From positions 124,001-188,000 of the forward strand of contig NZ_JACIBT010000002.1 of the NCBI RefSeq assembly GCF_014195445.1: a stretch of DNA of 64,000 bases, written 5' to 3'. Shown piece after piece: positions 1-64,000 of the stretch. Under the pieces are notes generated by a model that was not told the origin of the DNA, made no database searches, and worked only from the letters and a program-made list of their open reading frames with translations. The position numbers were made by a program, and so were the translations under genes. Position 1 is the stretch's first letter. Every line of letters starts with the position of its first letter. Source of the DNA: Garicola koreensis. GTDB taxonomy: Bacteria; Actinomycetota; Actinomycetes; Actinomycetales; Micrococcaceae.

Positions 1-2348
1 TCGATGGAGGCGGCCTCGATCAGTTCCTGGCGGTCGGCGGCTGGTGGCTGTGGTGCGGAGCAGAACCGCAGCCCGGGACGGCCCGGGACCGGCTGGCCCA
101 GGACGCGTTCGCGGGACTGCCGGTCGGCCAAAAGTTCCGCAGCGGCCAAGACTTCCGCTTTGACCTGGGCCCGACGCGCATAGTCGATGGTCACCTGCAG
201 CAGCTGTGCGGGCATCTCCGCGCCTCGGCGCAGCAGCAGGCAGCGCAGCGCGGTGCGCCGCATTCCCGGCACCTGGTAGCTGCGTTGGAACACCTCTTCG
301 ATGGTGTCGGCCAGTTCGCTCAGCGGAGCCCGCAGCAGCCAGCCCAGCAGCACGACCGAGTCGATGGTGGCATCGCGGAAGGTGCTGCTCAGGCCCAGGG
401 GCAGCAGCTCGGGGGGTCCATCGAGTTCTGCTGAACGGCTTCCGGCGATCGACTGATCCATGGCCTCCATGAACCGCCGGGAGAGCGCACCGATCGGCAG
501 TCCCGCCTCAAACTGGTTCCAGAGGTCCTGGGTCTGCTGGCGCAGCTGCTCGGTCTCCACACCGCAGACCAGGTCCTGCAAGAGGCGCTGTCCCTGAAGC
601 GTCAGCGCGTAGAAGAGCCGGCGCTCCGGAGACTCGCCGTCGAACCAGCCTTGTGGGAATAGCTCGGCCCCGGGGTCGTTGAAGATCCGCGACATGCCCA
701 GCCGTTCAATCACCCAGCCAGCCGCCAGGATCGGCAGCTGCGCCAGTGGGGTGGCGGTGGCGGCCCGCCACGAGGCATCGGCACGCTCGCTCTGGTCAGC
801 CAGGGCAGCGGCATAGGCGTCCAGTGCGGCCCGGGAGGCGCGGATGAGCAGGTCGACGTCGACGAGGCTCTCATCACCCGCAGACGGGACCTCGACAGTG
901 GGGGTGGGGACAGCGGCGGGGGAGACGGGCGTGTCGACGGGCGCAGCGGGGAACGCTTCGATGTACTGCTGGGGCTGGTAGTCGTCGAACACGTGCAGCC
1001 GGGCGCTGAGCTCCGCCAGGCTGGTGTCCTCCGGGTCGGGGGAGGACCGCAGGGCGCCGCGGATGAAGCTGCGCAGGGTGGCCGCTTGTGGATCCTCGAT
1101 GCCCTCCAGGGTGTGCAGCGCCGTGCGGGGTGCCCCGGAGACTGCCTGCACACTCGCGGTGAGGCAGATCCGGCGGGGGTCATGCTCGGCCAGTCCGGCG
1201 GCTAAGAACCGTGCCTGCTCCAACAGTCCGCGATCCAGATGAGCGGCAGCTGCCTGCATGATCGTGGTGTCGGAGGGTGTCTCCGCCGTGGCCGCCTGGT
1301 GCAGTGCACGGCTGGGGCTCGGCCCTGTTTTGGTCGTCGGCCCTGTTTTGGTCGTCGGCCCTGTGTTGGCGGGCGCGGTGGTGTTGGTCGGTCGCGCGGT
1401 GTTGGGCAGCGATGCTGGGCTGTTGGCAGCCGCCGGGTTGGTGGCCCCGGCGGAGAGCACCAGGGGGTGGCGCAGGATGGGTCGGTTCAGGTGGACGTAG
1501 CCGCCGGTGATCACCAGCAGCCCCGCCTCGGCCATCCAGAAGAGGGCGTCGCGGGTGTCCGCGTCGTAGGTGAACTCCCGCAGGGCGGTGCGCTCGCCCA
1601 CCGCCACCCGGCGCAGCAGCTCCACCGCCGCGGTCCCCAGGTCTTGGCGCAGCCGGGCGAGCATCTCTGCGGCGGTGAGCCGGTCCATCCAGGCTGGTGG
1701 GTGGGACATCGCGCTGACGCTGCCGCGGATGCTGATCCACCCCTCATTGAGTCCCACCTGCGCGGCGGTGCGCAGACCCCCGGCCGCACCGGAGGTGATG
1801 GCCCACAGGTAGTCGCCCAGAGTCGAAGTCGGGGCTGCCCCCAGCACCTCGTGCAGCAGACTGCGGAACTCGGCCTCGGAGAGCTCAGCCAGCTCCACAG
1901 TGAGCCCGCGCGGGCCCTGCATCGGCCTGCTGTAGCGGAAGCTCAGCCGGGTTTGGGAGGCGCAGGTCATGATCACCCCGGCCCGCTGCTCACGCAGCAG
2001 CACGTCGACGACGGCCGAGGAGTCCTGGTCCAGCAGTTCCACAGTGCCGATGGACAGCAGCAGCGGCTGCTCGTCCGGGGAGGAGGCCCTCGCCTCGGCC
2101 AGCAGCTGTTGGGCGGCCTCATAGGGGGAGGCGGCCGGCATCTCGTCGAGGATGGTCAGCCGGCGCTGCAGGACGCGCCCGGCCACTGGCGCGGTGCGGC
2201 AGGGGACAAGGTGGGCGCCCACACGTTCGGCCACCTGGTTGATCAGGGAGGTGGCTTCGGAGTCGTAGGGGGCGGTGAGCAGCACAAGCGGAGAGCGCAC
2301 ATGGGCAAGATGCTCCATGATCCGATTCGCAACATCCGCTCTGGGCAT
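1..2348 (-). CDS. Large ATP-binding transcriptional-regulator-like protein (3' end outside window)
   Basis: An open frame runs on the minus strand from ATG at 2348 to the window edge without a stop, giving at least 782 residues. A purine-rich GGGGGAAG lies about 4 bases upstream of the ATG. The N-terminus (LVLLTAPYDSEATSL) sits where AAA/STAND regulators carry a P-loop, but no GKS/GKT is present, so nucleotide binding may be lost. Later comes LLLSIGTVELLDQDSSAVVDVLL, in the place of a Walker B region, then a helical, Ala/Leu-rich region of the kind seen in LuxR-family large ATP-binding regulators, interrupted by a Thr/Pro/Asn-rich linker near residue 320. The diagnostic C-terminal HTH would lie outside the window, so the regulator assignment is inferred. 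The long plus-strand frame across the same bases is an antisense shadow. Confidence 0.6.
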   Translation of the reverse strand, partial: MPRADVANRIMEHLAHVRSPLVLLTAPYDSEATSLINQVAERVGAHLVPCRTAPVAGRVLQRRLTILDEMPAASPYEAAQQLLAEARASSPDEQPLLLSIGTVELLDQDSSAVVDVLLREQRAGVIMTCASQTRLSFRYSRPMQGPRGLTVELAELSEAEFRSLLHEVLGAAPTSTLGDYLWAITSGAAGGLRTAAQVGLNEGWISIRGSVSAMSHPPAWMDRLTAAEMLARLRQDLGTAAVELLRRVAVGERTALREFTYDADTRDALFWMAEAGLLVITGGYVHLNRPILRHPLVLSAGATNPAAANSPASLPNTARPTNTTAPANTGPTTKTGPTTKTGPSPSRALHQAATAETPSDTTIMQAAAAHLDRGLLEQARFLAAGLAEHDPRRICLTASVQAVSGAPRTALHTLEGIEDPQAATLRSFIRGALRSSPDPEDTSLAELSARLHVFDDYQPQQYIEAFPAAPVDTPVSPAAVPTPTVEVPSAGDESLVDVDLLIRASRAALDAYAAALADQSERADASWRAATATPLAQLPILAAGWVIERLGMSRIFNDPGAELFPQGWFDGESPERRLFYALTLQGQRLLQDLVCGVETEQLRQQTQDLWNQFEAGLPIGALSRRFMEAMDQSIAGSRSAELDGPPELLPLGLSSTFRDATIDSVVLLGWLLRAPLSELADTIEEVFQRSYQVPGMRRTALRCLLLRRGAEMPAQLLQVTIDYARRAQVKAEVLAAAELLADRQSRERVLGQPVPGRPGLRFCSAPQPPAADRQELIEAASI
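1321..1374. repeat. 18-bp tandem repeat, three units
   Basis: Two perfect copies of GGCCCTGTTTTGGTCGTC (1321-1338 and 1339-1356) are followed by a degenerate third copy. In the minus-strand gene they encode the repeated hexapeptide TKTGPT in a Thr/Pro/Asn linker. The repeat length is a multiple of three, so copy-number change would keep the frame. Confidence 0.8.
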
Positions 2349-2766
2349 GCGCTTCCCCCGGCCAGCCTCAACAGGATCCGAAGGGTATCCATCAGCGGCA
2401 CGCCCCCCGGCCTGAACGCAAAAACATCAATTAACTGATAGTACGCTGATCATAGGCTCTATGCCTAGGGGTATGGGCACAGAAGCACCCGTGATGTGGT
2501 CGGGCGCGTAGCACTGCGCCACCTGGCCTATGGGTACAAGGCGCCCACCGCAATGCTGGCCCAGGCGCTGGAGATCCTGGCTGAAGCATCCCAGGACTAC
2601 GCCGCGGCGCCGCTGGGGTTCCGGCACAGCTGGGAAACCATAGCTGCTGGTCACTCGCAGCGTCGTCGCTTCGTCTCAGCCGAGGCCGAGCAGGTGGAGA
2701 TTCACCTGCACCGGGGGGGCTGGTCACGGTGTCGTGCTCGACCCTGCTGCTCCGCTGACTTCTGAT
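2349..2766. other. Intergenic stretch with one unassigned reading frame
   Basis: About 420 bp separate the regulator from higA. The only sizeable frame is at 2496-2765 on the plus strand (89 residues). Its first 65 residues are Ala-rich and helix-like (LAYGYKAPTAMLAQALEILA), then turn into Arg/Cys-rich sequence typical of non-coding frames. It has no convincing ribosome-binding site. It could be a gene remnant; I do not recognise it. Confidence 0.3.
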
Positions 2767-3060
2767 CTATGCCGCCTGCACCGGACGGATTGCTTCGATC
2801 TCTTCCCCATGGAGAGCCTTTTCCTCTTCCAGGTCGTAATGGGCCTGCGCGTTGATCCAGAAGCGCTCGCTCATACTGAAGTATCGGGACAATCGAACCG
2901 CAGTGGCTGGGGTAATGCCGCGCTTACCGTGAACTATGGCGTTGATGCGGGCAGGGTCGACACCAATGTCTTTGGCTAGCCGGTACTGGGAGATGCCCAT
3001 GGGCTTGAGGAACTCTTCTAGCAGAATCTCGCCGGGATGTGCGTGGTGGGTGTGGCTCAC
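2767..3060 (-). CDS. higA: HigA-type antitoxin, XRE family
   Basis: This encodes a 97-residue helix-turn-helix antitoxin of the HigA/VapI family, which binds and neutralises HigB and represses its own operon. The start is the GTG at 3060, giving the typical HigA N-terminus HAHPGEILLEEFLKPMGIS. The HTH follows (QYRLAKDIGVDPARINAIVHG), then the conserved tail motif SMSERFWINAQAHYDLE that marks the HigA subfamily. A longer frame reaching back to 3141 overlaps the toxin and is unlikely to be used. The gene lies 14 bp downstream of higB on the same strand, the usual higBA order. It appears complete. Confidence 0.9.
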   Translation of the reverse strand: MSHTHHAHPGEILLEEFLKPMGISQYRLAKDIGVDPARINAIVHGKRGITPATAVRLSRYFSMSERFWINAQAHYDLEEEKALHGEEIEAIRPVQAA

Positions 3061-3074
3061 AGCTGGCTCCTTTC

Positions 3075-3356
3075 TCAGTGATAATCGGTAATCTCGACCT
3101 CGGACGCCCCTGAAGGGGTCCAGATGAAACAGATTCTCCACTGACGGTTGATTCGAATGCTGTGTTGCCCGTGTCGGTCACCAGTGAGAGCCTCGAGGTG
3201 ATTCGACGGTGGGATACGAAGATCATTGAGGTTCTCCGCGTACTCGATCATGTCGAGCTTCCGAATAGCGACCTTGAGGATGCGTGGGTCGAGTTTTTTA
3301 TGCTTTCCGGTTTTCCAGACCTGTCGGGTGACAGGGTCTCTGAAAGAGTGGATCAC
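3075..3356 (-). CDS. higB: HigB-type toxin, RelE/ParE superfamily mRNA interferase
   Basis: A 93-residue RelE-fold toxin that in this family cleaves mRNA on the ribosome. The chosen start is GTG at 3356 (VIHSFRDP), which gives the standard HigB length; the upstream extension to 3392 adds 12 residues not usual in the family. The conserved HigB features are visible: a DPRILKVAIRKLDMIEYAEN helix, the LRIPPSNHLEALTGDRHGQ loop, and the core HSIRINRQWRICFIW with the basic catalytic patch, then a C-terminal VEITDYH with the terminal His. No strong Shine-Dalgarno is visible, so translation may be weak or leaderless. It forms an operon with higA. Confidence 0.9.
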   Translation of the reverse strand: MIHSFRDPVTRQVWKTGKHKKLDPRILKVAIRKLDMIEYAENLNDLRIPPSNHLEALTGDRHGQHSIRINRQWRICFIWTPSGASEVEITDYH

Positions 3357-3437
3357 AAGACCAATAATAGCGCGCAGCGCTAATAGCGTCAAGCGCGTAA
3401 CTGTTCAGGCCGGCGAGGTTGAACTGCTCTGAGCTAG

Positions 3438-3572
3438 GGAGAGAACCTGACGACCTACGACGCGGCCTACATCGCCTTAGCTGAGATGCTCGATCTGGTC
3501 TTGGTGACCTCGGACGCTCGGTTATCCAGTGCCCCGGGCATTCAATGGGACGTGGAACTGCTCACGGGCTAG
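3438..3572 (+). pseudogene. VapC-type PIN-domain toxin, C-terminal fragment
   Basis: The frame TYDAAYIALAEMLDLVLVTS followed by DARLSSAPGIQWDVELL and a stop at 3572 matches the C-terminal quarter of VapC PIN ribonucleases, including the conserved YDAAY and the late TSDARL acidic site. A TAG codon lies directly in frame at 3435-3437 and no VapC N-terminus or VapB antitoxin is found upstream. It is therefore a 44-codon stub left by deletion. Its end lies just before the NeuB-fusion gene, marking a recombination boundary of the polysaccharide locus. Confidence 0.8.
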
Positions 3573-3635
3573 AATTCCTCATGGCGCCTGCGCCGCAAAT
3601 TGATGAGGTCCAACACCACTGTGAGGTCTATCCCG

Positions 3636-5210
3636 ATGTCCAGTCCCACTGCCGAAGCGGTTTCCCGCCTGGCGGCCGATACTGCGGCCAAGTACAGCAC
3701 TGACACCATCGTGCTGCTGGGCAAGGGGCCCTCAGCCGATCAGGTGCATTCCAGGGTGTTCAGCGACGCGGTGGTCATCGGGGTCAACGACGCCGAACGC
3801 ATCCACCCCACCGACATCACCATCTTCTATGAGGACTGGGTGGGGGAGTCGGTCGCCGAGGATGGGCTGCGCTCGGCGGCCTATGTGACCTCCACCAGCT
3901 TTGACGCGCCGGACCGACAGGTGGTGCGGCTGCCGTTCAGGCCCATCGCCAACGACGCCGAAGACCAGGTGCTGCTGCGCTTCCAGGACCGCAGCGAGGT
4001 CGCCATCGAAGAGGCCATGTTCCTCACCGCCTTGGAGATCGCCCGCGCGGTGGCCGACCACCGCGGCCGGGTCCAGCAGGTCTACATGGTCGGTTTCGAC
4101 TTCACCCCCGAGGCCGGTGAGGCCCGGGCCGCCTCCTCGCAGTACAGCCCGGAGCTGTCCTCGCGCCGGCGGGCGGGCATCGAGCTGCAGGAGTTCATCC
4201 TGCAGAACGCGCTGTACACGCTGAAGGACACCAACTTAGATGTCCAGCACGTGGGCACCTTGGCCTACTCCGATCTGACCACTGACCTGCTCAACGAGAA
4301 GTTCCACGTGGAGGTCAAGGAACCGATCGCCCCCCAGCCGGTGGATGACGACGACGTCGAGGTCCCCCCCGTGGAAGTCACCGCGGAGATCACGACCAAC
4401 CACTTCGGTGACCTGGACCGGCTGGAGAAGCTGGTCCACGCCGCCCAGGCGGCCGGTGCGGACTGGGTCAAGGTCCAAAAGCGCGACGTCGACACCTTCT
4501 ACACCTCGCAGCAGCTGGCCTCACCCTATAAGTCGCCCTTCGGCAGCACGTTCGGCGACTACCGCCGCCAGCTGGAGCTGGACAAGGAGGGCTTCCTGTT
4601 CCTGGATGAGCTGACCAAGGACCTGGGGATCAGGTGGTTCGCCTCGGTGCTGGACAAGCCGTCGTTCGAGTGGATGACCGGGGAACTCGACGTGCCGCTG
4701 GTGAAGCTGCCCTCCACTATTTCGGAGAAGCGGGACTACCTGAGCTATGTGGCGGAGAACTACACCGGCTCGGTGGTGATCTCCACCGGCATGACCGATA
4801 CCGCCTACGAGCACTGGCTGCTTCAGACCTTCACCGAGCAGGAAGCGCTGTATCTGCTGCACTGCAACTCCGCCTACCCCACCCCGGACGAGCACACCAA
4901 CATCGGGGTGGTCCGGCACTACGCCCAGCTGGCTGCCCAGCAGAACGGCAAGCCCGGTCCCCGGATTGTGCCGGGTTACTCCAGTCACGACTACGGGTGG
5001 ATGGCCTCCGCGTTGGCGGTGGCTGCGGGTGCTCAGATGGTGGAGAAGCATGTGAAGCTCGGCAACACCGAGTGGGCCCACTTCGACGCCGTCGCCGTGG
5101 ATCTGACCACTGATGCCTTCACCCAATACGTCGACGCCGTCCGCCGCGCCCAACTGCACGTGGGCTCATCCCAGAAGAAGATCACCGCTTCGGAGCATCA
5201 CAAGTACTAG
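3636..5210 (+). CDS. NeuB-family ulosonic (sialic) acid synthase with N-terminal Rossmann-like domain
   Basis: The C-terminal part (about residues 250-524) is a NeuB-type synthase, which condenses phosphoenolpyruvate with a hexose or ManNAc-type aldose to give a nine-carbon 2-keto-3-deoxy acid. Visible landmarks are AEITTNHFGD, GADWVKVQKRD, VVISTGMTD, LHCNSAYPTPDEHTNI, GYSSHDYG (usually GYSDHxxG) and VEKHVKL. No C-terminal SAF antifreeze-like domain is present. The N-terminal part (about 25-215) has IVLLGKGPSADQV, VVIGVNDAERIHPTDI and VYMVGFDF, resembling the MptE/DUF115-like domain of flagellin-glycosylation Maf proteins. The ATG at 3636 has GAGG 9 bases upstream; a TTG at 3600 is possible. 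The substrate cannot be read from sequence. GC is high, unlike the block immediately downstream. Confidence 0.85.
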   Translation: MSSPTAEAVSRLAADTAAKYSTDTIVLLGKGPSADQVHSRVFSDAVVIGVNDAERIHPTDITIFYEDWVGESVAEDGLRSAAYVTSTSFDAPDRQVVRLPFRPIANDAEDQVLLRFQDRSEVAIEEAMFLTALEIARAVADHRGRVQQVYMVGFDFTPEAGEARAASSQYSPELSSRRRAGIELQEFILQNALYTLKDTNLDVQHVGTLAYSDLTTDLLNEKFHVEVKEPIAPQPVDDDDVEVPPVEVTAEITTNHFGDLDRLEKLVHAAQAAGADWVKVQKRDVDTFYTSQQLASPYKSPFGSTFGDYRRQLELDKEGFLFLDELTKDLGIRWFASVLDKPSFEWMTGELDVPLVKLPSTISEKRDYLSYVAENYTGSVVISTGMTDTAYEHWLLQTFTEQEALYLLHCNSAYPTPDEHTNIGVVRHYAQLAAQQNGKPGPRIVPGYSSHDYGWMASALAVAAGAQMVEKHVKLGNTEWAHFDAVAVDLTTDAFTQYVDAVRRAQLHVGSSQKKITASEHHKY

Positions 5211-5699
5211 CAAGAACGCTAAATTCAACATGGCTCAAAATTTGCATCAGCGAAACACTAGCCTCAAGCGTTGCACGAACCTAGGACTTGGTGCGCCACC
5301 CACTCAGTACAATAGAGTTGCCAAAACAGATTCCACTCGAAGGTGCATAATGCTTCATAAGACACTAACCTGCAACCTCGCGAAAGTTGCCCTGATGGAC
5401 TCACCCTCCGGCACCGAAGGAAATTGAATGTGCCGACGACTACCATTATCAAAGCGCGGGACTATGTGGGGGCAAAGGAGCGTCTCCGAGCCCAATTGCT
5501 CGCTTAAGGGAGAATGCATACACCGCCCCCGGTTTTTGCGACAGCAGCGGCTATGGTGTTGTAAGCGGCATAGAGAGACAGGCCTCGAATGCCTAGGTCG
5601 CATCCAACGGCCTACAGAAACGCATTATTCTGATCTAGATGAACATGAATTTTACGCAAATAGCCCCTCTCGCCGAAAGCTCTGTAGGAGCCCGAACAC
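5211..5699. other. Low-GC junction region with degenerate sequence
   Basis: Base composition drops abruptly here, from typical high-GC coding to near-balanced sequence. No intact gene is supported. A short frame from GTG at 5430 (VPTTTIIKARDYVGAKERLR) ends at a TAA at 5505-5507 and continues in frame with more stops, which looks like the decayed start of a former gene. A weak -10-like TACAAT lies at 5308-5313. The region probably marks the left edge of an imported block. Confidence 0.45.
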
Positions 5700-6296
5700 A
5701 TGACGTCGACCAACGCCGGCAAGCAGAGCCAAGACATTTCTGCAAAGGCAGAACAATGTAAATTACTCGAAGAAGAGAATGCGATAGCTATACGTCAACT
5801 TCATGACGTTCAACAGGATCTGGAAACTCGCTTAACCGAATACAAACGTCAATATTCTAAAATTAAATGGCTCCGCAAAGAGCGCGAATCATCGACTAAG
5901 AAGATAGCGGATATAGAAAAAAAACTCGACGAACTTCGGCGGGATAATAGCGAACTCCGAGATGCTTTAGATGAGCAGATCAAAGAAAAAAATGATGTCC
6001 TCCAAAAAATGCTGGCCTATTCATCTAAAGTGAATTGGCTGCGTGCGGTAGCAAGCAAGCATCGGAGAAGGACGCGCGAACTTCGTTACGAGTTGCGCAA
6101 GAAGCACACATTGCTTCAGGACCTTAGGATTAGCCACCGAGAGTCGGTGGTCGAACTGGAGCTTGCCCGGAACCAAATTAGACATCTCGAATACCGCCGA
6201 TTATCAAGATACACAAAGCTTTTTAGGATAATTAGGGAAAGGTTTCACCAGCGTCGGAGCTCCGTGGCCGACGACCTAGGTGGAGAGGGATCCTGA
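5700..6296 (+). CDS. Coiled-coil protein of the polysaccharide locus, function unknown
   Basis: A 198-residue highly charged protein with heptad-rich sequence over almost its whole length (for example KIADIEKKLDELRRDNSELR), ending in a very basic tail (LFRIIRERFHQRR). There is no signal peptide or membrane segment. It may be a scaffold that holds glycosyltransferases together, as coiled-coil proteins do in some surface-polymer loci, but nothing in the sequence proves this. Codon use and GC are low compared with the window average and shared with the next two genes, so the three probably arrived together. Its last bases precede the GT2 gene by a few nucleotides, or overlap it if the GTG at 6280 is used. 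Confidence 0.7.
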   Translation: MTSTNAGKQSQDISAKAEQCKLLEEENAIAIRQLHDVQQDLETRLTEYKRQYSKIKWLRKERESSTKKIADIEKKLDELRRDNSELRDALDEQIKEKNDVLQKMLAYSSKVNWLRAVASKHRRRTRELRYELRKKHTLLQDLRISHRESVVELELARNQIRHLEYRRLSRYTKLFRIIRERFHQRRSSVADDLGGEGS

Positions 6297-6303
6297 GGGA
6301 GAG

Positions 6304-8151
6304 ATGGAAAACAGTTTAGTGCAGCAAGCCCGAAAGCAGCTTGATAGAGGAGAATACTCTGAAGCATTAAAAACGTATCTACTTCTTGAAAACGAACATA
6401 ATACTGGCCTCTTTAGAGGAAATATCACACTTTGTCGCGAGCGCCTGCGGCGAGCGGATTCGGCCAGGAGGTCAGTCGGGGACCCCGTGCCAATCCAAGA
6501 CATTTATCGCACCGTGGCCGCGGGGGAGGCACAGAACCCGCGCGTGACCCGTGGCCCGTTAGTAAGCGTCATCGTTACGGCGCACAACACGGAGAAGTAT
6601 ATTGAAAGTTCCCTTGAATCACTCAAAGCACAAACTTATCAGGATTTAGAGATAATAGTTGTCAGCGATGCAAGTACGGATTGTACTGACACTATACTCG
6701 AGCGAGTACGTAGAGCAACTAGCGGCATCAAGGTTTACCGGCTTGCAGCTAATCTTGGAACGTACTATGCGAAAAATTTCGGTATACGAATGTCATCCGG
6801 GGAGTACATATTCTTTCAGGATAGCGACGACGTGTCACATCACGACCGTATTGCGTACGGTATGGGGGCTTTTCTCTCCAATCCAGGTATCAGGGTTGTG
6901 AGAAGTCAGTACTCGCGAGTAGACCCCACGGAGGGTTTGGTCGTTAGAATCAACGGCGTAGTTTCAAAATTAGGACTAATCACGCTGGGCATACGACGCG
7001 AAATATTCGATGAAGTTGGACTCTTTAACTGTACAACTAAAGCGTCGGATGATGAAATGTTTAACCGCCTTAAAGCAAAATACGATCGGGCTTCCATTCG
7101 CGACGTCAAGCTCCCTTTATATTATAATACCATGCGCGAGGGATCTTTATTCGCAGACATGGTGAAGTGGGATGGATCGCATAGCATTGATCAAAACCCT
7201 TCCCCCTCTAGGGCAGAGTACGCCAGGACATTCTCCGAGTTGCACACCGACGTAGCTCCCGAGAGCCTTCCGGAGGTGTTCTCTTTCCCGCGGGTGCGGG
7301 ACGCGCTTCCCGTGCCGTGCGATATGACAAAGCTGCCAAACCCCGAAATTCCTGTAGTGGTCAACGTATGCTCGATACCGAGCAGAGCCCGCAGTCTCCG
7401 GACAGTTGTAGAGTCGTTAGCGCCACAGTGTGACCGGATATGCGTTTATCTCGACGGCTACGAGAACACTCCGCCGTTCTTGCATGAATACGGTAGTCAG
7501 GTTAAGGTCAGACACTCGTCAGAGCATCCTGGGCTACGCGACAATGGGAAGTTTATCGAACTCGACAGAATAGTTGGCGAGGGGGCAGAATGTTATTATT
7601 TTACAGTTGATGACGATATTCACTATCCGCCCGACTACGTGGCGCACATGCTCTTGAAGCTGAAAGAGTACGACGAATCTGTTGTGGCTGGTGCGCATGG
7701 CGTCATCATGAAGAGATGGCCGAAGGGTTATTTTTCTGATCAACGCCTGGTTTTCTCATTCACCAAGGGGTTAGAACGTGACAAGGCCGTAAACCTCCTC
7801 GGCACTGGTACTATGGCGTTCCGTTCGTCTGTACTGTCGGAGTTCAGTCTCAAATGGTTGGAAAATGCTGGCATGGCGGATATATATTGGGCTGTAATCT
7901 GCCGGAACCGACAAATTCCGTTGGTGTGCGTCGAGCGACACGCGGGGTGGATGCGAGATCTGGGCTCGTCGGGAGAGACTCTTTATCAAGAATTTCGGGG
8001 CCGCGACCCAATTCAGGCTGAGACTGTGATATCAAATGCGCCTTGGTCCTACGCTAGCATCGCAGAGTCACTAGAGTGCTCCTTTTCCGACAGGCGCGTG
8101 ATTGAGTTCCTTTTGCCGAGCCTGCAGTTCCACCATGAACTCCTTGATTAG
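6304..8151 (+). CDS. Two-domain family 2 glycosyltransferase
   Basis: A 615-residue protein with a short N-terminal helical, TPR-like region followed by a GT-A fold family 2 transferase. The nucleotide-sugar-binding strand is SVIVTAHNTEKYIESSLESL (from about residue 88), with EIIVVSDASTD next and the metal-binding FQDSDD near 171. A second GT-A-like unit begins near 348 (VVVNVCSIPSRARSLR) with YYFTVDDDIHYP near 434, which could be a second transferase or an inactive modulator. I use ATG 6304 because AGGGAG precedes it, although the spacing is short; GTG 6280 is possible. Low GC matches the flanking genes. The sugar donor and acceptor are unknown. Confidence 0.85.
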   Translation: MENSLVQQARKQLDRGEYSEALKTYLLLENEHNTGLFRGNITLCRERLRRADSARRSVGDPVPIQDIYRTVAAGEAQNPRVTRGPLVSVIVTAHNTEKYIESSLESLKAQTYQDLEIIVVSDASTDCTDTILERVRRATSGIKVYRLAANLGTYYAKNFGIRMSSGEYIFFQDSDDVSHHDRIAYGMGAFLSNPGIRVVRSQYSRVDPTEGLVVRINGVVSKLGLITLGIRREIFDEVGLFNCTTKASDDEMFNRLKAKYDRASIRDVKLPLYYNTMREGSLFADMVKWDGSHSIDQNPSPSRAEYARTFSELHTDVAPESLPEVFSFPRVRDALPVPCDMTKLPNPEIPVVVNVCSIPSRARSLRTVVESLAPQCDRICVYLDGYENTPPFLHEYGSQVKVRHSSEHPGLRDNGKFIELDRIVGEGAECYYFTVDDDIHYPPDYVAHMLLKLKEYDESVVAGAHGVIMKRWPKGYFSDQRLVFSFTKGLERDKAVNLLGTGTMAFRSSVLSEFSLKWLENAGMADIYWAVICRNRQIPLVCVERHAGWMRDLGSSGETLYQEFRGRDPIQAETVISNAPWSYASIAESLECSFSDRRVIEFLLPSLQFHHELLD

Positions 8152-8184
8152 AGAGCTCATGCGTATATATGGAGAAGAGGGTCA

Positions 8185-9870
8185 GTGAGTCCTAACAACT
8201 GCTTTTACTTGGAATCTGCGGACATGGATAGCGTGTTTGAATCGCGACTCTACGGTTACGCATACACAGATAGCGCTCTTATATTGGGGTCGGCTGGCAT
8301 GAACGACTTCATGCGGTCATTCCCTTCCTCGGATTTGCCGAGCGAAGGGCGGTTCGCTGGGATATTTGTGCGCCAAGACGACGTAGTGATCAAGACTGAC
8401 GTCACTGGGCAGGAGGTCCTGTACTTCTATAGGGCTGGCCCACGTGATTGGGCGGTGTCGAACTCGTTCATGCTCCTGGTTTCCGAGGTGTCTCGGAGGG
8501 TCAATTTGACGTTCTATGTGCCAGCTGCTTTAAACTTTCATCTAAAAGAGGGTAAGCATATTGGTGAGCAGCTAGTGTCGCACAAAACTCTCGCTGAAGA
8601 GGTGCGGATTGTTCCTGCGGGTCACGAGATAATTGTCGATCGTTCTACCGGCGATGCGTCCGTGCGCGCGTCAGGGTTCTTTCAGAGGCACTCCCTGGGG
8701 CACGAGGAAGGGTACGAGGAGGTGCTACTTCGGTATTTGGAGCGGGGCGCAGGGCTGATAGACGCCTTCGGACGGTGTGGCCTGCGTTTCAACCTGAACT
8801 TGAGCGGGGGGTATGACAGCCGCCTCGTGTTGGCTTTGAGTCTGTTAGGTGAGCATCGTGAAAGCGTCTCAGTGTCCAGCTTGCCTTCGAAGCCGGATGA
8901 TTTTGCTGTCGCATCCGCTCTATGCCGGCGCTTTGATTTGTCGCTCAATAGTCCCAGTCGGCAGTCGCCTGTGCCGACGCTCGGCGGAGTAGAATCGATT
9001 CGGCTCTACTTGTTGTCGTGCGCGGGAACCTATTTGCCGTTCTACCCTGTGAATCGACACAGCCCATCTGATAAGCCCGAGGTCAGTTTGACTGGCGATC
9101 AACCGTCGGGTGTAGGTTTTTTGGCGGGCAAGGCGAAATTCAACGGTGGGATTTCTAAGATCGCAAGCGATATAGGTGACGCACTTGCAGAGCGACCTTA
9201 CGGCGGGGCTGTTCGTGAGGATTTCCTAAGTCTTTTCTCAGATCTCGAGGTTGAACCCGATAACCCCGCAGCGCCGTTGGCGTTTTACGCTGGCGTGCGC
9301 TCCCGTCATCATTCCGGTCGAAGCTGGTACAAGTCGCTTGGCTCGCAAATCCTTTGCACACCACTTGTGCACAGTGACATGCTCGGGCTTGATATTAGGA
9401 ATGCACTTCAGGGGCATCTCAGCGTTTCGGCCGCATATGCGTCTAAACGTCGATTCTTTGCGGACGCTTTTTCTGCTATTGGCGGCTGGGCCCTCGAAGA
9501 GCCGTTTGAGACTCCTGAACGTGCTTTTGAAGCGGATATGCTCGACAATTCTCCATTCAGGGGTAGCGTGAAAATTGTTCCGAAACGCTTGGAAGTATTT
9601 GGGAGCGTCTCTTCGATGTACGAGCGTCCGCGGGGTGATATGTACGGAATTGATATTGATGTTTGGCAGGGCAATTCAGAAGTTAAGAGGAATTTGGATG
9701 TCGTGTTTAAAAGAGCAAAAACTGCCAGCCTGGGCGACGTCTTTACTCAGGCGGACATCGCCGCTGCCGAGAAGGAGGTGGGCACAGACCGAGGCTTGAG
9801 TCACCAGTCTCGCAGGCTCGCTCACGTCGTTGCAGTCGACACTGTGAAGTCTGTCATGGACTCATCTTGA
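8185..9870 (+). CDS. Asparagine-synthetase-like PP-loop amidoligase without glutaminase cysteine
   Basis: A 561-residue protein. The second half has the ATP-pyrophosphatase signature LNLSGGYDSRLVLAL (about 203-217), used by asparagine synthetases and beta-lactam synthetases to adenylate a carboxylate. The first 170 residues align in layout with the class II glutamine amidotransferase domain (RFAGIFVRQDD, then KTDVTGQEVLYFY), but there is no Cys at position 2, so glutamine-derived ammonia is unlikely and another amine may be the acceptor. GTG at 8185 follows a good GGAGAAGAGG. In a surface-polymer locus this suggests amidation of a uronic or ulosonic acid carboxylate; that is inference. Low GC, continuous with the upstream block. 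Confidence 0.8.
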   Translation: MSPNNCFYLESADMDSVFESRLYGYAYTDSALILGSAGMNDFMRSFPSSDLPSEGRFAGIFVRQDDVVIKTDVTGQEVLYFYRAGPRDWAVSNSFMLLVSEVSRRVNLTFYVPAALNFHLKEGKHIGEQLVSHKTLAEEVRIVPAGHEIIVDRSTGDASVRASGFFQRHSLGHEEGYEEVLLRYLERGAGLIDAFGRCGLRFNLNLSGGYDSRLVLALSLLGEHRESVSVSSLPSKPDDFAVASALCRRFDLSLNSPSRQSPVPTLGGVESIRLYLLSCAGTYLPFYPVNRHSPSDKPEVSLTGDQPSGVGFLAGKAKFNGGISKIASDIGDALAERPYGGAVREDFLSLFSDLEVEPDNPAAPLAFYAGVRSRHHSGRSWYKSLGSQILCTPLVHSDMLGLDIRNALQGHLSVSAAYASKRRFFADAFSAIGGWALEEPFETPERAFEADMLDNSPFRGSVKIVPKRLEVFGSVSSMYERPRGDMYGIDIDVWQGNSEVKRNLDVVFKRAKTASLGDVFTQADIAAAEKEVGTDRGLSHQSRRLAHVVAVDTVKSVMDSS

Positions 9871-10213
9871 CGTCCCTGAAGCTGACGCGCCGAGGCCCGG
9901 GTTGGCGTGCGGGAAACTCACTTCGCGGCTGAGCGGGTGAGTCGTCATAATGAGAGTTTTGCCCGCTGATATATAGTGGTGGGTTGGCAAGTGCGTGGTG
10001 AGGCGCATAGCAATAAGATTGGGGTGCTTGACTATGGAAGGGTTTAAAGCCGCCAAACATCAATGCGAGCCATCTTCACGCCCACGTAGATGTTGACGCC
10101 GAAATCTCATGAGTTGTATTACATCCGACCGGTGACCAGGGCGTAGGGACTGATTTGCGGCCGCATGCGGCTCGGCGCGAGTGACAATTCCGCCAGCACG
10201 TTAGACCAGAGAG
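9871..10213. other. Intergenic region, no gene seen
   Basis: This 343-bp stretch lies between the low-GC block and the large GT2 gene. It has AT-rich patches (TGATATATAGTGG near 9967) that could hold a promoter for the downstream gene, but no clear -35/-10 pair, hairpin or coding frame can be defended. Confidence 0.4.
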
Positions 10214-13200
10214 ATGACAATGATTCTTAAGACGACCAAGTTCGGCGCGAACAGGGTTAGCGGCTGGTGTTCCCAACCTTCAGGCACGGACCAGCAACCG
10301 ATAGTTGAGCTGCGAGTCGATGGTGACATGCTCGCCCAGACTGTTGCGGATCTATCGTTGAACGAGGTGGACCCGGATACTACTAGCAAGCAGCGAGTCG
10401 GATTCGCGTTCGATCTTCCCGCTACCCTGCGGGACGGTATGCCACACCACGTGGAAGTGCGCGAGACGTCGCAGTTCACTCGCGAGAGTAAGGTTGTTGA
10501 GCCCCCCAATTCCGTGGTCTCTGACGAGGAGAATCTCTTTGGCGAGTACCACGGCTTCGACCGCGGCATGGTTATTGGTTGGGCCTGTAAGAGTAACCAG
10601 ACGGTCACGCCCGAGGTGCGCGTCGATGGGACGAGGGTTGCCGTCGAGCCGCTATCCGACGCCGTCAACAGTCTTCGCGCGCGTCATGGGTTCGGTGCTG
10701 TGATCTCGCCCAAGTTCTACGATGGCGAGGAGCATCTCGTAGAGGTCTTGCTTCCGGGACAAGCGGGGGAGTACCACTTGTTGTCTCAGGAGACTCTGAG
10801 GTTTTCCCCTGACTTGAAGAACGTTCAGTGGTGGCGTCGGGCGACGAATCAATACGAGGACATCATCGTGGATTCGCTGCACCTCACAAACGCCGAAGCC
10901 GTCCTTACCCTAGTCGGAGAAGTCCGGCACAAGCGGGTGGCCCTGCGCTTAGGGTATCGACGGTTCGTCATGGATCTCGTCTCTCCCCCTGCCTCGGGGG
11001 AAGGGAAGACTCGAGCTTTGGGACAATACGCAGTCCAGTTCCACAAAGAAGCTAAGCTTCCGTCGTCGTTGGAGTTGTACAACGCTGGGGGATCTCTGAA
11101 GCGAAGTTTCGACGTCAGGCTCGGCGATGAAACCGGGCGCAGACCCAGTTATCTTCCCCAGACTTTGGCGGTCAAGAGTCAGGCCGTCGTCGGCGGCCGC
11201 AACGAGTTACTACCGACACTCAATTACTGGGCGCAAGAAATTCGACGAGAGGGTCGGCCCCGCCTGGCGTGGTTCTCTTCTCTCGCTCGGGAGACCCAGT
11301 CCCTGGAGGCCAGAGACGTACTAGCTTTGGTTGCCTCCGGAGGGAGCCACGACTACGACTCACTCATGGAGACGCTAGAACTGAGCCGCTTGAGGAGTTC
11401 CGACTGGGGAATTCGCGAAGCACTGGGGAAGAGGGTGTGGTTGCCGGGACTGTTCACTCTGGCCCAGGTTATTTACAGCCAGCGGCTGAACCAGCAGGAC
11501 TTCAACGACGTCTACGCGATCTATGAGTCCGTCGAACACGCATATGGGCGGGATGCCTTCAACAACGGGGTCGACCGTTCCTACTATGCTGACCTGCTGA
11601 CCCAACGTGGATTCACGGATAAAGCCTGCGATCTCCTGGCCTACGAAGAGAGCAATCAGGACCGCGCCTACTCACAGCGTTTCCTTGAGTTTAATGCCTT
11701 TAACCCGCACACGCCGGGGAACTCTGAGGCCCAGAATGATCAGTGGTTCGCCGGGGTGAACCAGCTCTACGATCGAGAGGGGTTCTCCGGCCTGGCATCC
11801 CAAGACGGTCGAGCGCCCGATTTTTTCAGCCTGCAAGGTGAGAGCGTTGCTAGCTCCGCGGATTCGTCGTTGCCTTTGGTGACGGTCATCATGCCGATCT
11901 ATGAACCCAATGCTGCTACGGACGTCGCCATTGGCTCGTTGCTAGAGCAGACTTGGAGCAACCTAGAGATCATCATTATCGATGACGCTTCCCCAGAGGT
12001 CGATGAGTCCGGTGACCCCACCCCGTACCGGCAACAGTTACAAGGCTGGGCCGCGAAGGACGAGCGAATCAGGCTGGTTCTGTGTGAAGAGAACCGCGGA
12101 GCATATTCTGTGCGCAACGAGGCCTTCGGTATGGCTCAGGGTGAGTTTGTCACCATCGCGGACAAGGACGACTGGCACCATCCACAGCGTATCCAGTTCC
12201 AAGCTCGCGACCTTATGGCGAACTCGGGCAAGCACGGCAACATCGTGAATTGGGTGCGGGTGGACGAGCAGCTGCAGTTTCAGATCCGTTGGGGTCCCGA
12301 CAGAATCGTGCACCCCAGCTTTGCCTGCATCATGTTCCGTCGTCGGGAGGTCCTGGAGAAGCTGGGCGTCTGGGACCCGGTACGAAAATCCGCAGACAAT
12401 GAATACCGCAAGCGCTTCGAGATGGTCTTCGGGCAGAAACTCAAACCCGCGGTGAACGCCCCCCTCGCCTTCTCTCTTCTGGGGGAGGGTAATCTCACCA
12501 GCTCCGACTTCGGGCTGGGTTACCGCCACCCGGATCGAGAGGTGTATCAGTGGGCCTACTCCCATTGGCATGACCAGATTCAGAAGGGCCGGAGTCCGCA
12601 GTTGTCAGGAGAGGCTCGGGAGTTCTATTCGCCACCGGCTTTCCGGCCGGACCGCAACAAGGACGACGTCCCGCATTTCGATGTGGTCTACATTTCGGAG
12701 TTGGGTCTCCTTGGGGGTCCTGCCTTGGCCGCCAAGCGAGAGATCGAAACGGCTGTCGCCGCGGGGCTGAAAGTTGCGATCATGCCTCTGCAAAACGGGC
12801 TGCACATGGCGGCAGCCAAGCGACGTCTGGCTCCAGAAATCGAAGAACTCTGGCTCTCAGGTAGTGCAGAGTGGATAACCTGGAACAGCGCAGCCACAGC
12901 AGACCTGGTGGTGTTGAGCTGGCCAGGGCTCATGGAACTCAGACCAGGGTCCGACGTCGGGCTGCAACCCTCAGCGGTGACCATTGTTGCCAACCAGTTG
13001 CCAGCCTCGCTCGGCTCCCGGGGCCGCAACTTCAGCGTCCAGCGGGTCACACGAAACGTTGAGAAAACCTTCGGGGTTTTCCCAACCTGGGCGGCACAGA
13101 GCCCCGTGGTGCAGGAGGCTCTGCGGGAACTGCTCAGCACAGACGACGTCCGGAATGCCCTCTGGCTGACTCCCTCGACGGGCCACACGGATTACGTCGG

Positions 13201-13738
13201 CAGGAAGCCAGAGAACCGCGACCGCGCGGTGATCGGTCGTGTCCTGGATGAGGATGAGAGCCACTGGCCTGAGCCGGCGGTCATCCGGGATGCTTACCCG
13301 GAGGACCCGGCATTCGAAGTCTCTATCCTGAGTAGAGTTCGAACACTTGAGAGCCGCGGAATATTAAGAGGGAGGAGTGTCCCGACCAACTGGACTATCT
13401 TGCCACCAGACTTCCAATCGTATGACGACTACTTGCGGTCACTAGACTTCCTGGTCCACTATGGGAACGAACCCTGGGACCCGCATACCGACGGTAGCGT
13501 CGTTCGCGCTTTGGAACTTGGGGTGGTTTGCGTTCTGCACCCCGTCTTTAAGCCCGTCTACGGCGACGCCGCGGTGTATGTTGCCCCAGGCGAGATTCGG
13601 GACACGCTTCACTCCATGTGGGGCCTCCCGGAGAAGATGCGAGAACAACGCAAGCGCGGACAAGCCTATGTCAAGGGAAGCCGAACCGCGAGACACTACG
13701 TACGCCTTCTACGAGGGCAGTCAACCTCGGGCGGTTAG
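10214..13738 (+). CDS. Very large multidomain glycosyltransferase (GT2 plus C-terminal GT-B-like domain)
   Basis: A 1174-residue protein. Residues 1-220 form two beta-rich repeats (VELRVDGDMLAQTV and later PEVRVDGTRVAVEP) that look like carbohydrate-associated modules. A helical middle leads to a GT-A family 2 domain from about 553 (VTVIMPIYEPN, IIIIDDASPE, IADKDDWHHP). From about 821 a C-terminal GT-B-like domain follows (VVYISELGLLGG, then LDFLVHYGNEPWDPHTDG and a VVRALELGVVCV segment like family 4 transferases). A bifunctional polymer-extending enzyme is plausible. The same GT2 plus C-terminal architecture recurs in the gene at 29.4-31.9 kb, so the two are probably paralogous. GC is back to high values here. 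Confidence 0.85.
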   Translation: MTMILKTTKFGANRVSGWCSQPSGTDQQPIVELRVDGDMLAQTVADLSLNEVDPDTTSKQRVGFAFDLPATLRDGMPHHVEVRETSQFTRESKVVEPPNSVVSDEENLFGEYHGFDRGMVIGWACKSNQTVTPEVRVDGTRVAVEPLSDAVNSLRARHGFGAVISPKFYDGEEHLVEVLLPGQAGEYHLLSQETLRFSPDLKNVQWWRRATNQYEDIIVDSLHLTNAEAVLTLVGEVRHKRVALRLGYRRFVMDLVSPPASGEGKTRALGQYAVQFHKEAKLPSSLELYNAGGSLKRSFDVRLGDETGRRPSYLPQTLAVKSQAVVGGRNELLPTLNYWAQEIRREGRPRLAWFSSLARETQSLEARDVLALVASGGSHDYDSLMETLELSRLRSSDWGIREALGKRVWLPGLFTLAQVIYSQRLNQQDFNDVYAIYESVEHAYGRDAFNNGVDRSYYADLLTQRGFTDKACDLLAYEESNQDRAYSQRFLEFNAFNPHTPGNSEAQNDQWFAGVNQLYDREGFSGLASQDGRAPDFFSLQGESVASSADSSLPLVTVIMPIYEPNAATDVAIGSLLEQTWSNLEIIIIDDASPEVDESGDPTPYRQQLQGWAAKDERIRLVLCEENRGAYSVRNEAFGMAQGEFVTIADKDDWHHPQRIQFQARDLMANSGKHGNIVNWVRVDEQLQFQIRWGPDRIVHPSFACIMFRRREVLEKLGVWDPVRKSADNEYRKRFEMVFGQKLKPAVNAPLAFSLLGEGNLTSSDFGLGYRHPDREVYQWAYSHWHDQIQKGRSPQLSGEAREFYSPPAFRPDRNKDDVPHFDVVYISELGLLGGPALAAKREIETAVAAGLKVAIMPLQNGLHMAAAKRRLAPEIEELWLSGSAEWITWNSAATADLVVLSWPGLMELRPGSDVGLQPSAVTIVANQLPASLGSRGRNFSVQRVTRNVEKTFGVFPTWAAQSPVVQEALRELLSTDDVRNALWLTPSTGHTDYVGRKPENRDRAVIGRVLDEDESHWPEPAVIRDAYPEDPAFEVSILSRVRTLESRGILRGRSVPTNWTILPPDFQSYDDYLRSLDFLVHYGNEPWDPHTDGSVVRALELGVVCVLHPVFKPVYGDAAVYVAPGEIRDTLHSMWGLPEKMREQRKRGQAYVKGSRTARHYVRLLRGQSTSGG

Positions 13739-13982
13739 CCTGTGCGGTGACAAGGTCAGGGCGGCACATTGCCATCAAGGCCACGAGACGACGAACCGGG
13801 CGCGCAGGCCCGTCAGGGCCACACCTGAAACCGTTCACCGGTTGGTAGTGCGGACGTCGTATCTCCCTGGGGCTACTGCTGATGAGGGGGCAGGTTGCAG
13901 CGAAAGCGCTGACTAGGCGAAACCTGCGGATTGACTGAGAGGCTAGATGCTCACCGGTTAGGGGTGCACGCGAAACCAGCCG

Positions 13983-15020
13983 CTAGTCACACGTAGCTTG
14001 TTTGAACTCCTGAAATCCAGCACCCGATAGTAGATCATTTGTTAGGCGGGCTTGAGCGTGCCGCCACATCTCGCCCATTTTGTGGTCCCACTCTGGCGTG
14101 AAGTGCGCAACGGTTCCAGGCTTCGGCGTGAACTCCCCAAGCACTAGGCCATCTGCAGAACGTAACATATCTATCCGCATGAAAGGTGCAGGGATTGCTT
14201 TGGAGATTCGCTTAATAGACGCGAGTTCATCCTTTGAAGCTCCAAGCCCCTCAAACGAATTACGCTTGAGCGTAAGCGGAAAAATCGTTTCGTTGTTGTC
14301 AGGAAGGAAATGTCGTGTTTGCGTCTCACGATCCCGTCGGATCTCTAGGCCGAATGCAATTTCACCATAGAATGCGTAGAATTTGACATCCCTCGCCGGA
14401 ACTCCGTTGTCGGGATCCTCAAGAATGAGCTCCTCGTAGCGCCAGCGATCTCTTATGGGCTTCTCTCGACCTTCAGGATCCATGAGAGCTGAGGCGTGAT
14501 CGTAAAGGCGGGAGCTCCCCTGCAGCGTTTGGCCCGATCGAACATAGCGCCAGGTATCAGGTGCCAACCACAGGTAGCACCCCCTAGAGCCTGTGCCGCT
14601 TTCGGGCTTGATTATCGTATTGGGCAGGAGTGGTAGATCAGCAAGGCGAAATTTGTCGGATACTTCTGGCCTCCGAACCCCTAAGAGGTCCGCAAAGCGG
14701 TATCCACGAAGCTTGGGGTTCAACGCTAAGCCAACTGGGCTTTGTCCGCCACTTCTGGAAGCTAGACGATTAAGCAAGATTTCAGACCAGAAGGAGAATC
14801 CCCTGCCCATCTGGAGACCAAATTTGCGGAGCACCTCATCACTTCTAACATGGTGCGGGCTTGCTATGGAGAGGAGGGACGCAAGTTCAGCAACCGCTTC
14901 CTCGTCTGCAGAGCGGGCGACCTCCCTGCTTAACCGACTTATAGCCGCTTTAAGGGCACGATCCGACTCTCTTGCTGTCGCAAGAATGTTTGAGGATGAA
15001 GTCAAGGCGCTCACTATCAT
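13983..15020 (-). CDS. TupA-like ATP-grasp amidoligase
   Basis: A 345-residue ATP-grasp protein of the TupA-like family (named for teichuronopeptide biosynthesis in alkaliphilic Bacillus). These enzymes join a carboxylate to an amine using ATP. Visible motifs are IIKPESGTGSRGCYLW (nucleotide-binding lysine and glycine loop), the family hallmark RDVKFYAFYGEIAFGLEIRRD, and the late acidic metal site APFMRIDMLRSADGLVLGEFTP. It runs opposite to the preceding glycosyltransferases and has lower GC than they do. A second TupA-like gene lies at 32.3 kb and a broken copy at 34.7 kb. It likely adds an amino acid or amine to an acidic sugar; the substrate is unknown. Confidence 0.85.
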   Translation of the reverse strand: MIVSALTSSSNILATARESDRALKAAISRLSREVARSADEEAVAELASLLSIASPHHVRSDEVLRKFGLQMGRGFSFWSEILLNRLASRSGGQSPVGLALNPKLRGYRFADLLGVRRPEVSDKFRLADLPLLPNTIIKPESGTGSRGCYLWLAPDTWRYVRSGQTLQGSSRLYDHASALMDPEGREKPIRDRWRYEELILEDPDNGVPARDVKFYAFYGEIAFGLEIRRDRETQTRHFLPDNNETIFPLTLKRNSFEGLGASKDELASIKRISKAIPAPFMRIDMLRSADGLVLGEFTPKPGTVAHFTPEWDHKMGEMWRHAQARLTNDLLSGAGFQEFKQATCD

Positions 15021-15165
15021 TCGGGACTCTTACTCAGCCACGGTACCTCATCAGAATAGTCCCTTACCCGGAAGACTCGGAAGGTATAGGGGAGGTTCCT
15101 GCTTCAGACTCGCCGAGAGTTGCTGGGGGACAGAGCAATGAGGGCCCTCTCCTACGAGTCAACGG

Positions 15166-15193
15166 TGTCAACGACGGCCGAAAACTGGACACC
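15166..15193. repeat. Probable insertion-sequence terminus remnant
   Basis: TGTCAACGACGGCCGAAAAC continuing into TGGACACC resembles the terminal repeat of actinobacterial insertion sequences, and an inverted GGTGTCCA occurs 18 bp further on. No transposase accompanies it. The rest of 15021-15336 holds no gene that I can support. Confidence 0.35.
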
Positions 15194-15336
15194 AACCCGC
15201 CCCGTCGCCAGGTGTCCATTATTCACGCGTCGTCGATAAACGGGGCCGCCAGTACCAGAAGCCAGGTTCGTTCATGTTCTGACTGTAGTTCCTTACGCAT
15301 CGTGGAATTCTCTCGGGGGCGTCTCTATGGTTTTTG

Positions 15337-15474
15337 TCAGGCCGTCAGGGCGTGGTTGGTGCTGTCGCTGATGGTCTCGGGGTCTTGGTAAAAGGTTCCG
15401 TCGCGCAGCATGGCGTAAAGGGTGTCCAGGCGCCTGCAGGCTAGGGCGATTACGGATTGTTTTGCGGGTCTTTC
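15337..15474 (-). pseudogene. IS110-family transposase, C-terminal fragment
   Basis: The minus-strand frame ends with SVIALACRRLDTLYAMLRDG followed by TFYQDPET, which is the standard C-terminus of IS110-family transposases. Upstream the reading frame becomes unrelated low-complexity sequence, and the DEDD and Ser domains are missing. It differs in sequence from the IS110 element at 23.4 kb, so it is the relic of another element. It lies just outside the left end of the IS21 element, which may have inserted into it. Confidence 0.7.
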
Positions 15475-15703
15475 CTTTCGGGGGCCAGTCCCTATCCTGC
15501 CAGCCGATCGCGGACCAGCCAGCTCAAGTCTCACAGCTAACGGGGGACTCGCAGGCCCTCTCATCGCCATCGATAACCTGCCTCGTAACTCGCTGTGTTC
15601 TGTCAACTTTTCTCCTGCCAGATGAGCGCTAAGAATCCGGCCACGTGAGCGTGGTTTCCGGTCAGAAGAGCACGGGGCTGGTTCTCAGGCGTATCTGGGC
15701 GGC

Positions 15704-15979
15704 TCAGAAGGGTGGCTCCTGGGGCGTTGGTTCGGCGCCTTTTGGTGAGAAACGGCTGTTCATTCGCTCCAGTAGGTCGATAACCGAATCCAGCATGTCG
15801 GCGGCGTGTGCACGGGCGTGGGCGGGCACGGTCTCGATGTCCTGACTGATGCGCTCCAGCAGCGCGTCGGCGTGGGCGATGCGGGCCTGGGCTTCGTTGT
15901 GCCAGTCCTGGTCGGCCTCGATGGCGCGCATGGCCTCGAGCTCTGCCTCAGTGAAGGGCTGGTAAGCGGTGGTGTCCAT
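15704..15979 (-). CDS. Small acidic helical protein carried in the IS21 element
   Basis: A 91-residue protein 24 bp downstream of istB on the same strand and inside the element. It is Glu/Asp/Ala-rich and mostly helical (EAELEAMRAIEADQDWHNEA, then ALLERISQDIETV), with no recognised motif. A GGAAGGAAC sequence upstream of the ATG at 15979 is a plausible ribosome-binding site. IS21 elements normally carry only istA and istB, so this is a passenger or accessory gene of unknown role. It could equally be a host gene trapped in the element. Confidence 0.6.
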   Translation of the reverse strand: MDTTAYQPFTEAELEAMRAIEADQDWHNEAQARIAHADALLERISQDIETVPAHARAHAADMLDSVIDLLERMNSRFSPKGAEPTPQEPPF

Positions 15980-16003
15980 AGGTTCGTTCCTTCCAGGGGG
16001 GGG

Positions 16004-16738
16004 TTATTTCATCAGGGCGTTTTTGACGCGGTAGGACTCGCCGCGGAAATGCAGCAGGCGACCGTGGTGGACGATCCGGTCGATGACGGCGGCGGCCATG
16101 TTGTCATCACCAAAGACAGTTCCCCACCGGGCGAACTCCAGGTTGGTGGTGATCACCAGGCTGCGCTGTTCATAGGCCTCGGCGATGACCTGGAACAGCA
16201 GCCGTGCTCCTTCGGTATCGATCGGCAGGTACCCGAATTCATCAATGGCCAGGAGCCTATTTTTGGCCAGTGAGGCAAGTTCCTTGTCCAGGCGTTCGGC
16301 CTCTTGGGCGCGGCGCAGCTGGGCCACCAGTCCGGCGGTGGTGAAGAACCTCGCCGGGATCCCCTGCTGACATGCTTCAGCGACCAGGGCGCAGCCCAGG
16401 TGGGTTTTGCCGGTGCCGACATCACCATAGAACACCAGGTCCCCGGCGGTGTTGAGGAACTCGAGGTTCATCAGCTGGTCCCGGCTGTAGTCATCTGGGA
16501 AGGTGATGTGGGACCAGTCATAGCCGGTGAAGGTCTTCACCGCCGGCAGCCTCGCAGCCTTCAACAGCCGCACCTGGCGGGCATGACGGCGGGAGGCATG
16601 CTCGTCCATCAGCAGCCCGTAGAGGTATTCGCGCTGCTTCGGGGTGCCTTTGGCCGCCCAGTCGGTGAGCACAGCCTGGGTCAACGAGCTGCCCTTACCG
16701 GCCTCCACGACATCAGCAGTGGTAATCGTGGTGCTCAT
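16004..16738 (-). CDS. istB: IstB, AAA+ ATPase helper of IS21 transposition
   Basis: A 244-residue DnaA/DnaC-like AAA+ ATPase that selects target DNA and stimulates the IstA transposase. The Walker A motif is GDVGTGKTHLG, preceded by the family segment NLEFLNTAGDLVFY. The Walker B is NRLLAIDEFGYLPID, and a late TTNLEFARWGTVFGDD contains sensor residues. The length is typical of IstB. Its ATG at 16738 overlaps the istA stop by 4 bp (ATGA), so the two are translationally coupled. Confidence 0.95.
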   Translation of the reverse strand: MSTTITTADVVEAGKGSSLTQAVLTDWAAKGTPKQREYLYGLLMDEHASRRHARQVRLLKAARLPAVKTFTGYDWSHITFPDDYSRDQLMNLEFLNTAGDLVFYGDVGTGKTHLGCALVAEACQQGIPARFFTTAGLVAQLRRAQEAERLDKELASLAKNRLLAIDEFGYLPIDTEGARLLFQVIAEAYEQRSLVITTNLEFARWGTVFGDDNMAAAVIDRIVHHGRLLHFRGESYRVKNALMK

Positions 16739-18291
16739 GCAGCCTTCTCAACAGCGATCTGCCCAGTACTGACTTCCTCGGTGCTGACTTCCTCGATAAT
16801 GACCTGTTGGGCGGCCGCACTCTCCTCGATGGTGTTGGTGATGCCGGTGAGTTGGTCATAGACGCCCAGGTCCACCACCGCGGTGGCGGGCTCGGCGCCT
16901 TGGACGATCCGGCGGGCCAGCATCCCCAGCCCCGCCGATGCGGGGTCATCACCAACGGTGATCAGCTTGGTCGCAGCCTCGATTGCAGTGTCGAAATCAG
17001 TGGCGGTGGCGGCCTGATCCACATGTGTCAGCAGCCGGGCCCGATCAGCATCAGCGGCGGCATCCAGCCAGTCACGGACCGGGTCAGCCACCAGCGTCCG
17101 CACTGGTGAGTTGCCCCATGCCCCGGGCTTAGCCACCAGTGCTGGCAGCAGCGAGCCCGGTGCGAGGATCGTGGCCTCAGCTTTGCCGTAGACACGGTCG
17201 AAGACCACCACCGGGGCGCAGTGTTCATCGAGGATCTCGATGCGGTCGTGACGGATCCCTACCGTCAGCAGCCGATCATGAAAGGCCGGGCCAGCCAGGT
17301 AGGTGTTGGACTCCACCAGCACCGCCCCAGTCTTATCAGCCCGACGGGACTCGTAGCGCACCGGATCGAAGCCGATGCCCGGCAGCTCGAGGCAGGCGGC
17401 CACGTCCTCGCCGAAGAGCTCAACGATCGGGGCGCCTTTACGGTAGTGGTCTTCCTCGGCCAGCTGGGCGCACCGGCTCAGCAGCATCTGGTTCAGCCCC
17501 TCGATGCTCTGGGCCTCGGGTTCGGGGACCATGATGTTGCGGCGTAAAAACCCCACGGCGTTTTCCACGTTGCCCTTCTCATGGCCGGAGTAGGGGTTGC
17601 AGTAGCGTCCCTGGCACCGGTAATGGGCTTTGAAGGAGCCGAACAGCTTCGACTCGATGACCTTCTTGCCAGTGCGCCGGCCGATGCCGGTAGCGTTGTC
17701 GAAGATCAGCTGCCGTGGCGCGGCGTTGATGTGTTCAAAGATGGTCCGCAGCCCGTGGGCCACGCACTCTGCGGTCTCGCCCCGGTAGGCCTGGACGAAG
17801 CGCATATTCGAATACGGGAACGTCACCACCAGAATGTGCAGCAGTATCTTCACCCCCGCGATCAGCGCCTGGGCCTCACCGAAGTCCACTTGGGCGGTGC
17901 CCGCAGGCCACACCAGCTGTTGGAACCCCTCACCACGAGCACGGTGAGCGGCCTTATGGGCCTTGATATAGCGTTGCACCGGCGAATACGAGCCGGTGTA
18001 GTCGTGCTCGGTGACCGGCCGGTCAAAGACCCTACGGGCGGTGTGGCGCTGCTTACGCGGCCGACGAGCATCATCCACCAGCCACGCATCAATGACCTCG
18101 GTGAAGCCCTCCAGCGACTGGGCGCCAGGACGGGCCGCCGGCCGCGGCGGTGTCGGGGAGTAATCCTCGATGCTGGTGTACTTAGCCACCGAGCCGCGGC
18201 TGACCCCCAGCTCGATCGCGATCTGACGAGCCGAGACACCATCAGCGTCCAGTCGTCTAATATTCTCTACTACGGTCATGGGTACCGTCAT
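16735..18291 (-). CDS. istA: IstA, IS21-family DDE transposase
   Basis: A 518-residue transposase. An N-terminal helix-turn-helix (VSARQIAIELGVSRGSVAKY) binds the element ends. The integrase core carries the catalytic triad: first Asp in TAQVDFGEAQ, second Asp in LIFDNATG, and Glu in EKGNVENAVGFLRR. The C-terminal beta-barrel and helical tail are present (NTYLAGPAFHDRLLTVG). The start could be ATG 18291 or the internal ATG 18279. It is full-length with no stop or frameshift. Confidence 0.95.
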   Translation of the reverse strand: MTVPMTVVENIRRLDADGVSARQIAIELGVSRGSVAKYTSIEDYSPTPPRPAARPGAQSLEGFTEVIDAWLVDDARRPRKQRHTARRVFDRPVTEHDYTGSYSPVQRYIKAHKAAHRARGEGFQQLVWPAGTAQVDFGEAQALIAGVKILLHILVVTFPYSNMRFVQAYRGETAECVAHGLRTIFEHINAAPRQLIFDNATGIGRRTGKKVIESKLFGSFKAHYRCQGRYCNPYSGHEKGNVENAVGFLRRNIMVPEPEAQSIEGLNQMLLSRCAQLAEEDHYRKGAPIVELFGEDVAACLELPGIGFDPVRYESRRADKTGAVLVESNTYLAGPAFHDRLLTVGIRHDRIEILDEHCAPVVVFDRVYGKAEATILAPGSLLPALVAKPGAWGNSPVRTLVADPVRDWLDAAADADRARLLTHVDQAATATDFDTAIEAATKLITVGDDPASAGLGMLARRIVQGAEPATAVVDLGVYDQLTGITNTIEESAAAQQVIIEEVSTEEVSTGQIAVEKAA

Positions 18292-18736
18292 CTACTTTCC
18301 AGTTCCTCTCCAGCGCCACCCTTGGTCGGAAGCTATGGGGCGCTTGGAGAAGAACCTATCTAACGGTGACGGGCCCATGACCGCCCCACTCTGAGCGAGC
18401 CGGCCAGGGACCATCACCCTCGGTGATCAACATTCGATATCCGCCCCACCGCTGACCGAGATCCCGGGACCAACAGCCAGCCGCATGGAGCAATTCGAAG
18501 TGGCCGGATTTTCCGCGCTCTTTTGGCAGGAAACCAGCCACCCAAATGGCCGGAAACCCCTGCTCAACCGGCCTAACTAAAGTTGATCACACACACTCGC
18601 ACGCTGCTAGGGTCTGGGTCGCCGTCTGCGGTGCCGTACGGCGACCTGTATTGGGGAGGTACCCGCCTAGGGGCTGGGCCCCTCGGCCTCGTGGACACGT
18701 GGGACATCCAAGCGCGGGCGTGGCGAGAGCGCACCT

Positions 18737-20167
18737 CTAGATGACCCTAAAGCCTGCATAGAGTGGCCGACACCATTCATCCGCCTCTTGAGGCTGTTTG
18801 CTTAGCTCCTCTGTCAAAGCCGCGTGAAAATGACGGATGGAGTCCAGGCGTGAGGCCCCCAACTTTACTTGCGGGGAGCCACCCGAAAGCCGAAGCGTGC
18901 ACGCCACGTCGAGGCGTTTCGCCTGTTTGGAAAGAGCACTTCTTTGACCTTGTGTCAGCTTCAGTGCACGGGGAACCGTGTAGAGGCGACGCACAGGGTA
19001 GCCATGGGCGGGCGGGGGTGCGAGCACTACGCGGTTTACCAGCCCTGAAGAAATGGCTGTTCCGAAACTTTTGCGGTCAAAGGTTAAGTCGGCGAAGGCT
19101 TCGGCCTCGCGCCTTGGAGAGGTTGGAAAATGGTCATCAATAATGGCCTTTGGCAAGTCTTGTCCTGTTCCAACGGTTGGATACATGTTGACCCCAATGT
19201 GAGCCCGAGAATTGAGTTCGATAATCACAAAGGAGTCGTCTTTGACGCGGGTCTCTTTGCTATCCCAAAGTATATCAACTCCGGCAGCGGGGAGGCCGGG
19301 TATCGCTTTAACTGCTGATACGGCAGCTTGTTTTACCCTAGGGGGTAGCGTATTGGTCACATCAATTACGTCGCCTCCGGCGCTGGCATTAGCCTTCTCG
19401 CGCAGTGCCAAATGCTGTCCGTCGCTAGGCACACTTTCGAAAGTGTAACCGGCCCGGGCTACTTGCTCAGTTACCTCATAATCTTTAGATATCAAGCCAG
19501 TAGAGAGGAATGGGTTCTTCTTCCTGCTAAGATTCTTAGCGGTAATGAGTTGATTGATGGTGCTCTTCCCGTCGCCTACGACGTTGGCAGGGAGCCTCTC
19601 GACCGCAGCGATGAAGCGATCCCCAACGACAAAAACACGAATGTCGCGCCCTAGGTGATGGCGCTCAAGTAGAATCCTGTCTTTCTTGAGTTCGTATACA
19701 AGATGTTGGTAGCAAGCGGTTAGCTGTTCGACATTGTGAATGTTGGCAAACACCCCTTTGCCCATGCTGCCGCGTACTGGCTTTAATACGACCGGGTACC
19801 CGAGGTCTTCAGCTACATCCACGACGTCAGTTAATTGCGACTCGCGAGTGTTGAAGGCATAAGACTCCGGGACTGGCACGCCGTGGGCGCGTAGCGTCTG
19901 TGAGGTCTGAAGCTTGCTTTCTACAAGCCTTTGAGCCACTGGGGTGATGCGACTTGACCTCGAGTGGTCGAACCTGACGGTAGTCGTCCCGTCGCTAATT
20001 TCCACTTGGGTCGCATCGGGGGGCAGGAAGCTCACCACCAGCCCTCTACGCCATGCCTCTAGTGCGATGCAATAACTGGATAGTTTTCCGCCGCCGAATC
20101 CGCTACGAACTGCCGCAGGCTGAAAATGGAAAGGCCAAGTGATTTCAAGGTCAGTTGATACGTGCAT
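18737..20167 (-). CDS. ATP-grasp ligase, cyanophycin-synthetase/GshAB-like
   Basis: A 476-residue protein if translation starts at ATG 20167, which has GAGG 9 bases upstream; TTG 20182 and ATG 20173 are possible. The ATP-grasp core shows LGYPVVLKPVRGSMGKGVFA (nucleotide-binding lysine and loop), then RHHLGRDIRVFVVGDRFIAA, LPANVVGDGKSTINQLI and AAGVDILWDSKETRV with FVIIELNSRAHIG (metal ligands). The order matches the ATP-grasp half of cyanophycin synthetase and bifunctional glutathione synthetase, which link amino acids through acyl phosphates. It is paralogous to the gene at 33.5 kb. It lies 31 bp downstream of another ATP-grasp gene, probably one operon. GC is lower than the window average. 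Confidence 0.8.
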   Translation of the reverse strand: MHVSTDLEITWPFHFQPAAVRSGFGGGKLSSYCIALEAWRRGLVVSFLPPDATQVEISDGTTTVRFDHSRSSRITPVAQRLVESKLQTSQTLRAHGVPVPESYAFNTRESQLTDVVDVAEDLGYPVVLKPVRGSMGKGVFANIHNVEQLTACYQHLVYELKKDRILLERHHLGRDIRVFVVGDRFIAAVERLPANVVGDGKSTINQLITAKNLSRKKNPFLSTGLISKDYEVTEQVARAGYTFESVPSDGQHLALREKANASAGGDVIDVTNTLPPRVKQAAVSAVKAIPGLPAAGVDILWDSKETRVKDDSFVIIELNSRAHIGVNMYPTVGTGQDLPKAIIDDHFPTSPRREAEAFADLTFDRKSFGTAISSGLVNRVVLAPPPAHGYPVRRLYTVPRALKLTQGQRSALSKQAKRLDVACTLRLSGGSPQVKLGASRLDSIRHFHAALTEELSKQPQEADEWCRPLYAGFRVI

Positions 20168-20198
20168 GTACATCTTCCTCAAGTCGGGAATGTGGCCT

Positions 20199-21470
20199 TT
20201 AGGTCGAAGTCAGGGGTGCGCCGGAAAACACTGTGTGTTGGGTGGAGTAAGCGTGTATCTGTGCATCTACAACGTCAAGTCTATCGATTCTGCGGGCTTT
20301 TGGGCCGTTAAAGATGGAATAGATCACGTGCTCCAGGATCCATTGCATACCGCCGAGGTGTAGACGCAGGGTGTCATTCGGAAGCCAGACGAGTTTGCAC
20401 GCGATGCCTTTATCTCTCGCGAGTCGTGTGACCCACTTTTCAAACTCCGCGCCTAGCCCTCTGGCTTGCAGTTCAAGCGTGGCATCGGTTAGGTCAAAGC
20501 GGTCAGGGCGTAGCTTCATGGCTTCCCATCCATTTCCTTTTGGCAGTCCCGAGCTCAAATAGAATGCGTTCAGAGCCCTCTTTCCGAAAGACTTGTCTAC
20601 TGTCGTGTGGAGGGAGACTAGCCAGTTTGTGTTGCCCTCCACTACGAGCGGCCCTTCAGGGGTCATCGCGATATCCCAGGCGACGCTGGGGGGGTTCCCC
20701 ACCATTCGGTGGGCCTCTTTAGAAACTGCAAGAACTGAGTCGAATCCTGGAAGCGTGTATCCAGTGAACTCAAACCCTGTAAAGGGATGGCGCTCATATT
20801 TTTCGCGCCTGTTGTTCCTTGCCCCCCCCAGCAACTTTCCCGAGTCAATGTCGATGCCTACGTAAAAGCCACCAGAGGTAGCGTTATCCACTATGGAATG
20901 ACCGGTTCCCACCCTCCAAGTAGCGCCAAGTGGCACCACTTCGCCGGATTTTAAGTACTGGGTAGTGACTCGGACGGTGTTAATCGAGCTGGCCGACGGT
21001 GCGGCATAACTGGGCACTTGTTGGATGGCTTCCTGAACTAGGTAACTACCCCGAGCGAGCCTCTGACTCAAGAGATCCTGGAGACTCGTGTTAACATGCT
21101 TTCCTTCGGCTAGCACTGCTATGCCTTCATCTACGAGGAATGCGCCCCGGCCGCCAGCGCTAGACCTTGGTTTGACGAAGTAGGTTCTAGGCAGTTGCGG
21201 GGCCAGTCTGCTAACAGGGACCTTTTCGCCTGTGGGTGAGTATGCGTAACCTCCTCTGATCGCCCAGAGAGTTCGAGGCTGTGGCACAGAGTATGCACCA
21301 GAAAAAGTCAATTTGTCATCAAAGAAGGCCCTGTAGCCGTGCTGGCCATGGTGCGAGAACCAATTCCATCGGACAAGTAACGGTGCGATACCTTTCCCCG
21401 TGTAGGAGGGGAACCATCGCTGACGTAGCTCTCTCGGGGTTGGGAAGGAAGACGGAGACTCTTTAGCCAT
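20199..21470 (-). CDS. Sugar-transfer-associated ATP-grasp protein
   Basis: A 423-residue protein whose centre matches the ATP-grasp family found beside sugar-transfer genes (also annotated as alpha-L-glutamate-ligase-like). Landmarks are RTYFVKPRSSAGGRGAFLV (nucleotide-binding loop), YLVQEAIQQ, the hallmark SSINTVRVTTQYLKSGEV, SVAWDIAMTPEGPLVVEGN (metal-binding acidic residues) and a W-rich N-terminus. It probably attaches an amino acid to a glycan carboxylate or amine. It is first in a two-gene minus-strand operon with the next ATP-grasp gene and is divergent from the unknown gene starting at 21638, so the 167-bp gap between should hold promoters for both. Confidence 0.8.
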   Translation of the reverse strand: MAKESPSSFPTPRELRQRWFPSYTGKGIAPLLVRWNWFSHHGQHGYRAFFDDKLTFSGAYSVPQPRTLWAIRGGYAYSPTGEKVPVSRLAPQLPRTYFVKPRSSAGGRGAFLVDEGIAVLAEGKHVNTSLQDLLSQRLARGSYLVQEAIQQVPSYAAPSASSINTVRVTTQYLKSGEVVPLGATWRVGTGHSIVDNATSGGFYVGIDIDSGKLLGGARNNRREKYERHPFTGFEFTGYTLPGFDSVLAVSKEAHRMVGNPPSVAWDIAMTPEGPLVVEGNTNWLVSLHTTVDKSFGKRALNAFYLSSGLPKGNGWEAMKLRPDRFDLTDATLELQARGLGAEFEKWVTRLARDKGIACKLVWLPNDTLRLHLGGMQWILEHVIYSIFNGPKARRIDRLDVVDAQIHAYSTQHTVFSGAPLTST

Positions 21471-21637
21471 CCCAAAAGCTTAGCGGACGCGCTTTATAGC
21501 AAACTGTGCAGTAGCGCGGAAGGCGAATGTCCCGGGTCGGGGTGCCCGGCAAGGAGCTTCTGTCGTTTGGAGCGGTATCGTAGGCCACTATGGTATGCGC
21601 GCAGCGACGGTTGCTGAAGTTCTGAAACGCAGAGTTA

Positions 21638-22993
21638 GTGAGAGAGTCCCAGACTATGTCACCGCAGGTAATCGGATTGAGGAAATGGTCCCCGTCACGA
21701 CTGGAAGATGTCTTAGGGGCCCAGGAAGTGGTTGCTTTAGAACGATACGCCACAAAGAAGCAACGCAACGGAGAGATCTTGGCGTTGGCACACCGGAGCA
21801 TGGCACATGATCCTCAACCATTCATCCATCCACTCTCGGGAAAGCGCGCGGGATGTTACGACTCATTTAGTCATGACGACGTTTACAACATTCTCGGATT
21901 CACCGACGGCGCTGAGCCCTTCTTCGTGATCCAGCGCGTATCGTCCATGGAAGCCTTTTACTTCCCCGAGAGAGACTTGGTGCTTAGTTTCAGGTTGCCG
22001 CAAGACCATTTCGACGAGCTATTCCAGAAGGTCGATTTGGCAGGACGTGACTTTTCGACGCGCCGCCGGTTTGCCGGTTTCATCGCCTCCCACCATCGGC
22101 CTTATCACTACTTCTATGATGCTCTGCCCGCTATGCGGGATATCGACCTTGGCTGGGAGGGGGATCGGAACACCAAGCGAGCTCTCGAGTTAGTCCAGCT
22201 TCAAGGCGGTGATTACCTGCCGGTCAACGTTCTGTTCCCTGATTACTTCTGTTATACTACTTCATCGCGGTTCTTAAACCACCACACCGTGCTGCGGGGA
22301 AAGTACTACCTGAAGGTGGGTTACGCCGGACTCAAGGATAGGGCCCAAGAGCGGAGCATCAACCAGTTCGATCGTTCGATCAACCTATCGCGCATTGTTC
22401 GGGACGATGAAAGTCGGTGTCCAGCTGGCCTGGGGCTGCTGACCCTTGCATTCGACATTTCCAACGAAAAGGGCACCTGGAGGTCTATCGAACAAGATAT
22501 CCCGAAGATCGTGCAGCATGTCGCCCAAGCTACGGGTTCCGACATTCACGTCATCTTCGATGGATGGACCCTTCCACACACCCCGAGCTCTAGGGACATG
22601 CGAAGGGTCACCGAGGAACGACGCCTGGCGGAGAGCATCGAAAACCGGCTGGAACATTCGGCTACCAAGGTGGATCACTTAGTGGGCGCGAACCCGCGGG
22701 ACAAGCTCGAAAACCTGGCAGGGGTGGACGCATTTGTATCCCGGTACGGCACGGGCTCGATGTTCGTGTCGCGGATTCTTGGTCGGCCTGGCGTAGTACA
22801 TCACAGTGGTCTAGCCAACTACGAAGACATCCACATGCAGGGGGGCGAAGTCACGACAGTTTTGGGGAGGCCCGCTTACGACAGTTCGAATATCAAAGTG
22901 CACTCGATTCCGTATGATGTCCACTGGCGAGATGTCGCTTCGGCACTCGTGACGCTTCTTCGTAACAAGTGGAAGACACAGACAGTGGACTGA
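21638..22993 (+). CDS. Unrecognised polysaccharide-locus protein, paralogue A (possible GT-B-type transferase)
   Basis: A 451-residue protein with no family I can name. It shares long conserved stretches with the gene at 24.9-26.3 kb: SHHRPYHYFYDALPAM, LAFDISNEKGTW with DIPKIVQHV, a segment around FDGWTLPHTPSSRD, and RYGTGSMFVSRILGRPG followed by HSGLANYEDIHMQGG. The last block resembles the C-terminal donor-binding half of GT-B glycosyltransferases, so a transferase is possible, but this is inference. There is no signal peptide. GTG 21638 is the listed start; ATG 21656 has a better-spaced GAGAGAG. The IS110 element lies between the two paralogues. Confidence 0.7.
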   Translation: MRESQTMSPQVIGLRKWSPSRLEDVLGAQEVVALERYATKKQRNGEILALAHRSMAHDPQPFIHPLSGKRAGCYDSFSHDDVYNILGFTDGAEPFFVIQRVSSMEAFYFPERDLVLSFRLPQDHFDELFQKVDLAGRDFSTRRRFAGFIASHHRPYHYFYDALPAMRDIDLGWEGDRNTKRALELVQLQGGDYLPVNVLFPDYFCYTTSSRFLNHHTVLRGKYYLKVGYAGLKDRAQERSINQFDRSINLSRIVRDDESRCPAGLGLLTLAFDISNEKGTWRSIEQDIPKIVQHVAQATGSDIHVIFDGWTLPHTPSSRDMRRVTEERRLAESIENRLEHSATKVDHLVGANPRDKLENLAGVDAFVSRYGTGSMFVSRILGRPGVVHHSGLANYEDIHMQGGEVTTVLGRPAYDSSNIKVHSIPYDVHWRDVASALVTLLRNKWKTQTVD

Positions 22994-23059
22994 ATCGTGG
23001 TAAGTCGCCGTGGCTAAGTGGGCGGTGATCCTGATAGACGATGAGTTTGTTTGAAGCGG

Positions 23060-23373
23060 GCTGGAAGTGATGAAGGACTGGTGGCTCTTCACTATTGATG
23101 GTGTGGACCGGTTGGTCTGACTCCTTAAGGGATGTGGCGGCCCACGGCTCTGGGCCATGATGGTGTAGTGGCCGGGTCTGACTCACGGCTCTTCTGACGC
23201 CACCTGCTGGTGGTTGTCCTTCCTCCGACGTGTCGATTGGCCGGGCTCACAGTACAGTGCAGCCCGGCGGGGCCGTCATGTCCTGATAGGAGTCTGGCGA
23301 AGTCCCCGATAGTGAACTGACTGGCGCCCATGCCGAGCTGCGTACCCCCACTACGCAGGAAGGGCACAGTCCC
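23060..23373 (+). ncRNA. Candidate bridge-RNA region of the IS110 element
   Basis: About 300 bp of non-coding sequence precede the transposase. In characterised IS110-group elements (IS621) this position encodes the bridge RNA that pairs with target and donor DNA. The stretch contains several potential stems, for example GGCCCACGGCTCTGGGCC at 23133-23150 and GCCGGGCTC...CAGCCCGGC around 23239-23261. The exact RNA ends and loops cannot be defined by eye. Confidence 0.35.
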
Positions 23374-24441
23374 ATGGTTACTGAAACCCAGACTCTGGTC
23401 TACGGCGGGATCGATGCCCACGCCGATACTCATCACGTGGCCGTCGTCGATCACCTCGGCACCGCCCTGGATGACCTCCAGGTCCCCGCAACCTCTGCGG
23501 GTTACCGCGCGGCGCTAGGGTTCTTGAATCGATGGCCCCAACTGGGTGCTGTCGGCATCGAATGCACCGGCTCCTACGGGGCCGGGGTTACCCGAGCTGC
23601 ACGGGAAGCTGGTCTGGATGTCGTAGAGGTCAACCGGCCCAACCGCTTCGATCGACGCCTGCAGGGTAAGATCGACACCTTCGATGCCTACGCTGCTGCC
23701 GAGGCGGTCCTCTCCGGACGGGCCAACGCCGCCCCCAAAGGCGGCGACGGACTGGTCGAGTCCCTCCGGGTGCTGCGCACCAGCAGGTCCTCGGCCTTGA
23801 GCGCCAGGACAGCGACGACTAATCAGATCAAGGCGATGCTGATCTCCGGGTCCGAACAGTTACGTTCACGCTACCGTGGGCTGTCGAACACCAAACTAAT
23901 GACCGCGCTGGCGGCTTCCCGGCCCACCCGCGGCCCGGTGAGCGCTGAAGAGGCCTCGGCCTACAGCCTGAGGCTACTGGCCAGGCGATGGAAACATCTC
24001 ACCGAACAGATCGAGGATCTTGGCCGGCATATGCAACGGCTCCTGGATGATCACACCCCTGAGCTGATGCAGGTCTTCGGTGTCGGGCGTGACACGGCCG
24101 CACAGCTGTTGATCACCGCCGGCGATAACCCAGCCAGGCTGCGTTCCGAGGCCACTTTCGCTGCCCTGACCGGCGCTTGTCCGATCCCAGCCACCTCGGG
24201 CAAGACCAACCGACACCGGCTGAACCGAGCTGGCGACCGGCAAGCCAACTCTGCGCTGTATCACGTGGTGATCGTCCGCATCCGCTACGACCAGAGCACA
24301 TGAGACTACGTTGAACGTCAAACCGCAGAGGGCAAAACCAAAATGGAGATCATCCGTTGCTTGAAACGCTACCTCGTCCGCCAGCTCTACCCCATCATCT
24401 GCCGATCCCTGACCGGCAGAACCCTCGCCCCAAACACTTGA
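23374..24441 (+). pseudogene. IS110-family transposase with in-frame TGA
   Basis: The N-terminal RuvC-like DEDD domain is intact: Asp in YGGIDAHADTHHVAVVD, Glu in GIECTGSYGAG and two Asp in KIDTFDAYAAAEA. The C-terminal Tnp domain follows (VFGVGRDTAAQLLITAGD, then FAALTGACPIPATSGKTNRH). The frame stops at TGA 24301-24303 after RYDQST but then continues in the same frame with DYVERQTAEGKTKMEIIRCL to a normal C-terminus ending at 24441. Related transposases usually have Arg at the stop position, so CGA to TGA is the likely change. The 309-residue product lacks the last 46 residues; activity is uncertain. Confidence 0.85.
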
Positions 24442-24485
24442 CATTTATCCATAGGAGTGTCGGACCTGGGTGGCGCGTAGCGAGA

Positions 24486-24604
24486 GTTGGAAGCGGTAGT
24501 CTGCGTTGTTGATGTGTTATCTCGGCACATCGTGGACATTGGATCTCAGCACTTCGTGCACATCGGGTCTCATGGCTTCAACAACGCAGACTACTGCTTC
24601 CAAC
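24486..24604. repeat. 119-bp element bounded by 27-bp inverted repeats
   Basis: Positions 24486-24512 and 24578-24604 are inverted copies matching at 26 of 27 bases (core AGTCTGCGTTGTTGA against TCAACAACGCAGACT). The 65-bp interior holds two imperfect direct repeats, TCTCGGCACATCGTGGACAT and TCTCAGCACTTCGTGCACAT. This is the form of a MITE or solo insertion-sequence end pair, or of a transcript folding into a long hairpin. It lies directly after the IS110 right end. Confidence 0.75.
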
Positions 24605-24944
24605 TAAGGCTATCCGTCACTGGGGTGGGGCTGGCGACTCGCGGAGGATCTTGAGTAGAGCAGGAAGATGGGGTCGGGGCCCCGATGATGTGCAGCGAGG
24701 AACACGTGATGCTCGCCGTGCAAGGACAGTCAGAAGGACTTCAGGCAACAGCCTGACGAACTAAGCAAGTGTCCGCGACTTGCGGACAAGGCCAAGCTCA
24801 GGGTGCCCACAATTGGCGGCTATGTTGATGACCTCTCCTAAATCAGCTCAACCGCTGGGCGTGGGCGGTGCCTCACCATATGAGAGATAGGTTATAGTAC
24901 TCTCAGCGTGCCAGCCTTCGTAGCATGCAGGGAGAATTAAGCAC
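24605..24944. other. Intergenic region with short palindromes
   Basis: No gene is supported over these 340 bp. Short palindromic stretches are present (GTCCGCGACTTGCGGAC near 24770 and TTCAGGCAACAGCCTGA near 24739). The sequence may be further mobile-element debris. A promoter for the next gene may lie around 24880-24910 (ATAGGTTATAGTACT), but it is weak. Confidence 0.35.
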
Positions 24945-26264
24945 GTGACCAAAAGCACTGTCCTGAACGTTAGACGCCGGTTCAGGTCCAAACTACAGGA
25001 CCACTGTACGTCCCAAGAGCTCGACGTTTTCGAACAGTATGTCGGTGGTGCCCGCCAGGACAGACTAATGATGGAGTTCGCCCGTGCATGCCGTACGGAG
25101 CGCGAGCCCAAGTTAACCCACCCCTTCACCGGCGAACGAGTGGCGTGTTGGTTTTCCTGCTCCATGGATGACCGCTACAACCTCTTGGGGTTTTGGGATG
25201 GGAACGACCCGTTCTACGTGATCCAACGCGTGTCATTCGTCGATGCGCTCTATTTCCCTCGGCGGCGCCTTCTACTCGGCTTTCGGCACATCACCTACTT
25301 TATGCTTGAGAAGCTAGCTGAGCGCATCGAACACGAGGCGGCGTTCCCCTCCACGCGGCGCCAATTCAAAGGATTCGTCGTTTCTCACCACCGGCCATAT
25401 CACTTTTTTTATGAGGTCGGCCCCGCGTTGTGGGAACACGTTCGCCAGGTGAGCGATAAAGAGGGTTCAGCGCCGGCAGAGATAGTTCAACTCCATGGCG
25501 GTGAGTATTTTCCGCTGGAGCGACTGGTGTCAAACCGTACCATCTACAGCACAAACTCTGCCTATCTCAATCACGTCACTGGTCTCCTGGGTACGTTCTA
25601 CGTGAAGTTAGGATACTCCGGGTATCCTGAAAGTGATCTTGATGGAATCCTCGAGCGGTTCGACGAGCGAGTCAGGGGTTCGTTGAGCTCGCTGCCGAAG
25701 TCTAGGAGGGAGAAAAACACTACCTCCCTTGCATTTGACATTTCCACGGCCCGCGGTACCTGGGCCACGCTGGACGAGGATATACCCAAGGTCGTGAATG
25801 CCGTCGCAGAAGTTCGAGGGGGCCCAGTTCGCGTTTATCTTGATGGTTGGACCCTGTCTTTGACACCTAATGACCTCGATCTGCGGCACATGAACGGTGA
25901 ACTGCAGCTTGCTCAGCAGATGGCCGCCGCCATGCAAGATACCGTTGACGTCACAGTGCTCGTCGGTGCCTCCCCCGTGATCAAGCTTGAGGCCTTTTCT
26001 GCACTAGACGCCTTCGTAACGCGATCTGGGACCGGGTCCATGCTGGTCTCTCGGGTGCTGAATAAGCCCGGCATAGTCCACGGCAGCGGCCTATCCGATT
26101 ACGAAGAGATCCATAAACAAGGCGACGACGTTGAATTTATGTTTGGCGACAGCTCTCGCCATAAAGCGGAAAATGAAAGCTTGCGGAAAATTTCATATGA
26201 CCTCGACTGGAAGGATGTTGCAGACCGGCTTATCCGACTGCTTCCAGCCTCCGCTCAGAGGTGA
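24945..26264 (+). CDS. Unrecognised polysaccharide-locus protein, paralogue B (possible GT-B-type transferase)
   Basis: A 439-residue protein clearly homologous over its whole length to the gene at 21.6-23.0 kb. Shared blocks include SHHRPYHFFYEVGPALW, LAFDISTARGTWATL with DIPKVVNAV, YLDGWTLSLTPNDLDLR, and DAFVTRSGTGSMLVSRVLNK with GIVHGSGLSDYEEIHKQG. Roughly half the residues match in these blocks by eye. It starts with GTG (MTKSTVL) and GGGAG lies about 11 bases upstream. It precedes the aldolase gene by about 95 bp in the same direction, so it may belong to the ulosonic-acid operon. Function unknown; a glycosyltransferase is my best guess. Confidence 0.7.
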   Translation: MTKSTVLNVRRRFRSKLQDHCTSQELDVFEQYVGGARQDRLMMEFARACRTEREPKLTHPFTGERVACWFSCSMDDRYNLLGFWDGNDPFYVIQRVSFVDALYFPRRRLLLGFRHITYFMLEKLAERIEHEAAFPSTRRQFKGFVVSHHRPYHFFYEVGPALWEHVRQVSDKEGSAPAEIVQLHGGEYFPLERLVSNRTIYSTNSAYLNHVTGLLGTFYVKLGYSGYPESDLDGILERFDERVRGSLSSLPKSRREKNTTSLAFDISTARGTWATLDEDIPKVVNAVAEVRGGPVRVYLDGWTLSLTPNDLDLRHMNGELQLAQQMAAAMQDTVDVTVLVGASPVIKLEAFSALDAFVTRSGTGSMLVSRVLNKPGIVHGSGLSDYEEIHKQGDDVEFMFGDSSRHKAENESLRKISYDLDWKDVADRLIRLLPASAQR

Positions 26265-26359
26265 TCACTGCGTGTTAGAGTCGGTTGGTCAGTCCGAACC
26301 ACCAGAGGGGCTATCGCAATTTGCGGTCTGCTCCGCGATGAGGTCAAAGCAGAAACTCG

Positions 26360-27961
26360 ATGATTTTTCTTGATTGCACTCTGCGGGACGGTGGGTATTA
26401 CAACGCCTGGGACTTCCCTGAGGCGCTGGTACTCGACTACCTGGACGCCATGAAGCACAGCGGCGTGGACGCAGTGGAACTCGGCCTCAGGTCTTTGAAG
26501 ACGACAGGCTTCGCGGGAGCCTCCGCTTACACTACTGATGACTACCTGCGTGGCTTGCCCTTGCCCACCGGACTAATGGTAGGTGTGATGGTTAATGCTG
26601 CCGAATTGGTCGGCGACACACCACGCGAAGAGGTACTGGAGAGGCTGTTCCCGGCGTCAGCGGAGGATTCCCCAGTAGACTTGGTGCGCATCGCCAGCCA
26701 CGTGCACGAGTTTGAGCAGGCTTTACCCGCGGTGAACTGGCTCAAAACCAAGGGATACAAGGTTGGGTTCAACCTCATGCAGGTCGCCGACCGCAGCGAA
26801 CGCGAAGTCAAGGAGCTGGCCCGCAAAGCCACTCAATGCCCCATGGACGCACTGTATTTTGCGGACAGTTTCGGAAGTATGTCCCCGGACCAGGCCGCTC
26901 AGATCATCCAATGGATGCGCAGCGAATGGGACGGCCCCCTAGGCATCCACACCCACGAGAACATGGGGCTCGCACTGTCCAACGTGCTACGCGCGATAGA
27001 TGAAGGTGTGACGTGGGTGGATGCCACGGTGACAGGTATGGGTCGCGGGCCAGGCAACGCGAAGACCGAAGAAGTTGCAATCGAGATGGCCGCGCTGCGT
27101 GGCCAGCAGCCCAACTTGGTGCCTCTGATGTCGTTGATTCGTAAGCACTTCAAACCGATGCAAAAGCGTCACGGATGGGGCAAGAACCCCTATTACTACT
27201 TGGCGGGCAAGTACGGAATCCATCCCACGTATATCCAGACCATGCTCTCCGACTCACGCTACGACGAGGAAGACGTGCTCTCGGTCATCAACCACCTGCG
27301 CAGCGAAGGTGGTAAGAAGTACAACGCCACCACGCTTGAGAATGCCCGGCACTTTTACGGCAAGGCGCCCCGCGGGTCTTGGAGACCGACAGAACGGTTC
27401 AGCGGCAGGGAGGTTCTGGTGCTAGGTGCAGGGCCCGCTGTCCATGACCATCAACATGCCATTGAAAGTTTCATCCGACGGCGGCAACCCCTCGTGGTGG
27501 CGCTGAACACCCAATCCAGCGTGTCAGCTGACCTCATCGACCTGCGTGTCGCCTCTCACCCGGTACGTCTGTTGGCGGACAGCGCCAAACATGCAGAGCT
27601 GCCTCAGCCCCTGGTGGCGCCGGTATCCATGCTTCCTGACGAAGTACGGGAAACTTTGGACGGCCAAGAGGTCCTAGATTTCGGGCTCTCCGTCGACACG
27701 GCGGAGCACGTGAGCTTTGGCGAAACGCACTGCGTGATGCCCAGTGCGCTGGTCATCGGCTACGCACTGGCCCTGGCCACGTCGGGAAGCGCCGAGCGGA
27801 TCTTATTAGCTGGGTTCGACGGCTACGGCGCCGGAGACCCCCGCGACCAAGAGATGCAAAGCCTTATCGAGGCCTACCAAGCTCACGCCGACTCTCTACC
27901 TTTAACCGCCATCACGCCCACCCACTACGGCGTCCACACCGAGTCTGTGTACGCTCTGTAA
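26360..27961 (+). CDS. HMGL-type aldolase fused to C-terminal Rossmann-like domain
   Basis: Residues 1-300 are a TIM-barrel of the HMG-CoA-lyase/4-hydroxy-2-oxovalerate-aldolase family: metal-binding DCTLRDGGYYN at 5-15, FADSFGSMSPDQA, HTHENMGLALSN near 197 and ATVTGMGRGPGNAKTEEV. Such enzymes make or cleave 2-keto-4-hydroxy acids with pyruvate. Residues about 350-533 form a second domain (VLVLGAGPAVHDH, LVVALNTQSSVSADLIDLR, ILLAGFDGYGAGDPRDQEM) that resembles the N-terminal domain of the NeuB fusion at 3.6 kb. With kdsB and a HAD phosphatase directly downstream, it probably makes a 3-deoxy-ulosonic acid precursor; this is inference. The ATG at 26360 lacks a strong ribosome-binding site. Confidence 0.85.
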   Translation: MIFLDCTLRDGGYYNAWDFPEALVLDYLDAMKHSGVDAVELGLRSLKTTGFAGASAYTTDDYLRGLPLPTGLMVGVMVNAAELVGDTPREEVLERLFPASAEDSPVDLVRIASHVHEFEQALPAVNWLKTKGYKVGFNLMQVADRSEREVKELARKATQCPMDALYFADSFGSMSPDQAAQIIQWMRSEWDGPLGIHTHENMGLALSNVLRAIDEGVTWVDATVTGMGRGPGNAKTEEVAIEMAALRGQQPNLVPLMSLIRKHFKPMQKRHGWGKNPYYYLAGKYGIHPTYIQTMLSDSRYDEEDVLSVINHLRSEGGKKYNATTLENARHFYGKAPRGSWRPTERFSGREVLVLGAGPAVHDHQHAIESFIRRRQPLVVALNTQSSVSADLIDLRVASHPVRLLADSAKHAELPQPLVAPVSMLPDEVRETLDGQEVLDFGLSVDTAEHVSFGETHCVMPSALVIGYALALATSGSAERILLAGFDGYGAGDPRDQEMQSLIEAYQAHADSLPLTAITPTHYGVHTESVYAL

Positions 27962-27994
27962 CCGTCTGGAGTATGTCTGGTAAGTGAGGTTTTC

Positions 27995-28735
27995 TTGCGC
28001 AGTGTTGTTGTGATTCCGGCCCGGTACGCCTCCAGCAGGTATCCCGGTAAACCGCTGGTGCCATTACTGGGTAAACCTATGGTGTTATGGGTCGCAGAGC
28101 TCTCCGCGGAAGCGGTCGGGGCAGAGAACGTGTATGTCGCCACCGAAGACCAGCGCATCGCCGAGACCGTCGAGGACGCCGGGTGCAATGCCGTACTCAC
28201 CAGTGATGACAACCTGACCGGCACTGATCGGCTGGCAGAGGCCGCGCAAAGCGTGGAGGCCGATATCTACATCAATGTACAAGGCGATGAGCCGCTGGTT
28301 TTCCCGCCGGATATTCTGAAAGTGCGTGATGAAAAAACCCGGCATCCTGAACAGGTCGTCAACGGCTTCAGCTGGATCTCGGAGAACGAAGACCCACACA
28401 GCGTAAACATACCCAAGGTCATATCCACCGAAGACAACACAATGATCTACATGTCCCGGGCGCTTCTGCCAGGGCACAAGGATGCCAAGAACGCACCTGC
28501 ACGGTATAAGAAGCAAGTCTGTATTTATGCCTTCAGCCGAGAGGAACTGACTGCGTTTAGGGAATTCGGTCGCAAGAGCGAACTCGAACGCAGCGAGGAC
28601 ATCGAAATCTTACGATTCCTGGAACTCGGTAAGTCGATCCGGCTGGTGGAAACGCGACCTGGCAGCCTGGCGGTGGACGTACCCGAAGATGCCCCCAAAG
28701 CAGAAGCAGCGCTGAAGGCCGCTGGCAAAGCCTGA
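27995..28735 (+). CDS. KdsB-like CMP-ulosonate cytidylyltransferase
   Basis: A 246-residue homologue of 3-deoxy-manno-octulosonate cytidylyltransferase, which activates a keto-deoxy acid sugar as CMP-sugar. Visible signatures are VVIPARYASSRYPGKPL (CTP-binding loop), VYVATEDQRI, TSDDNLTGTDRLAEAA, the metal-binding YINVQGDEPLV, and SRALLPG with YKKQVCIYAFSREEL. TTG at 27995 is well supported by AAGTGAGG upstream. It is 33 bp after the aldolase and 2 bp before the HAD gene. KdsB is typical of Gram-negative LPS, so a homologue here implies a Kdo- or Kdn-like sugar in a Gram-positive surface polymer. The exact sugar cannot be deduced. Confidence 0.9.
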   Translation: MRSVVVIPARYASSRYPGKPLVPLLGKPMVLWVAELSAEAVGAENVYVATEDQRIAETVEDAGCNAVLTSDDNLTGTDRLAEAAQSVEADIYINVQGDEPLVFPPDILKVRDEKTRHPEQVVNGFSWISENEDPHSVNIPKVISTEDNTMIYMSRALLPGHKDAKNAPARYKKQVCIYAFSREELTAFREFGRKSELERSEDIEILRFLELGKSIRLVETRPGSLAVDVPEDAPKAEAALKAAGKA

Positions 28736-28737
28736 AT

Positions 28738-29406
28738 ATGCAACGAACCATGCAGGACTACGCGACGCTGGTCTTCGACTGCGACGGCGTCGTGCTCAAT
28801 TCCAACCGGATCAAGACAGAAGCCTTCTATGAGACCGCACTTCCCTACGGGGAGGACGCCGCGCAGCGTCTGGTGGACTTCCACGTCAACAACGGCGGTA
28901 TCTCACGGTATAAGAAGTTTGCGCTGTTTCTCGAGGACATGACAGACCGCCGAGAGGGGCCCAGCCTCAAGCAGCTGCTTCAAAACTATGCAGCACTGGT
29001 GCACGAAGGTCTCATGACCTGCGAGATCACCCCGGGTCTCGATGCGCTCCGCAACGCTACAGTGAATGCGCGCTGGCTGATCGTCTCCGGGGGAGACCAG
29101 GAGGAACTGAGGGAGGTCTTCGCCGCCCGGGGGATCGATAAGCACTTCGATGGCGGAATACTCGGCAGTCCCGATACCAAGGACGAAATCCTGGCCCGCG
29201 AGGCAAGCGCCGAAAATCTCCCCACGCCCGCGCTGTTCTTGGGGGACAGCACTTACGACCACAGAGCCGCGACCACAGCGGGTCTGGACTTCATCTTCGT
29301 CTCCGGATGGACCGAAATCTCTGGGTGGGAAGACTGGACCCGGGAGAAGGGCATCGTCAGCATCCACAGCATCCAAGACGCGATGCGGGGTGACAGTGAG
29401 CACTGA
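28738..29406 (+). CDS. HAD-superfamily phosphatase
   Basis: A 222-residue haloacid-dehalogenase-type hydrolase. Motif I is VFDCDGVVLNSN (nucleophile and acid/base Asp), motif II WLIVSGGDQEEL (Ser), motif III lysine in SPDTKDEIL and motif IV FLGDSTYDHRAA. A helical cap follows motif I. Immediately downstream of the KdsB homologue (2-bp gap), it is the natural candidate to remove phosphate from an ulosonic-acid phosphate, the job of KdsC or Kdn-9-phosphate phosphatase, though it belongs to a different HAD branch. Its end overlaps the start region of the next glycosyltransferase. Confidence 0.85.
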   Translation: MQRTMQDYATLVFDCDGVVLNSNRIKTEAFYETALPYGEDAAQRLVDFHVNNGGISRYKKFALFLEDMTDRREGPSLKQLLQNYAALVHEGLMTCEITPGLDALRNATVNARWLIVSGGDQEELREVFAARGIDKHFDGGILGSPDTKDEILAREASAENLPTPALFLGDSTYDHRAATTAGLDFIFVSGWTEISGWEDWTREKGIVSIHSIQDAMRGDSEH

Positions 29407-31891
29407 CATGGCCGACTGGCAAGCGATCTTCCGCACGCGCCTGCTGCAACTCTACAGCAAGGATGCCGGGCTCGTCGGAGCCGAAGTTGAACGCACAGCC
29501 TTACGCAGCGAATCGGTGCACATGCGAGAGCTGCTTGCCTACGAGGCCAGCCACGGGACCCTGACATTCGACGAGCTTCACACCAAGATTCTGCAGGGCA
29601 CGCTCTCCGTCTACTCTATCGACCCAACGGCGTTGGCACGGCTGGCAGAGGCGGTGGCACTCCAAGACGTCCGGACGGGCGACACGCTTTTTGCAACCCG
29701 AGCGCTTGAACTTGTGCTGGATAACGCGACTGGCAGTGGACGGCGATTCGGTAAGCTGTTGGCCGAGTTGTACTTTGAGCAGCGGCTCTTCACAGAGCTG
29801 GACGACCTGCTCGTCCAACGGCCCGATACAGGAAGCCACTTCTATTCCTACATTGCGGCAGACGCGCGCAACCCATTCATTCGGAATGATCTCGATGGCC
29901 GAGCCCACGCGACATGGCTGGACCGGTTCAATAGGCAGTTTGTGCTTAACGACCTCACTCCGATCAGGCTGCGCAGAGGCGATGATGTGCCGTTCAACCG
30001 CCTGACTACAGCGCCAACCATTGGTCCGCAGCCCCAGGGGCCACTTGTCACGGTGATCATGACCAGCTTCAAGCCCGAGAGAACGGACTTGATCCAGTCG
30101 GCCCGTTCCATCCTGGAACAGAGCTGGCGCAACCTGGAGCTGTTGGTCGTCGACGACGCGTCACCGGCTGAATACTCACCGGTGCTCGATGAGATTGAAG
30201 GCCTGGACGCACGCGCCCGGGTGATTCGACTTGATGTCAACGGCGGGACCTACGCCGCCCGAAATGTGGGCATCACGCACGCCGCCGGTGAGTTCATCAC
30301 CGGCCAGGACGCCGATGACTGGTCCCACCCGCAGCGCATCCAGACGCAGGTGACCCACTTGATGCGCAACCCGCACCAGCCCGGAAACCAGGTTTACACA
30401 GTCAATATGACCGAAGATCTGGTGCGCATCCGCCGTGGATACAGCCCCTTCATCCCCTCTGCGCCAACGCTGATGGCCCGTACCACTATCATGCGAGAGC
30501 TTGGTGGGTACATCCCGGCGCGTAAAGCCAGCGACAACGAGTTGCGTGACCGGATATCGGCCTACTCCGGCAGTACGGTCTACCAGATCTCCGAGCCGCT
30601 AATCTTCATGCGCATCCTCCCGAACTCTCTCTCGCGCTCAGATTTTCGGCCTGGATGGCAGCATCCTGCGCGGCGCGCCTTCTGGAGCAGCTACCGGAGT
30701 TGGCACTCCACTGCCACGCCGAGCGACCTGCGCCGGGCGGCCCATACCCAGGACCCCATATATATCCCCCCGCGGTTCACTTCGCCGCCGGAGAAAACTG
30801 AAGAACTCGACGTCGTCTTCACCGCAGATTGGTGCGACTACGGGCACACCCAGGCGATGGCTTTAGAAGAGATCCGGGAACTGATTCGGGCCGGCTACCG
30901 CGTAGGTGTCCTGCATCTAGAGAGCCCGATTCACATATCGCAATATGCACGCACCTACGCTCAACCGATCCAGAGAATGATATCCAGCGGCGAGGTCTCC
31001 CATCTTATCTGGGACGAGACCTTCTACACCGTGAAGCTCATGCTCGTTCGGACACCCGAGCTGCTCCAATTCATGCCCCACGGGAGGGTAGGTTTTACTG
31101 TTGAGCAGCTCGCGGTGGTCGCCGATAAGCCAGCATGGGTGGCCCACGACTTTCTAGTTCATTACATCCCGGCGGATTGCTCCCGCCACGCCGAGGAGTT
31201 CTTCGGGCGCAGGCCAGTGTGGGTGCCCGACTCCACCGCCGTTCGCAGGCAGCTCGGTGACCTCGTCGACGCTGCCGAGCTTGCTGGCTGCGACTATGTC
31301 ACCGCCTTCGACCCAAGCGCGTGGTCAACCAGACGTCGGGGGCCACGAAACACCAAGCCAGTCATGGGGCGGTGGGCCGGGGAAACCGCCGCCCTCTGGC
31401 CGGACGCTCGAGGAGCCATCGAGCAGATTTGGCCGACCGACGGGCGCGCCGACGTTCGCTTTTACGGAGACCAGGACATGCTGCTGCGAGTAATAGGGCA
31501 GAAGCGGCTCCCGTCGGCATGGCTGAGCTTCAAACAGAATGAGATCAGCCGCCGTACGTACTACCGGTCCCTGGACTTCTTTGTCCATTATCCGCAGCAG
31601 CGCGCGGCCGCCGTCGTCGAACATTCCGTCCTTGAAGCCCTAGCTGCTGGATGTATAGCTGTGCTGCCCACTTGGATGCGCCCTATCTATGGAGAAGCCG
31701 CACTCTATGCGGCCCCAGAAGAGGTCTGGAACACCATTGAGCAGTACACTCAGGATGCCGATAAGTATCTCAAACAATCGCGGCGCGGCGTGGAGTTCGC
31801 CAGCACCTGGCACTCTGACGGATATCGTGAACTCATGGACTCGCTCATGGCCACCGGCCGCCCGACCACACAGGAGAGAACACCACGGTGA
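29396..31891 (+). CDS. Multidomain glycosyltransferase, GT2 plus C-terminal GT-B-like domain
   Basis: An 831-residue protein if it starts at GTG 29396, which has GGGG 7 bases upstream and overlaps the HAD gene; ATG 29408 is the alternative. After a helical N-terminus, a family 2 GT-A domain starts near 217 (VTVIMTSFKPERTDLIQSAR, LLVVDDASPAEYSP, TGQDADDWSHP). From about 471 the second domain follows (VVFTADWCDYGHTQAMALEE) and ends with SLDFFVHYPQQRAAAVVEHS and VLEALAAGCIAVLP, a GT-B donor-site pattern. The architecture matches the gene at 10.2-13.7 kb. It probably transfers the ulosonic or another sugar made upstream. It is GTGA-coupled to the next gene. Confidence 0.85.
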   Translation: MSTDMADWQAIFRTRLLQLYSKDAGLVGAEVERTALRSESVHMRELLAYEASHGTLTFDELHTKILQGTLSVYSIDPTALARLAEAVALQDVRTGDTLFATRALELVLDNATGSGRRFGKLLAELYFEQRLFTELDDLLVQRPDTGSHFYSYIAADARNPFIRNDLDGRAHATWLDRFNRQFVLNDLTPIRLRRGDDVPFNRLTTAPTIGPQPQGPLVTVIMTSFKPERTDLIQSARSILEQSWRNLELLVVDDASPAEYSPVLDEIEGLDARARVIRLDVNGGTYAARNVGITHAAGEFITGQDADDWSHPQRIQTQVTHLMRNPHQPGNQVYTVNMTEDLVRIRRGYSPFIPSAPTLMARTTIMRELGGYIPARKASDNELRDRISAYSGSTVYQISEPLIFMRILPNSLSRSDFRPGWQHPARRAFWSSYRSWHSTATPSDLRRAAHTQDPIYIPPRFTSPPEKTEELDVVFTADWCDYGHTQAMALEEIRELIRAGYRVGVLHLESPIHISQYARTYAQPIQRMISSGEVSHLIWDETFYTVKLMLVRTPELLQFMPHGRVGFTVEQLAVVADKPAWVAHDFLVHYIPADCSRHAEEFFGRRPVWVPDSTAVRRQLGDLVDAAELAGCDYVTAFDPSAWSTRRRGPRNTKPVMGRWAGETAALWPDARGAIEQIWPTDGRADVRFYGDQDMLLRVIGQKRLPSAWLSFKQNEISRRTYYRSLDFFVHYPQQRAAAVVEHSVLEALAAGCIAVLPTWMRPIYGEAALYAAPEEVWNTIEQYTQDADKYLKQSRRGVEFASTWHSDGYRELMDSLMATGRPTTQERTPR

Positions 31892-32307
31892 AAGGCTTCT
31901 CCGGCCCGCAAATTGGGCTACTTTGCATACTGGGTTTGTCTCTTCTTGTCACCTTGATCGCGATCCTTCTAGAGGCATGGATGGTGGCCGGGGTGGGTGC
32001 AGTCGTCAGCTTTGGAGTCTTCAGCGTTCTGGTGGTGTTCACTCTGATCGCACTCAAGGAGTCCGTACAGCGAACTAGGGAACTGGTGCGTGCAACTAAT
32101 CCACGAATTAGGGAGACCGCAGCCGGAGTTCGTCGCCTGGATAACCGGACGGCCGACCGTTTCAAGACACTCGACTTCACAGAGGCGCGGATCGAATCCG
32201 CAGAGCGGCGACTGTTAGCGACTTTAGAAACTCACCGATTCCAGCTTGAGGATGAAGTGGCGGAACTGAAGCAGAAACTGCAAGACCCCAACAGCTCGCA
32301 GAGCTGA
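31888..32307 (+). CDS. Small membrane-anchored coiled-coil protein
   Basis: A 139-residue protein with two closely spaced hydrophobic segments (IGLLCILGLSLLVTLIAILL at about 9-28 and VGAVVSFGVFSVLVVFTLIA at about 36-55), followed by a charged coiled-coil tail (AERRLLATLETHRFQLEDEV). The tail is probably cytoplasmic. GTG at 31888 overlaps the upstream TGA (GTGA), so it is translated with the glycosyltransferase and may anchor it to the membrane. No family is recognised. Confidence 0.7.
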   Translation: MKGFSGPQIGLLCILGLSLLVTLIAILLEAWMVAGVGAVVSFGVFSVLVVFTLIALKESVQRTRELVRATNPRIRETAAGVRRLDNRTADRFKTLDFTEARIESAERRLLATLETHRFQLEDEVAELKQKLQDPNSSQS

Positions 32308-32335
32308 ATCTTGCCGACGCACACAGAACCGGATC

Positions 32336-33508
32336 ATGCTGATGACATTCGACAAGCCCAATAACGAGTCCCCTTTCCTTAGCTTCAATGCAACCGCGTT
32401 GCGTCAGCGCGGCGCCAAACAGCGCAAAAGGTTTTCCAACAAAGCCCGGGTCCGTCGGCTACTCGAAGACAAACGCCTCGGCGGTGCACGCCTCGGTCTT
32501 CCCGCTCAGCACGCCCTCCTTTCATCGCCGGATCAGATCACCGCTGAGGTGCTGGGGGACCGGGTAGCTCTGAAGTTCGCGTACGGCTGGTCCGCGAAAG
32601 GCGTCATGCTTCTGGAGCGAACGGGCGGGGACCGGTACTTCGACCACATGGCGCTGCGGGAATGGACCCTGGATGCGATCCGCGAAAGACAACGGGCAGT
32701 AGCGGCACGCTTTAGACGGAAGAAGCCTGCTTGGATTGTTGAGGAGTTCCTTTGCGGGCTGCAACCCGGGGCCGCGCCCTTCGACTACAAGTTCTACATG
32801 TTCCAGGGCCAGATCGCCATGGTGGCCCAGATCGACAGAAACTCTTCACCTCCTCGAATGGTGAAGCTAGGCAGCGACCTGAAGCCACTGATCGAAGGAC
32901 GGGACTACAAATTTAAGGCCAAGGACTTACAGTCGGCCGTGCCCGTAGTGCCGCGCTCCGCCGTGATGCTGTCGCGATGGGCTATTGAACTTTCGCAGAT
33001 GACCGACTCGCCATTCGTGCGAGTAGACCTCTATGACACGGTCGATGGGCCGGCTTTCGGGGAATTCACCTTCTCCTCTGGGGCAGAAATCAGGCGAACA
33101 GTCACCTACAGCCAACAGCTTCTCGACACTTTCGACCGGTTGTTTCTCGATGCGCAGAAGACGCTGGACGGGGCTCCCGTGCAGCACCCCCACACTTGGA
33201 GCACCGCACTTCAATCCACCGACCCAGAGACTCTGGCTGCTCAGCCACAGATAGGTGCGGCGGAGTACGAGCGCTTCGCCTACTACCTCTACAACCGAGG
33301 AAGCCTAGGCGGCTACCGACTGGCGCAGGCCCAAAGGAACCTAGAGGACGACGGCGCTGACAACTCAATTAATCACTATGTGTCTGAGGCGCATAAAGCA
33401 GCGGCCCGGCGAGTAAAAGCACGCCCCAAACCTGCCCAGCCGTTGCTGGGTAAAGTCGCACGGAAGGTCTGCAGAAGGGTGTTTCCGCCATCGGAGTCCT
33501 CGCAGTAG
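32336..33508 (+). CDS. TupA-like ATP-grasp amidoligase
   Basis: A 390-residue ATP-grasp protein, second intact TupA-like member of the locus. Motifs are VALKFAYGWSAKGVMLL (nucleotide loop), WIVEEFLCG, the hallmark FDYKFYMFQGQIAMVAQIDR, and FVRVDLYDTVDGPAFGEFTF (metal site). A C-terminal extension (ERFAYYLYNRGSLGGYRLAQ and a basic tail) is not part of the core and is shared with the broken copy at 34.7 kb. It follows the membrane coiled-coil gene by 28 bp and probably belongs to that operon. Likely role: amide linkage of an amino acid or amino sugar to an acidic residue of the polymer. Confidence 0.85.
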   Translation: MLMTFDKPNNESPFLSFNATALRQRGAKQRKRFSNKARVRRLLEDKRLGGARLGLPAQHALLSSPDQITAEVLGDRVALKFAYGWSAKGVMLLERTGGDRYFDHMALREWTLDAIRERQRAVAARFRRKKPAWIVEEFLCGLQPGAAPFDYKFYMFQGQIAMVAQIDRNSSPPRMVKLGSDLKPLIEGRDYKFKAKDLQSAVPVVPRSAVMLSRWAIELSQMTDSPFVRVDLYDTVDGPAFGEFTFSSGAEIRRTVTYSQQLLDTFDRLFLDAQKTLDGAPVQHPHTWSTALQSTDPETLAAQPQIGAAEYERFAYYLYNRGSLGGYRLAQAQRNLEDDGADNSINHYVSEAHKAAARRVKARPKPAQPLLGKVARKVCRRVFPPSESSQ

Positions 33509-33542
33509 TTAGCTTTGACCGGCGTTACCGTCGCTACAACGG

Positions 33543-34655
33543 TCACTCGCGGGACTGAGCCTCAGATATTCGCTGGATTATCGCAAGGTTCGGATACTGC
33601 GCCTTGCCAAAAGCCGGGTACCGGAATTCTGTTAAGTCAGCTCCGGGCTCTAAATGTGCCACGATCGCACGGTGCCCTTCACTTAACGACGGAAGTAACA
33701 TGTCCACCGCAGATGCTCTCAAGCCAGGAAAGGCCCATGTCGCGTTGATTCCCAGAGCGGCCAGTTCAGGACTGATGCGTTCGGTCACGTCAACACTCCA
33801 GCCGACTCCGCGTTGTCCGATGCGGTCGTGACTCAGCACCAGCAGATCTCCGTCTCTCAACACAGTACCGGGATCAACGGAGAGGCTCTCCAGCAGGTTG
33901 TGGGCGTTTGTATTCGTCATCCGCTCTAGAAACGCGCATGAGTTGCGGCGGTGCAACTCCTTCTCAGCCAGCGCGTGCGCAGTTTGATCGCCGTCGCCCA
34001 TGACATACAGCGGAATCCTGGCTACTGCGGCTACCACCTCCTCGCCGACGACGAATAACCGTAGCGGGACCCAGGGGAGGAAAGCTTCCACATCTACCTG
34101 TTGCCGGGGTGCGGCAAGTTCCGAGCATGCGGCACCGGCGCGCTCCCACGCCTCGGCCAACTGCTGGGCTGTGGTGAGGTTCGCAGCCGAACCGCCGCGC
34201 GCTCGTGTTGAGGACGGCTTGATGCTCACCGGTTGGCCCAGCCGGTCCATGAAGGCTGCGGCTGCTTTGCCCTGTGAAATGTGAAAGGTTCGAGCGGGCA
34301 GGTGCGGGACGTCCGAGAGTGCCAGATACTGTCTGGTCAATTCGCGGGAGGCGCTAGCGCGCAAAGCTTGGTGGCTGACCAGAGTGGTGACCTGTTCATC
34401 GATCCCGCCCAGCCGAACGCCCGACCGGGAGAGTGTGTAGGCCCGCGACTTCTTCCCGCCGATCCTCTGGATGTGGAGCCTGCGGCCCCTAGCAGTAGTC
34501 GCCAGCAATCTGGTGTGGCCCTTGACGGAGCCCCAGTCATTTATCTCGTGGCGCTTTGGCTCCAGTTCCTGCAAAATGAACGTCTCCAACGGAGTACGGT
34601 CAAGCGTCCCCTCCGGGCCAACGCCGCCGGCGGCTTTCTCAAACGACTGGGTCAT
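33543..34655 (-). CDS. ATP-grasp ligase, cyanophycin-synthetase/GshAB-like
   Basis: A 370-residue protein on the opposite strand, placed between a TupA-like gene and its broken copy. The ATP-grasp pattern is visible: LGQPVSIKPSSTRARGGSA (nucleotide loop, more divergent than usual), VDVEAFLPWVPLRLFVVGEE, IPLYVMGDGDQTAHALAEKE, a partner of the VVGDGKSTINQLI block in the 18.7-kb gene, and a late FPGLRASAVDMLLPSL. The glycine-rich loop and C-terminal acidic site are less canonical, so the activity may have shifted. Its GC is high, unlike its 18.7-kb relative. Its insertion seems to have split or displaced the neighbouring TupA duplication. Confidence 0.7.
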   Translation of the reverse strand: MTQSFEKAAGGVGPEGTLDRTPLETFILQELEPKRHEINDWGSVKGHTRLLATTARGRRLHIQRIGGKKSRAYTLSRSGVRLGGIDEQVTTLVSHQALRASASRELTRQYLALSDVPHLPARTFHISQGKAAAAFMDRLGQPVSIKPSSTRARGGSAANLTTAQQLAEAWERAGAACSELAAPRQQVDVEAFLPWVPLRLFVVGEEVVAAVARIPLYVMGDGDQTAHALAEKELHRRNSCAFLERMTNTNAHNLLESLSVDPGTVLRDGDLLVLSHDRIGQRGVGWSVDVTERISPELAALGINATWAFPGLRASAVDMLLPSLSEGHRAIVAHLEPGADLTEFRYPAFGKAQYPNLAIIQRISEAQSRE

Positions 34656-34702
34656 GCCACTAACACTACTGGGACTGTGTCGTTCAGGCGGTCTCGAAGT
34701 GC

Positions 34703-35296
34703 TTGCGGGTTCACACGTCGCTTGATGTCCCGGTGGTGCCGAGGGCTGCGGTCATGCTCTCGCGGTGGGCTATTGAGCTGTCGCAGATGACCGATGCGCC
34801 GTTCGTGCGAGTCGACCTCTATGACACCGACGAGGGGCCTGCTTTCGGCGAGTTCACGTTCTCATCCGGGGCAGAGTACAAACGCACCATCACCTACAGC
34901 GAAGAAACCCTCGACTATTTCGACCGGCTGTTCGCAGACGCGCAGAAGACGCTCAGCGGCGAGGCGGTCGAGCGGCCGCACACCTGGAGCACGTTGCTGC
35001 AGGCAACCGACCCCGACATTCTGGCGTCACACCCACAGATCAGTCTGGCCGAGTACGAGCGCTACGCCTACTACCTCTACAATCAGGGCAGCCTCGGTGG
35101 GTTCCGGCTGGCCGAAGCGCAGCAGCGACTGGCGCAGAGCGGCGTTGACCCCGAGATCAACCGATACCTGGTGGACGCTCACACCGCGGCACGACGACGG
35201 GTGCTGGCGCAGAACCAGCCCGCCCAGCCCCGCTCTCACCCCCAGCTCACGCTGCCTCAGGCCGTGCGAAAGGTGTACCGGCGGCTCACTCGGTAG
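34703..35296 (+). pseudogene. TupA-like ATP-grasp, truncated duplicate lacking the N-terminal half
   Basis: From VPVVPRAAVMLSRWAIELSQ (34727) to the end this frame matches residues about 200-380 of the gene at 32.3 kb almost segment for segment (FVRVDLYDTDEGPAFGEFTF, ERYAYYLYNQGSLGGFRLAE). The ATP-binding N-terminal half is missing; the first eight residues are unrelated. It is therefore the back half of a duplicated gene, cut where the minus-strand ATP-grasp gene ends. A GTG at 34703 could give a 197-residue product retaining only the metal-binding lobe. It is probably not an active ligase. Confidence 0.8.
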
Positions 35297-35389
35297 TGAA
35301 GCTGGACGGCAGCAACTCGCGTGTTCGCTGCTGCGGCACCCTGAGATGTGGCACCCAATGGCTGCTGCGGCGTCGTCGTGGGTTTGTGG

Positions 35390-36142
35390 TCACCGTTTGA
35401 AGTTCATGTGTTGCAGGCGGGTCTGCAGGGTCTGGCCGGTCTCCCAGGCGTTGGCACCTTCGGCCACCTCCGGCTTCGGAATCTGTGCCCGACTCTTGCG
35501 CCGCTGTGCGGTGGAGATACCGATGCGGCGGTCTCGTTCGGAGATGAGGTCCTGGTCTGCCTGGCCGTCGTCGGTGAATCCCATCATCAGCTGCGGGATC
35601 CCGTAGGGGAAGTCGTCGCGGTCGTACTGCCAGGTGTGGAAGGTCTTGCCGTAGGTGGTCACCAGGTCGTTGAAGTACGAGCGTTCGGCGATCTCCGGGA
35701 CACCCGGGGCGACCAGGATGCCGGACTTCACCTCGTAGTGGTGACTGTGCCAGAGCTTCTTCTCGTCCTCAGGCAGGTCGCGGAACCGCTCTTCGGGGAT
35801 GATGTACTCGATACCGATCAGCCGAGCATCGGCGGCGTTGCGGTCGAAGATCACGCATTGGTGCAGGTCATGGCGCAGGTGGATGCAGAAATGGCTCGCC
35901 TCCACCTGACGGTTCATCTCATCGGCATACATGTGGAAGCCGTTGAGGTAGGTGCTCATCGCCTCCAACGGGTACTTGGCCTGCATTACTCCGGATGCCA
36001 GATCCAGGGCCCGGTGCTTCAGCGGGTGACCACTGCTGATCTTGGCAGTCTGTGCGACTTTGCGGCCCAGGAACACGCTTGCCGCGGCACTCGCCCCAGC
36101 TGCGGCCCCAAGACCAATGGACTTCCATTGTGTGGCTTCCAT
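35390..36142 (-). CDS. DUF1264 (oil-body-associated-protein-like) protein
   Basis: A 250-residue protein. The DUF1264 core is clear: YLNGFHMYADEMNRQVEASH, FCIHLRHDLHQCVIFDRNAA, DARLIGIEYIIPEERF, EKKLWHSHHYEVKSGILVAP and a C-terminal FHTWQYDRDDFPYGIPQLMM. Plant members are oil-body-associated proteins; bacterial members have no established biochemical function. The N-terminus has a short hydrophobic Ala-rich segment (IGLGAAAGASAAASVFLG), perhaps a membrane anchor. It runs opposite to the TupA remnant and marks the end of the first polysaccharide block. Confidence 0.85.
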   Translation of the reverse strand: MEATQWKSIGLGAAAGASAAASVFLGRKVAQTAKISSGHPLKHRALDLASGVMQAKYPLEAMSTYLNGFHMYADEMNRQVEASHFCIHLRHDLHQCVIFDRNAADARLIGIEYIIPEERFRDLPEDEKKLWHSHHYEVKSGILVAPGVPEIAERSYFNDLVTTYGKTFHTWQYDRDDFPYGIPQLMMGFTDDGQADQDLISERDRRIGISTAQRRKSRAQIPKPEVAEGANAWETGQTLQTRLQHMNFKR

Positions 36143-36268
36143 GGGGTCAGGCTACGCAGTAGGGCCTGCGTTAGTGAATAGTTCGGCGTTTAGGGCCGGC
36201 AGGAAGCTGCGTCGTCGTTGGTTTTTCGTTGTTCGCAGGGTAAGAGTCGGTGCTGGAACAGCCATAAT

Positions 36269-36302
36269 GGGGACCCTCCCGCCCGACAGCAGGAGGATCC
36301 CC
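36269..36302 (-). terminator. Hairpin downstream of the M14 peptidase gene
   Basis: GGGGACCCTCC and GGAGGATCCCC pair at 10 of 11 positions around a 12-base loop, 17 bp beyond the stop codon of the minus-strand peptidase gene. No T-run follows, as is common for actinobacterial terminators. Confidence 0.55.
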
Positions 36303-36318
36303 ATGTGTTTAGTTCTGA

Positions 36319-37545
36319 CTACTGGACCGGAACGATTCCGTCGTAGTCCGTCTGGTATCCGGTCGTTGGCTGGTGGGGGATGTCCTCCCACCGTTCCGGA
36401 TCCTTTTGCTGGATTTCGCCCGTGGCCATTCCGAGCAGAAGCTCCTCTAGGGCCCGCACATTCTGCTGGATCGACTTGCCCCGGGCTTTCTGGCCGAGGC
36501 TTCCGTCTGAGGTGTTTCCGCTCGTTTCGTAGAAGATGACCGGGTTGGAGTGACCATCGGAATTCAATCCTTGGTAATCCAGGCCCAACATCATCGCTGA
36601 CACGACGCCGCCTTTGATGTCGATTTCCAAGCCGTTGCCCACCTGGTAGCGGTCCATGTTGATGGATCCGTACTTCGACAGTTGGTCGTAGACATGCACG
36701 AGCATCTGCCGGGTCAACACGTCGTAGGTGCCATCTTCAATTCCGGGCAGGGTGGGTCCGCCTGGGGCCAGGGAAATGCCGAGTGAAAAGGTCACGTCGT
36801 CGCCGGTATCCCATTGTTGTTTCAATCCCTGGTGGTGGATGTCCACACCGAAGGCCGGCTTCACCATGGTCCAGTATTCATAGAACGCCAAGGATTCTTT
36901 CGCCGCGAAACCTGTTTCGGTCCAGTCCCGGTTGAGGTCGACACGCTGTTCACTCCCGTTAAGGATGGTGTGGCGGATGTTCTCCTCGGAGCCGTCCGGG
37001 TTATACATCGGGATGATATGGAAGGTGTACTTTTCGCGCAGAAGGTCGTAATCCGGCGATCCGTTCGTGCCCAGGTCCTTGAGTAAGGTCAGGAGCGATT
37101 CCGTGCCATAGGGTTCATTGCCGTGAATCCGGCCCTGAAGCCAGACATCTTCCGGGCCCGTCCCCACCGTGGCTACGTAGAGGTCACGGTCCTGTTCAGA
37201 GGTGTTCACGGACATACCGGCCTCGGCAAGCGTGAAAACATCGACGTTGAAACGGGATGTCTGCTCTAGCTTCTCCAGCTCCTCTTGCATATCCGCATAA
37301 GTCAGGATGCTGGAAATGTTGGTCTGGCCATTTGTCGAGGGGAAATTGGCACCTTGACCATTCCCGTTGTTCGTCCCCTGCGCGTTGCCATTGTTGGTCT
37401 GGCTATTAGCCGAGGGGGACTCGGCCCCTTGCCCGGCCATTGCGGGCGCGATGCCGGCTGGTGCAGCGAGCATGAGTGAGGCGGCGGTCACTACTGCCGC
37501 GAGGCCGCGACGGCGACAGCCGACGCGTTTATTGGTGGACTGCAT
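36319..37545 (-). CDS. Secreted M14-family zinc carboxypeptidase
   Basis: A 408-residue exported metallopeptidase. The N-terminus is a Sec signal (basic RRR, then LAAVVTAASLMLAAPAGIAP and an AMA-type cleavage site), followed by a Gln/Asn/Gly-rich linker with NGNGQG repeats. The zinc site is visible as WLQGRIHGNEPYGTESLL (HxxE) with the later His in FGVDIHHQGL, plus RVDLNRDW (substrate-binding Asn-Arg) and the catalytic Glu in VIFYETSGN. The signal-linker layout suggests an enzyme acting at the cell surface or in the medium, on peptide substrates. It appears monocistronic and followed by a hairpin. Confidence 0.88.
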   Translation of the reverse strand: MQSTNKRVGCRRRGLAAVVTAASLMLAAPAGIAPAMAGQGAESPSANSQTNNGNAQGTNNGNGQGANFPSTNGQTNISSILTYADMQEELEKLEQTSRFNVDVFTLAEAGMSVNTSEQDRDLYVATVGTGPEDVWLQGRIHGNEPYGTESLLTLLKDLGTNGSPDYDLLREKYTFHIIPMYNPDGSEENIRHTILNGSEQRVDLNRDWTETGFAAKESLAFYEYWTMVKPAFGVDIHHQGLKQQWDTGDDVTFSLGISLAPGGPTLPGIEDGTYDVLTRQMLVHVYDQLSKYGSINMDRYQVGNGLEIDIKGGVVSAMMLGLDYQGLNSDGHSNPVIFYETSGNTSDGSLGQKARGKSIQQNVRALEELLLGMATGEIQQKDPERWEDIPHQPTTGYQTDYDGIVPVQ

Positions 37546-37724
37546 TGTTCTCCTAAAGGTGCTTTCGTGATACCGCCATCTATGCGAGTGGCGGGACCCA
37601 CTACTGTCGGTGTTGGGGTCAACTCCGCAGCCTATATGTGATTTAGGCCACCTTCAATGGCCCGACCGACCGTTCAGTTTGTCTGATAAAGTGCGCGTTT
37701 ACGGTGACTCGAGCCCAACCCGGA

Positions 37725-38441
37725 TCAGCCGCAGTGAGAGCGCAGCTGCTGGCGGTTCTTCTTCCAGGAGTGCTCCTGACGTGGGCGAATCTGGATTTCT
37801 GTGAGTTGGGCGTCGTCGTCGGCCGTGATGGCGTTGACGATCGCGCGTGCCACGGTGGCAGGGTGGATCAGTTGCGACCGGTCGACGTCTCCCTGGAACT
37901 GTGGGGTATCGGTTGGTCCTGGGAACACGGAGGTTACTCGTACTCCGTGTTCCTGTTCTTCCTGCCGCAGGCCGTTGGCCAGTGCGCGCAGGGCATGTTT
38001 GGTGGCGGCGTATCCGGTGTTGCGCGGCAGGGGAGTGGCTCCCGCCCCGGAATTGACGAATACGACTGTGCCTCAGTGCTGCCGCAGGCTGGCGAGGGAT
38101 TGGCGGACGAGTTCTGTCCCTGCAGTGACGTTCAGCGTAAGAGATGAGGTCCAGTTCTCAGGGGTTGCTTTCTCGACTCCTCCGGTGGGTACGATACCGG
38201 CGGCATGGAGCAGCGCGCCGACCCGCACGGGGATGAGGTCAGGGTAGGGGAAGGCGGTCAGATCGGCAGGCCGGGGCTCGACTCCGGCTGCCAGATCGTC
38301 CAGGTTCTCTTCGCTGCGGGCAACGGCGATGACTCATCATCCCAGCTCCGCCAGTTGGCGTGCGGTCTCGCGACCGATTCCGCTGCTTGCCCCGGTGACC
38401 AGAGCCGTCTTCCGTCCCCCGGTTTCCGTGATCACACTCAT
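37725..38441 (-). pseudogene. Short-chain dehydrogenase/reductase with three in-frame TGA codons
   Basis: Read from ATG 38441 the frame encodes a complete SDR: KTALVTGASSGIGRETARQL (NAD(P)-binding TGxxxGIG), LLHAAGIVPTG, VVFVNSGAGATPL, GYAATKHALRALA (catalytic YxxxK) and FPGPTDTP. The length of 239 codons is normal. It is interrupted by two adjacent TGA codons (38334-38339) and one more (38073-38075), all in frame and without any frameshift. In relatives these places usually hold ordinary residues such as Arg; CGA to TGA would explain them. It was probably inactivated recently by point mutation. Confidence 0.85.
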
Positions 38442-38643
38442 GCTGATCCGCTCACCTCACTGCGTGCTGCACATTCTGGTGGAGGCTCTATTTCTGGGAC
38501 AAGCCCACCCCGCTGGCGCTCTGCTGTATAGGGCGTAAAGCGTACAAGTAGCTTCTCTTCAGGCGTGGTCCCTGGTGAGCACAGGTGGCTTTTGCCCCCA
38601 ACTGTGTACGCTGGACCTCATAGCCTTCAGATCGGAGACAGCG

Positions 38644-39594
38644 TTGGTTGCCCCCTTAATAATTCCTCTCGGTGCGGCAATTGTTGCTGGAGTCGGGGCG
38701 GCTGGAAAAGGCGTTACCGATCTAGTGCAGGCCAACCGAACCGCGAAGTCGGCCGACCACGACCATGAAGAAGCCGTCGCCGCTGTAGAAGGATGCCAGG
38801 AACGAACGCACAAAATCGCGGAGGAATACGGCAGGGATCAGCTGCGGGCCCAAGCTGAGACGATCGGTCGGTTTGCCGCGTGGTTTGAAATGAACCAGCA
38901 CCTTGTCGAGCGATTGGACCGGAAGATAGTTGCGGGGGTTGACGTCGCGTTGCCGTCGCTGCCGAAGCTGAAGTTCGATATTGAACAAGCCCGAATGGGA
39001 CTATTCGGCGGATTTGGTGCGCTGGGGGCAGCGGCAAGTGCTCAGGGCGCCGCTCTCTGGGGAGTGACCACCTTTGCAACGGCGAGCACCGGTACCGCTA
39101 TCAGCGGTCTTACCGGGGCGGCTGCGACTAACGCGACGCTTGCTTGGCTTGGTGGAGGATCGGTGGCGGCAGGTGGTGGTGGCGTCGTCGCGGGCGCGAT
39201 CGTCATGAAGTTAATCATGTTTGCGCCTGTGGCGTTCATCGGAGGCCTCACTGTGGGGATCGTCGGGGCGAAACGGAAGACCAAGGCTAGAGAGCACGCA
39301 GCGAAAGTTGCGGTTGATATTGAAAACATGGAAACCGTGAAAGTCCTGTTGGACGGTGTCGACACGCGTATCAGGGGATTGCAGGCTATTCTCTCCAAGC
39401 TGGTTGCCCGCACGGAGTACGCGGTCCACGAACTCGAAGCGCTGGACTTTGATCCGGACGCCCACGGAGAGCAATTCGTACGGGCACTGCAACTGGTAAC
39501 CGCGATCGGTGAGGTTATCGAGACGCCCGTCCTTGATACGGATACCGGTGAACTAACTGACATTTCGATCGAGATCGTGGAGAAGTACTCATGA
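38644..39594 (+). CDS. Glycine/alanine-rich membrane protein, first gene of a two-gene module
   Basis: About 316 residues from TTG 38644, which has GGAG 7 bases upstream; an upstream frame to 38575 looks non-coding. It begins with a hydrophobic glycine-rich segment (APLIIPLGAAIVAGVGAAGK), then a charged helical region, then a long Gly/Ala-rich membrane region with glycine-zipper character (FGALGAAASAQGAALWGVTT, GGGVVAGAIVMKLIMFAPVA, FIGGLTVGIVGAK) and a helical C-terminus. No family is recognised. The stop overlaps the start of the next gene (ATGA). It sits among toxin and defence remnants, so a membrane-acting effector is possible, but this is inference. Confidence 0.65.
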   Translation: MVAPLIIPLGAAIVAGVGAAGKGVTDLVQANRTAKSADHDHEEAVAAVEGCQERTHKIAEEYGRDQLRAQAETIGRFAAWFEMNQHLVERLDRKIVAGVDVALPSLPKLKFDIEQARMGLFGGFGALGAAASAQGAALWGVTTFATASTGTAISGLTGAAATNATLAWLGGGSVAAGGGGVVAGAIVMKLIMFAPVAFIGGLTVGIVGAKRKTKAREHAAKVAVDIENMETVKVLLDGVDTRIRGLQAILSKLVARTEYAVHELEALDFDPDAHGEQFVRALQLVTAIGEVIETPVLDTDTGELTDISIEIVEKYS

Positions 39595-40025
39595 GCGAAA
39601 TTCCGGATACAGGGTCGTCAAACAGACAGGACAATCCTCGCAGCAACGCAGCGCAGGACGTCGATTTGGGTCGCGTTGTTTTCCAGATGGTCGATGTTGC
39701 AGACCAGTGGGTAAAGGCGATCCAGGAAGAGTCGACACGGCGTGAAGAGATTCGCGCCTGGGAAGCAACCGAGCGGGAACGTATCAGCGGACAGCGAGAC
39801 ATACTGCTCCGCGGGCTAGAGCTGACCCACGATGAACGCCGCGAGAACTTCCGGCGTCTGTTCGACAACCTAGACGTCGCAATGAGTCGAGACGATTCCC
39901 AGGCGGCTGCGAGTTTGCTCGACTCAATCACGGATTTAGCGAAGGCGAGCCCGTTTAGGGACCTGGGGAACGTTGAGCTGATGGTCAACGAGCTCAAGCA
40001 ATCTGACCGTACCTGGAAACTGTAG
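39591..40025 (+). CDS. Small helical charged protein, second gene of the module
   Basis: A 144-residue soluble protein, strongly charged and helical (EESTRREEIRAWEATERERI, then ELTHDERRENFRRLFDNLDV), with a central stretch predicted to coil and no membrane segment. It overlaps the upstream membrane-protein gene by 4 bp (ATGA), so the two are co-translated and probably interact. No family is recognised. Confidence 0.65.
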   Translation: MSEIPDTGSSNRQDNPRSNAAQDVDLGRVVFQMVDVADQWVKAIQEESTRREEIRAWEATERERISGQRDILLRGLELTHDERRENFRRLFDNLDVAMSRDDSQAAASLLDSITDLAKASPFRDLGNVELMVNELKQSDRTWKL

Positions 40026-40094
40026 TGCCGGGTGGGGATCAGAGCCCCATGAGGTAAATGACTCGGGTCCTCACGCACAGTATTGAGATGAGAC

Positions 40095-42311
40095 TCATCC
40101 CCGCATGCCCAGGGCGAAGGGCAGCACGGCCTGGGCCCCGGCTCGGCGCAGTTCACCGGCTGTGACGGTGAGCGTCCAGCGTGAGACCACCTCGTCGTCG
40201 ACCAGCAGCACGGCCGCACCATTGATCCGGGCACGCATCTCTTCCGGTACGGCGAAGCAGCCCAGCAGTCCGGACAGCCGGAAAGCACTGTTGGCCTCAA
40301 CCGACCCGCTAGGACCACCGGATGCCCAGCTCAGTTCACCCGCGTAGGGGAGCCGACCGATGTGGGCCAACCCCTGCGCCAGGCTGCTGACCAGCTGCGG
40401 CCGACGGGCCGAGGGGACAGAGACGACCACCTCAGGTCTGCGCTGCCAGTCCCACTCGGAGAGTACCCGCACAACTGCACCCAGCAGGCCTTCTGGCACC
40501 GGAGCATCCTGGTCCTGCAGCGCCGCGCGCACCGCAGGACCCCAGCCGAGGTCACTGAGCCGCGCCAGCGCGCGACCGGGTTCGGCCACTTCGTCGGTGG
40601 GCAGCCGGCCCTTCAGTGAGATTCCCAAGGCATCCAGCCCGGTGGGCCACTGTTTGCGCGGGGCGATCTCCACACCCACCCGGTCCAGACTGGCCCGGGC
40701 CTGCGCCACCGCACTGGTACCGATGCTCTGCGGATACCACGGGCCAGCACAGGTGTCGCAGCGTCCGCAGGGTGCCGCCTGGTCGTCGTCGAGCGCGGTG
40801 GCCAGATACACCATCCGGCACGCACCGGGGGCCAGCCGCTCATAGTCGAGCATCGCCTGCTGCTCCTCACGGCGCAGCTGCAGGATCCTCTCGTAGCGTG
40901 CGGCGTCGTAGTGCCAGGGCTGACCGGTGGCCAGCCACCCTCCACTGACCCGCTTGACGGCGCCATCGACCTCTAGGACCTTCAGCAGCAGCTCCAGGGC
41001 CGAGCGGCGCACGTCGACGGCGGCCTCCAGCTTGGCCGCCGACAGCGGCTGCGCGGTGCTCAGCTGTCCCAACACGTCGTCGGCGCGCTGCTGGTTCGGC
41101 ATGGAGGCTTGGGCGAAGTGCTCCCAGATCCGCACGTCCTCTTTGCCCGGAAGCAGCAGCACATCAGCGTTCTGCACCGCCCGGCCGGCGCGGCCGATCT
41201 GTTGATAGTAGGACACCGGCGACGAGGGTGCCCCCAGATGCACGACGAACCCCAGGTCAGGTTTGTCGAAGCCCATACCCAGGGCGCTGGTGGCCACCAG
41301 CGCCCTGACCCGGTTCTCCTTCAGCGCCTGCTCCAGCTGCTGACGCTCATCCGGGTCGGTCTTGCCGGTGTAGGCGGCGACCTCATAGCCATGAGCACCC
41401 AGATGCTGGGCGACATCTTCGGCCTGGGCGACGGTGAGTGTGTAGATGATGCCGCTGCCGGAGAGTTCGCCCAGGTGTTCGGTGAGCCAGGCGATGCGCT
41501 GCTCGGAGTCTTGAAGTCTGAGCACCCCCAGCCGCAGCGAGTCACGGCTGAGGCCTCCGCGCAGAATTCTGACCCCGCGCTCGCCGTCAGCGGGTTCGGC
41601 AGTGCTGTCACCGGGTTCAGTGTCGCCGTCGTGCGCTGCTGGTGCTGCTCCCGGTGCTGCTTCTGGTGCCAGCTGAGCGGCGACGTCGTCGACCACCCGG
41701 GAGTTCGCCGTCGCGGTGGTGGCCAGTACGGGCACATCATTGGCGAGGCTGGCCACGATCTCGCGGATGCGGCGGTAGTCGGGACGGAAGTCATGGCCCC
41801 AGTCGGAGATGCAGTGGGCCTCATCGATCACCAGCATCCCCATCCGGTGCAGCAGTCCGGGCAGCACCTCATCGCGGAAGCGGGGATTGGCCAGCCGCTC
41901 CGGCGAGATCAGCAGCACATCCAGCTTATCGGCCTCAAGCGCGGCCAGCACTGATTCCCACTCATGGGCATTGGCCGAGTTCACCGCCTGCGCGCGGACA
42001 CCGGCGCGTGCGGCGGCTGCCATCTGGTCACGCATCAGGGCGATCAGCGGCGACACGATCAGGCTGAGGCCGCGGCCGCGCCGGCGCAGCAGATGGGCGG
42101 CCAAGAAGTAGACCGCGGATTTGCCCCAACCGGTCTTCTGCACCACCAGCACCCGGCCCCGCTGCTGGACCAGCGCGGAGATGGCCTCGAACTGCCCAGC
42201 CCGGAAATCATCCTCGCGCCCGGTCAGCAGGGTCAGCCGCTCACGCGCCTCGGCGTAGAAGCCGGGGTCGGAGTCCGACTCGGACGTGGTGTACAGCGCC
42301 TGGGTGTCCAT
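40095..42311 (-). CDS. RecQ-family DNA helicase with C-terminal phosphoribosyltransferase-like domain
   Basis: A 738-residue superfamily 2 helicase that unwinds DNA 3' to 5'. The RecQ motifs are in order: FRAGQFEAI (motif 0), QKTGWGKSAVYFLAA (Walker A, near 59), IVSPLIALMRDQM, LVIDEAHCISDWGHDFRPDY (DEAH and aromatic-rich loop), LATTATA, GIIYTLTVAQAEDV, ATSALGMGFDKPDL and YYQQIGRAGR. A Cys-rich zinc site follows (PCGRCDTCAG). There is no HRDC domain; instead the C-terminus has INGAAVLLVDDEVVSRWTLT, the phosphate-binding loop of phosphoribosyltransferases. The extra domain is known in actinobacterial RecQ relatives. An acidic insert lies between the two helicase lobes. Confidence 0.92.
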   Translation of the reverse strand: MDTQALYTTSESDSDPGFYAEARERLTLLTGREDDFRAGQFEAISALVQQRGRVLVVQKTGWGKSAVYFLAAHLLRRRGRGLSLIVSPLIALMRDQMAAAARAGVRAQAVNSANAHEWESVLAALEADKLDVLLISPERLANPRFRDEVLPGLLHRMGMLVIDEAHCISDWGHDFRPDYRRIREIVASLANDVPVLATTATANSRVVDDVAAQLAPEAAPGAAPAAHDGDTEPGDSTAEPADGERGVRILRGGLSRDSLRLGVLRLQDSEQRIAWLTEHLGELSGSGIIYTLTVAQAEDVAQHLGAHGYEVAAYTGKTDPDERQQLEQALKENRVRALVATSALGMGFDKPDLGFVVHLGAPSSPVSYYQQIGRAGRAVQNADVLLLPGKEDVRIWEHFAQASMPNQQRADDVLGQLSTAQPLSAAKLEAAVDVRRSALELLLKVLEVDGAVKRVSGGWLATGQPWHYDAARYERILQLRREEQQAMLDYERLAPGACRMVYLATALDDDQAAPCGRCDTCAGPWYPQSIGTSAVAQARASLDRVGVEIAPRKQWPTGLDALGISLKGRLPTDEVAEPGRALARLSDLGWGPAVRAALQDQDAPVPEGLLGAVVRVLSEWDWQRRPEVVVSVPSARRPQLVSSLAQGLAHIGRLPYAGELSWASGGPSGSVEANSAFRLSGLLGCFAVPEEMRARINGAAVLLVDDEVVSRWTLTVTAGELRRAGAQAVLPFALGMRG

Positions 42312-42446
42312 AGGGCCACCCTGTCACGTAGGCCTGGTGGTGCAACCAGTGATGAATGGTCGCCCTCAGGGCCTGCGGCAGGCGCGGACACTCGCTTCCG
42401 ATGTTTTCGGGCCCGTCTTCGACGTCCCGAGTCAACGTTCAGCGAC

Positions 42447-42656
42447 ATGACAGTCATGTCTATGCGTGTTGACAACACCGTCATCGGAGCCCCCGATGCC
42501 CATGCCCGAAACTGTTCAGTGATCCTTGACGGAGAATCTGTGCGCCTGGCACCGCTCTATGACGTCTCAACCGAACCGGCCCACACCAAGGGGGCAGACG
42601 TGACCTCGACCGGGTCTCTGAGCTGGCCGAATGACAGCAAGGGTGCCGCATCCTAG
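42447..42656 (+). pseudogene. HipA-type kinase toxin fragment
   Basis: The frame contains NTVIGAPDAHARNCSVILDG followed by VRLAPLYDVST, the conserved catalytic-loop and DFG-side region of HipA toxins (usually GNTDAHAKNxS...LAPLYD). Only about 70 codons remain; the N-terminal kinase lobe and the C-terminal helices are absent and no hipB is present. It is a decayed toxin remnant next to the broken abiE pair. Confidence 0.75.
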
Positions 42657-42718
42657 TCAACAATAATTGTGCCAGCTATGCTGGTCCTGTAACAGTTTCT
42701 GTTGGAGGGGGGTAGGTT

Positions 42719-43304
42719 ATGGACACCACCGCCCTGCCTGATCTCCTGCGGTACCAAGATATGGAATCACAGGGACTGACTCGGCACCGGCTCGACCACC
42801 TGGTTAAAGCGGGGGAATACGAGCGTGTTGCCCCAGGGATGTTTCTCCGAGCTGGCCCCATTGACGACGTCACGGCCGCCTGGATGGCGATCGCTGCCAG
42901 AAAGCCGGATGCGACACTTTGTCTTCTTTCTGCGCTAGCTCTCCACGACCTGACCGACGAGATTCCGCGTAGCAGCCACATGGCGATCCCCCGCGGAACT
43001 CACCCAATGAAGATCCACCACGTGCCGATCACCTGGCATCGTTTCGTCCCAGACTCGTTCACCATCGGCCGGGGCAAACATGCTTTGCCGGGGGGGGGGC
43101 TTGTCCATTGGCCTATATTCACCCGAGCGGACGATCATCGACCTGTTCCGATTTCGGAACGAGTGGGGGAGTGATCTTGCGATCGGCGCGCTGAAACGCT
43201 GGTTGCGCGCGCCCGCTAGCAGTCCTGCGACGCTACTGACAATGGCCGACGATTTTCCAGGAACGAAGGGCGCCTTGAGGGGCGCTTTGGAGATCCTGTT
43301 ATGA
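42719..43304 (+). pseudogene. abiEi: AbiEi-type antitoxin, frameshifted in a ten-G run
   Basis: The first frame (42719-43099) encodes the AbiEi N-terminal winged helix and following domain (GLTRHRLDHLVKAGEYERVA, ATLCLLSALALHDLTDEIP, HHVPITWHRFVPDSF). After a run of ten G at 43090-43099 the homology continues in the +1 frame (GLYSPERTIIDLFRFRNEWG, LGALEILL-type ending) to a stop at 43304. Removing one G would join them into a 194-residue AbiEi of normal length, overlapping abiEii by 4 bp (ATGA). A strong GGAGGGGGG lies upstream of the ATG. It may be a phase-variable gene in the off state, a true pseudogene, or a sequencing error. Confidence 0.8.
43090..43099. repeat. Run of ten G inside abiEi
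   Basis: Ten consecutive G bases, positioned exactly where the AbiEi reading frame breaks. Nine would restore the frame. Such a run is prone to slippage in cells and to miscalling in sequencing. Confidence 0.9.
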
Positions 43305-43702
43305 GCCCTGCGCCCAAATACGGAACTCCGGCTGGTGACGCGGCTCTGGCGATTCAGCGACTTGCCAGGCGGACAGGCGGTGACGTCCAAGAGTTGCAGA
43401 CGCTCTACGTCCTGGAAGCCCTCCTGGCTCGCTTGGCCATTTCCGATTACCGCGATGACTTCGTTTTGAAGGGCGGAGTGCTACTCGCAGCTTTCGCGGT
43501 TCGCCGTCCCACCAAGGACATCGATCTGCAAGCGTCCGGTCTTGCAAACGACGCAGACGAGGTAGCAGATCGGGTGCGGAAGGTCGCGGCGCTGGAGTTC
43601 GCCGATGTTTTGAAGTCTGTGGCGAGTTTTTCCGACCCTGTGCTCACTGGCACCGCAAGCGGGCATTGGGAGGCTCCCTCGGCGACGTGGCGTGACCACT
43701 AA
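43301..43702 (+). pseudogene. abiEii: AbiEii-type nucleotidyltransferase toxin, truncated
   Basis: The 133-residue frame carries the diagnostic nucleotidyltransferase signature DDFVLKGGVLLAAFAVRRPT followed by KDIDLQA (the GG...DxD pattern) of the AbiEii/DUF1814 toxins that block translation through tRNA modification. Family members are about 250-300 residues, so more than half is missing; the frame leaves homology after TGTASG and stops at 43702. The start overlaps the end of abiEi by 4 bp. It is probably inactive, which would relax selection on the antitoxin next door. Confidence 0.8.
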
Positions 43703-43830
43703 CGTTTTCCAATTTCAGCCATCTTCCCCTCAGTCAGGGCAGGCCGCTGTAGGTCGCATATAAACCGTCTAGGTGCACCGCCGCGAGAGCGCCTCCCACC
43801 GGAATACGAGATCCGGTCAGCACAGGCGGC

Positions 43831-44874
43831 TTAGGGTCGGTCGTCGTCGTGAGGGCTCTGCCGGACTGCGCGTGCGGTTTCGACCAGATGGTTTCCGTCT
43901 GCTGTGTTGAGAGCTTCGAGCATGCGGGCTGCCCCGGGTGCCAGGCGGGATCGGCTGGTGGTGGCGCCGTAGATTTCAGCGAGGTTGGCAGCGGCGGCAC
44001 CCAAGGCTGCTGCGGCGTCGTCGTCGGTTTTGCGCAGGATCAGCATGGGCAGATGCAGCTTCAGCAGCCGGTTCCAGTAGTCGGCGCGCATCCGGCCGGC
44101 CACCTGGGCCGTCTTACCGCCTTCGCCGCGCGCCAGGGCGAGGACGCCGAAGCAGTCGTGGAGGAAGCGCAGCTGCTCAGTGGGGGAGCGGGCTGCCCGC
44201 GAGATGTGGCCCGGTCCGCCGTCGTGGTCTGCGGCTAGGGTGATGAAGTAGCAGTCGACGCTGTTGACGAAGGACACCCGCCCAGCGTGCAGAAACGCGC
44301 TGAGCATGAAGGGGTGGTCGTTGGCGTAGTTCAGCTGCGGATTGAACCGGTAGCCCAGCCGGCGCAGAAACGTGGTGCGGAACAGCTTCTGGATGTGCAG
44401 AGAGTTCAGCCAGCCGGGGTGATAGTCGTGGACTTCGGGCAGCTCCTCAGCACCCAGCACGTTGGGCGCGGAGCGGTCCACGCCGACATAGCGACCCACC
44501 ACGACGTCGCAGCGGTGCCTGCGGGCCGAGGCGGTCATAGCGCTCAGTGCTTTGGGCCCGAGGTAGTCGTCGGCGTCGACGAAGAAGAGGTACCTGCCCG
44601 TGGCGGTCTCCAGGATGCGGTTGCGCCCGGTGGAGGCGTTGCCGGTGTTGGACTGCCGCATGACTTTGAACCGCGCCCACGGGGCGGCCGCGCGGAACCG
44701 GCGAGCCTGGGCCAGGGTGTCATCGGTGGAGCCGTCGTCGACGATCAGCACCTCGATCCGTGAGGCGCCCAGCGACTGCTCGGCCACTGACTGCAGGCAC
44801 CGGCCGATCGTGGCTGCGCTGTTGTAGCTGGTGACACCAACGGTGACCAGGGGGCGCTTGAACGTTTTCCTCAC
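43831..44874 (-). CDS. Family 2 glycosyltransferase
   Basis: A 347-residue GT-A enzyme. The nucleotide-binding strand is LVTVGVTSYNSAATIGRCLQ at the N-terminus, with VLIVDDGSTDDTLA, the SNTGNASTGRNR loop and the metal-binding FFVDADDYLGP. A late FRTTFLRRLGYRF and a short C-terminal Ala-rich helical tail complete it. The pattern is that of teichoic-acid and capsule transferases such as TarS or EpsJ-like enzymes. It is the first polymer gene after the defence remnants and is divergent from the GMC oxidoreductase. Donor and acceptor are unknown. Confidence 0.88.
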   Translation of the reverse strand: MRKTFKRPLVTVGVTSYNSAATIGRCLQSVAEQSLGASRIEVLIVDDGSTDDTLAQARRFRAAAPWARFKVMRQSNTGNASTGRNRILETATGRYLFFVDADDYLGPKALSAMTASARRHRCDVVVGRYVGVDRSAPNVLGAEELPEVHDYHPGWLNSLHIQKLFRTTFLRRLGYRFNPQLNYANDHPFMLSAFLHAGRVSFVNSVDCYFITLAADHDGGPGHISRAARSPTEQLRFLHDCFGVLALARGEGGKTAQVAGRMRADYWNRLLKLHLPMLILRKTDDDAAAALGAAAANLAEIYGATTSRSRLAPGAARMLEALNTADGNHLVETARAVRQSPHDDDRP

Positions 44875-45054
44875 GCAGACCAGCCTATCGGCCGGGCGGA
44901 TCTATGGTGCCGCCACCGCATGGAACTGAGGCTAGGGCTGGCGAGTCAGTGGCGCGAATCGTTGACACTGCACCGGACCCGGGATATGTTCCGGATTACG
45001 TGACGTGTATCACTTTCACAGTGTGGGGGTGCGCGACTTTCCGAGGGGGTTGGA

Positions 45055-46653
45055 ATGACTGACATTTTCGACTACATCATCGTCGGTGCGGGTGCCGCCG
45101 GTGCCACATTGGCAGACGAACTCAGCAAACGCACGAATGCCTCCGTCCTGATTCTGGAAAGCGGCGGTCCGGACCGTGATCCACTCATTCACATCCCGAA
45201 GGGGTTCTTCTTTCTGTACGGAGGGAAGAAGCATTCGTTCTACTACAGCACCAAGCCAGTGCGGCAGTCCGGCCAGCCTGATTCCTGGCAGCGTGGGCGG
45301 GTGGATGGTGGATCCACCTCCCTGAACGGCATGCAATATGACCGCGCGGGCCAGCACTACTGGGACTCCGTGGCTCAGACCGCAGACTCCCGGTGGGCCT
45401 GGGATCAGGTGCTGGATAATTACCGGGCCTTGGAAAATCACGACCTGGGCGCCTCCGAAGTACGTGGGGTTGCCGGGCCGCTGTCTATTATGACCACCCG
45501 AGATCCCGAACCCATCAACGACGCGGTCGTCGAAGCTGCCGAGGCCTACGGTCTGCCATGGACCGACGACCTCAATGAGCACGACGGCGAACGAATCTCC
45601 TATATCCCCAACACGATCAAGAACGGACGTCGCCACAGCACCTCAGCGGCGTTCCTGGCTTCCGCACGGAAGCGAAGCAACGTCACCCACGTGCATCACG
45701 CGCACGCATTCCGTGTGCACTTTGACGGCACTCGGGCCACCGGGATCGAAGCCGTGGTCAGGGGTCAGCGGCGGCTGTTCTATGCCAACCGAGAGATCAT
45801 CCTCTCCGGCGGGCCACTGGAGACCCCCATGCTGCTGGAGCGCTCCGGGGTGGGCCAACCAGAGGTGCTGAACAGGATCGGCGTCAAAACGGTGGCCGAA
45901 AGCCCACATGTCGGTGAGCATGCCGTCGAGCAGCGCATGTTCGCCTACCAGTGGAAGATCAAGGAGACATTGGGGCCGGGCTATAGTCAGCAGCTGTCCA
46001 CCAAGCTGCAGCAGCTGCGGGCAGGTCTGATGTGGCTGGTAAACCGCGGCGGACTCATGGGCACCGGAGGCTATGACTTGGCGGCGTTCGCCAAATCCCA
46101 ACAGGAGCTCGACGTGCCGGATCTGTTTCTGATGTTCAACCCCCTGCTGCTGGACCTCTCCGCCGCCGGACTGGCGGTCGCCAAAGACCCCGGCATCAGT
46201 GGGGCGGGGTACCTGGTGACACCCACAACCGAGAGTTCCATCCACGCCACCGGTCAAGACCCCTTTGCCCCACCTGAGATCGACGCCCGGTACTTGGAAG
46301 ACGACGCCGAACAGGTCGCTCAGCACCGCGGTATGCAGATCGCCCGCGACATCATGTCCCAGCATCCGTTGGCCGACTTGGTGGTGGAGGAGCAGGCGCC
46401 TGGGCCCGCGGTGCGCAGCAAAGAAGACGTCATCGCCCACTCGTGGTTGAGTGGGCACGCTCTGCACGGCTGCGGTACGACACGGATGGGATCCGACGAC
46501 GATGCCGTCGTCGACCCGAGTCTGCGCGTGCGTGGTGTGGAGGGCCTGCGCGTCGCCGACGCCTCGGTGCTGCCGCGTCAGCCGGGAAACAGTATGGCGC
46601 CGTCCATTCTGGTCGGCGCCCGGGCAGCCCGCTTCATCGCGGAGGAGGCGTAA
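45055..46653 (+). CDS. GMC-family FAD-dependent oxidoreductase
   Basis: A 532-residue glucose-methanol-choline oxidoreductase, similar in plan to choline dehydrogenase. The FAD site is FDYIIVGAGAAGATLADELS at the N-terminus. Next are the GMC signature regions (GRVDGGSTSLNGMQYDRAGQ and EIILSGGPLETPMLLERSGV). The C-terminus has HALHGCGTTRMGSDDD with the catalytic His in SWLSGHALHG and the late ADASVLPRQPGNSMAPS. It oxidises an alcohol with FAD. Its place before the CMP-sugar synthetase suggests it may oxidise a sugar or polyol for the polymer, but no specific substrate is shown. ATG 45055 follows GGGGGTTGGA. Confidence 0.9.
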   Translation: MTDIFDYIIVGAGAAGATLADELSKRTNASVLILESGGPDRDPLIHIPKGFFFLYGGKKHSFYYSTKPVRQSGQPDSWQRGRVDGGSTSLNGMQYDRAGQHYWDSVAQTADSRWAWDQVLDNYRALENHDLGASEVRGVAGPLSIMTTRDPEPINDAVVEAAEAYGLPWTDDLNEHDGERISYIPNTIKNGRRHSTSAAFLASARKRSNVTHVHHAHAFRVHFDGTRATGIEAVVRGQRRLFYANREIILSGGPLETPMLLERSGVGQPEVLNRIGVKTVAESPHVGEHAVEQRMFAYQWKIKETLGPGYSQQLSTKLQQLRAGLMWLVNRGGLMGTGGYDLAAFAKSQQELDVPDLFLMFNPLLLDLSAAGLAVAKDPGISGAGYLVTPTTESSIHATGQDPFAPPEIDARYLEDDAEQVAQHRGMQIARDIMSQHPLADLVVEEQAPGPAVRSKEDVIAHSWLSGHALHGCGTTRMGSDDDAVVDPSLRVRGVEGLRVADASVLPRQPGNSMAPSILVGARAARFIAEEA

Positions 46654-46767
46654 TACCGCGGAGTCGCCATGAGCTGCGGAACACCGATAGCCGCACGCCT
46701 GACGCACTTGAACGGGTTGACTCGCCGCCGTCGTATACACTGCATCGTGGACCGAATGGAGACACCT

Positions 46768-47487
46768 GTGCAGACTGACCCGATCATCGCCGTCGTGCCC
46801 TGCCGTGCTGGTAGCGAGCGGGTGAAGAACAAGAACACCCGGCCCTTCGCCGGGTTCGACGGTGGCCTCTTGGAACTGAAGCTGGCCCAGCTTGCTGCCG
46901 TGGCCGAGCTGGAGGAGATCATCATCTCCACCAATGACCCGGTGGTCAGCGACTACGCCCAGAGGTTCTCCGCGACGCAGGATCGCCGGGTGACTGTGAT
47001 CGAACGGCCCGATGAGCTGGGCCGCTCCTCGACACCGATGAGCGAGTTCATCCAGTATCTGGGGCGCCTGCGTGAGCGCGGCACCATGCTGATGACCCAT
47101 GTGACCCACCCGCTGCTGACCTCCGGGGTGTTCGCCGAGCTGATCAGCTCCTGGCGGCAAGCCCACGCCCAGGGCCACGACAGTCTGCTGACGGTCACCA
47201 AGCTGCACACCTTCCTGTGGGACGCCTCCGGCAGACCCTTCAACTACGACGACGCCGAAGAGAAGTGGCCGCGCAGCCAGGACATTGAGCCGCTGTTCGA
47301 GGTGAACCACGCCGCGTACCTGATCCCGTTCTCCCGTGTGGGAGAGGTCGGTGACCGGGTGGGGGAGAACCCCTATATGCATGAAATGTCCGGCGAAGCG
47401 GTGATGGACATCGACTGGGAAGATCAGTTCCAGCTGCTGCAGGACCTGGCCGAAGCCAAGCAGATGCGCGACCACAGCTTGATCTGA
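46768..47487 (+). CDS. NeuA-like CMP-ulosonate synthetase
   Basis: A 239-residue cytidylyltransferase of the acylneuraminate family, activating a nonulosonic acid as its CMP sugar. Signatures are IIAVVPCRAGSERVKNKNTR (CTP loop), IIISTNDPVVSDYAQRF, MLMTHVTHPLLTSGVF (nucleotide and metal region), LFEVNHAAYLIPFS and an acidic DIDWEDQFQLL. I place the start at GTG 46768 (GGAG six bases upstream); the listed longer frames to 46756 or 46669 add unlikely residues. It partners functionally with the NeuB-type synthase at 3.6 kb even though 41 kb apart, and with the GT29-like genes just downstream. A second CMP-synthetase (KdsB-like) at 28 kb implies two ulosonic sugars or redundancy. Confidence 0.88.
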   Translation: MQTDPIIAVVPCRAGSERVKNKNTRPFAGFDGGLLELKLAQLAAVAELEEIIISTNDPVVSDYAQRFSATQDRRVTVIERPDELGRSSTPMSEFIQYLGRLRERGTMLMTHVTHPLLTSGVFAELISSWRQAHAQGHDSLLTVTKLHTFLWDASGRPFNYDDAEEKWPRSQDIEPLFEVNHAAYLIPFSRVGEVGDRVGENPYMHEMSGEAVMDIDWEDQFQLLQDLAEAKQMRDHSLI

Positions 47488-47645
47488 GGGGAGCACTCGG
47501 GTCTTGCTCCGTCCAATACGTGGGCTCCGTTCAAAAATGGGCAACGTTCAGCATGACTGAATATCGACAACTAGTGAATGCCTGCAGCGACGGGCGTCCC
47601 CGGAACCGTGCCAAAATGGGTCAGAACAAGGCAGGTGAACCGCAG

Positions 47646-49445
47646 ATGGCCAGGCGTCGTCGTCGTACTGTGGCTTCTGCTGTGGTCGGTGCCCTGCTCC
47701 TGGGGGTTGTCGCAGCACCGCCAGCCAGTGCGTATTCGGATCCCGGCGAGGTGCCCAATCCCTTCCAGGACTACAGCGCTCGCGACTACGCCGATGCGCT
47801 GTGGAACTTAGAGACCAGCACCTATGTGCGCACCTACGAGCGTGAGTCCGGTGACGACTGCGACACCCTGACCTACGAGGTGAGCCACCCCTTGGGGCTG
47901 GAAGCCGAGCGAACCTTCGTGCACATCTCCGATGAGGACGACTGGTGGTGCTCCGGCGACGAGGCCGATGAGCTGCGCGAGGAGTTCGACGAGCGTGACG
48001 ACGAGGACGAGAACTTCTACCACGGCCGACCCTACGAGAATGTGACCCAGCGCGAGCCCTACTTCGGCACCTGGGCCGATGTGACCGGCAACGGGGTGAG
48101 CTCTCGCACCGAGATCCACGCCCGCGACCTGGGCAACGCCACCTTCAGCGTCTCCGGCACCTACCGCGACCACTACAGCGGCGAGGAGGTGAACATCGCC
48201 GAGACCGAGACCCACGGTGAGCACATGATCCCCGTGGGTCACACCTGGCCGGAGATGCAGCACCGCAGCCGCGAGGAGCGGGTCGCCTACTACAACGATG
48301 CGATGAACCTCACCAGCACTGTGGGCTCAACGAACCGGGAGAAGGCCGGCCACACTCCCTCTGAATGGATGCCCTCTGACGAGGACGCGCACTGCGCCTA
48401 CGCGATGACGTGGACCCACAGTGCCAATAAGCACCGGATCTCGCTGTACCAGCGCGACGTCGACCACCTGCGCCAGCTGCTGTGGGGCTGCCTGGAGGGG
48501 GAGCTCGGCGAGGAGCTCGACGGCGCCGAGACACGTGGCGACCAGCGCAGCGACGATTTGGACTGGCAGTCCCTGCCTCCGGACTCCGATCCTGCTGAGG
48601 TCTCCGAGGGGGAGGGCGGTGGTCCCGGTGAGCACTACACCACCCGGGACTACACCGACGCGGTCTGGAACCTGGAGAACTACGTGCGGGTTCGCAGTGT
48701 GGAGCGTGAAGAGCATGAGGACTGCGATGTGCAGACCTACACCACAGCTGGGCCGCGCGGCGGGTCGACGCTGACCTATGCGCGGGTGATCTCGCCGGAG
48801 AATACCTACTGCAGCGGCGAGGAAGGTGATGAGCTGCGTGAGGAGCTGCAGCAGCGGGCCGAAGACGACGCGGCCGTCTTCCACTCCTCTCCGATGGATG
48901 GGAACCGCCGCGACTACTTCGGCTACTGGAGCATCGACGACGAGGCGATCGACACGCGGAACCATGTGCTGGCTCGTGACCTGACTGAGCTGGAGTGGAA
49001 CGCCACCCAGAACCGAGTGATCGGCGGAGAGTTCTCCGACCCCTATACCGGTGAGCGCGAGGACTACGGGCGAGCAGGAACACGTATCGACCACATCATG
49101 GGCGTCGAGCACGCCTGGGTGGAGATGGAGCACCGCGACGACGACGAGCGGCGAGCCTTCTACAACGACCCGGCGAACCTGCTGGCCACCAGTGCTGGGA
49201 TGCTCCGGCAGAAGAATGCCGACGCGCCGCGGAACTGGATGCCCGACGACGAGAACTTTCACTGCCGGTACGCCATGGCTTGGGTCCACAACGCCGTCAA
49301 GCACGAGGTCTCACTGTTCGCCTCAGACATCGATGAACTGCGCGGGACCCTCTACCGGTGCATTGATCAGCAGACCGACGAGGGCGAGCCCCTGCAGACG
49401 CAACGACGAGCCGGACTCGAATGGACCAGCCTTCCGCCCTATTGA
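47646..49445 (+). CDS. Secreted protein with two tandem HNH-like (DUF1524-type) domains
   Basis: A 599-residue exported protein. ATG 47646 has AGGTGA 8 bases upstream and starts a Sec signal (RRRRRTVASAVVGALLLGVV, then APPASA). The mature part is an internal duplication: repeat 1 (about 40-305) and repeat 2 (about 325-599) each contain DYxDAxWNLE, a central TYRDHYSGEE/FSDPYTGERE block, an HNH-type region and an RxxWMPxDExxHCxYAM segment. Repeat 1 has THGEHMIPVGHTWPEMQHRS with YYNDAMNLTST and CAYAMTWTHSANKH; repeat 2 has RIDHIMGVEHAWVEMEHRDD, lacking the EH of copy 1. It may be a secreted nuclease with one active and one altered site. A glycan role is not supported. Confidence 0.8.
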   Translation: MARRRRRTVASAVVGALLLGVVAAPPASAYSDPGEVPNPFQDYSARDYADALWNLETSTYVRTYERESGDDCDTLTYEVSHPLGLEAERTFVHISDEDDWWCSGDEADELREEFDERDDEDENFYHGRPYENVTQREPYFGTWADVTGNGVSSRTEIHARDLGNATFSVSGTYRDHYSGEEVNIAETETHGEHMIPVGHTWPEMQHRSREERVAYYNDAMNLTSTVGSTNREKAGHTPSEWMPSDEDAHCAYAMTWTHSANKHRISLYQRDVDHLRQLLWGCLEGELGEELDGAETRGDQRSDDLDWQSLPPDSDPAEVSEGEGGGPGEHYTTRDYTDAVWNLENYVRVRSVEREEHEDCDVQTYTTAGPRGGSTLTYARVISPENTYCSGEEGDELREELQQRAEDDAAVFHSSPMDGNRRDYFGYWSIDDEAIDTRNHVLARDLTELEWNATQNRVIGGEFSDPYTGEREDYGRAGTRIDHIMGVEHAWVEMEHRDDDERRAFYNDPANLLATSAGMLRQKNADAPRNWMPDDENFHCRYAMAWVHNAVKHEVSLFASDIDELRGTLYRCIDQQTDEGEPLQTQRRAGLEWTSLPPY

Positions 49446-49551
49446 GGCACACCGCCCACGCCTCTGACGCAAACCGTGCCGGATGCCTCCCATGCTTCAC
49501 CTCACGTTGGTGCGGCAAGGGCGCACTCGGAGGTAATAGACTCGACTGCTG

Positions 49552-51567
49552 ATGGTTAAACCTCTGGTGATCGGCGCCCAAGTGAGTCAGCGCGCTGTGC
49601 GCGCGGTCTCCGCGGTGCCCGGCCTGGACCGGGCCCTGGCCCGCGGCGTCGTCGTCTCCGGGCGGGCAGTGCACCCGCCGGTCCAGGCTGCGATGCGCGG
49701 CGGCCAGTCCGCACTGGGCTCCTTCTACGAACGTGCCGCCACGGTACTGTTCCAGGCCAATCGGGCTGGTGCGCAGGCGCTGCTGCAGAAGACCCGCTTG
49801 GAGTCGCTGGACGCTGACCAGCTGGAACGACTGGCTGTGCGCTACTTCAAGCTCAAGGACTACTCCACAGCGCTGACCATGCGGCGCAAGGCCGCGGAGC
49901 TGCAGCCGAACAACGCCCTGCGCTGGGTGGCGCTGGCTCGGTCCCTGCGGCGCGGCGGAGACGACGCGGTGGTCCATGACACTGTGGCCGGTTTAACCCG
50001 CGGCACCCGGGCCCACACTGAGCAGGCGCGACAGGCCCTGCTCACCGCCCAAGAGTTGGAGCCGGACAACGCCTACCTGCTGCATGAGCGCGGCAGACTG
50101 GAATTCAGCCACGGCGATTCGGACACCGGTTTGGAGCTGATGCGCCAGGCCGTAGAGATGCAGCCCCGAGCACAGTGGCTCACTGAGCTGGCCTCCGCAT
50201 ACCGCAAGCCGCATATTGCCGATTTGGACCGGTCTCTGGACGCCTACGAACGTGGCCTGCAGCTCAAACCCACCAGCCCCACCGCGTTCCGCGGCGTCGT
50301 CGTCATGGGGTGCCGGGCCGATCAGGACTGGCCGCGGATGTGGCGCAGCGCCGAACTGTTCGAATCAGCCAAACCGCCCCGCCGGGCAGCGCGCATGCAG
50401 CTGATGGAATGGCTGCGGCCGCTGTTCACCGCTGAGCCGCCACGGGCTGATGTCAGCGCCGCGCTGGTCAACATTCAGTACGCCCAGGCCAAAGGTCTGC
50501 GGCTCTCCTTTCCCACCACCTCGCTGATCGTCTACCGGCTGCAGTTCGCCCAACGGATGAAACCAGCCTTCGCGATGCGCCGCGGCCTCGCTGAGCGCTC
50601 CCTGGACTGGTTGGGAACCTCATCCGCGGAGCACAGCCGGCACCGGCAGAAGGTGCTGGCCGCGCTGACCTACTTGCAGCGCTATGAGCAGGCGCAGGCG
50701 CTCATCGACCCGATGCCGTGGCAGCCGCACAACGACCTGGAACGCCACCGGTTGGAGAAGATGGCCGCCGACGTGCACCTGATCCAAGGCCGGATGCAGC
50801 CGCTGGTCGACTACGCCGTCCGCCGTGCTCAGGACACCCCCATGCACGGTGAGGAGCGGATGGCTCGGCTGCTCCGCGGCAAGCGAGTCGCCGTCGTCGG
50901 GCCAGCAGACACCGGGGACCGGCTCGGCGCTGACATTGACGACTACGACGTGATCATCCGCCCGCGGCTGATGACCCAGTTCGACGACGAGCAGGCAGCC
51001 CGGCTGGGCACCCGCACCGATATCGCCTACTTCTCCGGCCGGGACATTGCAGCATTCATGGAGGAGGCGTCCGCCGCAGTGGATGCCGGGCAGCTGCAGA
51101 TGGTGGTCGGCCGCGGCCTCAGCATCGACGCGTTCGAGGGGCAGATGCCCGAGTGGCTGCGCTTCTACCGCCACGACTTCTCGCTGGGGTTCCATGGCCC
51201 GCCCATGGGCATCGGCAGGATCCTCTACGACGTGATGCAGTTTGAACCCGCCGAGGTCGGGCTGTTCAACATTGACTTCTTCTCCGGTCAGACCGCGTTC
51301 AGCAAGGGCTACCGGGAGGCGAAGGACCAGGGACCGGGGCCCTATTCGATCGTCAACGAGATTGTGCTGGCCCACGACCTGGCCTTCGAACACCGGCTCA
51401 CCAAGGCCATGACATCCACCGGTGTGCTGCATGCCAAAGGTGTGGCAGCGCAGGTGCTGGCGCTGAGTGAGGCGCAGTACATTGAGAAGTTGGAAACCTC
51501 CCCGGCCCTGAAGACAACGCCGGCCCAGAAGACAACGACCGACGCGGCGGAAGACGACGGCGACTGA
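49552..51567 (+). CDS. TPR protein with C-terminal sialyltransferase (GT29)-like domain
   Basis: A 671-residue protein. The first 430 residues are helical repeats of TPR type (LAVRYFKLKDYSTALTMRRK, ALRWVALARSLRRGGDD, AYLLHERGRLEFSHGDSDTG). From about 443 the fold changes: GKRVAVVGPADTGDRLGADI with DDYDVIIRPRL matches the L-sialylmotif layout of family 29 sialyltransferases (VVGN..G..IDxxDxVxRxN). Downstream blocks include YRHDFSLGFHGPPMGIGRIL and EVGLFNIDFFSGQTAFSKGY. Such a domain would use a CMP-activated sugar, fitting the neighbouring CMP-synthetase. It is paralogous to the next gene, 28 bp downstream. Confidence 0.75.
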   Translation: MVKPLVIGAQVSQRAVRAVSAVPGLDRALARGVVVSGRAVHPPVQAAMRGGQSALGSFYERAATVLFQANRAGAQALLQKTRLESLDADQLERLAVRYFKLKDYSTALTMRRKAAELQPNNALRWVALARSLRRGGDDAVVHDTVAGLTRGTRAHTEQARQALLTAQELEPDNAYLLHERGRLEFSHGDSDTGLELMRQAVEMQPRAQWLTELASAYRKPHIADLDRSLDAYERGLQLKPTSPTAFRGVVVMGCRADQDWPRMWRSAELFESAKPPRRAARMQLMEWLRPLFTAEPPRADVSAALVNIQYAQAKGLRLSFPTTSLIVYRLQFAQRMKPAFAMRRGLAERSLDWLGTSSAEHSRHRQKVLAALTYLQRYEQAQALIDPMPWQPHNDLERHRLEKMAADVHLIQGRMQPLVDYAVRRAQDTPMHGEERMARLLRGKRVAVVGPADTGDRLGADIDDYDVIIRPRLMTQFDDEQAARLGTRTDIAYFSGRDIAAFMEEASAAVDAGQLQMVVGRGLSIDAFEGQMPEWLRFYRHDFSLGFHGPPMGIGRILYDVMQFEPAEVGLFNIDFFSGQTAFSKGYREAKDQGPGPYSIVNEIVLAHDLAFEHRLTKAMTSTGVLHAKGVAAQVLALSEAQYIEKLETSPALKTTPAQKTTTDAAEDDGD

Positions 51568-51595
51568 ATGGTGGTACCTGAGTGGTGAGATCTCG

Positions 51596-53248
51596 GTGGC
51601 GCTGAGTCTGCACGGGCTGCGCGGCAAGATCGCGGCCGCCGCGGTGGTGAAGAGTGCTGCCTGGCGCCTCGGCCGGGTGCCCGGTGGGGCCAGGGTGGTC
51701 AACACCGTGGCCTCCCGTGTGGACCCCGGAGGGGAGGCCACCGACAGTTACCGCGGACTGCTGGCCGGGCTGCTCTATGACACCACCCAGCACGACGACG
51801 GGCACGAGCCGGTCTACGACCCAGTGGCCGGCATCGTCGTCGGAACCGCCACCAGTCCCACTCCGGTCTCCGAGTTGTCCGAGGCGGCCTACTCCTATCC
51901 CACGGCGGGCAAGCACCTTGCGGCTGCGGCAGCCTACCGCAAGCCCTACGTCGCAGACTTTGACGCCGCCTACCGCCACTACGAGCGGGCCCACCGGCTG
52001 AACCCCAATGACCTGCGGACCGTCGAGGGCATCGTCACCCTCGGTGCCCGCACCCACTACGACTGGCGGCGCATCTGGGGCCACGCAGTGCAGCTGAAGC
52101 CACGCAGCGGCCGGCTGGCCGACCAGCAGCTGTGGGAGGCGGTGGGCCGACTGTTCCGCCAGGAACCCAGTGCTGATGCGCTCGCCGACGCAGTCGCGGC
52201 CCTCGAGGCACGCGGAGACGAACTGGCCCACCTGCACCAACTGATGCTCGATGTGCTGAGCATTCGGCTGCAGTTCCTCGGCCAGTTCCGGCCCGCTTTT
52301 GCGCTGCGGGCGCTGATGGCCCGCAACCGCGTCACCGAACTGCGCGGCATCCCGCTGGAGTCCACCCTGTGGCTGCGGCACCTGCTGGGAGCCCACGCCT
52401 ATCTGCAGGATGATGAGCAGCTGGTGGCCGCCGCAGACCGGCCCCGGGTGACGGTGCTCAACCGCCGGGTGGAAACCCAAGTGGAGAAGCTGCGTGCCGA
52501 CGTCGCACTCTTCCGCGGCGATGCCCGACCCGTAGCAGAGCACGCGCGCCAGCGCCGCAGCGACCTGCCGCTGCCCGGCGATGACCGGATGGAACAGCTC
52601 GTGACGGGCAGCCGGATTGCGGTGGTGGGTCCGGCGGCGGCTGAGGAGCAGTTCGGTGAACAGATTGAGGACCACGACGTCGTCGTGCGCACCCGGCACC
52701 TGGCCGCACCGACTGCTGAGCAGGCCGCTCGCGTGGGATCGCGCACCGATATGGCCTACTACTCCGGCCGGGACCTGTGGGAAGGCTACGAGCCGATCGC
52801 CGCCGCCGCTGAGGCGGGGGAGATCCAGCTGGCGGTCACCCGGCCCTTCTACGTCGACGCCATGGCAGAACCGCCCAGCTGGCTGCGCTTCGCGCGGTTC
52901 GAGTACGGACTGTACTTCCGCGGCGCTCCGCAGGGGATCCAACGCATCATCTATGACCTGCTGCAGTTCCAACCCGCCCAGATCAGCGTCTTCCACGCCG
53001 ACTTCTACGCCGGTGAGCACGCGGCAGTACCTGGCTACCGGGCAGGATACGGAGGCTTCGGCCCCTATGCGGCCACCAACGACGTGGTGGTCATGCACGA
53101 CGTGGCCTACGAGTTCCGGGTCATGCAGAAACTCATGGGCACCGGTCTGATCACTGCGTACGGGGCCGCCGCCGAGGTGCTGCAGCTGAATGAAGGGGCC
53201 TATCTGCAGCGCGTGGAGCAGGGGCCATTGGGAAGGGGAAGGAATTGA
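51596..53248 (+). CDS. TPR protein with C-terminal sialyltransferase (GT29)-like domain, second copy
   Basis: A 550-residue paralogue of the preceding gene with the same order of parts but a shorter helical N-terminus. TPR-like sequence (AAAYRKPYVADFDAAYRHYE, RAHRLNPNDLRTVEGIVTLG) leads to the GT29-like domain near residue 336 (SRIAVVGPAAAEEQFGEQIE with DHDVVVRTRHL), then YYSGRDLWEGY, FARFEYGLYFRGAPQGIQRI and ISVFHADFYAGEHAAVPGYR. Tandem duplication followed by divergence is likely, perhaps giving two linkage specificities. GTG 51596 is the start. Its stop overlaps the TTG of the next gene (TTGA). Confidence 0.75.
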   Translation: MALSLHGLRGKIAAAAVVKSAAWRLGRVPGGARVVNTVASRVDPGGEATDSYRGLLAGLLYDTTQHDDGHEPVYDPVAGIVVGTATSPTPVSELSEAAYSYPTAGKHLAAAAAYRKPYVADFDAAYRHYERAHRLNPNDLRTVEGIVTLGARTHYDWRRIWGHAVQLKPRSGRLADQQLWEAVGRLFRQEPSADALADAVAALEARGDELAHLHQLMLDVLSIRLQFLGQFRPAFALRALMARNRVTELRGIPLESTLWLRHLLGAHAYLQDDEQLVAAADRPRVTVLNRRVETQVEKLRADVALFRGDARPVAEHARQRRSDLPLPGDDRMEQLVTGSRIAVVGPAAAEEQFGEQIEDHDVVVRTRHLAAPTAEQAARVGSRTDMAYYSGRDLWEGYEPIAAAAEAGEIQLAVTRPFYVDAMAEPPSWLRFARFEYGLYFRGAPQGIQRIIYDLLQFQPAQISVFHADFYAGEHAAVPGYRAGYGGFGPYAATNDVVVMHDVAYEFRVMQKLMGTGLITAYGAAAEVLQLNEGAYLQRVEQGPLGRGRN

Positions 53249-53994
53249 TCCGGGTCATCCTGGTCCGCCACGGTGAGACCGAGTGGAATGTGGACCACCG
53301 CCTGCAGGGGCAGTCGCCGGTGGACCTGGCGGAGTCGGGCTATCGTCAGGCGCGGCAGTCGGGTCGCTATGTGCGGGCGCAGAACCCGGTGATGGGGTAT
53401 GTGACCCCGCTGGAGCGGACCCGGCAGACCTTCGATGAGTTTGGGCTCGGGTTCGCACCTGAGGTGGCTGCGGACTTGATCGAGCAGAACCTCGGCGAGT
53501 GGGAAGGCATGAAGACCGCCCGCGCGAGGGACGAGTACGCAGAGCTCTACCGGTCCTGGAAGAAGGGTGAGGGAACTCCGCCCGGCGGAGAGGCGCCGCA
53601 CAGTGTGCTGAAGCGTACGACGGCGGCGTTCTGCCACATTGTGCGGGCCGCCGCCGAGGCGCAGCCGACGCCCTCGCCGGATCTCAGCTTTGCGGTGCGC
53701 ACTGTGGTTGCCGTCTCGCACGGCACCTCGTTGAAGGCGCTGATGGAAGGCTTGGGGCTCATTGACCGGTTCAGCGTCATCTCGCTGACCGCAGCGGCGA
53801 TCAGTGTGATCGACGTGCCGCTGCACGCCGGGCCGCTGAGCAGCTCACTGCCCAAGGGCGGGGCCGGAATCTCCGGCGGCACCGAGGCTGAAGCACAGAT
53901 CATCCGCAGCCTCACCGACGAGCAGATCATCAGCTACGCCAAGCTGCGCATGTTCAACCTCTCCCCAGAGGTCCTCGCCCAGCTGCCGGCGTAA
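53245..53994 (+). CDS. Histidine phosphatase (phosphoglycerate-mutase-like)
   Basis: A 249-residue member of the histidine phosphatase superfamily. The catalytic His lies in VILVRHGETEWNVDHRLQGQ (RHGE), the second Arg in PLERTRQTFDEFG, the Glu in ENLGEWEGMKTAR-type sequence and the second His in TVVAVSHGTSLKALMEG. TTG at 53245 overlaps the upstream stop and has GGGAAGGGGAAGG before it. Within the polymer operon it may dephosphorylate an ulosonic-acid or sugar phosphate; a housekeeping role cannot be excluded. Length is slightly above the family mean because of a C-terminal extension. Confidence 0.85.
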   Translation: MIRVILVRHGETEWNVDHRLQGQSPVDLAESGYRQARQSGRYVRAQNPVMGYVTPLERTRQTFDEFGLGFAPEVAADLIEQNLGEWEGMKTARARDEYAELYRSWKKGEGTPPGGEAPHSVLKRTTAAFCHIVRAAAEAQPTPSPDLSFAVRTVVAVSHGTSLKALMEGLGLIDRFSVISLTAAAISVIDVPLHAGPLSSSLPKGGAGISGGTEAEAQIIRSLTDEQIISYAKLRMFNLSPEVLAQLPA

Positions 53995-54061
53995 GCCATG
54001 TGCGGCAGTCGAGTAGGAGCCCTTGACCGCCGTGCTGCTGTGGTTAATGGGGTCGTGCCGG

Positions 54062-54067
54062 TATAGT
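54062..54067 (+). promoter_or_regulatory. Candidate -10 box for a leaderless transcript
   Basis: TATAGT ends six bases before the ATG at 54074, so a transcript beginning seven bases beyond it would start at the ATG itself, a common leaderless layout in actinobacteria. The -35 is weak. Confidence 0.45.
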
Positions 54068-54073
54068 CGAGGT

Positions 54074-54244
54074 ATGACTCCGAAGCTTGTCGATGAGTCC
54101 GAGCAAGCCGAAGTCGACGCTGCGTGGGACACCGAGATTGACGAACGCCTCGACGAGATCCTGACAGGCAAGGTCGAATTGGTCAGTGGTGAAAAGACGC
54201 TGGAGATGGTGCGTGAGATGTTGGCGGCCCGGCGTCAGCAGTGA
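54074..54244 (+). CDS. Orphan antitoxin of the addiction-module component family
   Basis: A 56-residue protein starting at ATG 54074. It matches the small 'addiction module component' antitoxin type, with the family pattern AAWDTEIDERLDEILTGKVE followed by LVSGEKTLEMVREML. Such antitoxins normally sit directly upstream of a RelE/ParE toxin, but no toxin frame follows here; the next 240 bp hold no gene. It is therefore an orphan, possibly still able to cross-neutralise or titrate other toxins such as the HigB at 3 kb, although cross-talk is only a possibility. An upstream frame to 54023 looks non-coding. Confidence 0.75.
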   Translation: MTPKLVDESEQAEVDAAWDTEIDERLDEILTGKVELVSGEKTLEMVREMLAARRQQ

Positions 54245-54487
54245 CGTTGGCATAGAGCGGGCCCCCGGCTGCACGAGCGTTCGGAAGACCCATCATGGCA
54301 TCACTTCAGATGATCTGTGAGGGTCGGCGTAGGCGGGCCACCTACTACTGTTGTGAAATAGCCATGTGCTGCGGCACCGGGCCGACGTCGTCAGAGGGGG
54401 CACAACCGATGAGGAACTTGAGCATCTTGGTGAGGTTGGCCTATGGTGCCGCGGCGCAGCCGGTCTCCGGGACGAACCTGAGCGAGC

Positions 54488-55003
54488 CTAGCGCGGTGGG
54501 GGAGGCAGCTTGGTCTCCGGCTGCGTGCCGAGGGAGCGCAGCCGTGAGGTGTTCGGCACCGGGGAATGATGGCGCTGCTCGTCCTGACGCTTGTACTCGA
54601 TCGCCTCGAACAGCAGGTCTTTGCGGATCTGAGACGTTGAGGTGCCTTCAGTGCGCGACAAGTAGGCCACCTCGCAGTGCTCGCGCAGGTACTCGAACCG
54701 TGGGGAGCCTTCCCAGTCGGAGCCCATCACCACAGTGTCGATCTCGTGCTCAAACACATCCAGCCGCTTCTGTTCCCATGCGGTCTCCGGGATCACGAAA
54801 TCGACGTACCGGATGGACTCCAGCATCATTTTGCGCACCTCATAGGGGTGGTAGCTGGGCTGTTTGCCGGGTTTGGCCTCGTTGAAGTCATCTGTGCTCA
54901 GCCCGACCACCAAGTAGTCGCCCAGCGCCTTGGCCCGCTTGAGCAGACGGATGTGTCCCCAGTGCAGCAGATCGAAGGTGCCATAGGTGAGGATGCGTTT
55001 CAT
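54488..55003 (-). CDS. tagD: TagD-type glycerol-3-phosphate cytidylyltransferase, copy 1
   Basis: A 171-residue cytidylyltransferase making CDP-glycerol from CTP and sn-glycerol 3-phosphate for teichoic acid. The nucleotide-binding motif is ILTYGTFDLLHWGHIRLLKR (HxGH), and the family end motifs are VVMGSDWEGSPRFEY and YLSRTEGTSTSQIRKDL (RTxGxSTS). TagD is usually about 130 residues; the excess is a low-complexity tail rich in Pro and Arg. It overlaps in operon order with the second copy (23-bp gap, same strand). Two diverged copies suggest two nucleotide-activated substrates. Confidence 0.92.
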   Translation of the reverse strand: MKRILTYGTFDLLHWGHIRLLKRAKALGDYLVVGLSTDDFNEAKPGKQPSYHPYEVRKMMLESIRYVDFVIPETAWEQKRLDVFEHEIDTVVMGSDWEGSPRFEYLREHCEVAYLSRTEGTSTSQIRKDLLFEAIEYKRQDEQRHHSPVPNTSRLRSLGTQPETKLPPPPR

Positions 55004-55026
55004 CGGGCGTCGTCGTCGGGCCGCGG

Positions 55027-55506
55027 TTATGCCGAACGGTCCAGCTGCGCCATCTGGCTGGTGACCGGCGGCGGTTCGTGGTCGGGGGTCCCCAGGTCAG
55101 TGACGGCATCGGCCAGCAGGTCCCGACGAATCTTGCGGGTGGAGATCCCCTCGGTGCGCGGCAGATACACCACCTCGCAGTAGTCACGCAGGTACTCGAA
55201 CCGCTGCGAGCCCTCCCAGTTGGATCCCATCACCACCGTGTCCACGTGGTAGCGGCGGATATCGTCGACCTTCTGCTCCCACGAGCGTTCGGGGACCACC
55301 AGGTCTACGTGGCGCACCGCCTCAAGCATCTTACAGCGGGTGCGGTGGTCGTGGTACGGGCGGCGGTCGTCCTTGCCGCTGGTGACAAACTCGTCGGTGC
55401 TGGCGGCGACGATCAGATAGTCGCCCAGCGCCTTGGCCCGCTTCAGGAGGCGAATATGGCCCCAATGCAGCAGATCAAAGGTGCCGTAGGTCAGAACTCT
55501 CTTCAT
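55027..55506 (-). CDS. tagD: TagD-type glycerol-3-phosphate cytidylyltransferase, copy 2
   Basis: A 159-residue paralogue of the copy just downstream on the same strand. Motifs are VLTYGTFDLLHWGHIRLLKR, VVMGSNWEGSQRFEYLRDYC and YLPRTEGISTRKIRRDL. The first 30 residues are nearly identical between the two copies, while the middle differs (STDEFVTSGKDDRRPYHDHR here, a longer linker in copy 1). The start at ATG 55506 gives the family N-terminus; the frame upstream to 55779 is not conserved. It supplies CDP-glycerol or a related CDP-polyol to the TagB/TagF-like enzyme at 58.4 kb. Confidence 0.92.
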   Translation of the reverse strand: MKRVLTYGTFDLLHWGHIRLLKRAKALGDYLIVAASTDEFVTSGKDDRRPYHDHRTRCKMLEAVRHVDLVVPERSWEQKVDDIRRYHVDTVVMGSNWEGSQRFEYLRDYCEVVYLPRTEGISTRKIRRDLLADAVTDLGTPDHEPPPVTSQMAQLDRSA

Positions 55507-55675
55507 CGGTGGTGAAGCCTTCCCCCAATTCGGAAGTGCGCGAGATCGTCTGATTCGTCCAGTTACAGTCTTCGATAATACCAATTCCAGCAAAACCCCA
55601 GGTTTCAAGCTCAACTGGAGGTGTGCGGGTGCGTCACTCGCCGACAATACTCGCCGGTGGCCTACCCTGGAACCC

Positions 55676-56737
55676 GTGACTGAGAGCATGTTCGCCCAAG
55701 AAGACGCCGCCCCACGCCGCAGACGGCGCAATAAGACCGCCATCATCGTGCTCTCCGGCACCGGTGCGCTGCTGCTCATTGCCGTGGTGGTCGCCGCCGT
55801 CTACCTCTCCTCGCTCAGCGGGGCCTACCAGGAGTCGGTGAACGTCATCCCGGAGGCGGAGACCTTCCCTGAGGAGCAGGACCGGCCCGAACGCCCCACC
55901 ACCACCGACGACGACGGCGAAGAGGTCGAGGACGAACAGCTGAACATTCTGCTCATCGGCTCCGACTCCGGCGGCGGCTCCGGGGAAACCGAGAACGTGC
56001 CGTGGCTGCCCAACTCCGGCCGGGCAGACACCATCATGTGGATGCACATCCCCCACGACCGCGACTCCATCCAAGTCATGTCGGTGGTGCGCGACACCTG
56101 GGTGCCGATCCCCGGCCACGGTGAGGCGAAGATCAACGCCTCCATGAGCTTCGGCGGCTCCGCCACCACGGTCCAGACCCTGGAGAACCTGGTCGATGTG
56201 CGCATCGATCACGTGGCCGCAGTGGACATGGTCGGATTCCAGAACCTGGTCGGCGCCATGGGCGGGGTGACCGTAGATTCCCCGGTCTCCTTCACCTCCC
56301 GCGACGGCCACTTCTTCCACGGCGGGCCGCAGGAGCTCAACTCCAACCAGGCGATGAGCTTCGTCCGGGAGCGCAAAGCCTTCGACGACGGCGACTTCCA
56401 GCGCGTAGCCAATCAGCAGGCCCTGGTGCGCGGGGTCCTGGACGAAGTGCTCACCGCCTCCACGCTGACCAACCCGGTGACCATCCACAATATGGTCTCC
56501 GACTTCTCGCCCTACATGGCAGTGGACTCCCAGCTCGGCGAGGCCGATTATGTCGCCGACCTCGGCTGGTCCATGCGTGAGGTCCGCGGCAGCGACATCG
56601 ACATGTTCACCATCAACAACCTGGGCCTGGGCACGGCCGGCTCCGAGTCGATCGTGGTGCCTGACTATGACGCATTCAGCGAAGCTGGTGACGCCATGCG
56701 TGAGGGCACGTTCGACGAGTACGCCGCCCAGCACTGA
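55676..56737 (+). CDS. LytR-CpsA-Psr (LCP) cell-wall-polymer ligase
   Basis: A 353-residue membrane-anchored LCP protein that transfers undecaprenyl-linked glycopolymers to peptidoglycan. After a basic start (RRRRRN) one membrane segment runs through IIVLSGTGALLLIAVVVAAV. The LCP domain follows an acidic linker: LNILLIGSDSGGGSG, GRADTIMWMHIPHDRDSIQV, SVVRDTWVPIPG, KINASMSFGG and FVRERKAFDDGDFQRVANQQ, containing the conserved Arg and Asp residues that bind the pyrophosphate-lipid. GTG 55676 is the start. It is divergent from the tagD pair, so the 169-bp gap holds both promoters. Confidence 0.92.
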   Translation: MTESMFAQEDAAPRRRRRNKTAIIVLSGTGALLLIAVVVAAVYLSSLSGAYQESVNVIPEAETFPEEQDRPERPTTTDDDGEEVEDEQLNILLIGSDSGGGSGETENVPWLPNSGRADTIMWMHIPHDRDSIQVMSVVRDTWVPIPGHGEAKINASMSFGGSATTVQTLENLVDVRIDHVAAVDMVGFQNLVGAMGGVTVDSPVSFTSRDGHFFHGGPQELNSNQAMSFVRERKAFDDGDFQRVANQQALVRGVLDEVLTASTLTNPVTIHNMVSDFSPYMAVDSQLGEADYVADLGWSMREVRGSDIDMFTINNLGLGTAGSESIVVPDYDAFSEAGDAMREGTFDEYAAQH

Positions 56738-56852
56738 CCCGGGCACAGCTTTCCCACCGGCACTGGGCCCAGCCCTGCCCCGGCCGGCAGCGGGGTAACA
56801 GGGCCCTGCAGGATTCGGCACGGATCATGGCCTCCACATATGCTGGACCATC

Positions 56853-58310
56853 ATGACCGAGAATCACGACGCGGCGGACCTGGAGGCTATGGCCTCCAAT
56901 CCGCACACGGACTGGGACGTTCTCCACTGGATCGCGGAGAACCACCCCGAGCTGCGTCCGGCCGTTGCGGCCAACCCCGGCACCTACCAGGAGCTCGTCG
57001 ACGCCCTGGGGAGCCTGGGGGATCCCGACGTCGACGCCGCCATTGCCGCCCGTCACCGCGGCCGCGACATCTCATCCGAAACGGCCGCCACGAATCCGCT
57101 GGCAGGGATGTACGACACCGCCAGCGGACTCATCCCCGCCTACCCGGCCGAGGAGGCGGGCCAGGCGGAGCCCTACGCTGTGGAGCCCTACCACGCCGAG
57201 GGTCCAGAACGGCCGGCCCCAGCACCTGTTCCCTACGCCGGACCGGCAGGTCACCATCAGCAGGATTCCGCGGAACCGGGGCAGGCGGCACCGGAGCGGG
57301 CGGAACCAGTGCCTCCGGAGCCTGCCGAGTACGGCACCCTCCACTATGGCGCGGATCCCGGTGCAGCGGACCCGGACGAGCCCCAGCCGGCGCTCGGCGC
57401 GGCGGCCCACCAGCGCCATGCTTCCGCCGATCAGCAGCGGCAGCAGCGTCGACCCCCTCTGGGGCTGATCGCGGCCGCGATTCTCGGCGTCGTCGCGGTC
57501 GGCGCCGCCGTAGCCCTGCTGATCACCTTCCTGGGCGGCGATGACCAGACACCGGTGGCCGAGCCTGAGGCCAGCCCCACCGAAGAGGCTGCTGAGGAGA
57601 GTCCGGCAGAAGAGACCGACGGGAGCCCCGAAGGTGGCCAGGAGGAAGAGACCCAGCCGGCCGAACCGGACCCGCAGGAAACTCTGGATGAGGCCCGGAC
57701 TGCCCTTTCCTCGCTGCCGGATGAGTCCGCATGTGAGGCCGATGAGGACTCCGACGTCGTCGCGGACTTCATCGCTGCGGGCACCGAGACTGAGGATTTC
57801 CCCGGTGACGATGGTCAGCTGCTGGAGGATACCTTTGACCAGCTGCAGTCCGACTGCTCAACCACCCACGCGGCCTCAGTGTTCACCGCAGTCCGCGGCG
57901 GCACCGCCTACCAGGACGCAGCCCCGGAAGGCGCTCAGGTGGTCATGGACAGCGTCGGCACCGAGTGGGCGGACCGAGCCGTGGGAACCCGCGGTGCTGA
58001 GCCGGTCGGCGGCTTCACCGCCCAGGGCGGCAACGTGGAGTGTGAGTTCGACGACGGGCTGACCTGCACCGTCTTCGACACAACTCCGCAGCTCTGCGAG
58101 GACGGGGCCACCTACACGATGAGCGTCGAGGATGTCGGCCTCGACTGTGACGCGCAGTTGGAGCCCAACGGCTACGACACCCTCGCCCAGGGCGACAGCG
58201 CCACCGACGGGTTCCTCGTGTGCACCGAGATGAGTGACCGGCTCAGCTGCTACAACAGCGTAGACCCCTTCGGATTCGAGATGTCCAACACCGGCAACTA
58301 CGCCTACTGA
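56853..58310 (+). CDS. Membrane protein with N-terminal leucine-rich-variant repeat and C-terminal extracellular domain
   Basis: A 485-residue protein. The first 60 residues (MASNPHTDWDVLHWIAENHP, VAANPGTYQELVDALGSLGD) match the leucine-rich-variant repeat seen at the N-terminus of many actinobacterial membrane proteins. A Pro/Glu/Ala-rich cytoplasmic linker leads to one membrane segment near 205 (LGLIAAAILGVVAVGAAVAL), then an acidic linker (EEAAEESPAEETDGSPEG) and a C-terminal region with several Cys (residues in ACEADED, VECEFDDGLTC, LVCTEMSDRLSCY) that may form disulphides. Function unknown. It lies between LCP and the TagB/F-like gene and may be a surface-sensing or support protein. Confidence 0.75.
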   Translation: MTENHDAADLEAMASNPHTDWDVLHWIAENHPELRPAVAANPGTYQELVDALGSLGDPDVDAAIAARHRGRDISSETAATNPLAGMYDTASGLIPAYPAEEAGQAEPYAVEPYHAEGPERPAPAPVPYAGPAGHHQQDSAEPGQAAPERAEPVPPEPAEYGTLHYGADPGAADPDEPQPALGAAAHQRHASADQQRQQRRPPLGLIAAAILGVVAVGAAVALLITFLGGDDQTPVAEPEASPTEEAAEESPAEETDGSPEGGQEEETQPAEPDPQETLDEARTALSSLPDESACEADEDSDVVADFIAAGTETEDFPGDDGQLLEDTFDQLQSDCSTTHAASVFTAVRGGTAYQDAAPEGAQVVMDSVGTEWADRAVGTRGAEPVGGFTAQGGNVECEFDDGLTCTVFDTTPQLCEDGATYTMSVEDVGLDCDAQLEPNGYDTLAQGDSATDGFLVCTEMSDRLSCYNSVDPFGFEMSNTGNYAY

Positions 58311-58363
58311 GCTGCGGCTGCTGAGCTGCGCCGGCTGATATCCGCCGGGGCACCAGGTGCTGA

Positions 58364-59440
58364 TCAGCGCTGGGGGCCTTGGCTGCTGGGCAGCGCCAGG
58401 GCCTCGACGATCCGGTCTGCGCAGCGCGGCGGGTCCTGCGGCAGCGAGCCGTCGTCGTCGGTGACGAAGTTCAGGTGCTTGGACCGAAACTCCCGGTAGT
58501 CCGGAGTGCCGATGCTCAGCGCGGCGTCCACGGCGTCGGCGGCCGATTCGGCGATCGGGCCCGGAACCTCTGCGGCGTAGTCGACCGCCAACCCGCGAGC
58601 TTCCAGGTAGTCGGCCATGTCATAGGGCCAGAACACCAGCGGAATGTTGCGCAGCGAGGCCTCATACGTCACCGCCGAATAGTCGGTGATGACCACATCG
58701 GCCACCGCCAGCCAGTCCAGCACGCCGAAGTCGGTGCCGATGATGGTGCGCTCGCCCTGCGGCAGCGGGGACCTATCAATGGGGTGGGGCAGCAGCACCA
58801 GGGTGCTGGCGTCCTCCTCGGCGAAGGCGGTGGCGACCTTGGTGTAGGGAATGTGCTTGCCGCGGCGGAACGTGGGGATATACAACACCGTGCGCCCACC
58901 GGCGTCCCGGGCGGCCTGCAGCTGCGGATAGTGATGGACGATCTTGTTGCGCCGCTCGGCCATGCGCCTCTCATCCAGCAGGTGATCAACGCGCGGCATG
59001 CCCAGCGGCCACACCTGGTCGGCTGTGATCCCGAAGGCGGCGGTGTAGATGGAGGCCGGCACCTCCCCGGAGGCGCACACGAAGGTGTAGTTCTGATGCA
59101 TCTGCATCGTCGCCGCCACCTGTGGGTGCGGGCCTTCACGGGTGCCCGAAGCCAGGTGTCCGAACTTTTTGATCGCGCCCAGAGCGTGCCAGACCTGGCC
59201 GATGCGCAGATCCTTGCGATGATTGAGGATGCTCACCGGAATGATGTAGCCGTCCACCAGGCACCCTGAGCAGGTCGCCAGGTGATACATCTCCCGCAGC
59301 GCTTTGGGGATATAGGTCGGTGAGAGTTTCTGGTGCTTGATCACCACGATCCGATGTTCGGGGTGCTTGCGCCGGATGGCGTCCTGCAGCAGGCTGAAAT
59401 CCACGGTGATCTGACGCGGCTCACGGGTGATGAGCACCAC
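58364..59440 (-). CDS. TagB/TagF-type CDP-glycerol glycerophosphotransferase
   Basis: A 358-residue enzyme of the family that adds or polymerises glycerol phosphate from CDP-glycerol. Motifs are IRIGQVWHALGAIKKFGH-type sequence (HALG), RTVLYIPTFRRGK, TLVLLPHPI, VDVVITDYSAVTYEASL (VITDYS) and IPLVFWPYDMADYLE. The listed GTG 59440 starts late: the frame stays open to a stop at 59558-59560 and encodes a fitting N-terminus (LLIGGARALYAILKLLPTQR), with GGGGGAAGG before possible CTG starts at 59545 or 59536. The true protein is therefore probably about 390 residues with a non-standard start. It is monocistronic and convergent with the LRV membrane gene. Confidence 0.88.
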   Translation of the reverse strand: MVLITREPRQITVDFSLLQDAIRRKHPEHRIVVIKHQKLSPTYIPKALREMYHLATCSGCLVDGYIIPVSILNHRKDLRIGQVWHALGAIKKFGHLASGTREGPHPQVAATMQMHQNYTFVCASGEVPASIYTAAFGITADQVWPLGMPRVDHLLDERRMAERRNKIVHHYPQLQAARDAGGRTVLYIPTFRRGKHIPYTKVATAFAEEDASTLVLLPHPIDRSPLPQGERTIIGTDFGVLDWLAVADVVITDYSAVTYEASLRNIPLVFWPYDMADYLEARGLAVDYAAEVPGPIAESAADAVDAALSIGTPDYREFRSKHLNFVTDDDGSLPQDPPRCADRIVEALALPSSQGPQR

Positions 59441-59653
59441 CTTGCGCTGAGTCGGCAGCAGCTTCAGGATCGCGTAGAGCGCTCGAGCTCCGCCGATCAG
59501 TAAGCTCAGTGCGTGAGGAAGGATGACTCCGTTCAGCTGCCCCAGATCCTTCCCCCTTCAGGCGCAGGCATTTTCAGCCGCCGGCGCGCGGACTCTGCTA
59601 TCAGGGCCACCCTAACGCACGCTGAACCCCAATGCCGGTAGCGTGGTGGTCCT

Positions 59654-60952
59654 ATGCGCGTGACGATTGACCCCACCACCGAAGGCGTGCTCAACGCCGA
59701 TGCAGGCTCCACCGTCCGTCGCACTGTGCTGCCCTCCGGGGTGCGGGTGCTCACCGAGGAGATGCCCGGGGTCCGCTCGGTGAGCATCGGGTATTGGATC
59801 GCCGTCGGAAGCCGCCACGAGGCTGATCACCAGTACGGCTCCACCCACTTCCTGGAGCACCTGCTGTTCAAGGGCACCCAGCGCCGATCCACGATGGACA
59901 TCGCCTCAGCCTTTGACACCGTCGGCGGTGAGTCCAATGCCATGACGTCCAAAGAGTCCACCTGCTACTACGCCCGGGTGCTGGACGAGGACCTGCCGCT
60001 GGCCGTTGACGTGCTCACCGATATGGTCACCTCCGCTGTGCTGGACCCCGCGGAGATGGAGACCGAACGCGCAGTGATCCTCGAAGAGCTCGCCATGGCC
60101 GAAGACGACCCCACCGATGTGGTGCAGGAGCGCTTCGCCTCCCAGGTGCTCGACGGCCACCCGTTGGGACGGCCCATCGGCGGTACCCGTGAGGCGATCG
60201 AAGCCGCCGCCCGCGACGACGTCTGGGCCCATTTCAACCACTGGTACCGGCCCGATGAGCTGGTGATCACCGCCGCCGGGGGAGTCGACCACGACACGCT
60301 CTGCCGGATCGTCGATGAGGCGCTTCAGGACTCCCGGTGGGACATGAGCCGGCGCAGCGCACCAGCGGCTCTGCAGGCTGCGCAGGAGCAGCACATCCCG
60401 GTGCGCGCCGGCACTGAGACGATCAGCAAACCCGTGGAGCAGGCCCAAGTGATCCTCGGTGGGCGCGGCATGCGCGCCGGCGACGAGGACCGGTTCGCCC
60501 TGACGCTGATGCACTCCATCCTCGGTGCAGGCATGAGCTCGCGACTGTTTCAGGAGATCCGTGAGCGCCGCGGGCTGGCATACTCCACCTTCTCCTTCTC
60601 GGCAGGATTCACCGACGCCGGATACTTCGGCCTCTACGCCGGGTGCCTGCCCAGCAGAGTGGAGCAGGTCACCTCGGTGATGGCCGATGAGTTGGAGCGC
60701 ATCGCCACTGAGCCGGTCACCGCCGAAGAGCTGACGCGAGCCAAGGGTCAGCTGCGCGGGGCCACGGTGCTGGGCATGGAGGAGACCTCGGCGCGCATGT
60801 CGCGGTTGGGCGGCGCCGAACTGGTGCGCGGAGAATTTGTGGACATCTCCGACACGCTGGCCGAAGTGGACGCCATCACCGCCGAAGACATCACCCGGGT
60901 GGCCGCCCGGCTGGCCTCCAGTGAGCGAGCGATCACTGTGGTCACACCCTGA
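59654..60952 (+). CDS. M16-family zinc peptidase (processing-peptidase-like)
   Basis: A 432-residue pitrilysin-family protease. The inverted zinc motif HxxEH is THFLEHLLFKGTQ near residue 65, with the distal Glu in ETERAVILEELAMAEDDP. The second, inactive homologous half is also present (VEQAQVILGGRGMRAGDEDR, RGLAYSTFSFSAGFTDAGYF). It is cytoplasmic with no signal. Members degrade or trim peptides and are conserved next to polynucleotide phosphorylase in many actinobacteria, but that context lies outside or is absent here. ATG 59654 is 3' of a short purine-rich stretch; the gene is probably not part of the polymer locus. Confidence 0.9.
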   Translation: MRVTIDPTTEGVLNADAGSTVRRTVLPSGVRVLTEEMPGVRSVSIGYWIAVGSRHEADHQYGSTHFLEHLLFKGTQRRSTMDIASAFDTVGGESNAMTSKESTCYYARVLDEDLPLAVDVLTDMVTSAVLDPAEMETERAVILEELAMAEDDPTDVVQERFASQVLDGHPLGRPIGGTREAIEAAARDDVWAHFNHWYRPDELVITAAGGVDHDTLCRIVDEALQDSRWDMSRRSAPAALQAAQEQHIPVRAGTETISKPVEQAQVILGGRGMRAGDEDRFALTLMHSILGAGMSSRLFQEIRERRGLAYSTFSFSAGFTDAGYFGLYAGCLPSRVEQVTSVMADELERIATEPVTAEELTRAKGQLRGATVLGMEETSARMSRLGGAELVRGEFVDISDTLAEVDAITAEDITRVAARLASSERAITVVTP

Positions 60953-61018
60953 GCCGACCCGTCCCGGGTGCACAGCGTCCCTGGTGCACAGCGGGGGTAC
61001 GGCGCGTAGGGTGGGGCT

Positions 61019-61543
61019 ATGTCTGAGACGCCGCAGGAGCACTACGACCCGCAGGCGCGGGTGATCGCGCCGGTCATCGTCTCCACGCGGGCGGCGACCG
61101 GCCAGCGTGAGGACCTCTCCGCACCGGTGATCGCCGAGTTCGCTGAGCAGATCGGCTTTGTGTGCCGACCCCCGGTGATCATCCCCGACGGCGAGGGCGT
61201 GCTGGCGGCACTGTCTGAGCTGTTGGTGCAGATCGCCCCCGCAGTGATCATCACCTCCGGTGGTACGGGGCTGACCCCGGATGACCTGACCCCGGAGTAC
61301 ACCACACCGCTGCTCGACAAGGAGATGCCCGGCGTCGTCGAAGCAGTGCGCACCCACGCCCGCAGGACCAACCCGCTGGCCGCGCTGAACCGCGGCATGG
61401 CCGGGGTGGCGGAGTCCACAGTGATCATCAACCTGCCCGGCTCCCCGCATGCGGTGCGCCTAGGGATGGAAGTCATCGGCGAACTGCTGCCAGCCCTGTG
61501 CGACCAGGTGGCCGATATTCGCACCAGCGAGCAGTGGGGCTGA
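61019..61543 (+). CDS. MogA/MoaB-family molybdopterin biosynthesis protein
   Basis: A 174-residue member of the MoaB/MogA/MoeA domain family. The substrate-binding motif PAVIITSGGTGLTPDDLTPE and the later LNRGMAGVAESTVIINLPGS with PHAVRLGMEVI identify it. Such proteins adenylate molybdopterin before metal insertion. No other molybdenum-cofactor genes are visible in the window, so it may be a stand-alone paralogue. It is 66 bp after the peptidase gene in the same direction. The N-terminus is slightly longer than in E. coli MoaB. Confidence 0.9.
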   Translation: MSETPQEHYDPQARVIAPVIVSTRAATGQREDLSAPVIAEFAEQIGFVCRPPVIIPDGEGVLAALSELLVQIAPAVIITSGGTGLTPDDLTPEYTTPLLDKEMPGVVEAVRTHARRTNPLAALNRGMAGVAESTVIINLPGSPHAVRLGMEVIGELLPALCDQVADIRTSEQWG

Positions 61544-61580
61544 ACCCAGCCGCCAGAACACCCCCGGTTGTTACCTAAAC

Positions 61581-61608
61581 GTGACAATCGTGACCTGTTT
61601 GTTATACA
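61581..61608 (+). promoter_or_regulatory. Candidate promoter of the NlpC/P60 gene
   Basis: GTGACA (61581-61586) and TATACA (61603-61608) are separated by 16 bp, close to sigma-70-type spacing, about 120 bp before the GTG start. This leaves a long 5' untranslated region. Confidence 0.5.
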
Positions 61609-61626
61609 GTCGACCCTGTGCTCGGG

Positions 61627-61655
61627 ACAGGAGTCCGAAACTGTCCCAGGTGCCC
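61627..61655 (+). promoter_or_regulatory. Leader hairpin of the NlpC/P60 gene
   Basis: GGGACAG and CTGTCCC form a 7-bp stem around GAGTCCGAAA in the 5' untranslated region. Actinobacterial NlpC/P60 and Rpf genes are often controlled by c-di-AMP (ydaO) riboswitches, but the conserved ydaO core is not evident here, so this is only a possible regulatory leader. Confidence 0.35.
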
Positions 61656-61730
61656 AGCCTGATCAAGACCCAGCACCCAAGAATGGGCACGTACGCAGGA
61701 CTACCGCAACAGCAGGAAAAGGTTTCTGAA

Positions 61731-62864
61731 GTGACCCACAACACCACCCACCTCTCCCGCCGCGACCGTCGTCGCGCAGCCCGCAAGAGCTCAGCCGGCA
61801 CCAACGCCGCATCAGCAGGCCGTACCACTGCAGCTGTGCTGGCTGCCTCCGGTCTGGTGCTCACTAGCGGTGCAGCTGCCAACGCTGCCGAGAACTCCAA
61901 CCAGGACCGCGAGTCCTCCACTGTTCAGCTCAACACCGCAGAGCTCAACGTTGAGCGCACCTCCAACGTCACGACTGTTGAGGAAGTCGCAGCATCCAGC
62001 GAGGCCGATCTGAGCTTCGACCGCCCGGTGGTCAGCTCTAAGCCTTCCCCCGAACCGGAACCCGAGCCAGAGCCCCAGCCAGAGACTCAGCCAGAGACTC
62101 AGCCAGAGCCCGTGGCCACTGAGACGGCTGCGGCCGAGCAGGCTGAGCCCGAACCAGCAGCGCCGACACATGCCCAGCAGGAAGCACAGGCCCAGCAGGA
62201 AGCTGAAGCACAGCAGGCGGCACAGGCCCAGCGTGAGGCCGAAGCCCAGCGTGAAGCCGAAGCCGAAGCCGAAGCTCAGCGTGAGGCAGAGGCCCAGCGT
62301 GAGGCAGAGGCCCAGCGTGAGGCAGAGGCCCAGCGTGAGGCAGAGGCCCAGCGTGAGGCAGAGGCCCAGCGTGAGGCAGAGGCCCAGCGAGAAGCAGAGG
62401 CTCAGCGCGAGGCCGAAGCTCGGCAGTCCCAGCAGCCGGAGCGCAACTCCTCCCGTGATGACTCCTCCAATGATGGTGCCACCCCTGCAGGCGGGAACCA
62501 GGATCAGTCGCCGAGCAGCGGCGGCAGCAGCTCCGTGGTCGCCGCCGCCCAGTCCGGCATCGGTTCCCCCTACAGCTACGGCGGTACCAGCACCTCCGGG
62601 TTCGACTGCTCCGGATTCATCAACTGGGCCTACTCCAAGGCCGGAGCGGGCAACCTGCCGCGCACGACCCACGGCATGGCCTCCTCGCTGTCCAGTGTCT
62701 CCAGCCCCCAGCCCGGCGACATTGTGCTGGCCAACGGAAATTCCCACGGCGGCATCTACATCGGCAACGACCAGGTCATCTCCGCCACGAGCTCCGGCGG
62801 TGTGCGGGTCCATGCCTTGCACGCCGGGTGGCACCAGGTCAGCGCCATCGTGCGGCCCAGCTGA
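61731..62864 (+). CDS. Secreted NlpC/P60 peptidoglycan hydrolase
   Basis: About 377 residues from GTG 61731, which has AGGAAAAGG nine bases upstream; the longer frame to 61581 overlaps the promoter. A twin-Arg-free signal follows a basic start (RRDRRRAARK, then AAVLAASGLVLTSGAAANA). The middle is an extended Pro/Glu region (PEPEPEPEPQPETQPETQ) and a long REAEAQ repeat. The C-terminal NlpC/P60 domain has the catalytic Cys in SGFDCSGFINWAYSKAG (near 289) and His in NGNSHGGIYIGNDQV (near 340). It cleaves peptidoglycan stem peptides and acts in cell separation. A strong hairpin follows. Confidence 0.9.
   Translation: MTHNTTHLSRRDRRRAARKSSAGTNAASAGRTTAAVLAASGLVLTSGAAANAAENSNQDRESSTVQLNTAELNVERTSNVTTVEEVAASSEADLSFDRPVVSSKPSPEPEPEPEPQPETQPETQPEPVATETAAAEQAEPEPAAPTHAQQEAQAQQEAEAQQAAQAQREAEAQREAEAEAEAQREAEAQREAEAQREAEAQREAEAQREAEAQREAEAQREAEAQREAEARQSQQPERNSSRDDSSNDGATPAGGNQDQSPSSGGSSSVVAAAQSGIGSPYSYGGTSTSGFDCSGFINWAYSKAGAGNLPRTTHGMASSLSSVSSPQPGDIVLANGNSHGGIYIGNDQVISATSSGGVRVHALHAGWHQVSAIVRPS
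62235..62426 (+). repeat. 18-bp tandem repeat coding for REAEAQ
   Basis: Five perfect copies of GAGGCAGAGGCCCAGCGT run from 62283 to 62372, with diverged copies on both sides, about ten units in all. They encode a charged helical spacer that sets the distance between the cell wall and the NlpC/P60 domain. Copy number probably varies between strains without loss of frame. Confidence 0.9.
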
Positions 62865-62899
62865 GCACCTGGCCAGCCTCACCCAGAACCGAAGAGAAC

Positions 62900-62933
62900 C
62901 ACCCAGCTGCCCGTGGCGGCTGGGTGCTTCTCT
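62900..62933 (+). terminator. Rho-independent terminator after the NlpC/P60 gene
   Basis: CACCCAGCTGCC and GGCGGCTGGGTG form an 11-12 bp stem (one bulge) around a 3-base loop, followed by CTTCTCT, 36 bp after the stop codon. Confidence 0.8.
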
Positions 62934-62975
62934 GTGCGCAGCACGCAGGTGCGACTCGCCTGATGCGGCAGCGGG

Positions 62976-64000
62976 CTAACCCAGCAGCAGCGACCACTGC
63001 CAGCCGCCCAGAAAATAACCGCCGGTCAGCACCGCAGCGATGATTGCCGCAGCGAGCACCAGCAGCCAGCCCGGCACCCGCGGCCTATCCGAAGGGCTCA
63101 GCTGCGCCGGCCGCTCCAAGCCTGCGCCGATGAGCATGTGCCCGGTCTGCGGCTTGTCGAAGTAGCTGATGTGCTCCTGCCACCAGGGGTGCTGCGGATG
63201 CGCGGGCACATAGTGCACCGCAGTCGTGGCGCTGTGGGGATCGGAATGCACCGCCGCACTGCCGAAGGAGACCGGGTCCAGGATGGACTGCACATACCAG
63301 CTGGGCCCCGGCGGCAGGTTCCCGGCATCCCGCGGAGGTCGGGCCACCAGGCGGGCGAAGATCATGCCCGCGGCCACAAAGGCCACGATCGAGGCTCCCA
63401 GGCCCAGCGCCAGGGCCGCCGAAAGCAGGGCCTGACTCACCTGCTGATCGACAACCAGCTGCCAGGCCAGGATGACGTCGGCAAAGAGCCGGTTGAGAAC
63501 CGGGTGCACAAAGACCGGCCATGCCAGCAGGTAGGGCCAGAGCACCCACGGCAGCCACCGGCTGCGTGCCAGGGCTCGCACAGTGTTCAGCTGGTTCTCG
63601 CCCGAACCGATCCAGACGAAACGAAGCGACTCGGCGTCGTTGGGCTCGTCGTCGGCGGTTTCCCGCGCTAGGCGCAGCCCCACTCGACGGGTCAGCTCCG
63701 CGCCCTGGGAGTGACCCAGCAGCACCACCCGGTCAGCGTTCTTCAAGGCCCCGCGAGCCACACGCTGCAGCGCCGGCAGCACCACCTGATCCAGCTCTTT
63801 GGACCGGTAGAGCCAGGCGTCGCCGATGACGTCGACGATGATCATCCGCACCCGGTGCCTCCAGGCAGGTATCAACGACACCACCACCAGCAGTGCGGGC
63901 AGCACCACGATCGCCGCCGGGGCCAGCACCAGGAACAGCAGTGCGGGCAGGATCGCTACGGCCCACGCGGCCCAGGTTCTCGACGTTGCCTCCGAGGCAC
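62976..64000 (-). CDS. Membrane protein with alpha/beta-hydrolase domain (5' end outside window)
   Basis: The frame is open from the stop at 62976 to the window edge; the apparent GTG at 63929 is internal. Several hydrophobic segments are present (AVAILPALLFLVLAPAAIVV at the N-terminal side, SAALALGLGASIVAFVAAGM, and WLLVLAAAIIAAVLTGGYFL at the C-terminus). Between them lies the nucleophile elbow VVLLGHSQGAELTRRVG (GHSQG), preceded by VDVIGDAWLYRSKELDQVVL. It is a serine-hydrolase-like membrane protein of unknown substrate, convergent with the NlpC/P60 gene. Confidence 0.75.
   Translation of the reverse strand, partial: ASEATSRTWAAWAVAILPALLFLVLAPAAIVVLPALLVVVSLIPAWRHRVRMIIVDVIGDAWLYRSKELDQVVLPALQRVARGALKNADRVVLLGHSQGAELTRRVGLRLARETADDEPNDAESLRFVWIGSGENQLNTVRALARSRWLPWVLWPYLLAWPVFVHPVLNRLFADVILAWQLVVDQQVSQALLSAALALGLGASIVAFVAAGMIFARLVARPPRDAGNLPPGPSWYVQSILDPVSFGSAAVHSDPHSATTAVHYVPAHPQHPWWQEHISYFDKPQTGHMLIGAGLERPAQLSPSDRPRVPGWLLVLAAAIIAAVLTGGYFLGGWQWSLLLG

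Follow-up and report, generated by a model that had tools for sequence, protein, structure and literature searches.

Two paralogous proteins, P0001 and P0002, encoded in the window (the whole 64,000-nucleotide stretch of Garicola koreensis DNA analyzed here), may be members of a new GT-B glycosyltransferase family that would move the CMP-ulosonate made by a neighboring gene cassette into a surface polymer, a reading to which we give an even chance. The proposal draws on properties that were computed directly, namely paralogy, a predicted GT-B fold, conserved residues and genetic linkage; from this fold and neighborhood we infer glycosyl transfer, the donor, the cassette reactions and the roles of the residues. 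On a wider scale, and a little less confidently, we propose an exchangeable ulosonic-acid module that would span Actinomycetota, Pseudomonadota and Campylobacterota, and in which HMGL-type and NeuB synthases, each with a Maf/GT29-like domain and with its own phosphatase and CMP-synthetase, would be served by one GT-B ulosonate-transferase family.

Ulosonic acids (Kdo, Kdn and sialic-acid-like sugars) supply capsules and some wall polymers of actinobacteria with important acidic residues, and families of the enzymes that link them continue to be discovered one by one. If the proposal is true, the RPYHxxY and DGxT motifs together with the cassette predict ulosonate-containing polymers from genomes, including those of Gram-positive bacteria and plasmid-borne E. 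coli capsules, and a possible aldolase route to CMP-ulosonates becomes directly testable.

The paralogous pair and the distribution of its family

The features of the window that are discussed below are the following:

3600..5210, + strand: NeuB-family synthase (PF03102 1.9e-39, residues 278-526)
10214..13738, + strand: GT2-containing 1174-aa protein (PF00535 3.8e-19)
21638..22993, + strand: P0001, family member 1 (451 aa; open reading frame and paralogy to P0002)
23374..24303, + strand: IS110-family transposase, inserted between the paralogues and outside the system (PF01548 1.6e-23, PF02371 8.6e-17)
24945..26264, + strand: P0002, family member 2, predicted GT-B glycosyltransferase (439 aa; AlphaFold2 model and fold matches)
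26360..27961, + strand: HMGL/DmpG-type aldolase, candidate ulosonate synthase (PF00682 7e-27)
27995..28735, + strand: KdsB-like CMP-ulosonate synthetase (PF02348 9.6e-36)
28738..29406, + strand: HAD-family phosphatase, candidate ulosonate-phosphate phosphatase (PF00702 3.2e-9, PF13419 1.8e-8)
29150..31891, + strand: GT2-containing glycosyltransferase, downstream of the cassette (PF00535 8.8e-21; longest open reading frame)

A first-pass annotation had described P0001 and P0002 as a paralogous pair of no named family that flanks an IS110 element, and the description is borne out: both open reading frames and both IS110 domains are present, and the end-to-end alignment of the two proteins (171 of 440 positions identical, or 39%, with 60% similarity and 317 bits) has an E of 5e-109, which excludes chance. 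The three shared blocks, SHHRPYH(Y/F)FY, LAFDIS..(K/R)GTW and GTGSM(F/L)VSR(I/V)L...SGL.(N/D)YE(D/E)IH, were also found; the estimate that roughly half of the residues are identical is fair within the blocks, but too high for the whole proteins. Comparison with L011 suggests codon 7, an in-frame ATG (21656), as a possible start of P0001.

Neither protein has a convincing match in Pfam, NCBIfam or the sequences of the PDB. Pfam, at E up to 10, returned no family for P0001 and DUF5060 alone for P0002 (E 0.021, 15.5 bits versus a cut-off of 27.2); NCBIfam, searched with these two members, gave no match for P0001 and one at E 0.13 for P0002; and the best PDB sequences were at E 0.11 and 0.78, all of these hits being judged as chance. 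A designed helical protein, detected at E 0.0096 in a profile search of PDB sequences, was discarded on the same grounds. A Pfam scan of 18 members upheld the lack of an assignment for the family as a whole, PHROGs matched single members at a best E of 0.049, one viral-contig scan with a two-sequence profile yielded no relative, and phage records contained nothing that matched the E. coli homologue.

Among 147 relatives searched, the family was found in one congener besides the genome of the window, and in evenly drawn samples of 396 genomes from the phylum and 396 from the order it was present in the window's genome only. The first-pass suggestion that it is confined to polymer loci of this kind does not hold, since proteobacterial and campylobacterotal polysaccharide loci and two enterobacterial capsule plasmids also carry it; no KpsC gene was found within the 20 kb examined beside the E. 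coli plasmid locus. Neither the family nor an HMGL-type ulosonate route was found described in the titles and abstract openings of the open-access papers that literature searches listed. In an E. coli capsule typing study, functions were given to most K-specific open reading frames (PMC13171606), so that a glycosyltransferase label for the E. coli member may already exist there.

Predicted fold and conserved residues

The AlphaFold2 model of P0002 (pLDDT 86.4, pTM 0.86) displays two facing Rossmann-like domains with matches to known GT-B enzymes, and its predicted GT-B fold, which had been guessed at the outset and is sustained by VIA and Foldseek comparisons, resembles those of GT9 heptosyltransferases and of the GT61 enzyme POMGNT2. 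VIA gave a Z of at least 8 for 313 of the 999 chains, and GT-B enzymes account for most of the best 50 matches listed; among the VIA matches are heptosyltransferase II (1psw; Z 15.5 over 256 residues, rmsd 4.1), a GT9 protein (Z 14.2), WaaC (Z 14.0), POMGNT2 (Z 11.8 over 276 residues) and the Kdo transferase WaaA (Z 11.0 over 231 residues, rmsd 6.0), as well as four respiratory-complex chains (Z 11.6-12.3) that figure within the first 14. The top Foldseek match is POMGNT2 (E 3.5e-5, TM-score 0.34), and TM-scores are low across the first 18 matches (0.28-0.39).

The donor of POMGNT2 is UDP-GlcNAc, and the best structural matches of the model use either this nucleotide sugar or ADP-heptose. One alternative, which we find improbable, makes the family a highly diverged offshoot of GT61 or GT9 that uses ordinary UDP- or ADP-sugars, its linkage to ulosonate genes reflecting polymer type only. 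Its closest folds are indeed those of POMGNT2, whose VIA alignment spans model residues 37-437, and of the GT9 heptosyltransferases (WaaC, heptosyltransferase II), which have the top VIA scores (Z 13.3-15.5 over 244-261 residues), and a weak, collinear hhalign alignment pairs the GTGS stretch with a GT61 segment that contains glycine. However, identity to GT9 is 8-13%, alignments with LPS heptosyltransferases begin at residue 141 and leave the N-terminal part unmatched, and the Pfam family of GT9 heptosyltransferases matched none of the 18 members (E up to 10, HMMER filters on). Membership in GT61 is not supported either, with PF04577 detected in 0 of 18 members and a non-significant hhalign comparison to 32 bacterial GT61 proteins (E 0.15, probability 0.4%).

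Non-hydrolyzing UDP-GlcNAc 2-epimerases and NeuC share the same fold and are also among the VIA matches (Z 10.1-11.4), which evokes a GT-B-fold protein other than a transferase, such as a NeuC-like epimerase or hydrolase supplying the ulosonate synthase with its aldose precursor. We consider this option improbable: the epimerase Pfam match occurs in 0 of 18 members, two different synthases, perhaps requiring different precursors, accompany the family, and three members (L016-L018) occur as fusions to a preceding DUF6270, within long proteins encoded in polysaccharide loci.

Within the 15 full alignment rows employed for conservation counts, from which three L011 fragments were left out, the residues N79, Q94, R150, P151, Y152, H153, Y156, D300, G301, T303 and K347 are invariant, and the family thus has its own signature composed of RPYHxxY, DGxT and K347. 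The motif (K/R)XHP, reported as conserved across the CMP-sugar transferase families GT29, GT38, GT42, GT52, GT80, GT99 and GT107 (PMC12887879), is present in none of the 15 C-terminal halves searched, and a bare HP occurs in four of them (in L012 and, near H390, in L016-L018); KrkA, from GT140, carries an HP motif for CMP with Ser in place of K/R (PMC12887879). QXXXD, the conserved nucleophile motif of the GT99, GT107 and GT140 Kdo transferases, appears in three C-terminal halves (P0002, L018 and L022), at positions that do not align.

The proposed ulosonate cassette and its linkage to the family

The cassette accompanying the family occurs in two forms, one with an HMGL-type aldolase, a cytidylyltransferase and a HAD phosphatase, and another with NeuB, a cytidylyltransferase and an inositol-monophosphatase-like phosphatase; judging from these gene contents, either form should give a CMP-activated ulosonate. 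In the window, the aldolase consists of a barrel (about residues 1-300) followed by a modelled C-terminal Maf/MptE/GT29-like domain, and it matches NF006049 (4-hydroxy-2-oxovalerate aldolase) at 1.4e-30, but with 106.5 bits versus a cut-off of 229. The synthetase passes the cut-offs of two KdsB subfamily models, NF009905 (267 bits versus 255) and NF003952 (226 bits versus 193), and stays below those of the KdsB equivalog models of NCBIfam, NF003948 and TIGR00466. The GT2 frame that follows probably has a later true start, because it overlaps the HAD gene, and its homologue in L011 is downstream of KdsB and of a family copy; the product of 10214..13738 shares 60% identity with L011 over 1006 columns, and its N. 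pannonica homologue is directly 5' of a family member.

Of 21 inspected loci, 20 have both a synthase and a cytidylyltransferase, and open reading frame ends overlap in the cassettes of L017, L018, L022, L024, L025 and L069. L011 has no HAD match, the cassette of L024 is cut by a contig end, and L020 (Rhodobaculum) has a family member with no cassette on its own contig. The sisters L012 (HMGL) and L014 (NeuB), with support of 100/100, carry different cassette types, a clean case of cassette switching from which it follows that the family tracks what both cassettes have in common; the four changes counted for NeuB may overstate switching, as the tree labels L022 as NeuB although its HMGL barrel is also kept. 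L024 encodes a fusion of the HMGL protein with a cytidylyltransferase domain, which ties the aldolase to a CMP-activated product; we know of no HMGL/DmpG-type aldolase that serves as a source of polysaccharide ulosonates.

Linkage was quantified after merging 25 family rows by coordinates into 22 stretches (with pieces in G848 and G931) from 18 genomes; L013 was dropped, its match and layout being the same as those of L012. L019 and L025 share a contig, and L071/G862 is a weak match (E 2.9e-4, 110 aa). PF02348 lies within 10 kb of 21 of the 22 stretches, within 5 kb of 18 and within 3 kb of 14, a co-occurrence with KdsB-type genes that the first-pass annotation had anticipated. The TupA-like genes that it also named are not a general partner: in the 17 loci scanned outside the window, no ORF had the window's TupA-like query (13983-15020) among its best three matches at E up to 1e-3. 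Control GT2 genes of the same genomes, defined as having no family gene within 30 kb on their contig, are within 10 kb of PF02348 in 2 of 117 cases, and in 0 of 40 when clustered with another GT2, among the matches listed (150 of 162 PF00535 matches), which argues against the GT61/GT9 explanation. The difference at 5 kb (Fisher p 7e-17, among the GT2 matches listed) is qualified by the non-independence of the 18 genomes and by fragmented assemblies, which hide neighbors of control genes.

The remaining 33 GT2 genes among the matches listed, each no more than 30 kb from a family gene, are themselves often near the cassette, with PF02348 within 10 kb of 19, within 5 kb of 13 and within 3 kb of 8; the linkage is therefore partly a property of the locus and does not on its own single out the family gene. 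It likewise fails to distinguish use of the ulosonate as donor from its use as acceptor. This evokes the chief rival, in which the family adds another sugar onto the ulosonate, and ulosonate transfer could instead fall to the Maf/GT29-like domain carried by the HMGL and NeuB synthases. The model of the HMGL C-terminal domain (pLDDT 85.5) resembles a Maf glycosyltransferase (Z 11.8, 173 of the 194 residues) as well as CMP-using sialyltransferases (Z 6.9-7.8, with GT29 at 7.8 and 7.5), alignment places a similar-looking domain at the NeuB N-terminus (3600..5210), and the absence of (K/R)XHP from the family also fits. We nevertheless hold this rival to be rather unlikely: SteA (Z 11.7) and archaeal HPPK (Z 11.1), neither of which is a glycosyltransferase, match the fused domain about equally and are placed first by Foldseek, hhalign gives no significant homology between the domains of HMGL and NeuB (E 0.017, probability 2.7%), and a transferase fused to a sugar synthase would be, to our knowledge, unusual. 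Also counting against the preferred ulosonate-transferase reading are the missing (K/R)XHP motif (0 of 15), the donors of the best fold matches, the low TM-scores, the respiratory-complex chains among the VIA matches, and L020.

In the ulosonate-transferase reading, the synthase would generate a 3-deoxy-ulosonate, probably phosphorylated, either from pyruvate and a sugar aldehyde (HMGL-type aldolase) or with PEP (NeuB); the HAD or inositol-monophosphatase-like phosphatase would remove the phosphate, and the KdsB/NeuA-like enzyme would produce the CMP-sugar. The CMP-ulosonate would then be bound in the C-terminal GT-B domain, by DGxT, K347 and the TGS loop that follows the fourth strand, while the acceptor would sit close to the RPYHxxYD helix in the N-terminal domain, and the ulosonate would become part of a surface polysaccharide or wall glycopolymer as it grows. 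The two paralogues perhaps make two linkages or handle two ulosonates, given that both Nesterenkonia loci also hold NeuB.

Comparison with known transferases and pathways

The retaining beta-Kdo transferases of families GT99 (WbbB), GT107 (KpsC) and GT140 (KrkA) are GT-B enzymes of polysaccharide biosynthesis, as is proposed for the present family. GT140 was described in 2026, and KrkA has no sequence similarity to WbbB and KpsC (PMC12887879). A CMP-ulosonate donor is a feature of these three families, whereas for the family studied here it is proposed; unlike them, it lacks (K/R)XHP in all 15 rows and a conserved QXXXD, and its best listed fold matches are GT9 and GT61. The best 50 matches listed include none from GT99, GT107 or GT140, a result that does not speak against structural similarity to them.

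The Kdo pathway proceeds through KdsA, KdsC, KdsB and WaaA or KpsC. The cassette and the family would follow the same logic, with a synthase, a phosphatase, a cytidylyltransferase (KdsB-like in this case) and a transferase; in the place of KdsA, however, the synthase is either of HMGL type or NeuB, and the candidate transferase belongs to another GT-B family.

Two unplaced paralogues and their predicted fold

The family under study is founded by two genes of the Garicola koreensis window (from a genome of 2.25 Mb in 27 contigs, 80% complete), which are listed here with two synthase genes of the same window:

3600-5210: NeuB
21638-22993: P0001, family member of 451 aa
24945-26264: P0002, family member of 439 aa
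26360-27961: HMGL-type aldolase

An ORF listing places both members where the first-pass annotation had put them, and their end-to-end alignment (39% identity, E 5e-109) confirms the proposed paralogy and contains the three sequence blocks it had quoted. The intervening gene is indeed an IS110 transposase by Pfam, and the pair rightly stood outside any named family, there being no convincing match to either protein in Pfam, NCBIfam or PDB sequences; none of 18 family members has a Pfam match. Between the IS110 ORF and P0002 (24470-24620) lies a 43-nt inverted repeat, 84% complementary with a 65-nt gap, possibly another insertion remnant. Elsewhere in the window, an IS21-like ORF pair recognized by eye (16004-18291; ATPase-like, 244 aa, and transposase-like, 518 aa) separates TupA-like and ATP-grasp genes, and the C-terminal sequences of a TupA-like protein (32336-33508) and a nearby ORF (34703-35296), very similar by eye, suggest a partial duplication.

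The earlier guess of a GT-B fold was borne out by an AlphaFold2 model of P0002 (alignment of 18 rows, mean pLDDT 86.4, pTM 0.86), which matches many GT-B enzymes. The best VIA-align partner is heptosyltransferase II (Z 15.5, 256 residues, rmsd 4.1 Å), and scores are also high for a GT9 protein (14.2, 261 residues), WaaC (14.0, 244), POMGNT2 (11.8, 276), UDP-GlcNAc 2-epimerase (11.4, 237) and the Kdo transferase WaaA (11.0, 231). Four respiratory-complex chains reach Z 11.6-12.3, three of them, from Tetrahymena complexes, with rmsd of 4.4-7.5 Å. Foldseek places POMGNT2 first (E 3.5e-5), with low TM-scores of 0.34-0.39 by query length, and residues 1-137 are scarcely covered by the matches of either method. 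Because many independent GT-B matches span both domains, the predicted GT-B fold is a firm assignment; such a modelled fold would not, in itself, tell the donor sugar. Eleven residues are invariant in the 15 full-length rows (N79, Q94, R150, P151, Y152, H153, Y156, D300, G301, T303 and K347). The model puts R150-H153 at the beginning of the helix that comes after strand 140-146, D300-T303 after strand 295-300, and a TGS loop (363-365) after strand 356-360. GT-B enzymes usually have their acceptor and donor faces at such positions, and these residues are candidates for roles there.

Linkage to predicted CMP-ulosonate synthesis

Co-occurrence with KdsB-type genes, also proposed at first pass, was found at nearly every locus. 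A CMP-ulosonate-type cassette is present at 20 of the 21 loci inspected with query genes from the window and L010 (the window, L009-L012, L014-L025 and L068-L071). Fourteen of the 21 pair an HMGL-type aldolase with a cytidylyltransferase, and 12 of these also have a HAD phosphatase (window, L012, L016-L018, L021, L023, L025, L068-L071); no HAD match was found at the inspected locus of L011, from Nesterenkonia pannonica, and the L024 contig ends inside the cytidylyltransferase. Five loci (L009, L010, L014, L015, L019) carry NeuB, inositol-monophosphatase-like and NeuA-like genes, L022 combines the NeuB set with a truncated HMGL gene, and L020 has neither type. The first family gene is also preceded by a NeuB gene in the window (~16 kb upstream) and in N. 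pannonica (~11 kb upstream). The Rhodobaculum member (L020:9632-11143), with a C-terminal TPR, is the sole one without a cytidylyltransferase on its own contig, and adjoins a polysaccharide pyruvyl transferase gene. On a Sulfurimonas contig, L024:5836-7839, cut by the contig end, joins HMGL aldolase and CTP_transf_3 cytidylyltransferase domains in one protein.

Genes near a PF02348 (CMP-sugar synthetase) gene in the same 18 genomes, picked by family presence and not by cassette; GT2 rows are among the 150 genes listed of 162 matched
Gene set; within 10 kb; within 5 kb; within 3 kb
Family stretches; 21/22; 18/22; 14/22
All GT2; 21/150; 15/150; 9/150
GT2 >30 kb from a family gene or on another contig; 2/117; 2/117; 1/117
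GT2 within 30 kb of a family gene (by subtraction); 19/33; 13/33; 8/33

Distant GT2 genes clustered with another GT2 were never near PF02348 (0/40, among those listed). The Fisher p at 5 kb, 7e-17, overstates the case, since several genomes are related and short contigs hide the neighbours of control genes. The linkage extends in part, and less tightly, to other transferases of these loci; by itself it therefore does not prove that the family gene handles the ulosonate.

The family tree (20 members; 9 of 17 inner branches unresolved, several branches long) unites L012 (HMGL) and L014 (NeuB) as sisters with support of 100/100, and L022 and L068 with 100/99. Both latter loci are Halomonas-type. 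L068 encodes a complete aldolase (10573-12177); L022:11104-12057 matches only its residues 1-301, the barrel (91% DNA identity over 912 bases), and is followed by IMPase, NeuB and NeuA genes, so that L022 may record an unfinished exchange of cassettes. As sister members carry differing cassettes, the family tracks the feature common to both, a CMP-activated ulosonate, and not one synthase. Cassette types show partial clustering on this tree: the full label set takes 6 changes where shuffled labels average 8.1 (a value this low in 5/200 shuffles), HMGL alone takes 6 against 6.8 (176/500) and NeuB alone 4 against 5.3 (65/500).

A rare family, also found on plasmids

The family is rare, with matches in 2 of 147 relatives' genomes, the window's own being one, and, in samples of 396 genomes each from the phylum and the order, in the window's own genome only. 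Among named genomes, the closest relative is in N. pannonica, which likewise has two copies per locus; both show an identity of 48-54% with P0001 and 34-45% with P0002, so that P0002 is the copy that has diverged. Frameshifts in these copies are likelier assembly errors than decay, because aldolase and GT2 genes of the same region are frameshifted too. A four-sequence profile found 15 loci in 84,980 species genomes (N. pannonica, Pseudomonadota and Campylobacterota, plus one contig, L012 and L013, that occurs once with a 'Flavobacteriia' title and again with a Roseobacter one); because the scan depends on an exact short pattern, more loci probably exist. Within the family of the L017 Halomonas, 6/151 genomes matched, two already known. 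Long proteins at L016:9161-12895, L017:9044-11203 and L018:9002-12685 have the family domain fused behind DUF6270 (PF19786); the C-terminal ~500 residues of the L016 and L018 proteins have no convincing Pfam match (best E 0.038).

Searching plasmids by tblastn gave two distant homologues, in Enterobacter (23% identity, E 3e-15) and E. coli (22%, 2e-14), and a third match (E 1) within an annotated helicase gene. Both homologues lie within ABC-transporter capsule loci, directly followed 3' by cytidylyltransferase, inositol-monophosphatase-like and NeuB-like genes. Among 5,426 E. coli genomes, 3 contain at least 80% of the E. coli gene, and each of the 5 places where it was found is on a plasmid.

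Donor, acceptor and known systems

Taken together, fold and neighbourhood point to a family of putative GT-B glycosyltransferases tightly linked to CMP-ulosonate synthesis. That the ulosonate is their donor is the best reading, at even chances; that it is instead their acceptor comes next and is rather unlikely. The chief other candidate for transferring the ulosonate is a predicted Maf-like domain fused to the aldolase. The aldolase's C-terminal 194 residues (pLDDT 85.5, pTM 0.86) match a Maf glycosyltransferase (Z 11.8 over 173 residues), SteA (11.7), archaeal HPPK (11.1) and GT29-type sialyltransferases (6.9-7.8); Foldseek ranks SteA and HPPK first. A similar-looking Maf/MptE-like domain sits at opposite ends of the window aldolase (residues ~340-533) and NeuB (N-terminal ~250 residues). 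Their homology is not significant (hhalign E 0.017, probability 2.7%), and Pfam MptE-like reaches only E 0.018, in 2/13 members; if they are homologous, two different ulosonate synthases would have undergone strikingly parallel fusions.

According to PMC12887879, CMP-sugar transferases carry a (K/R)XHP motif, and QXXXD is the nucleophile motif of GT99, GT107 and GT140; the present family differs from both groups, neither motif being conserved in its 15 full-length rows. The setting of the E. coli member is likely a plasmid-borne group 3B capsule, of the kind described in PMC13171606 and PMC10433991, whose group 3B accounts, in their available parts, do not name it. Among open-access papers, a literature search listed no report of a Kdn-containing teichulosonic acid in Nesterenkonia; in Streptomyces, the walls are known to contain such polymers (PMC11481543).
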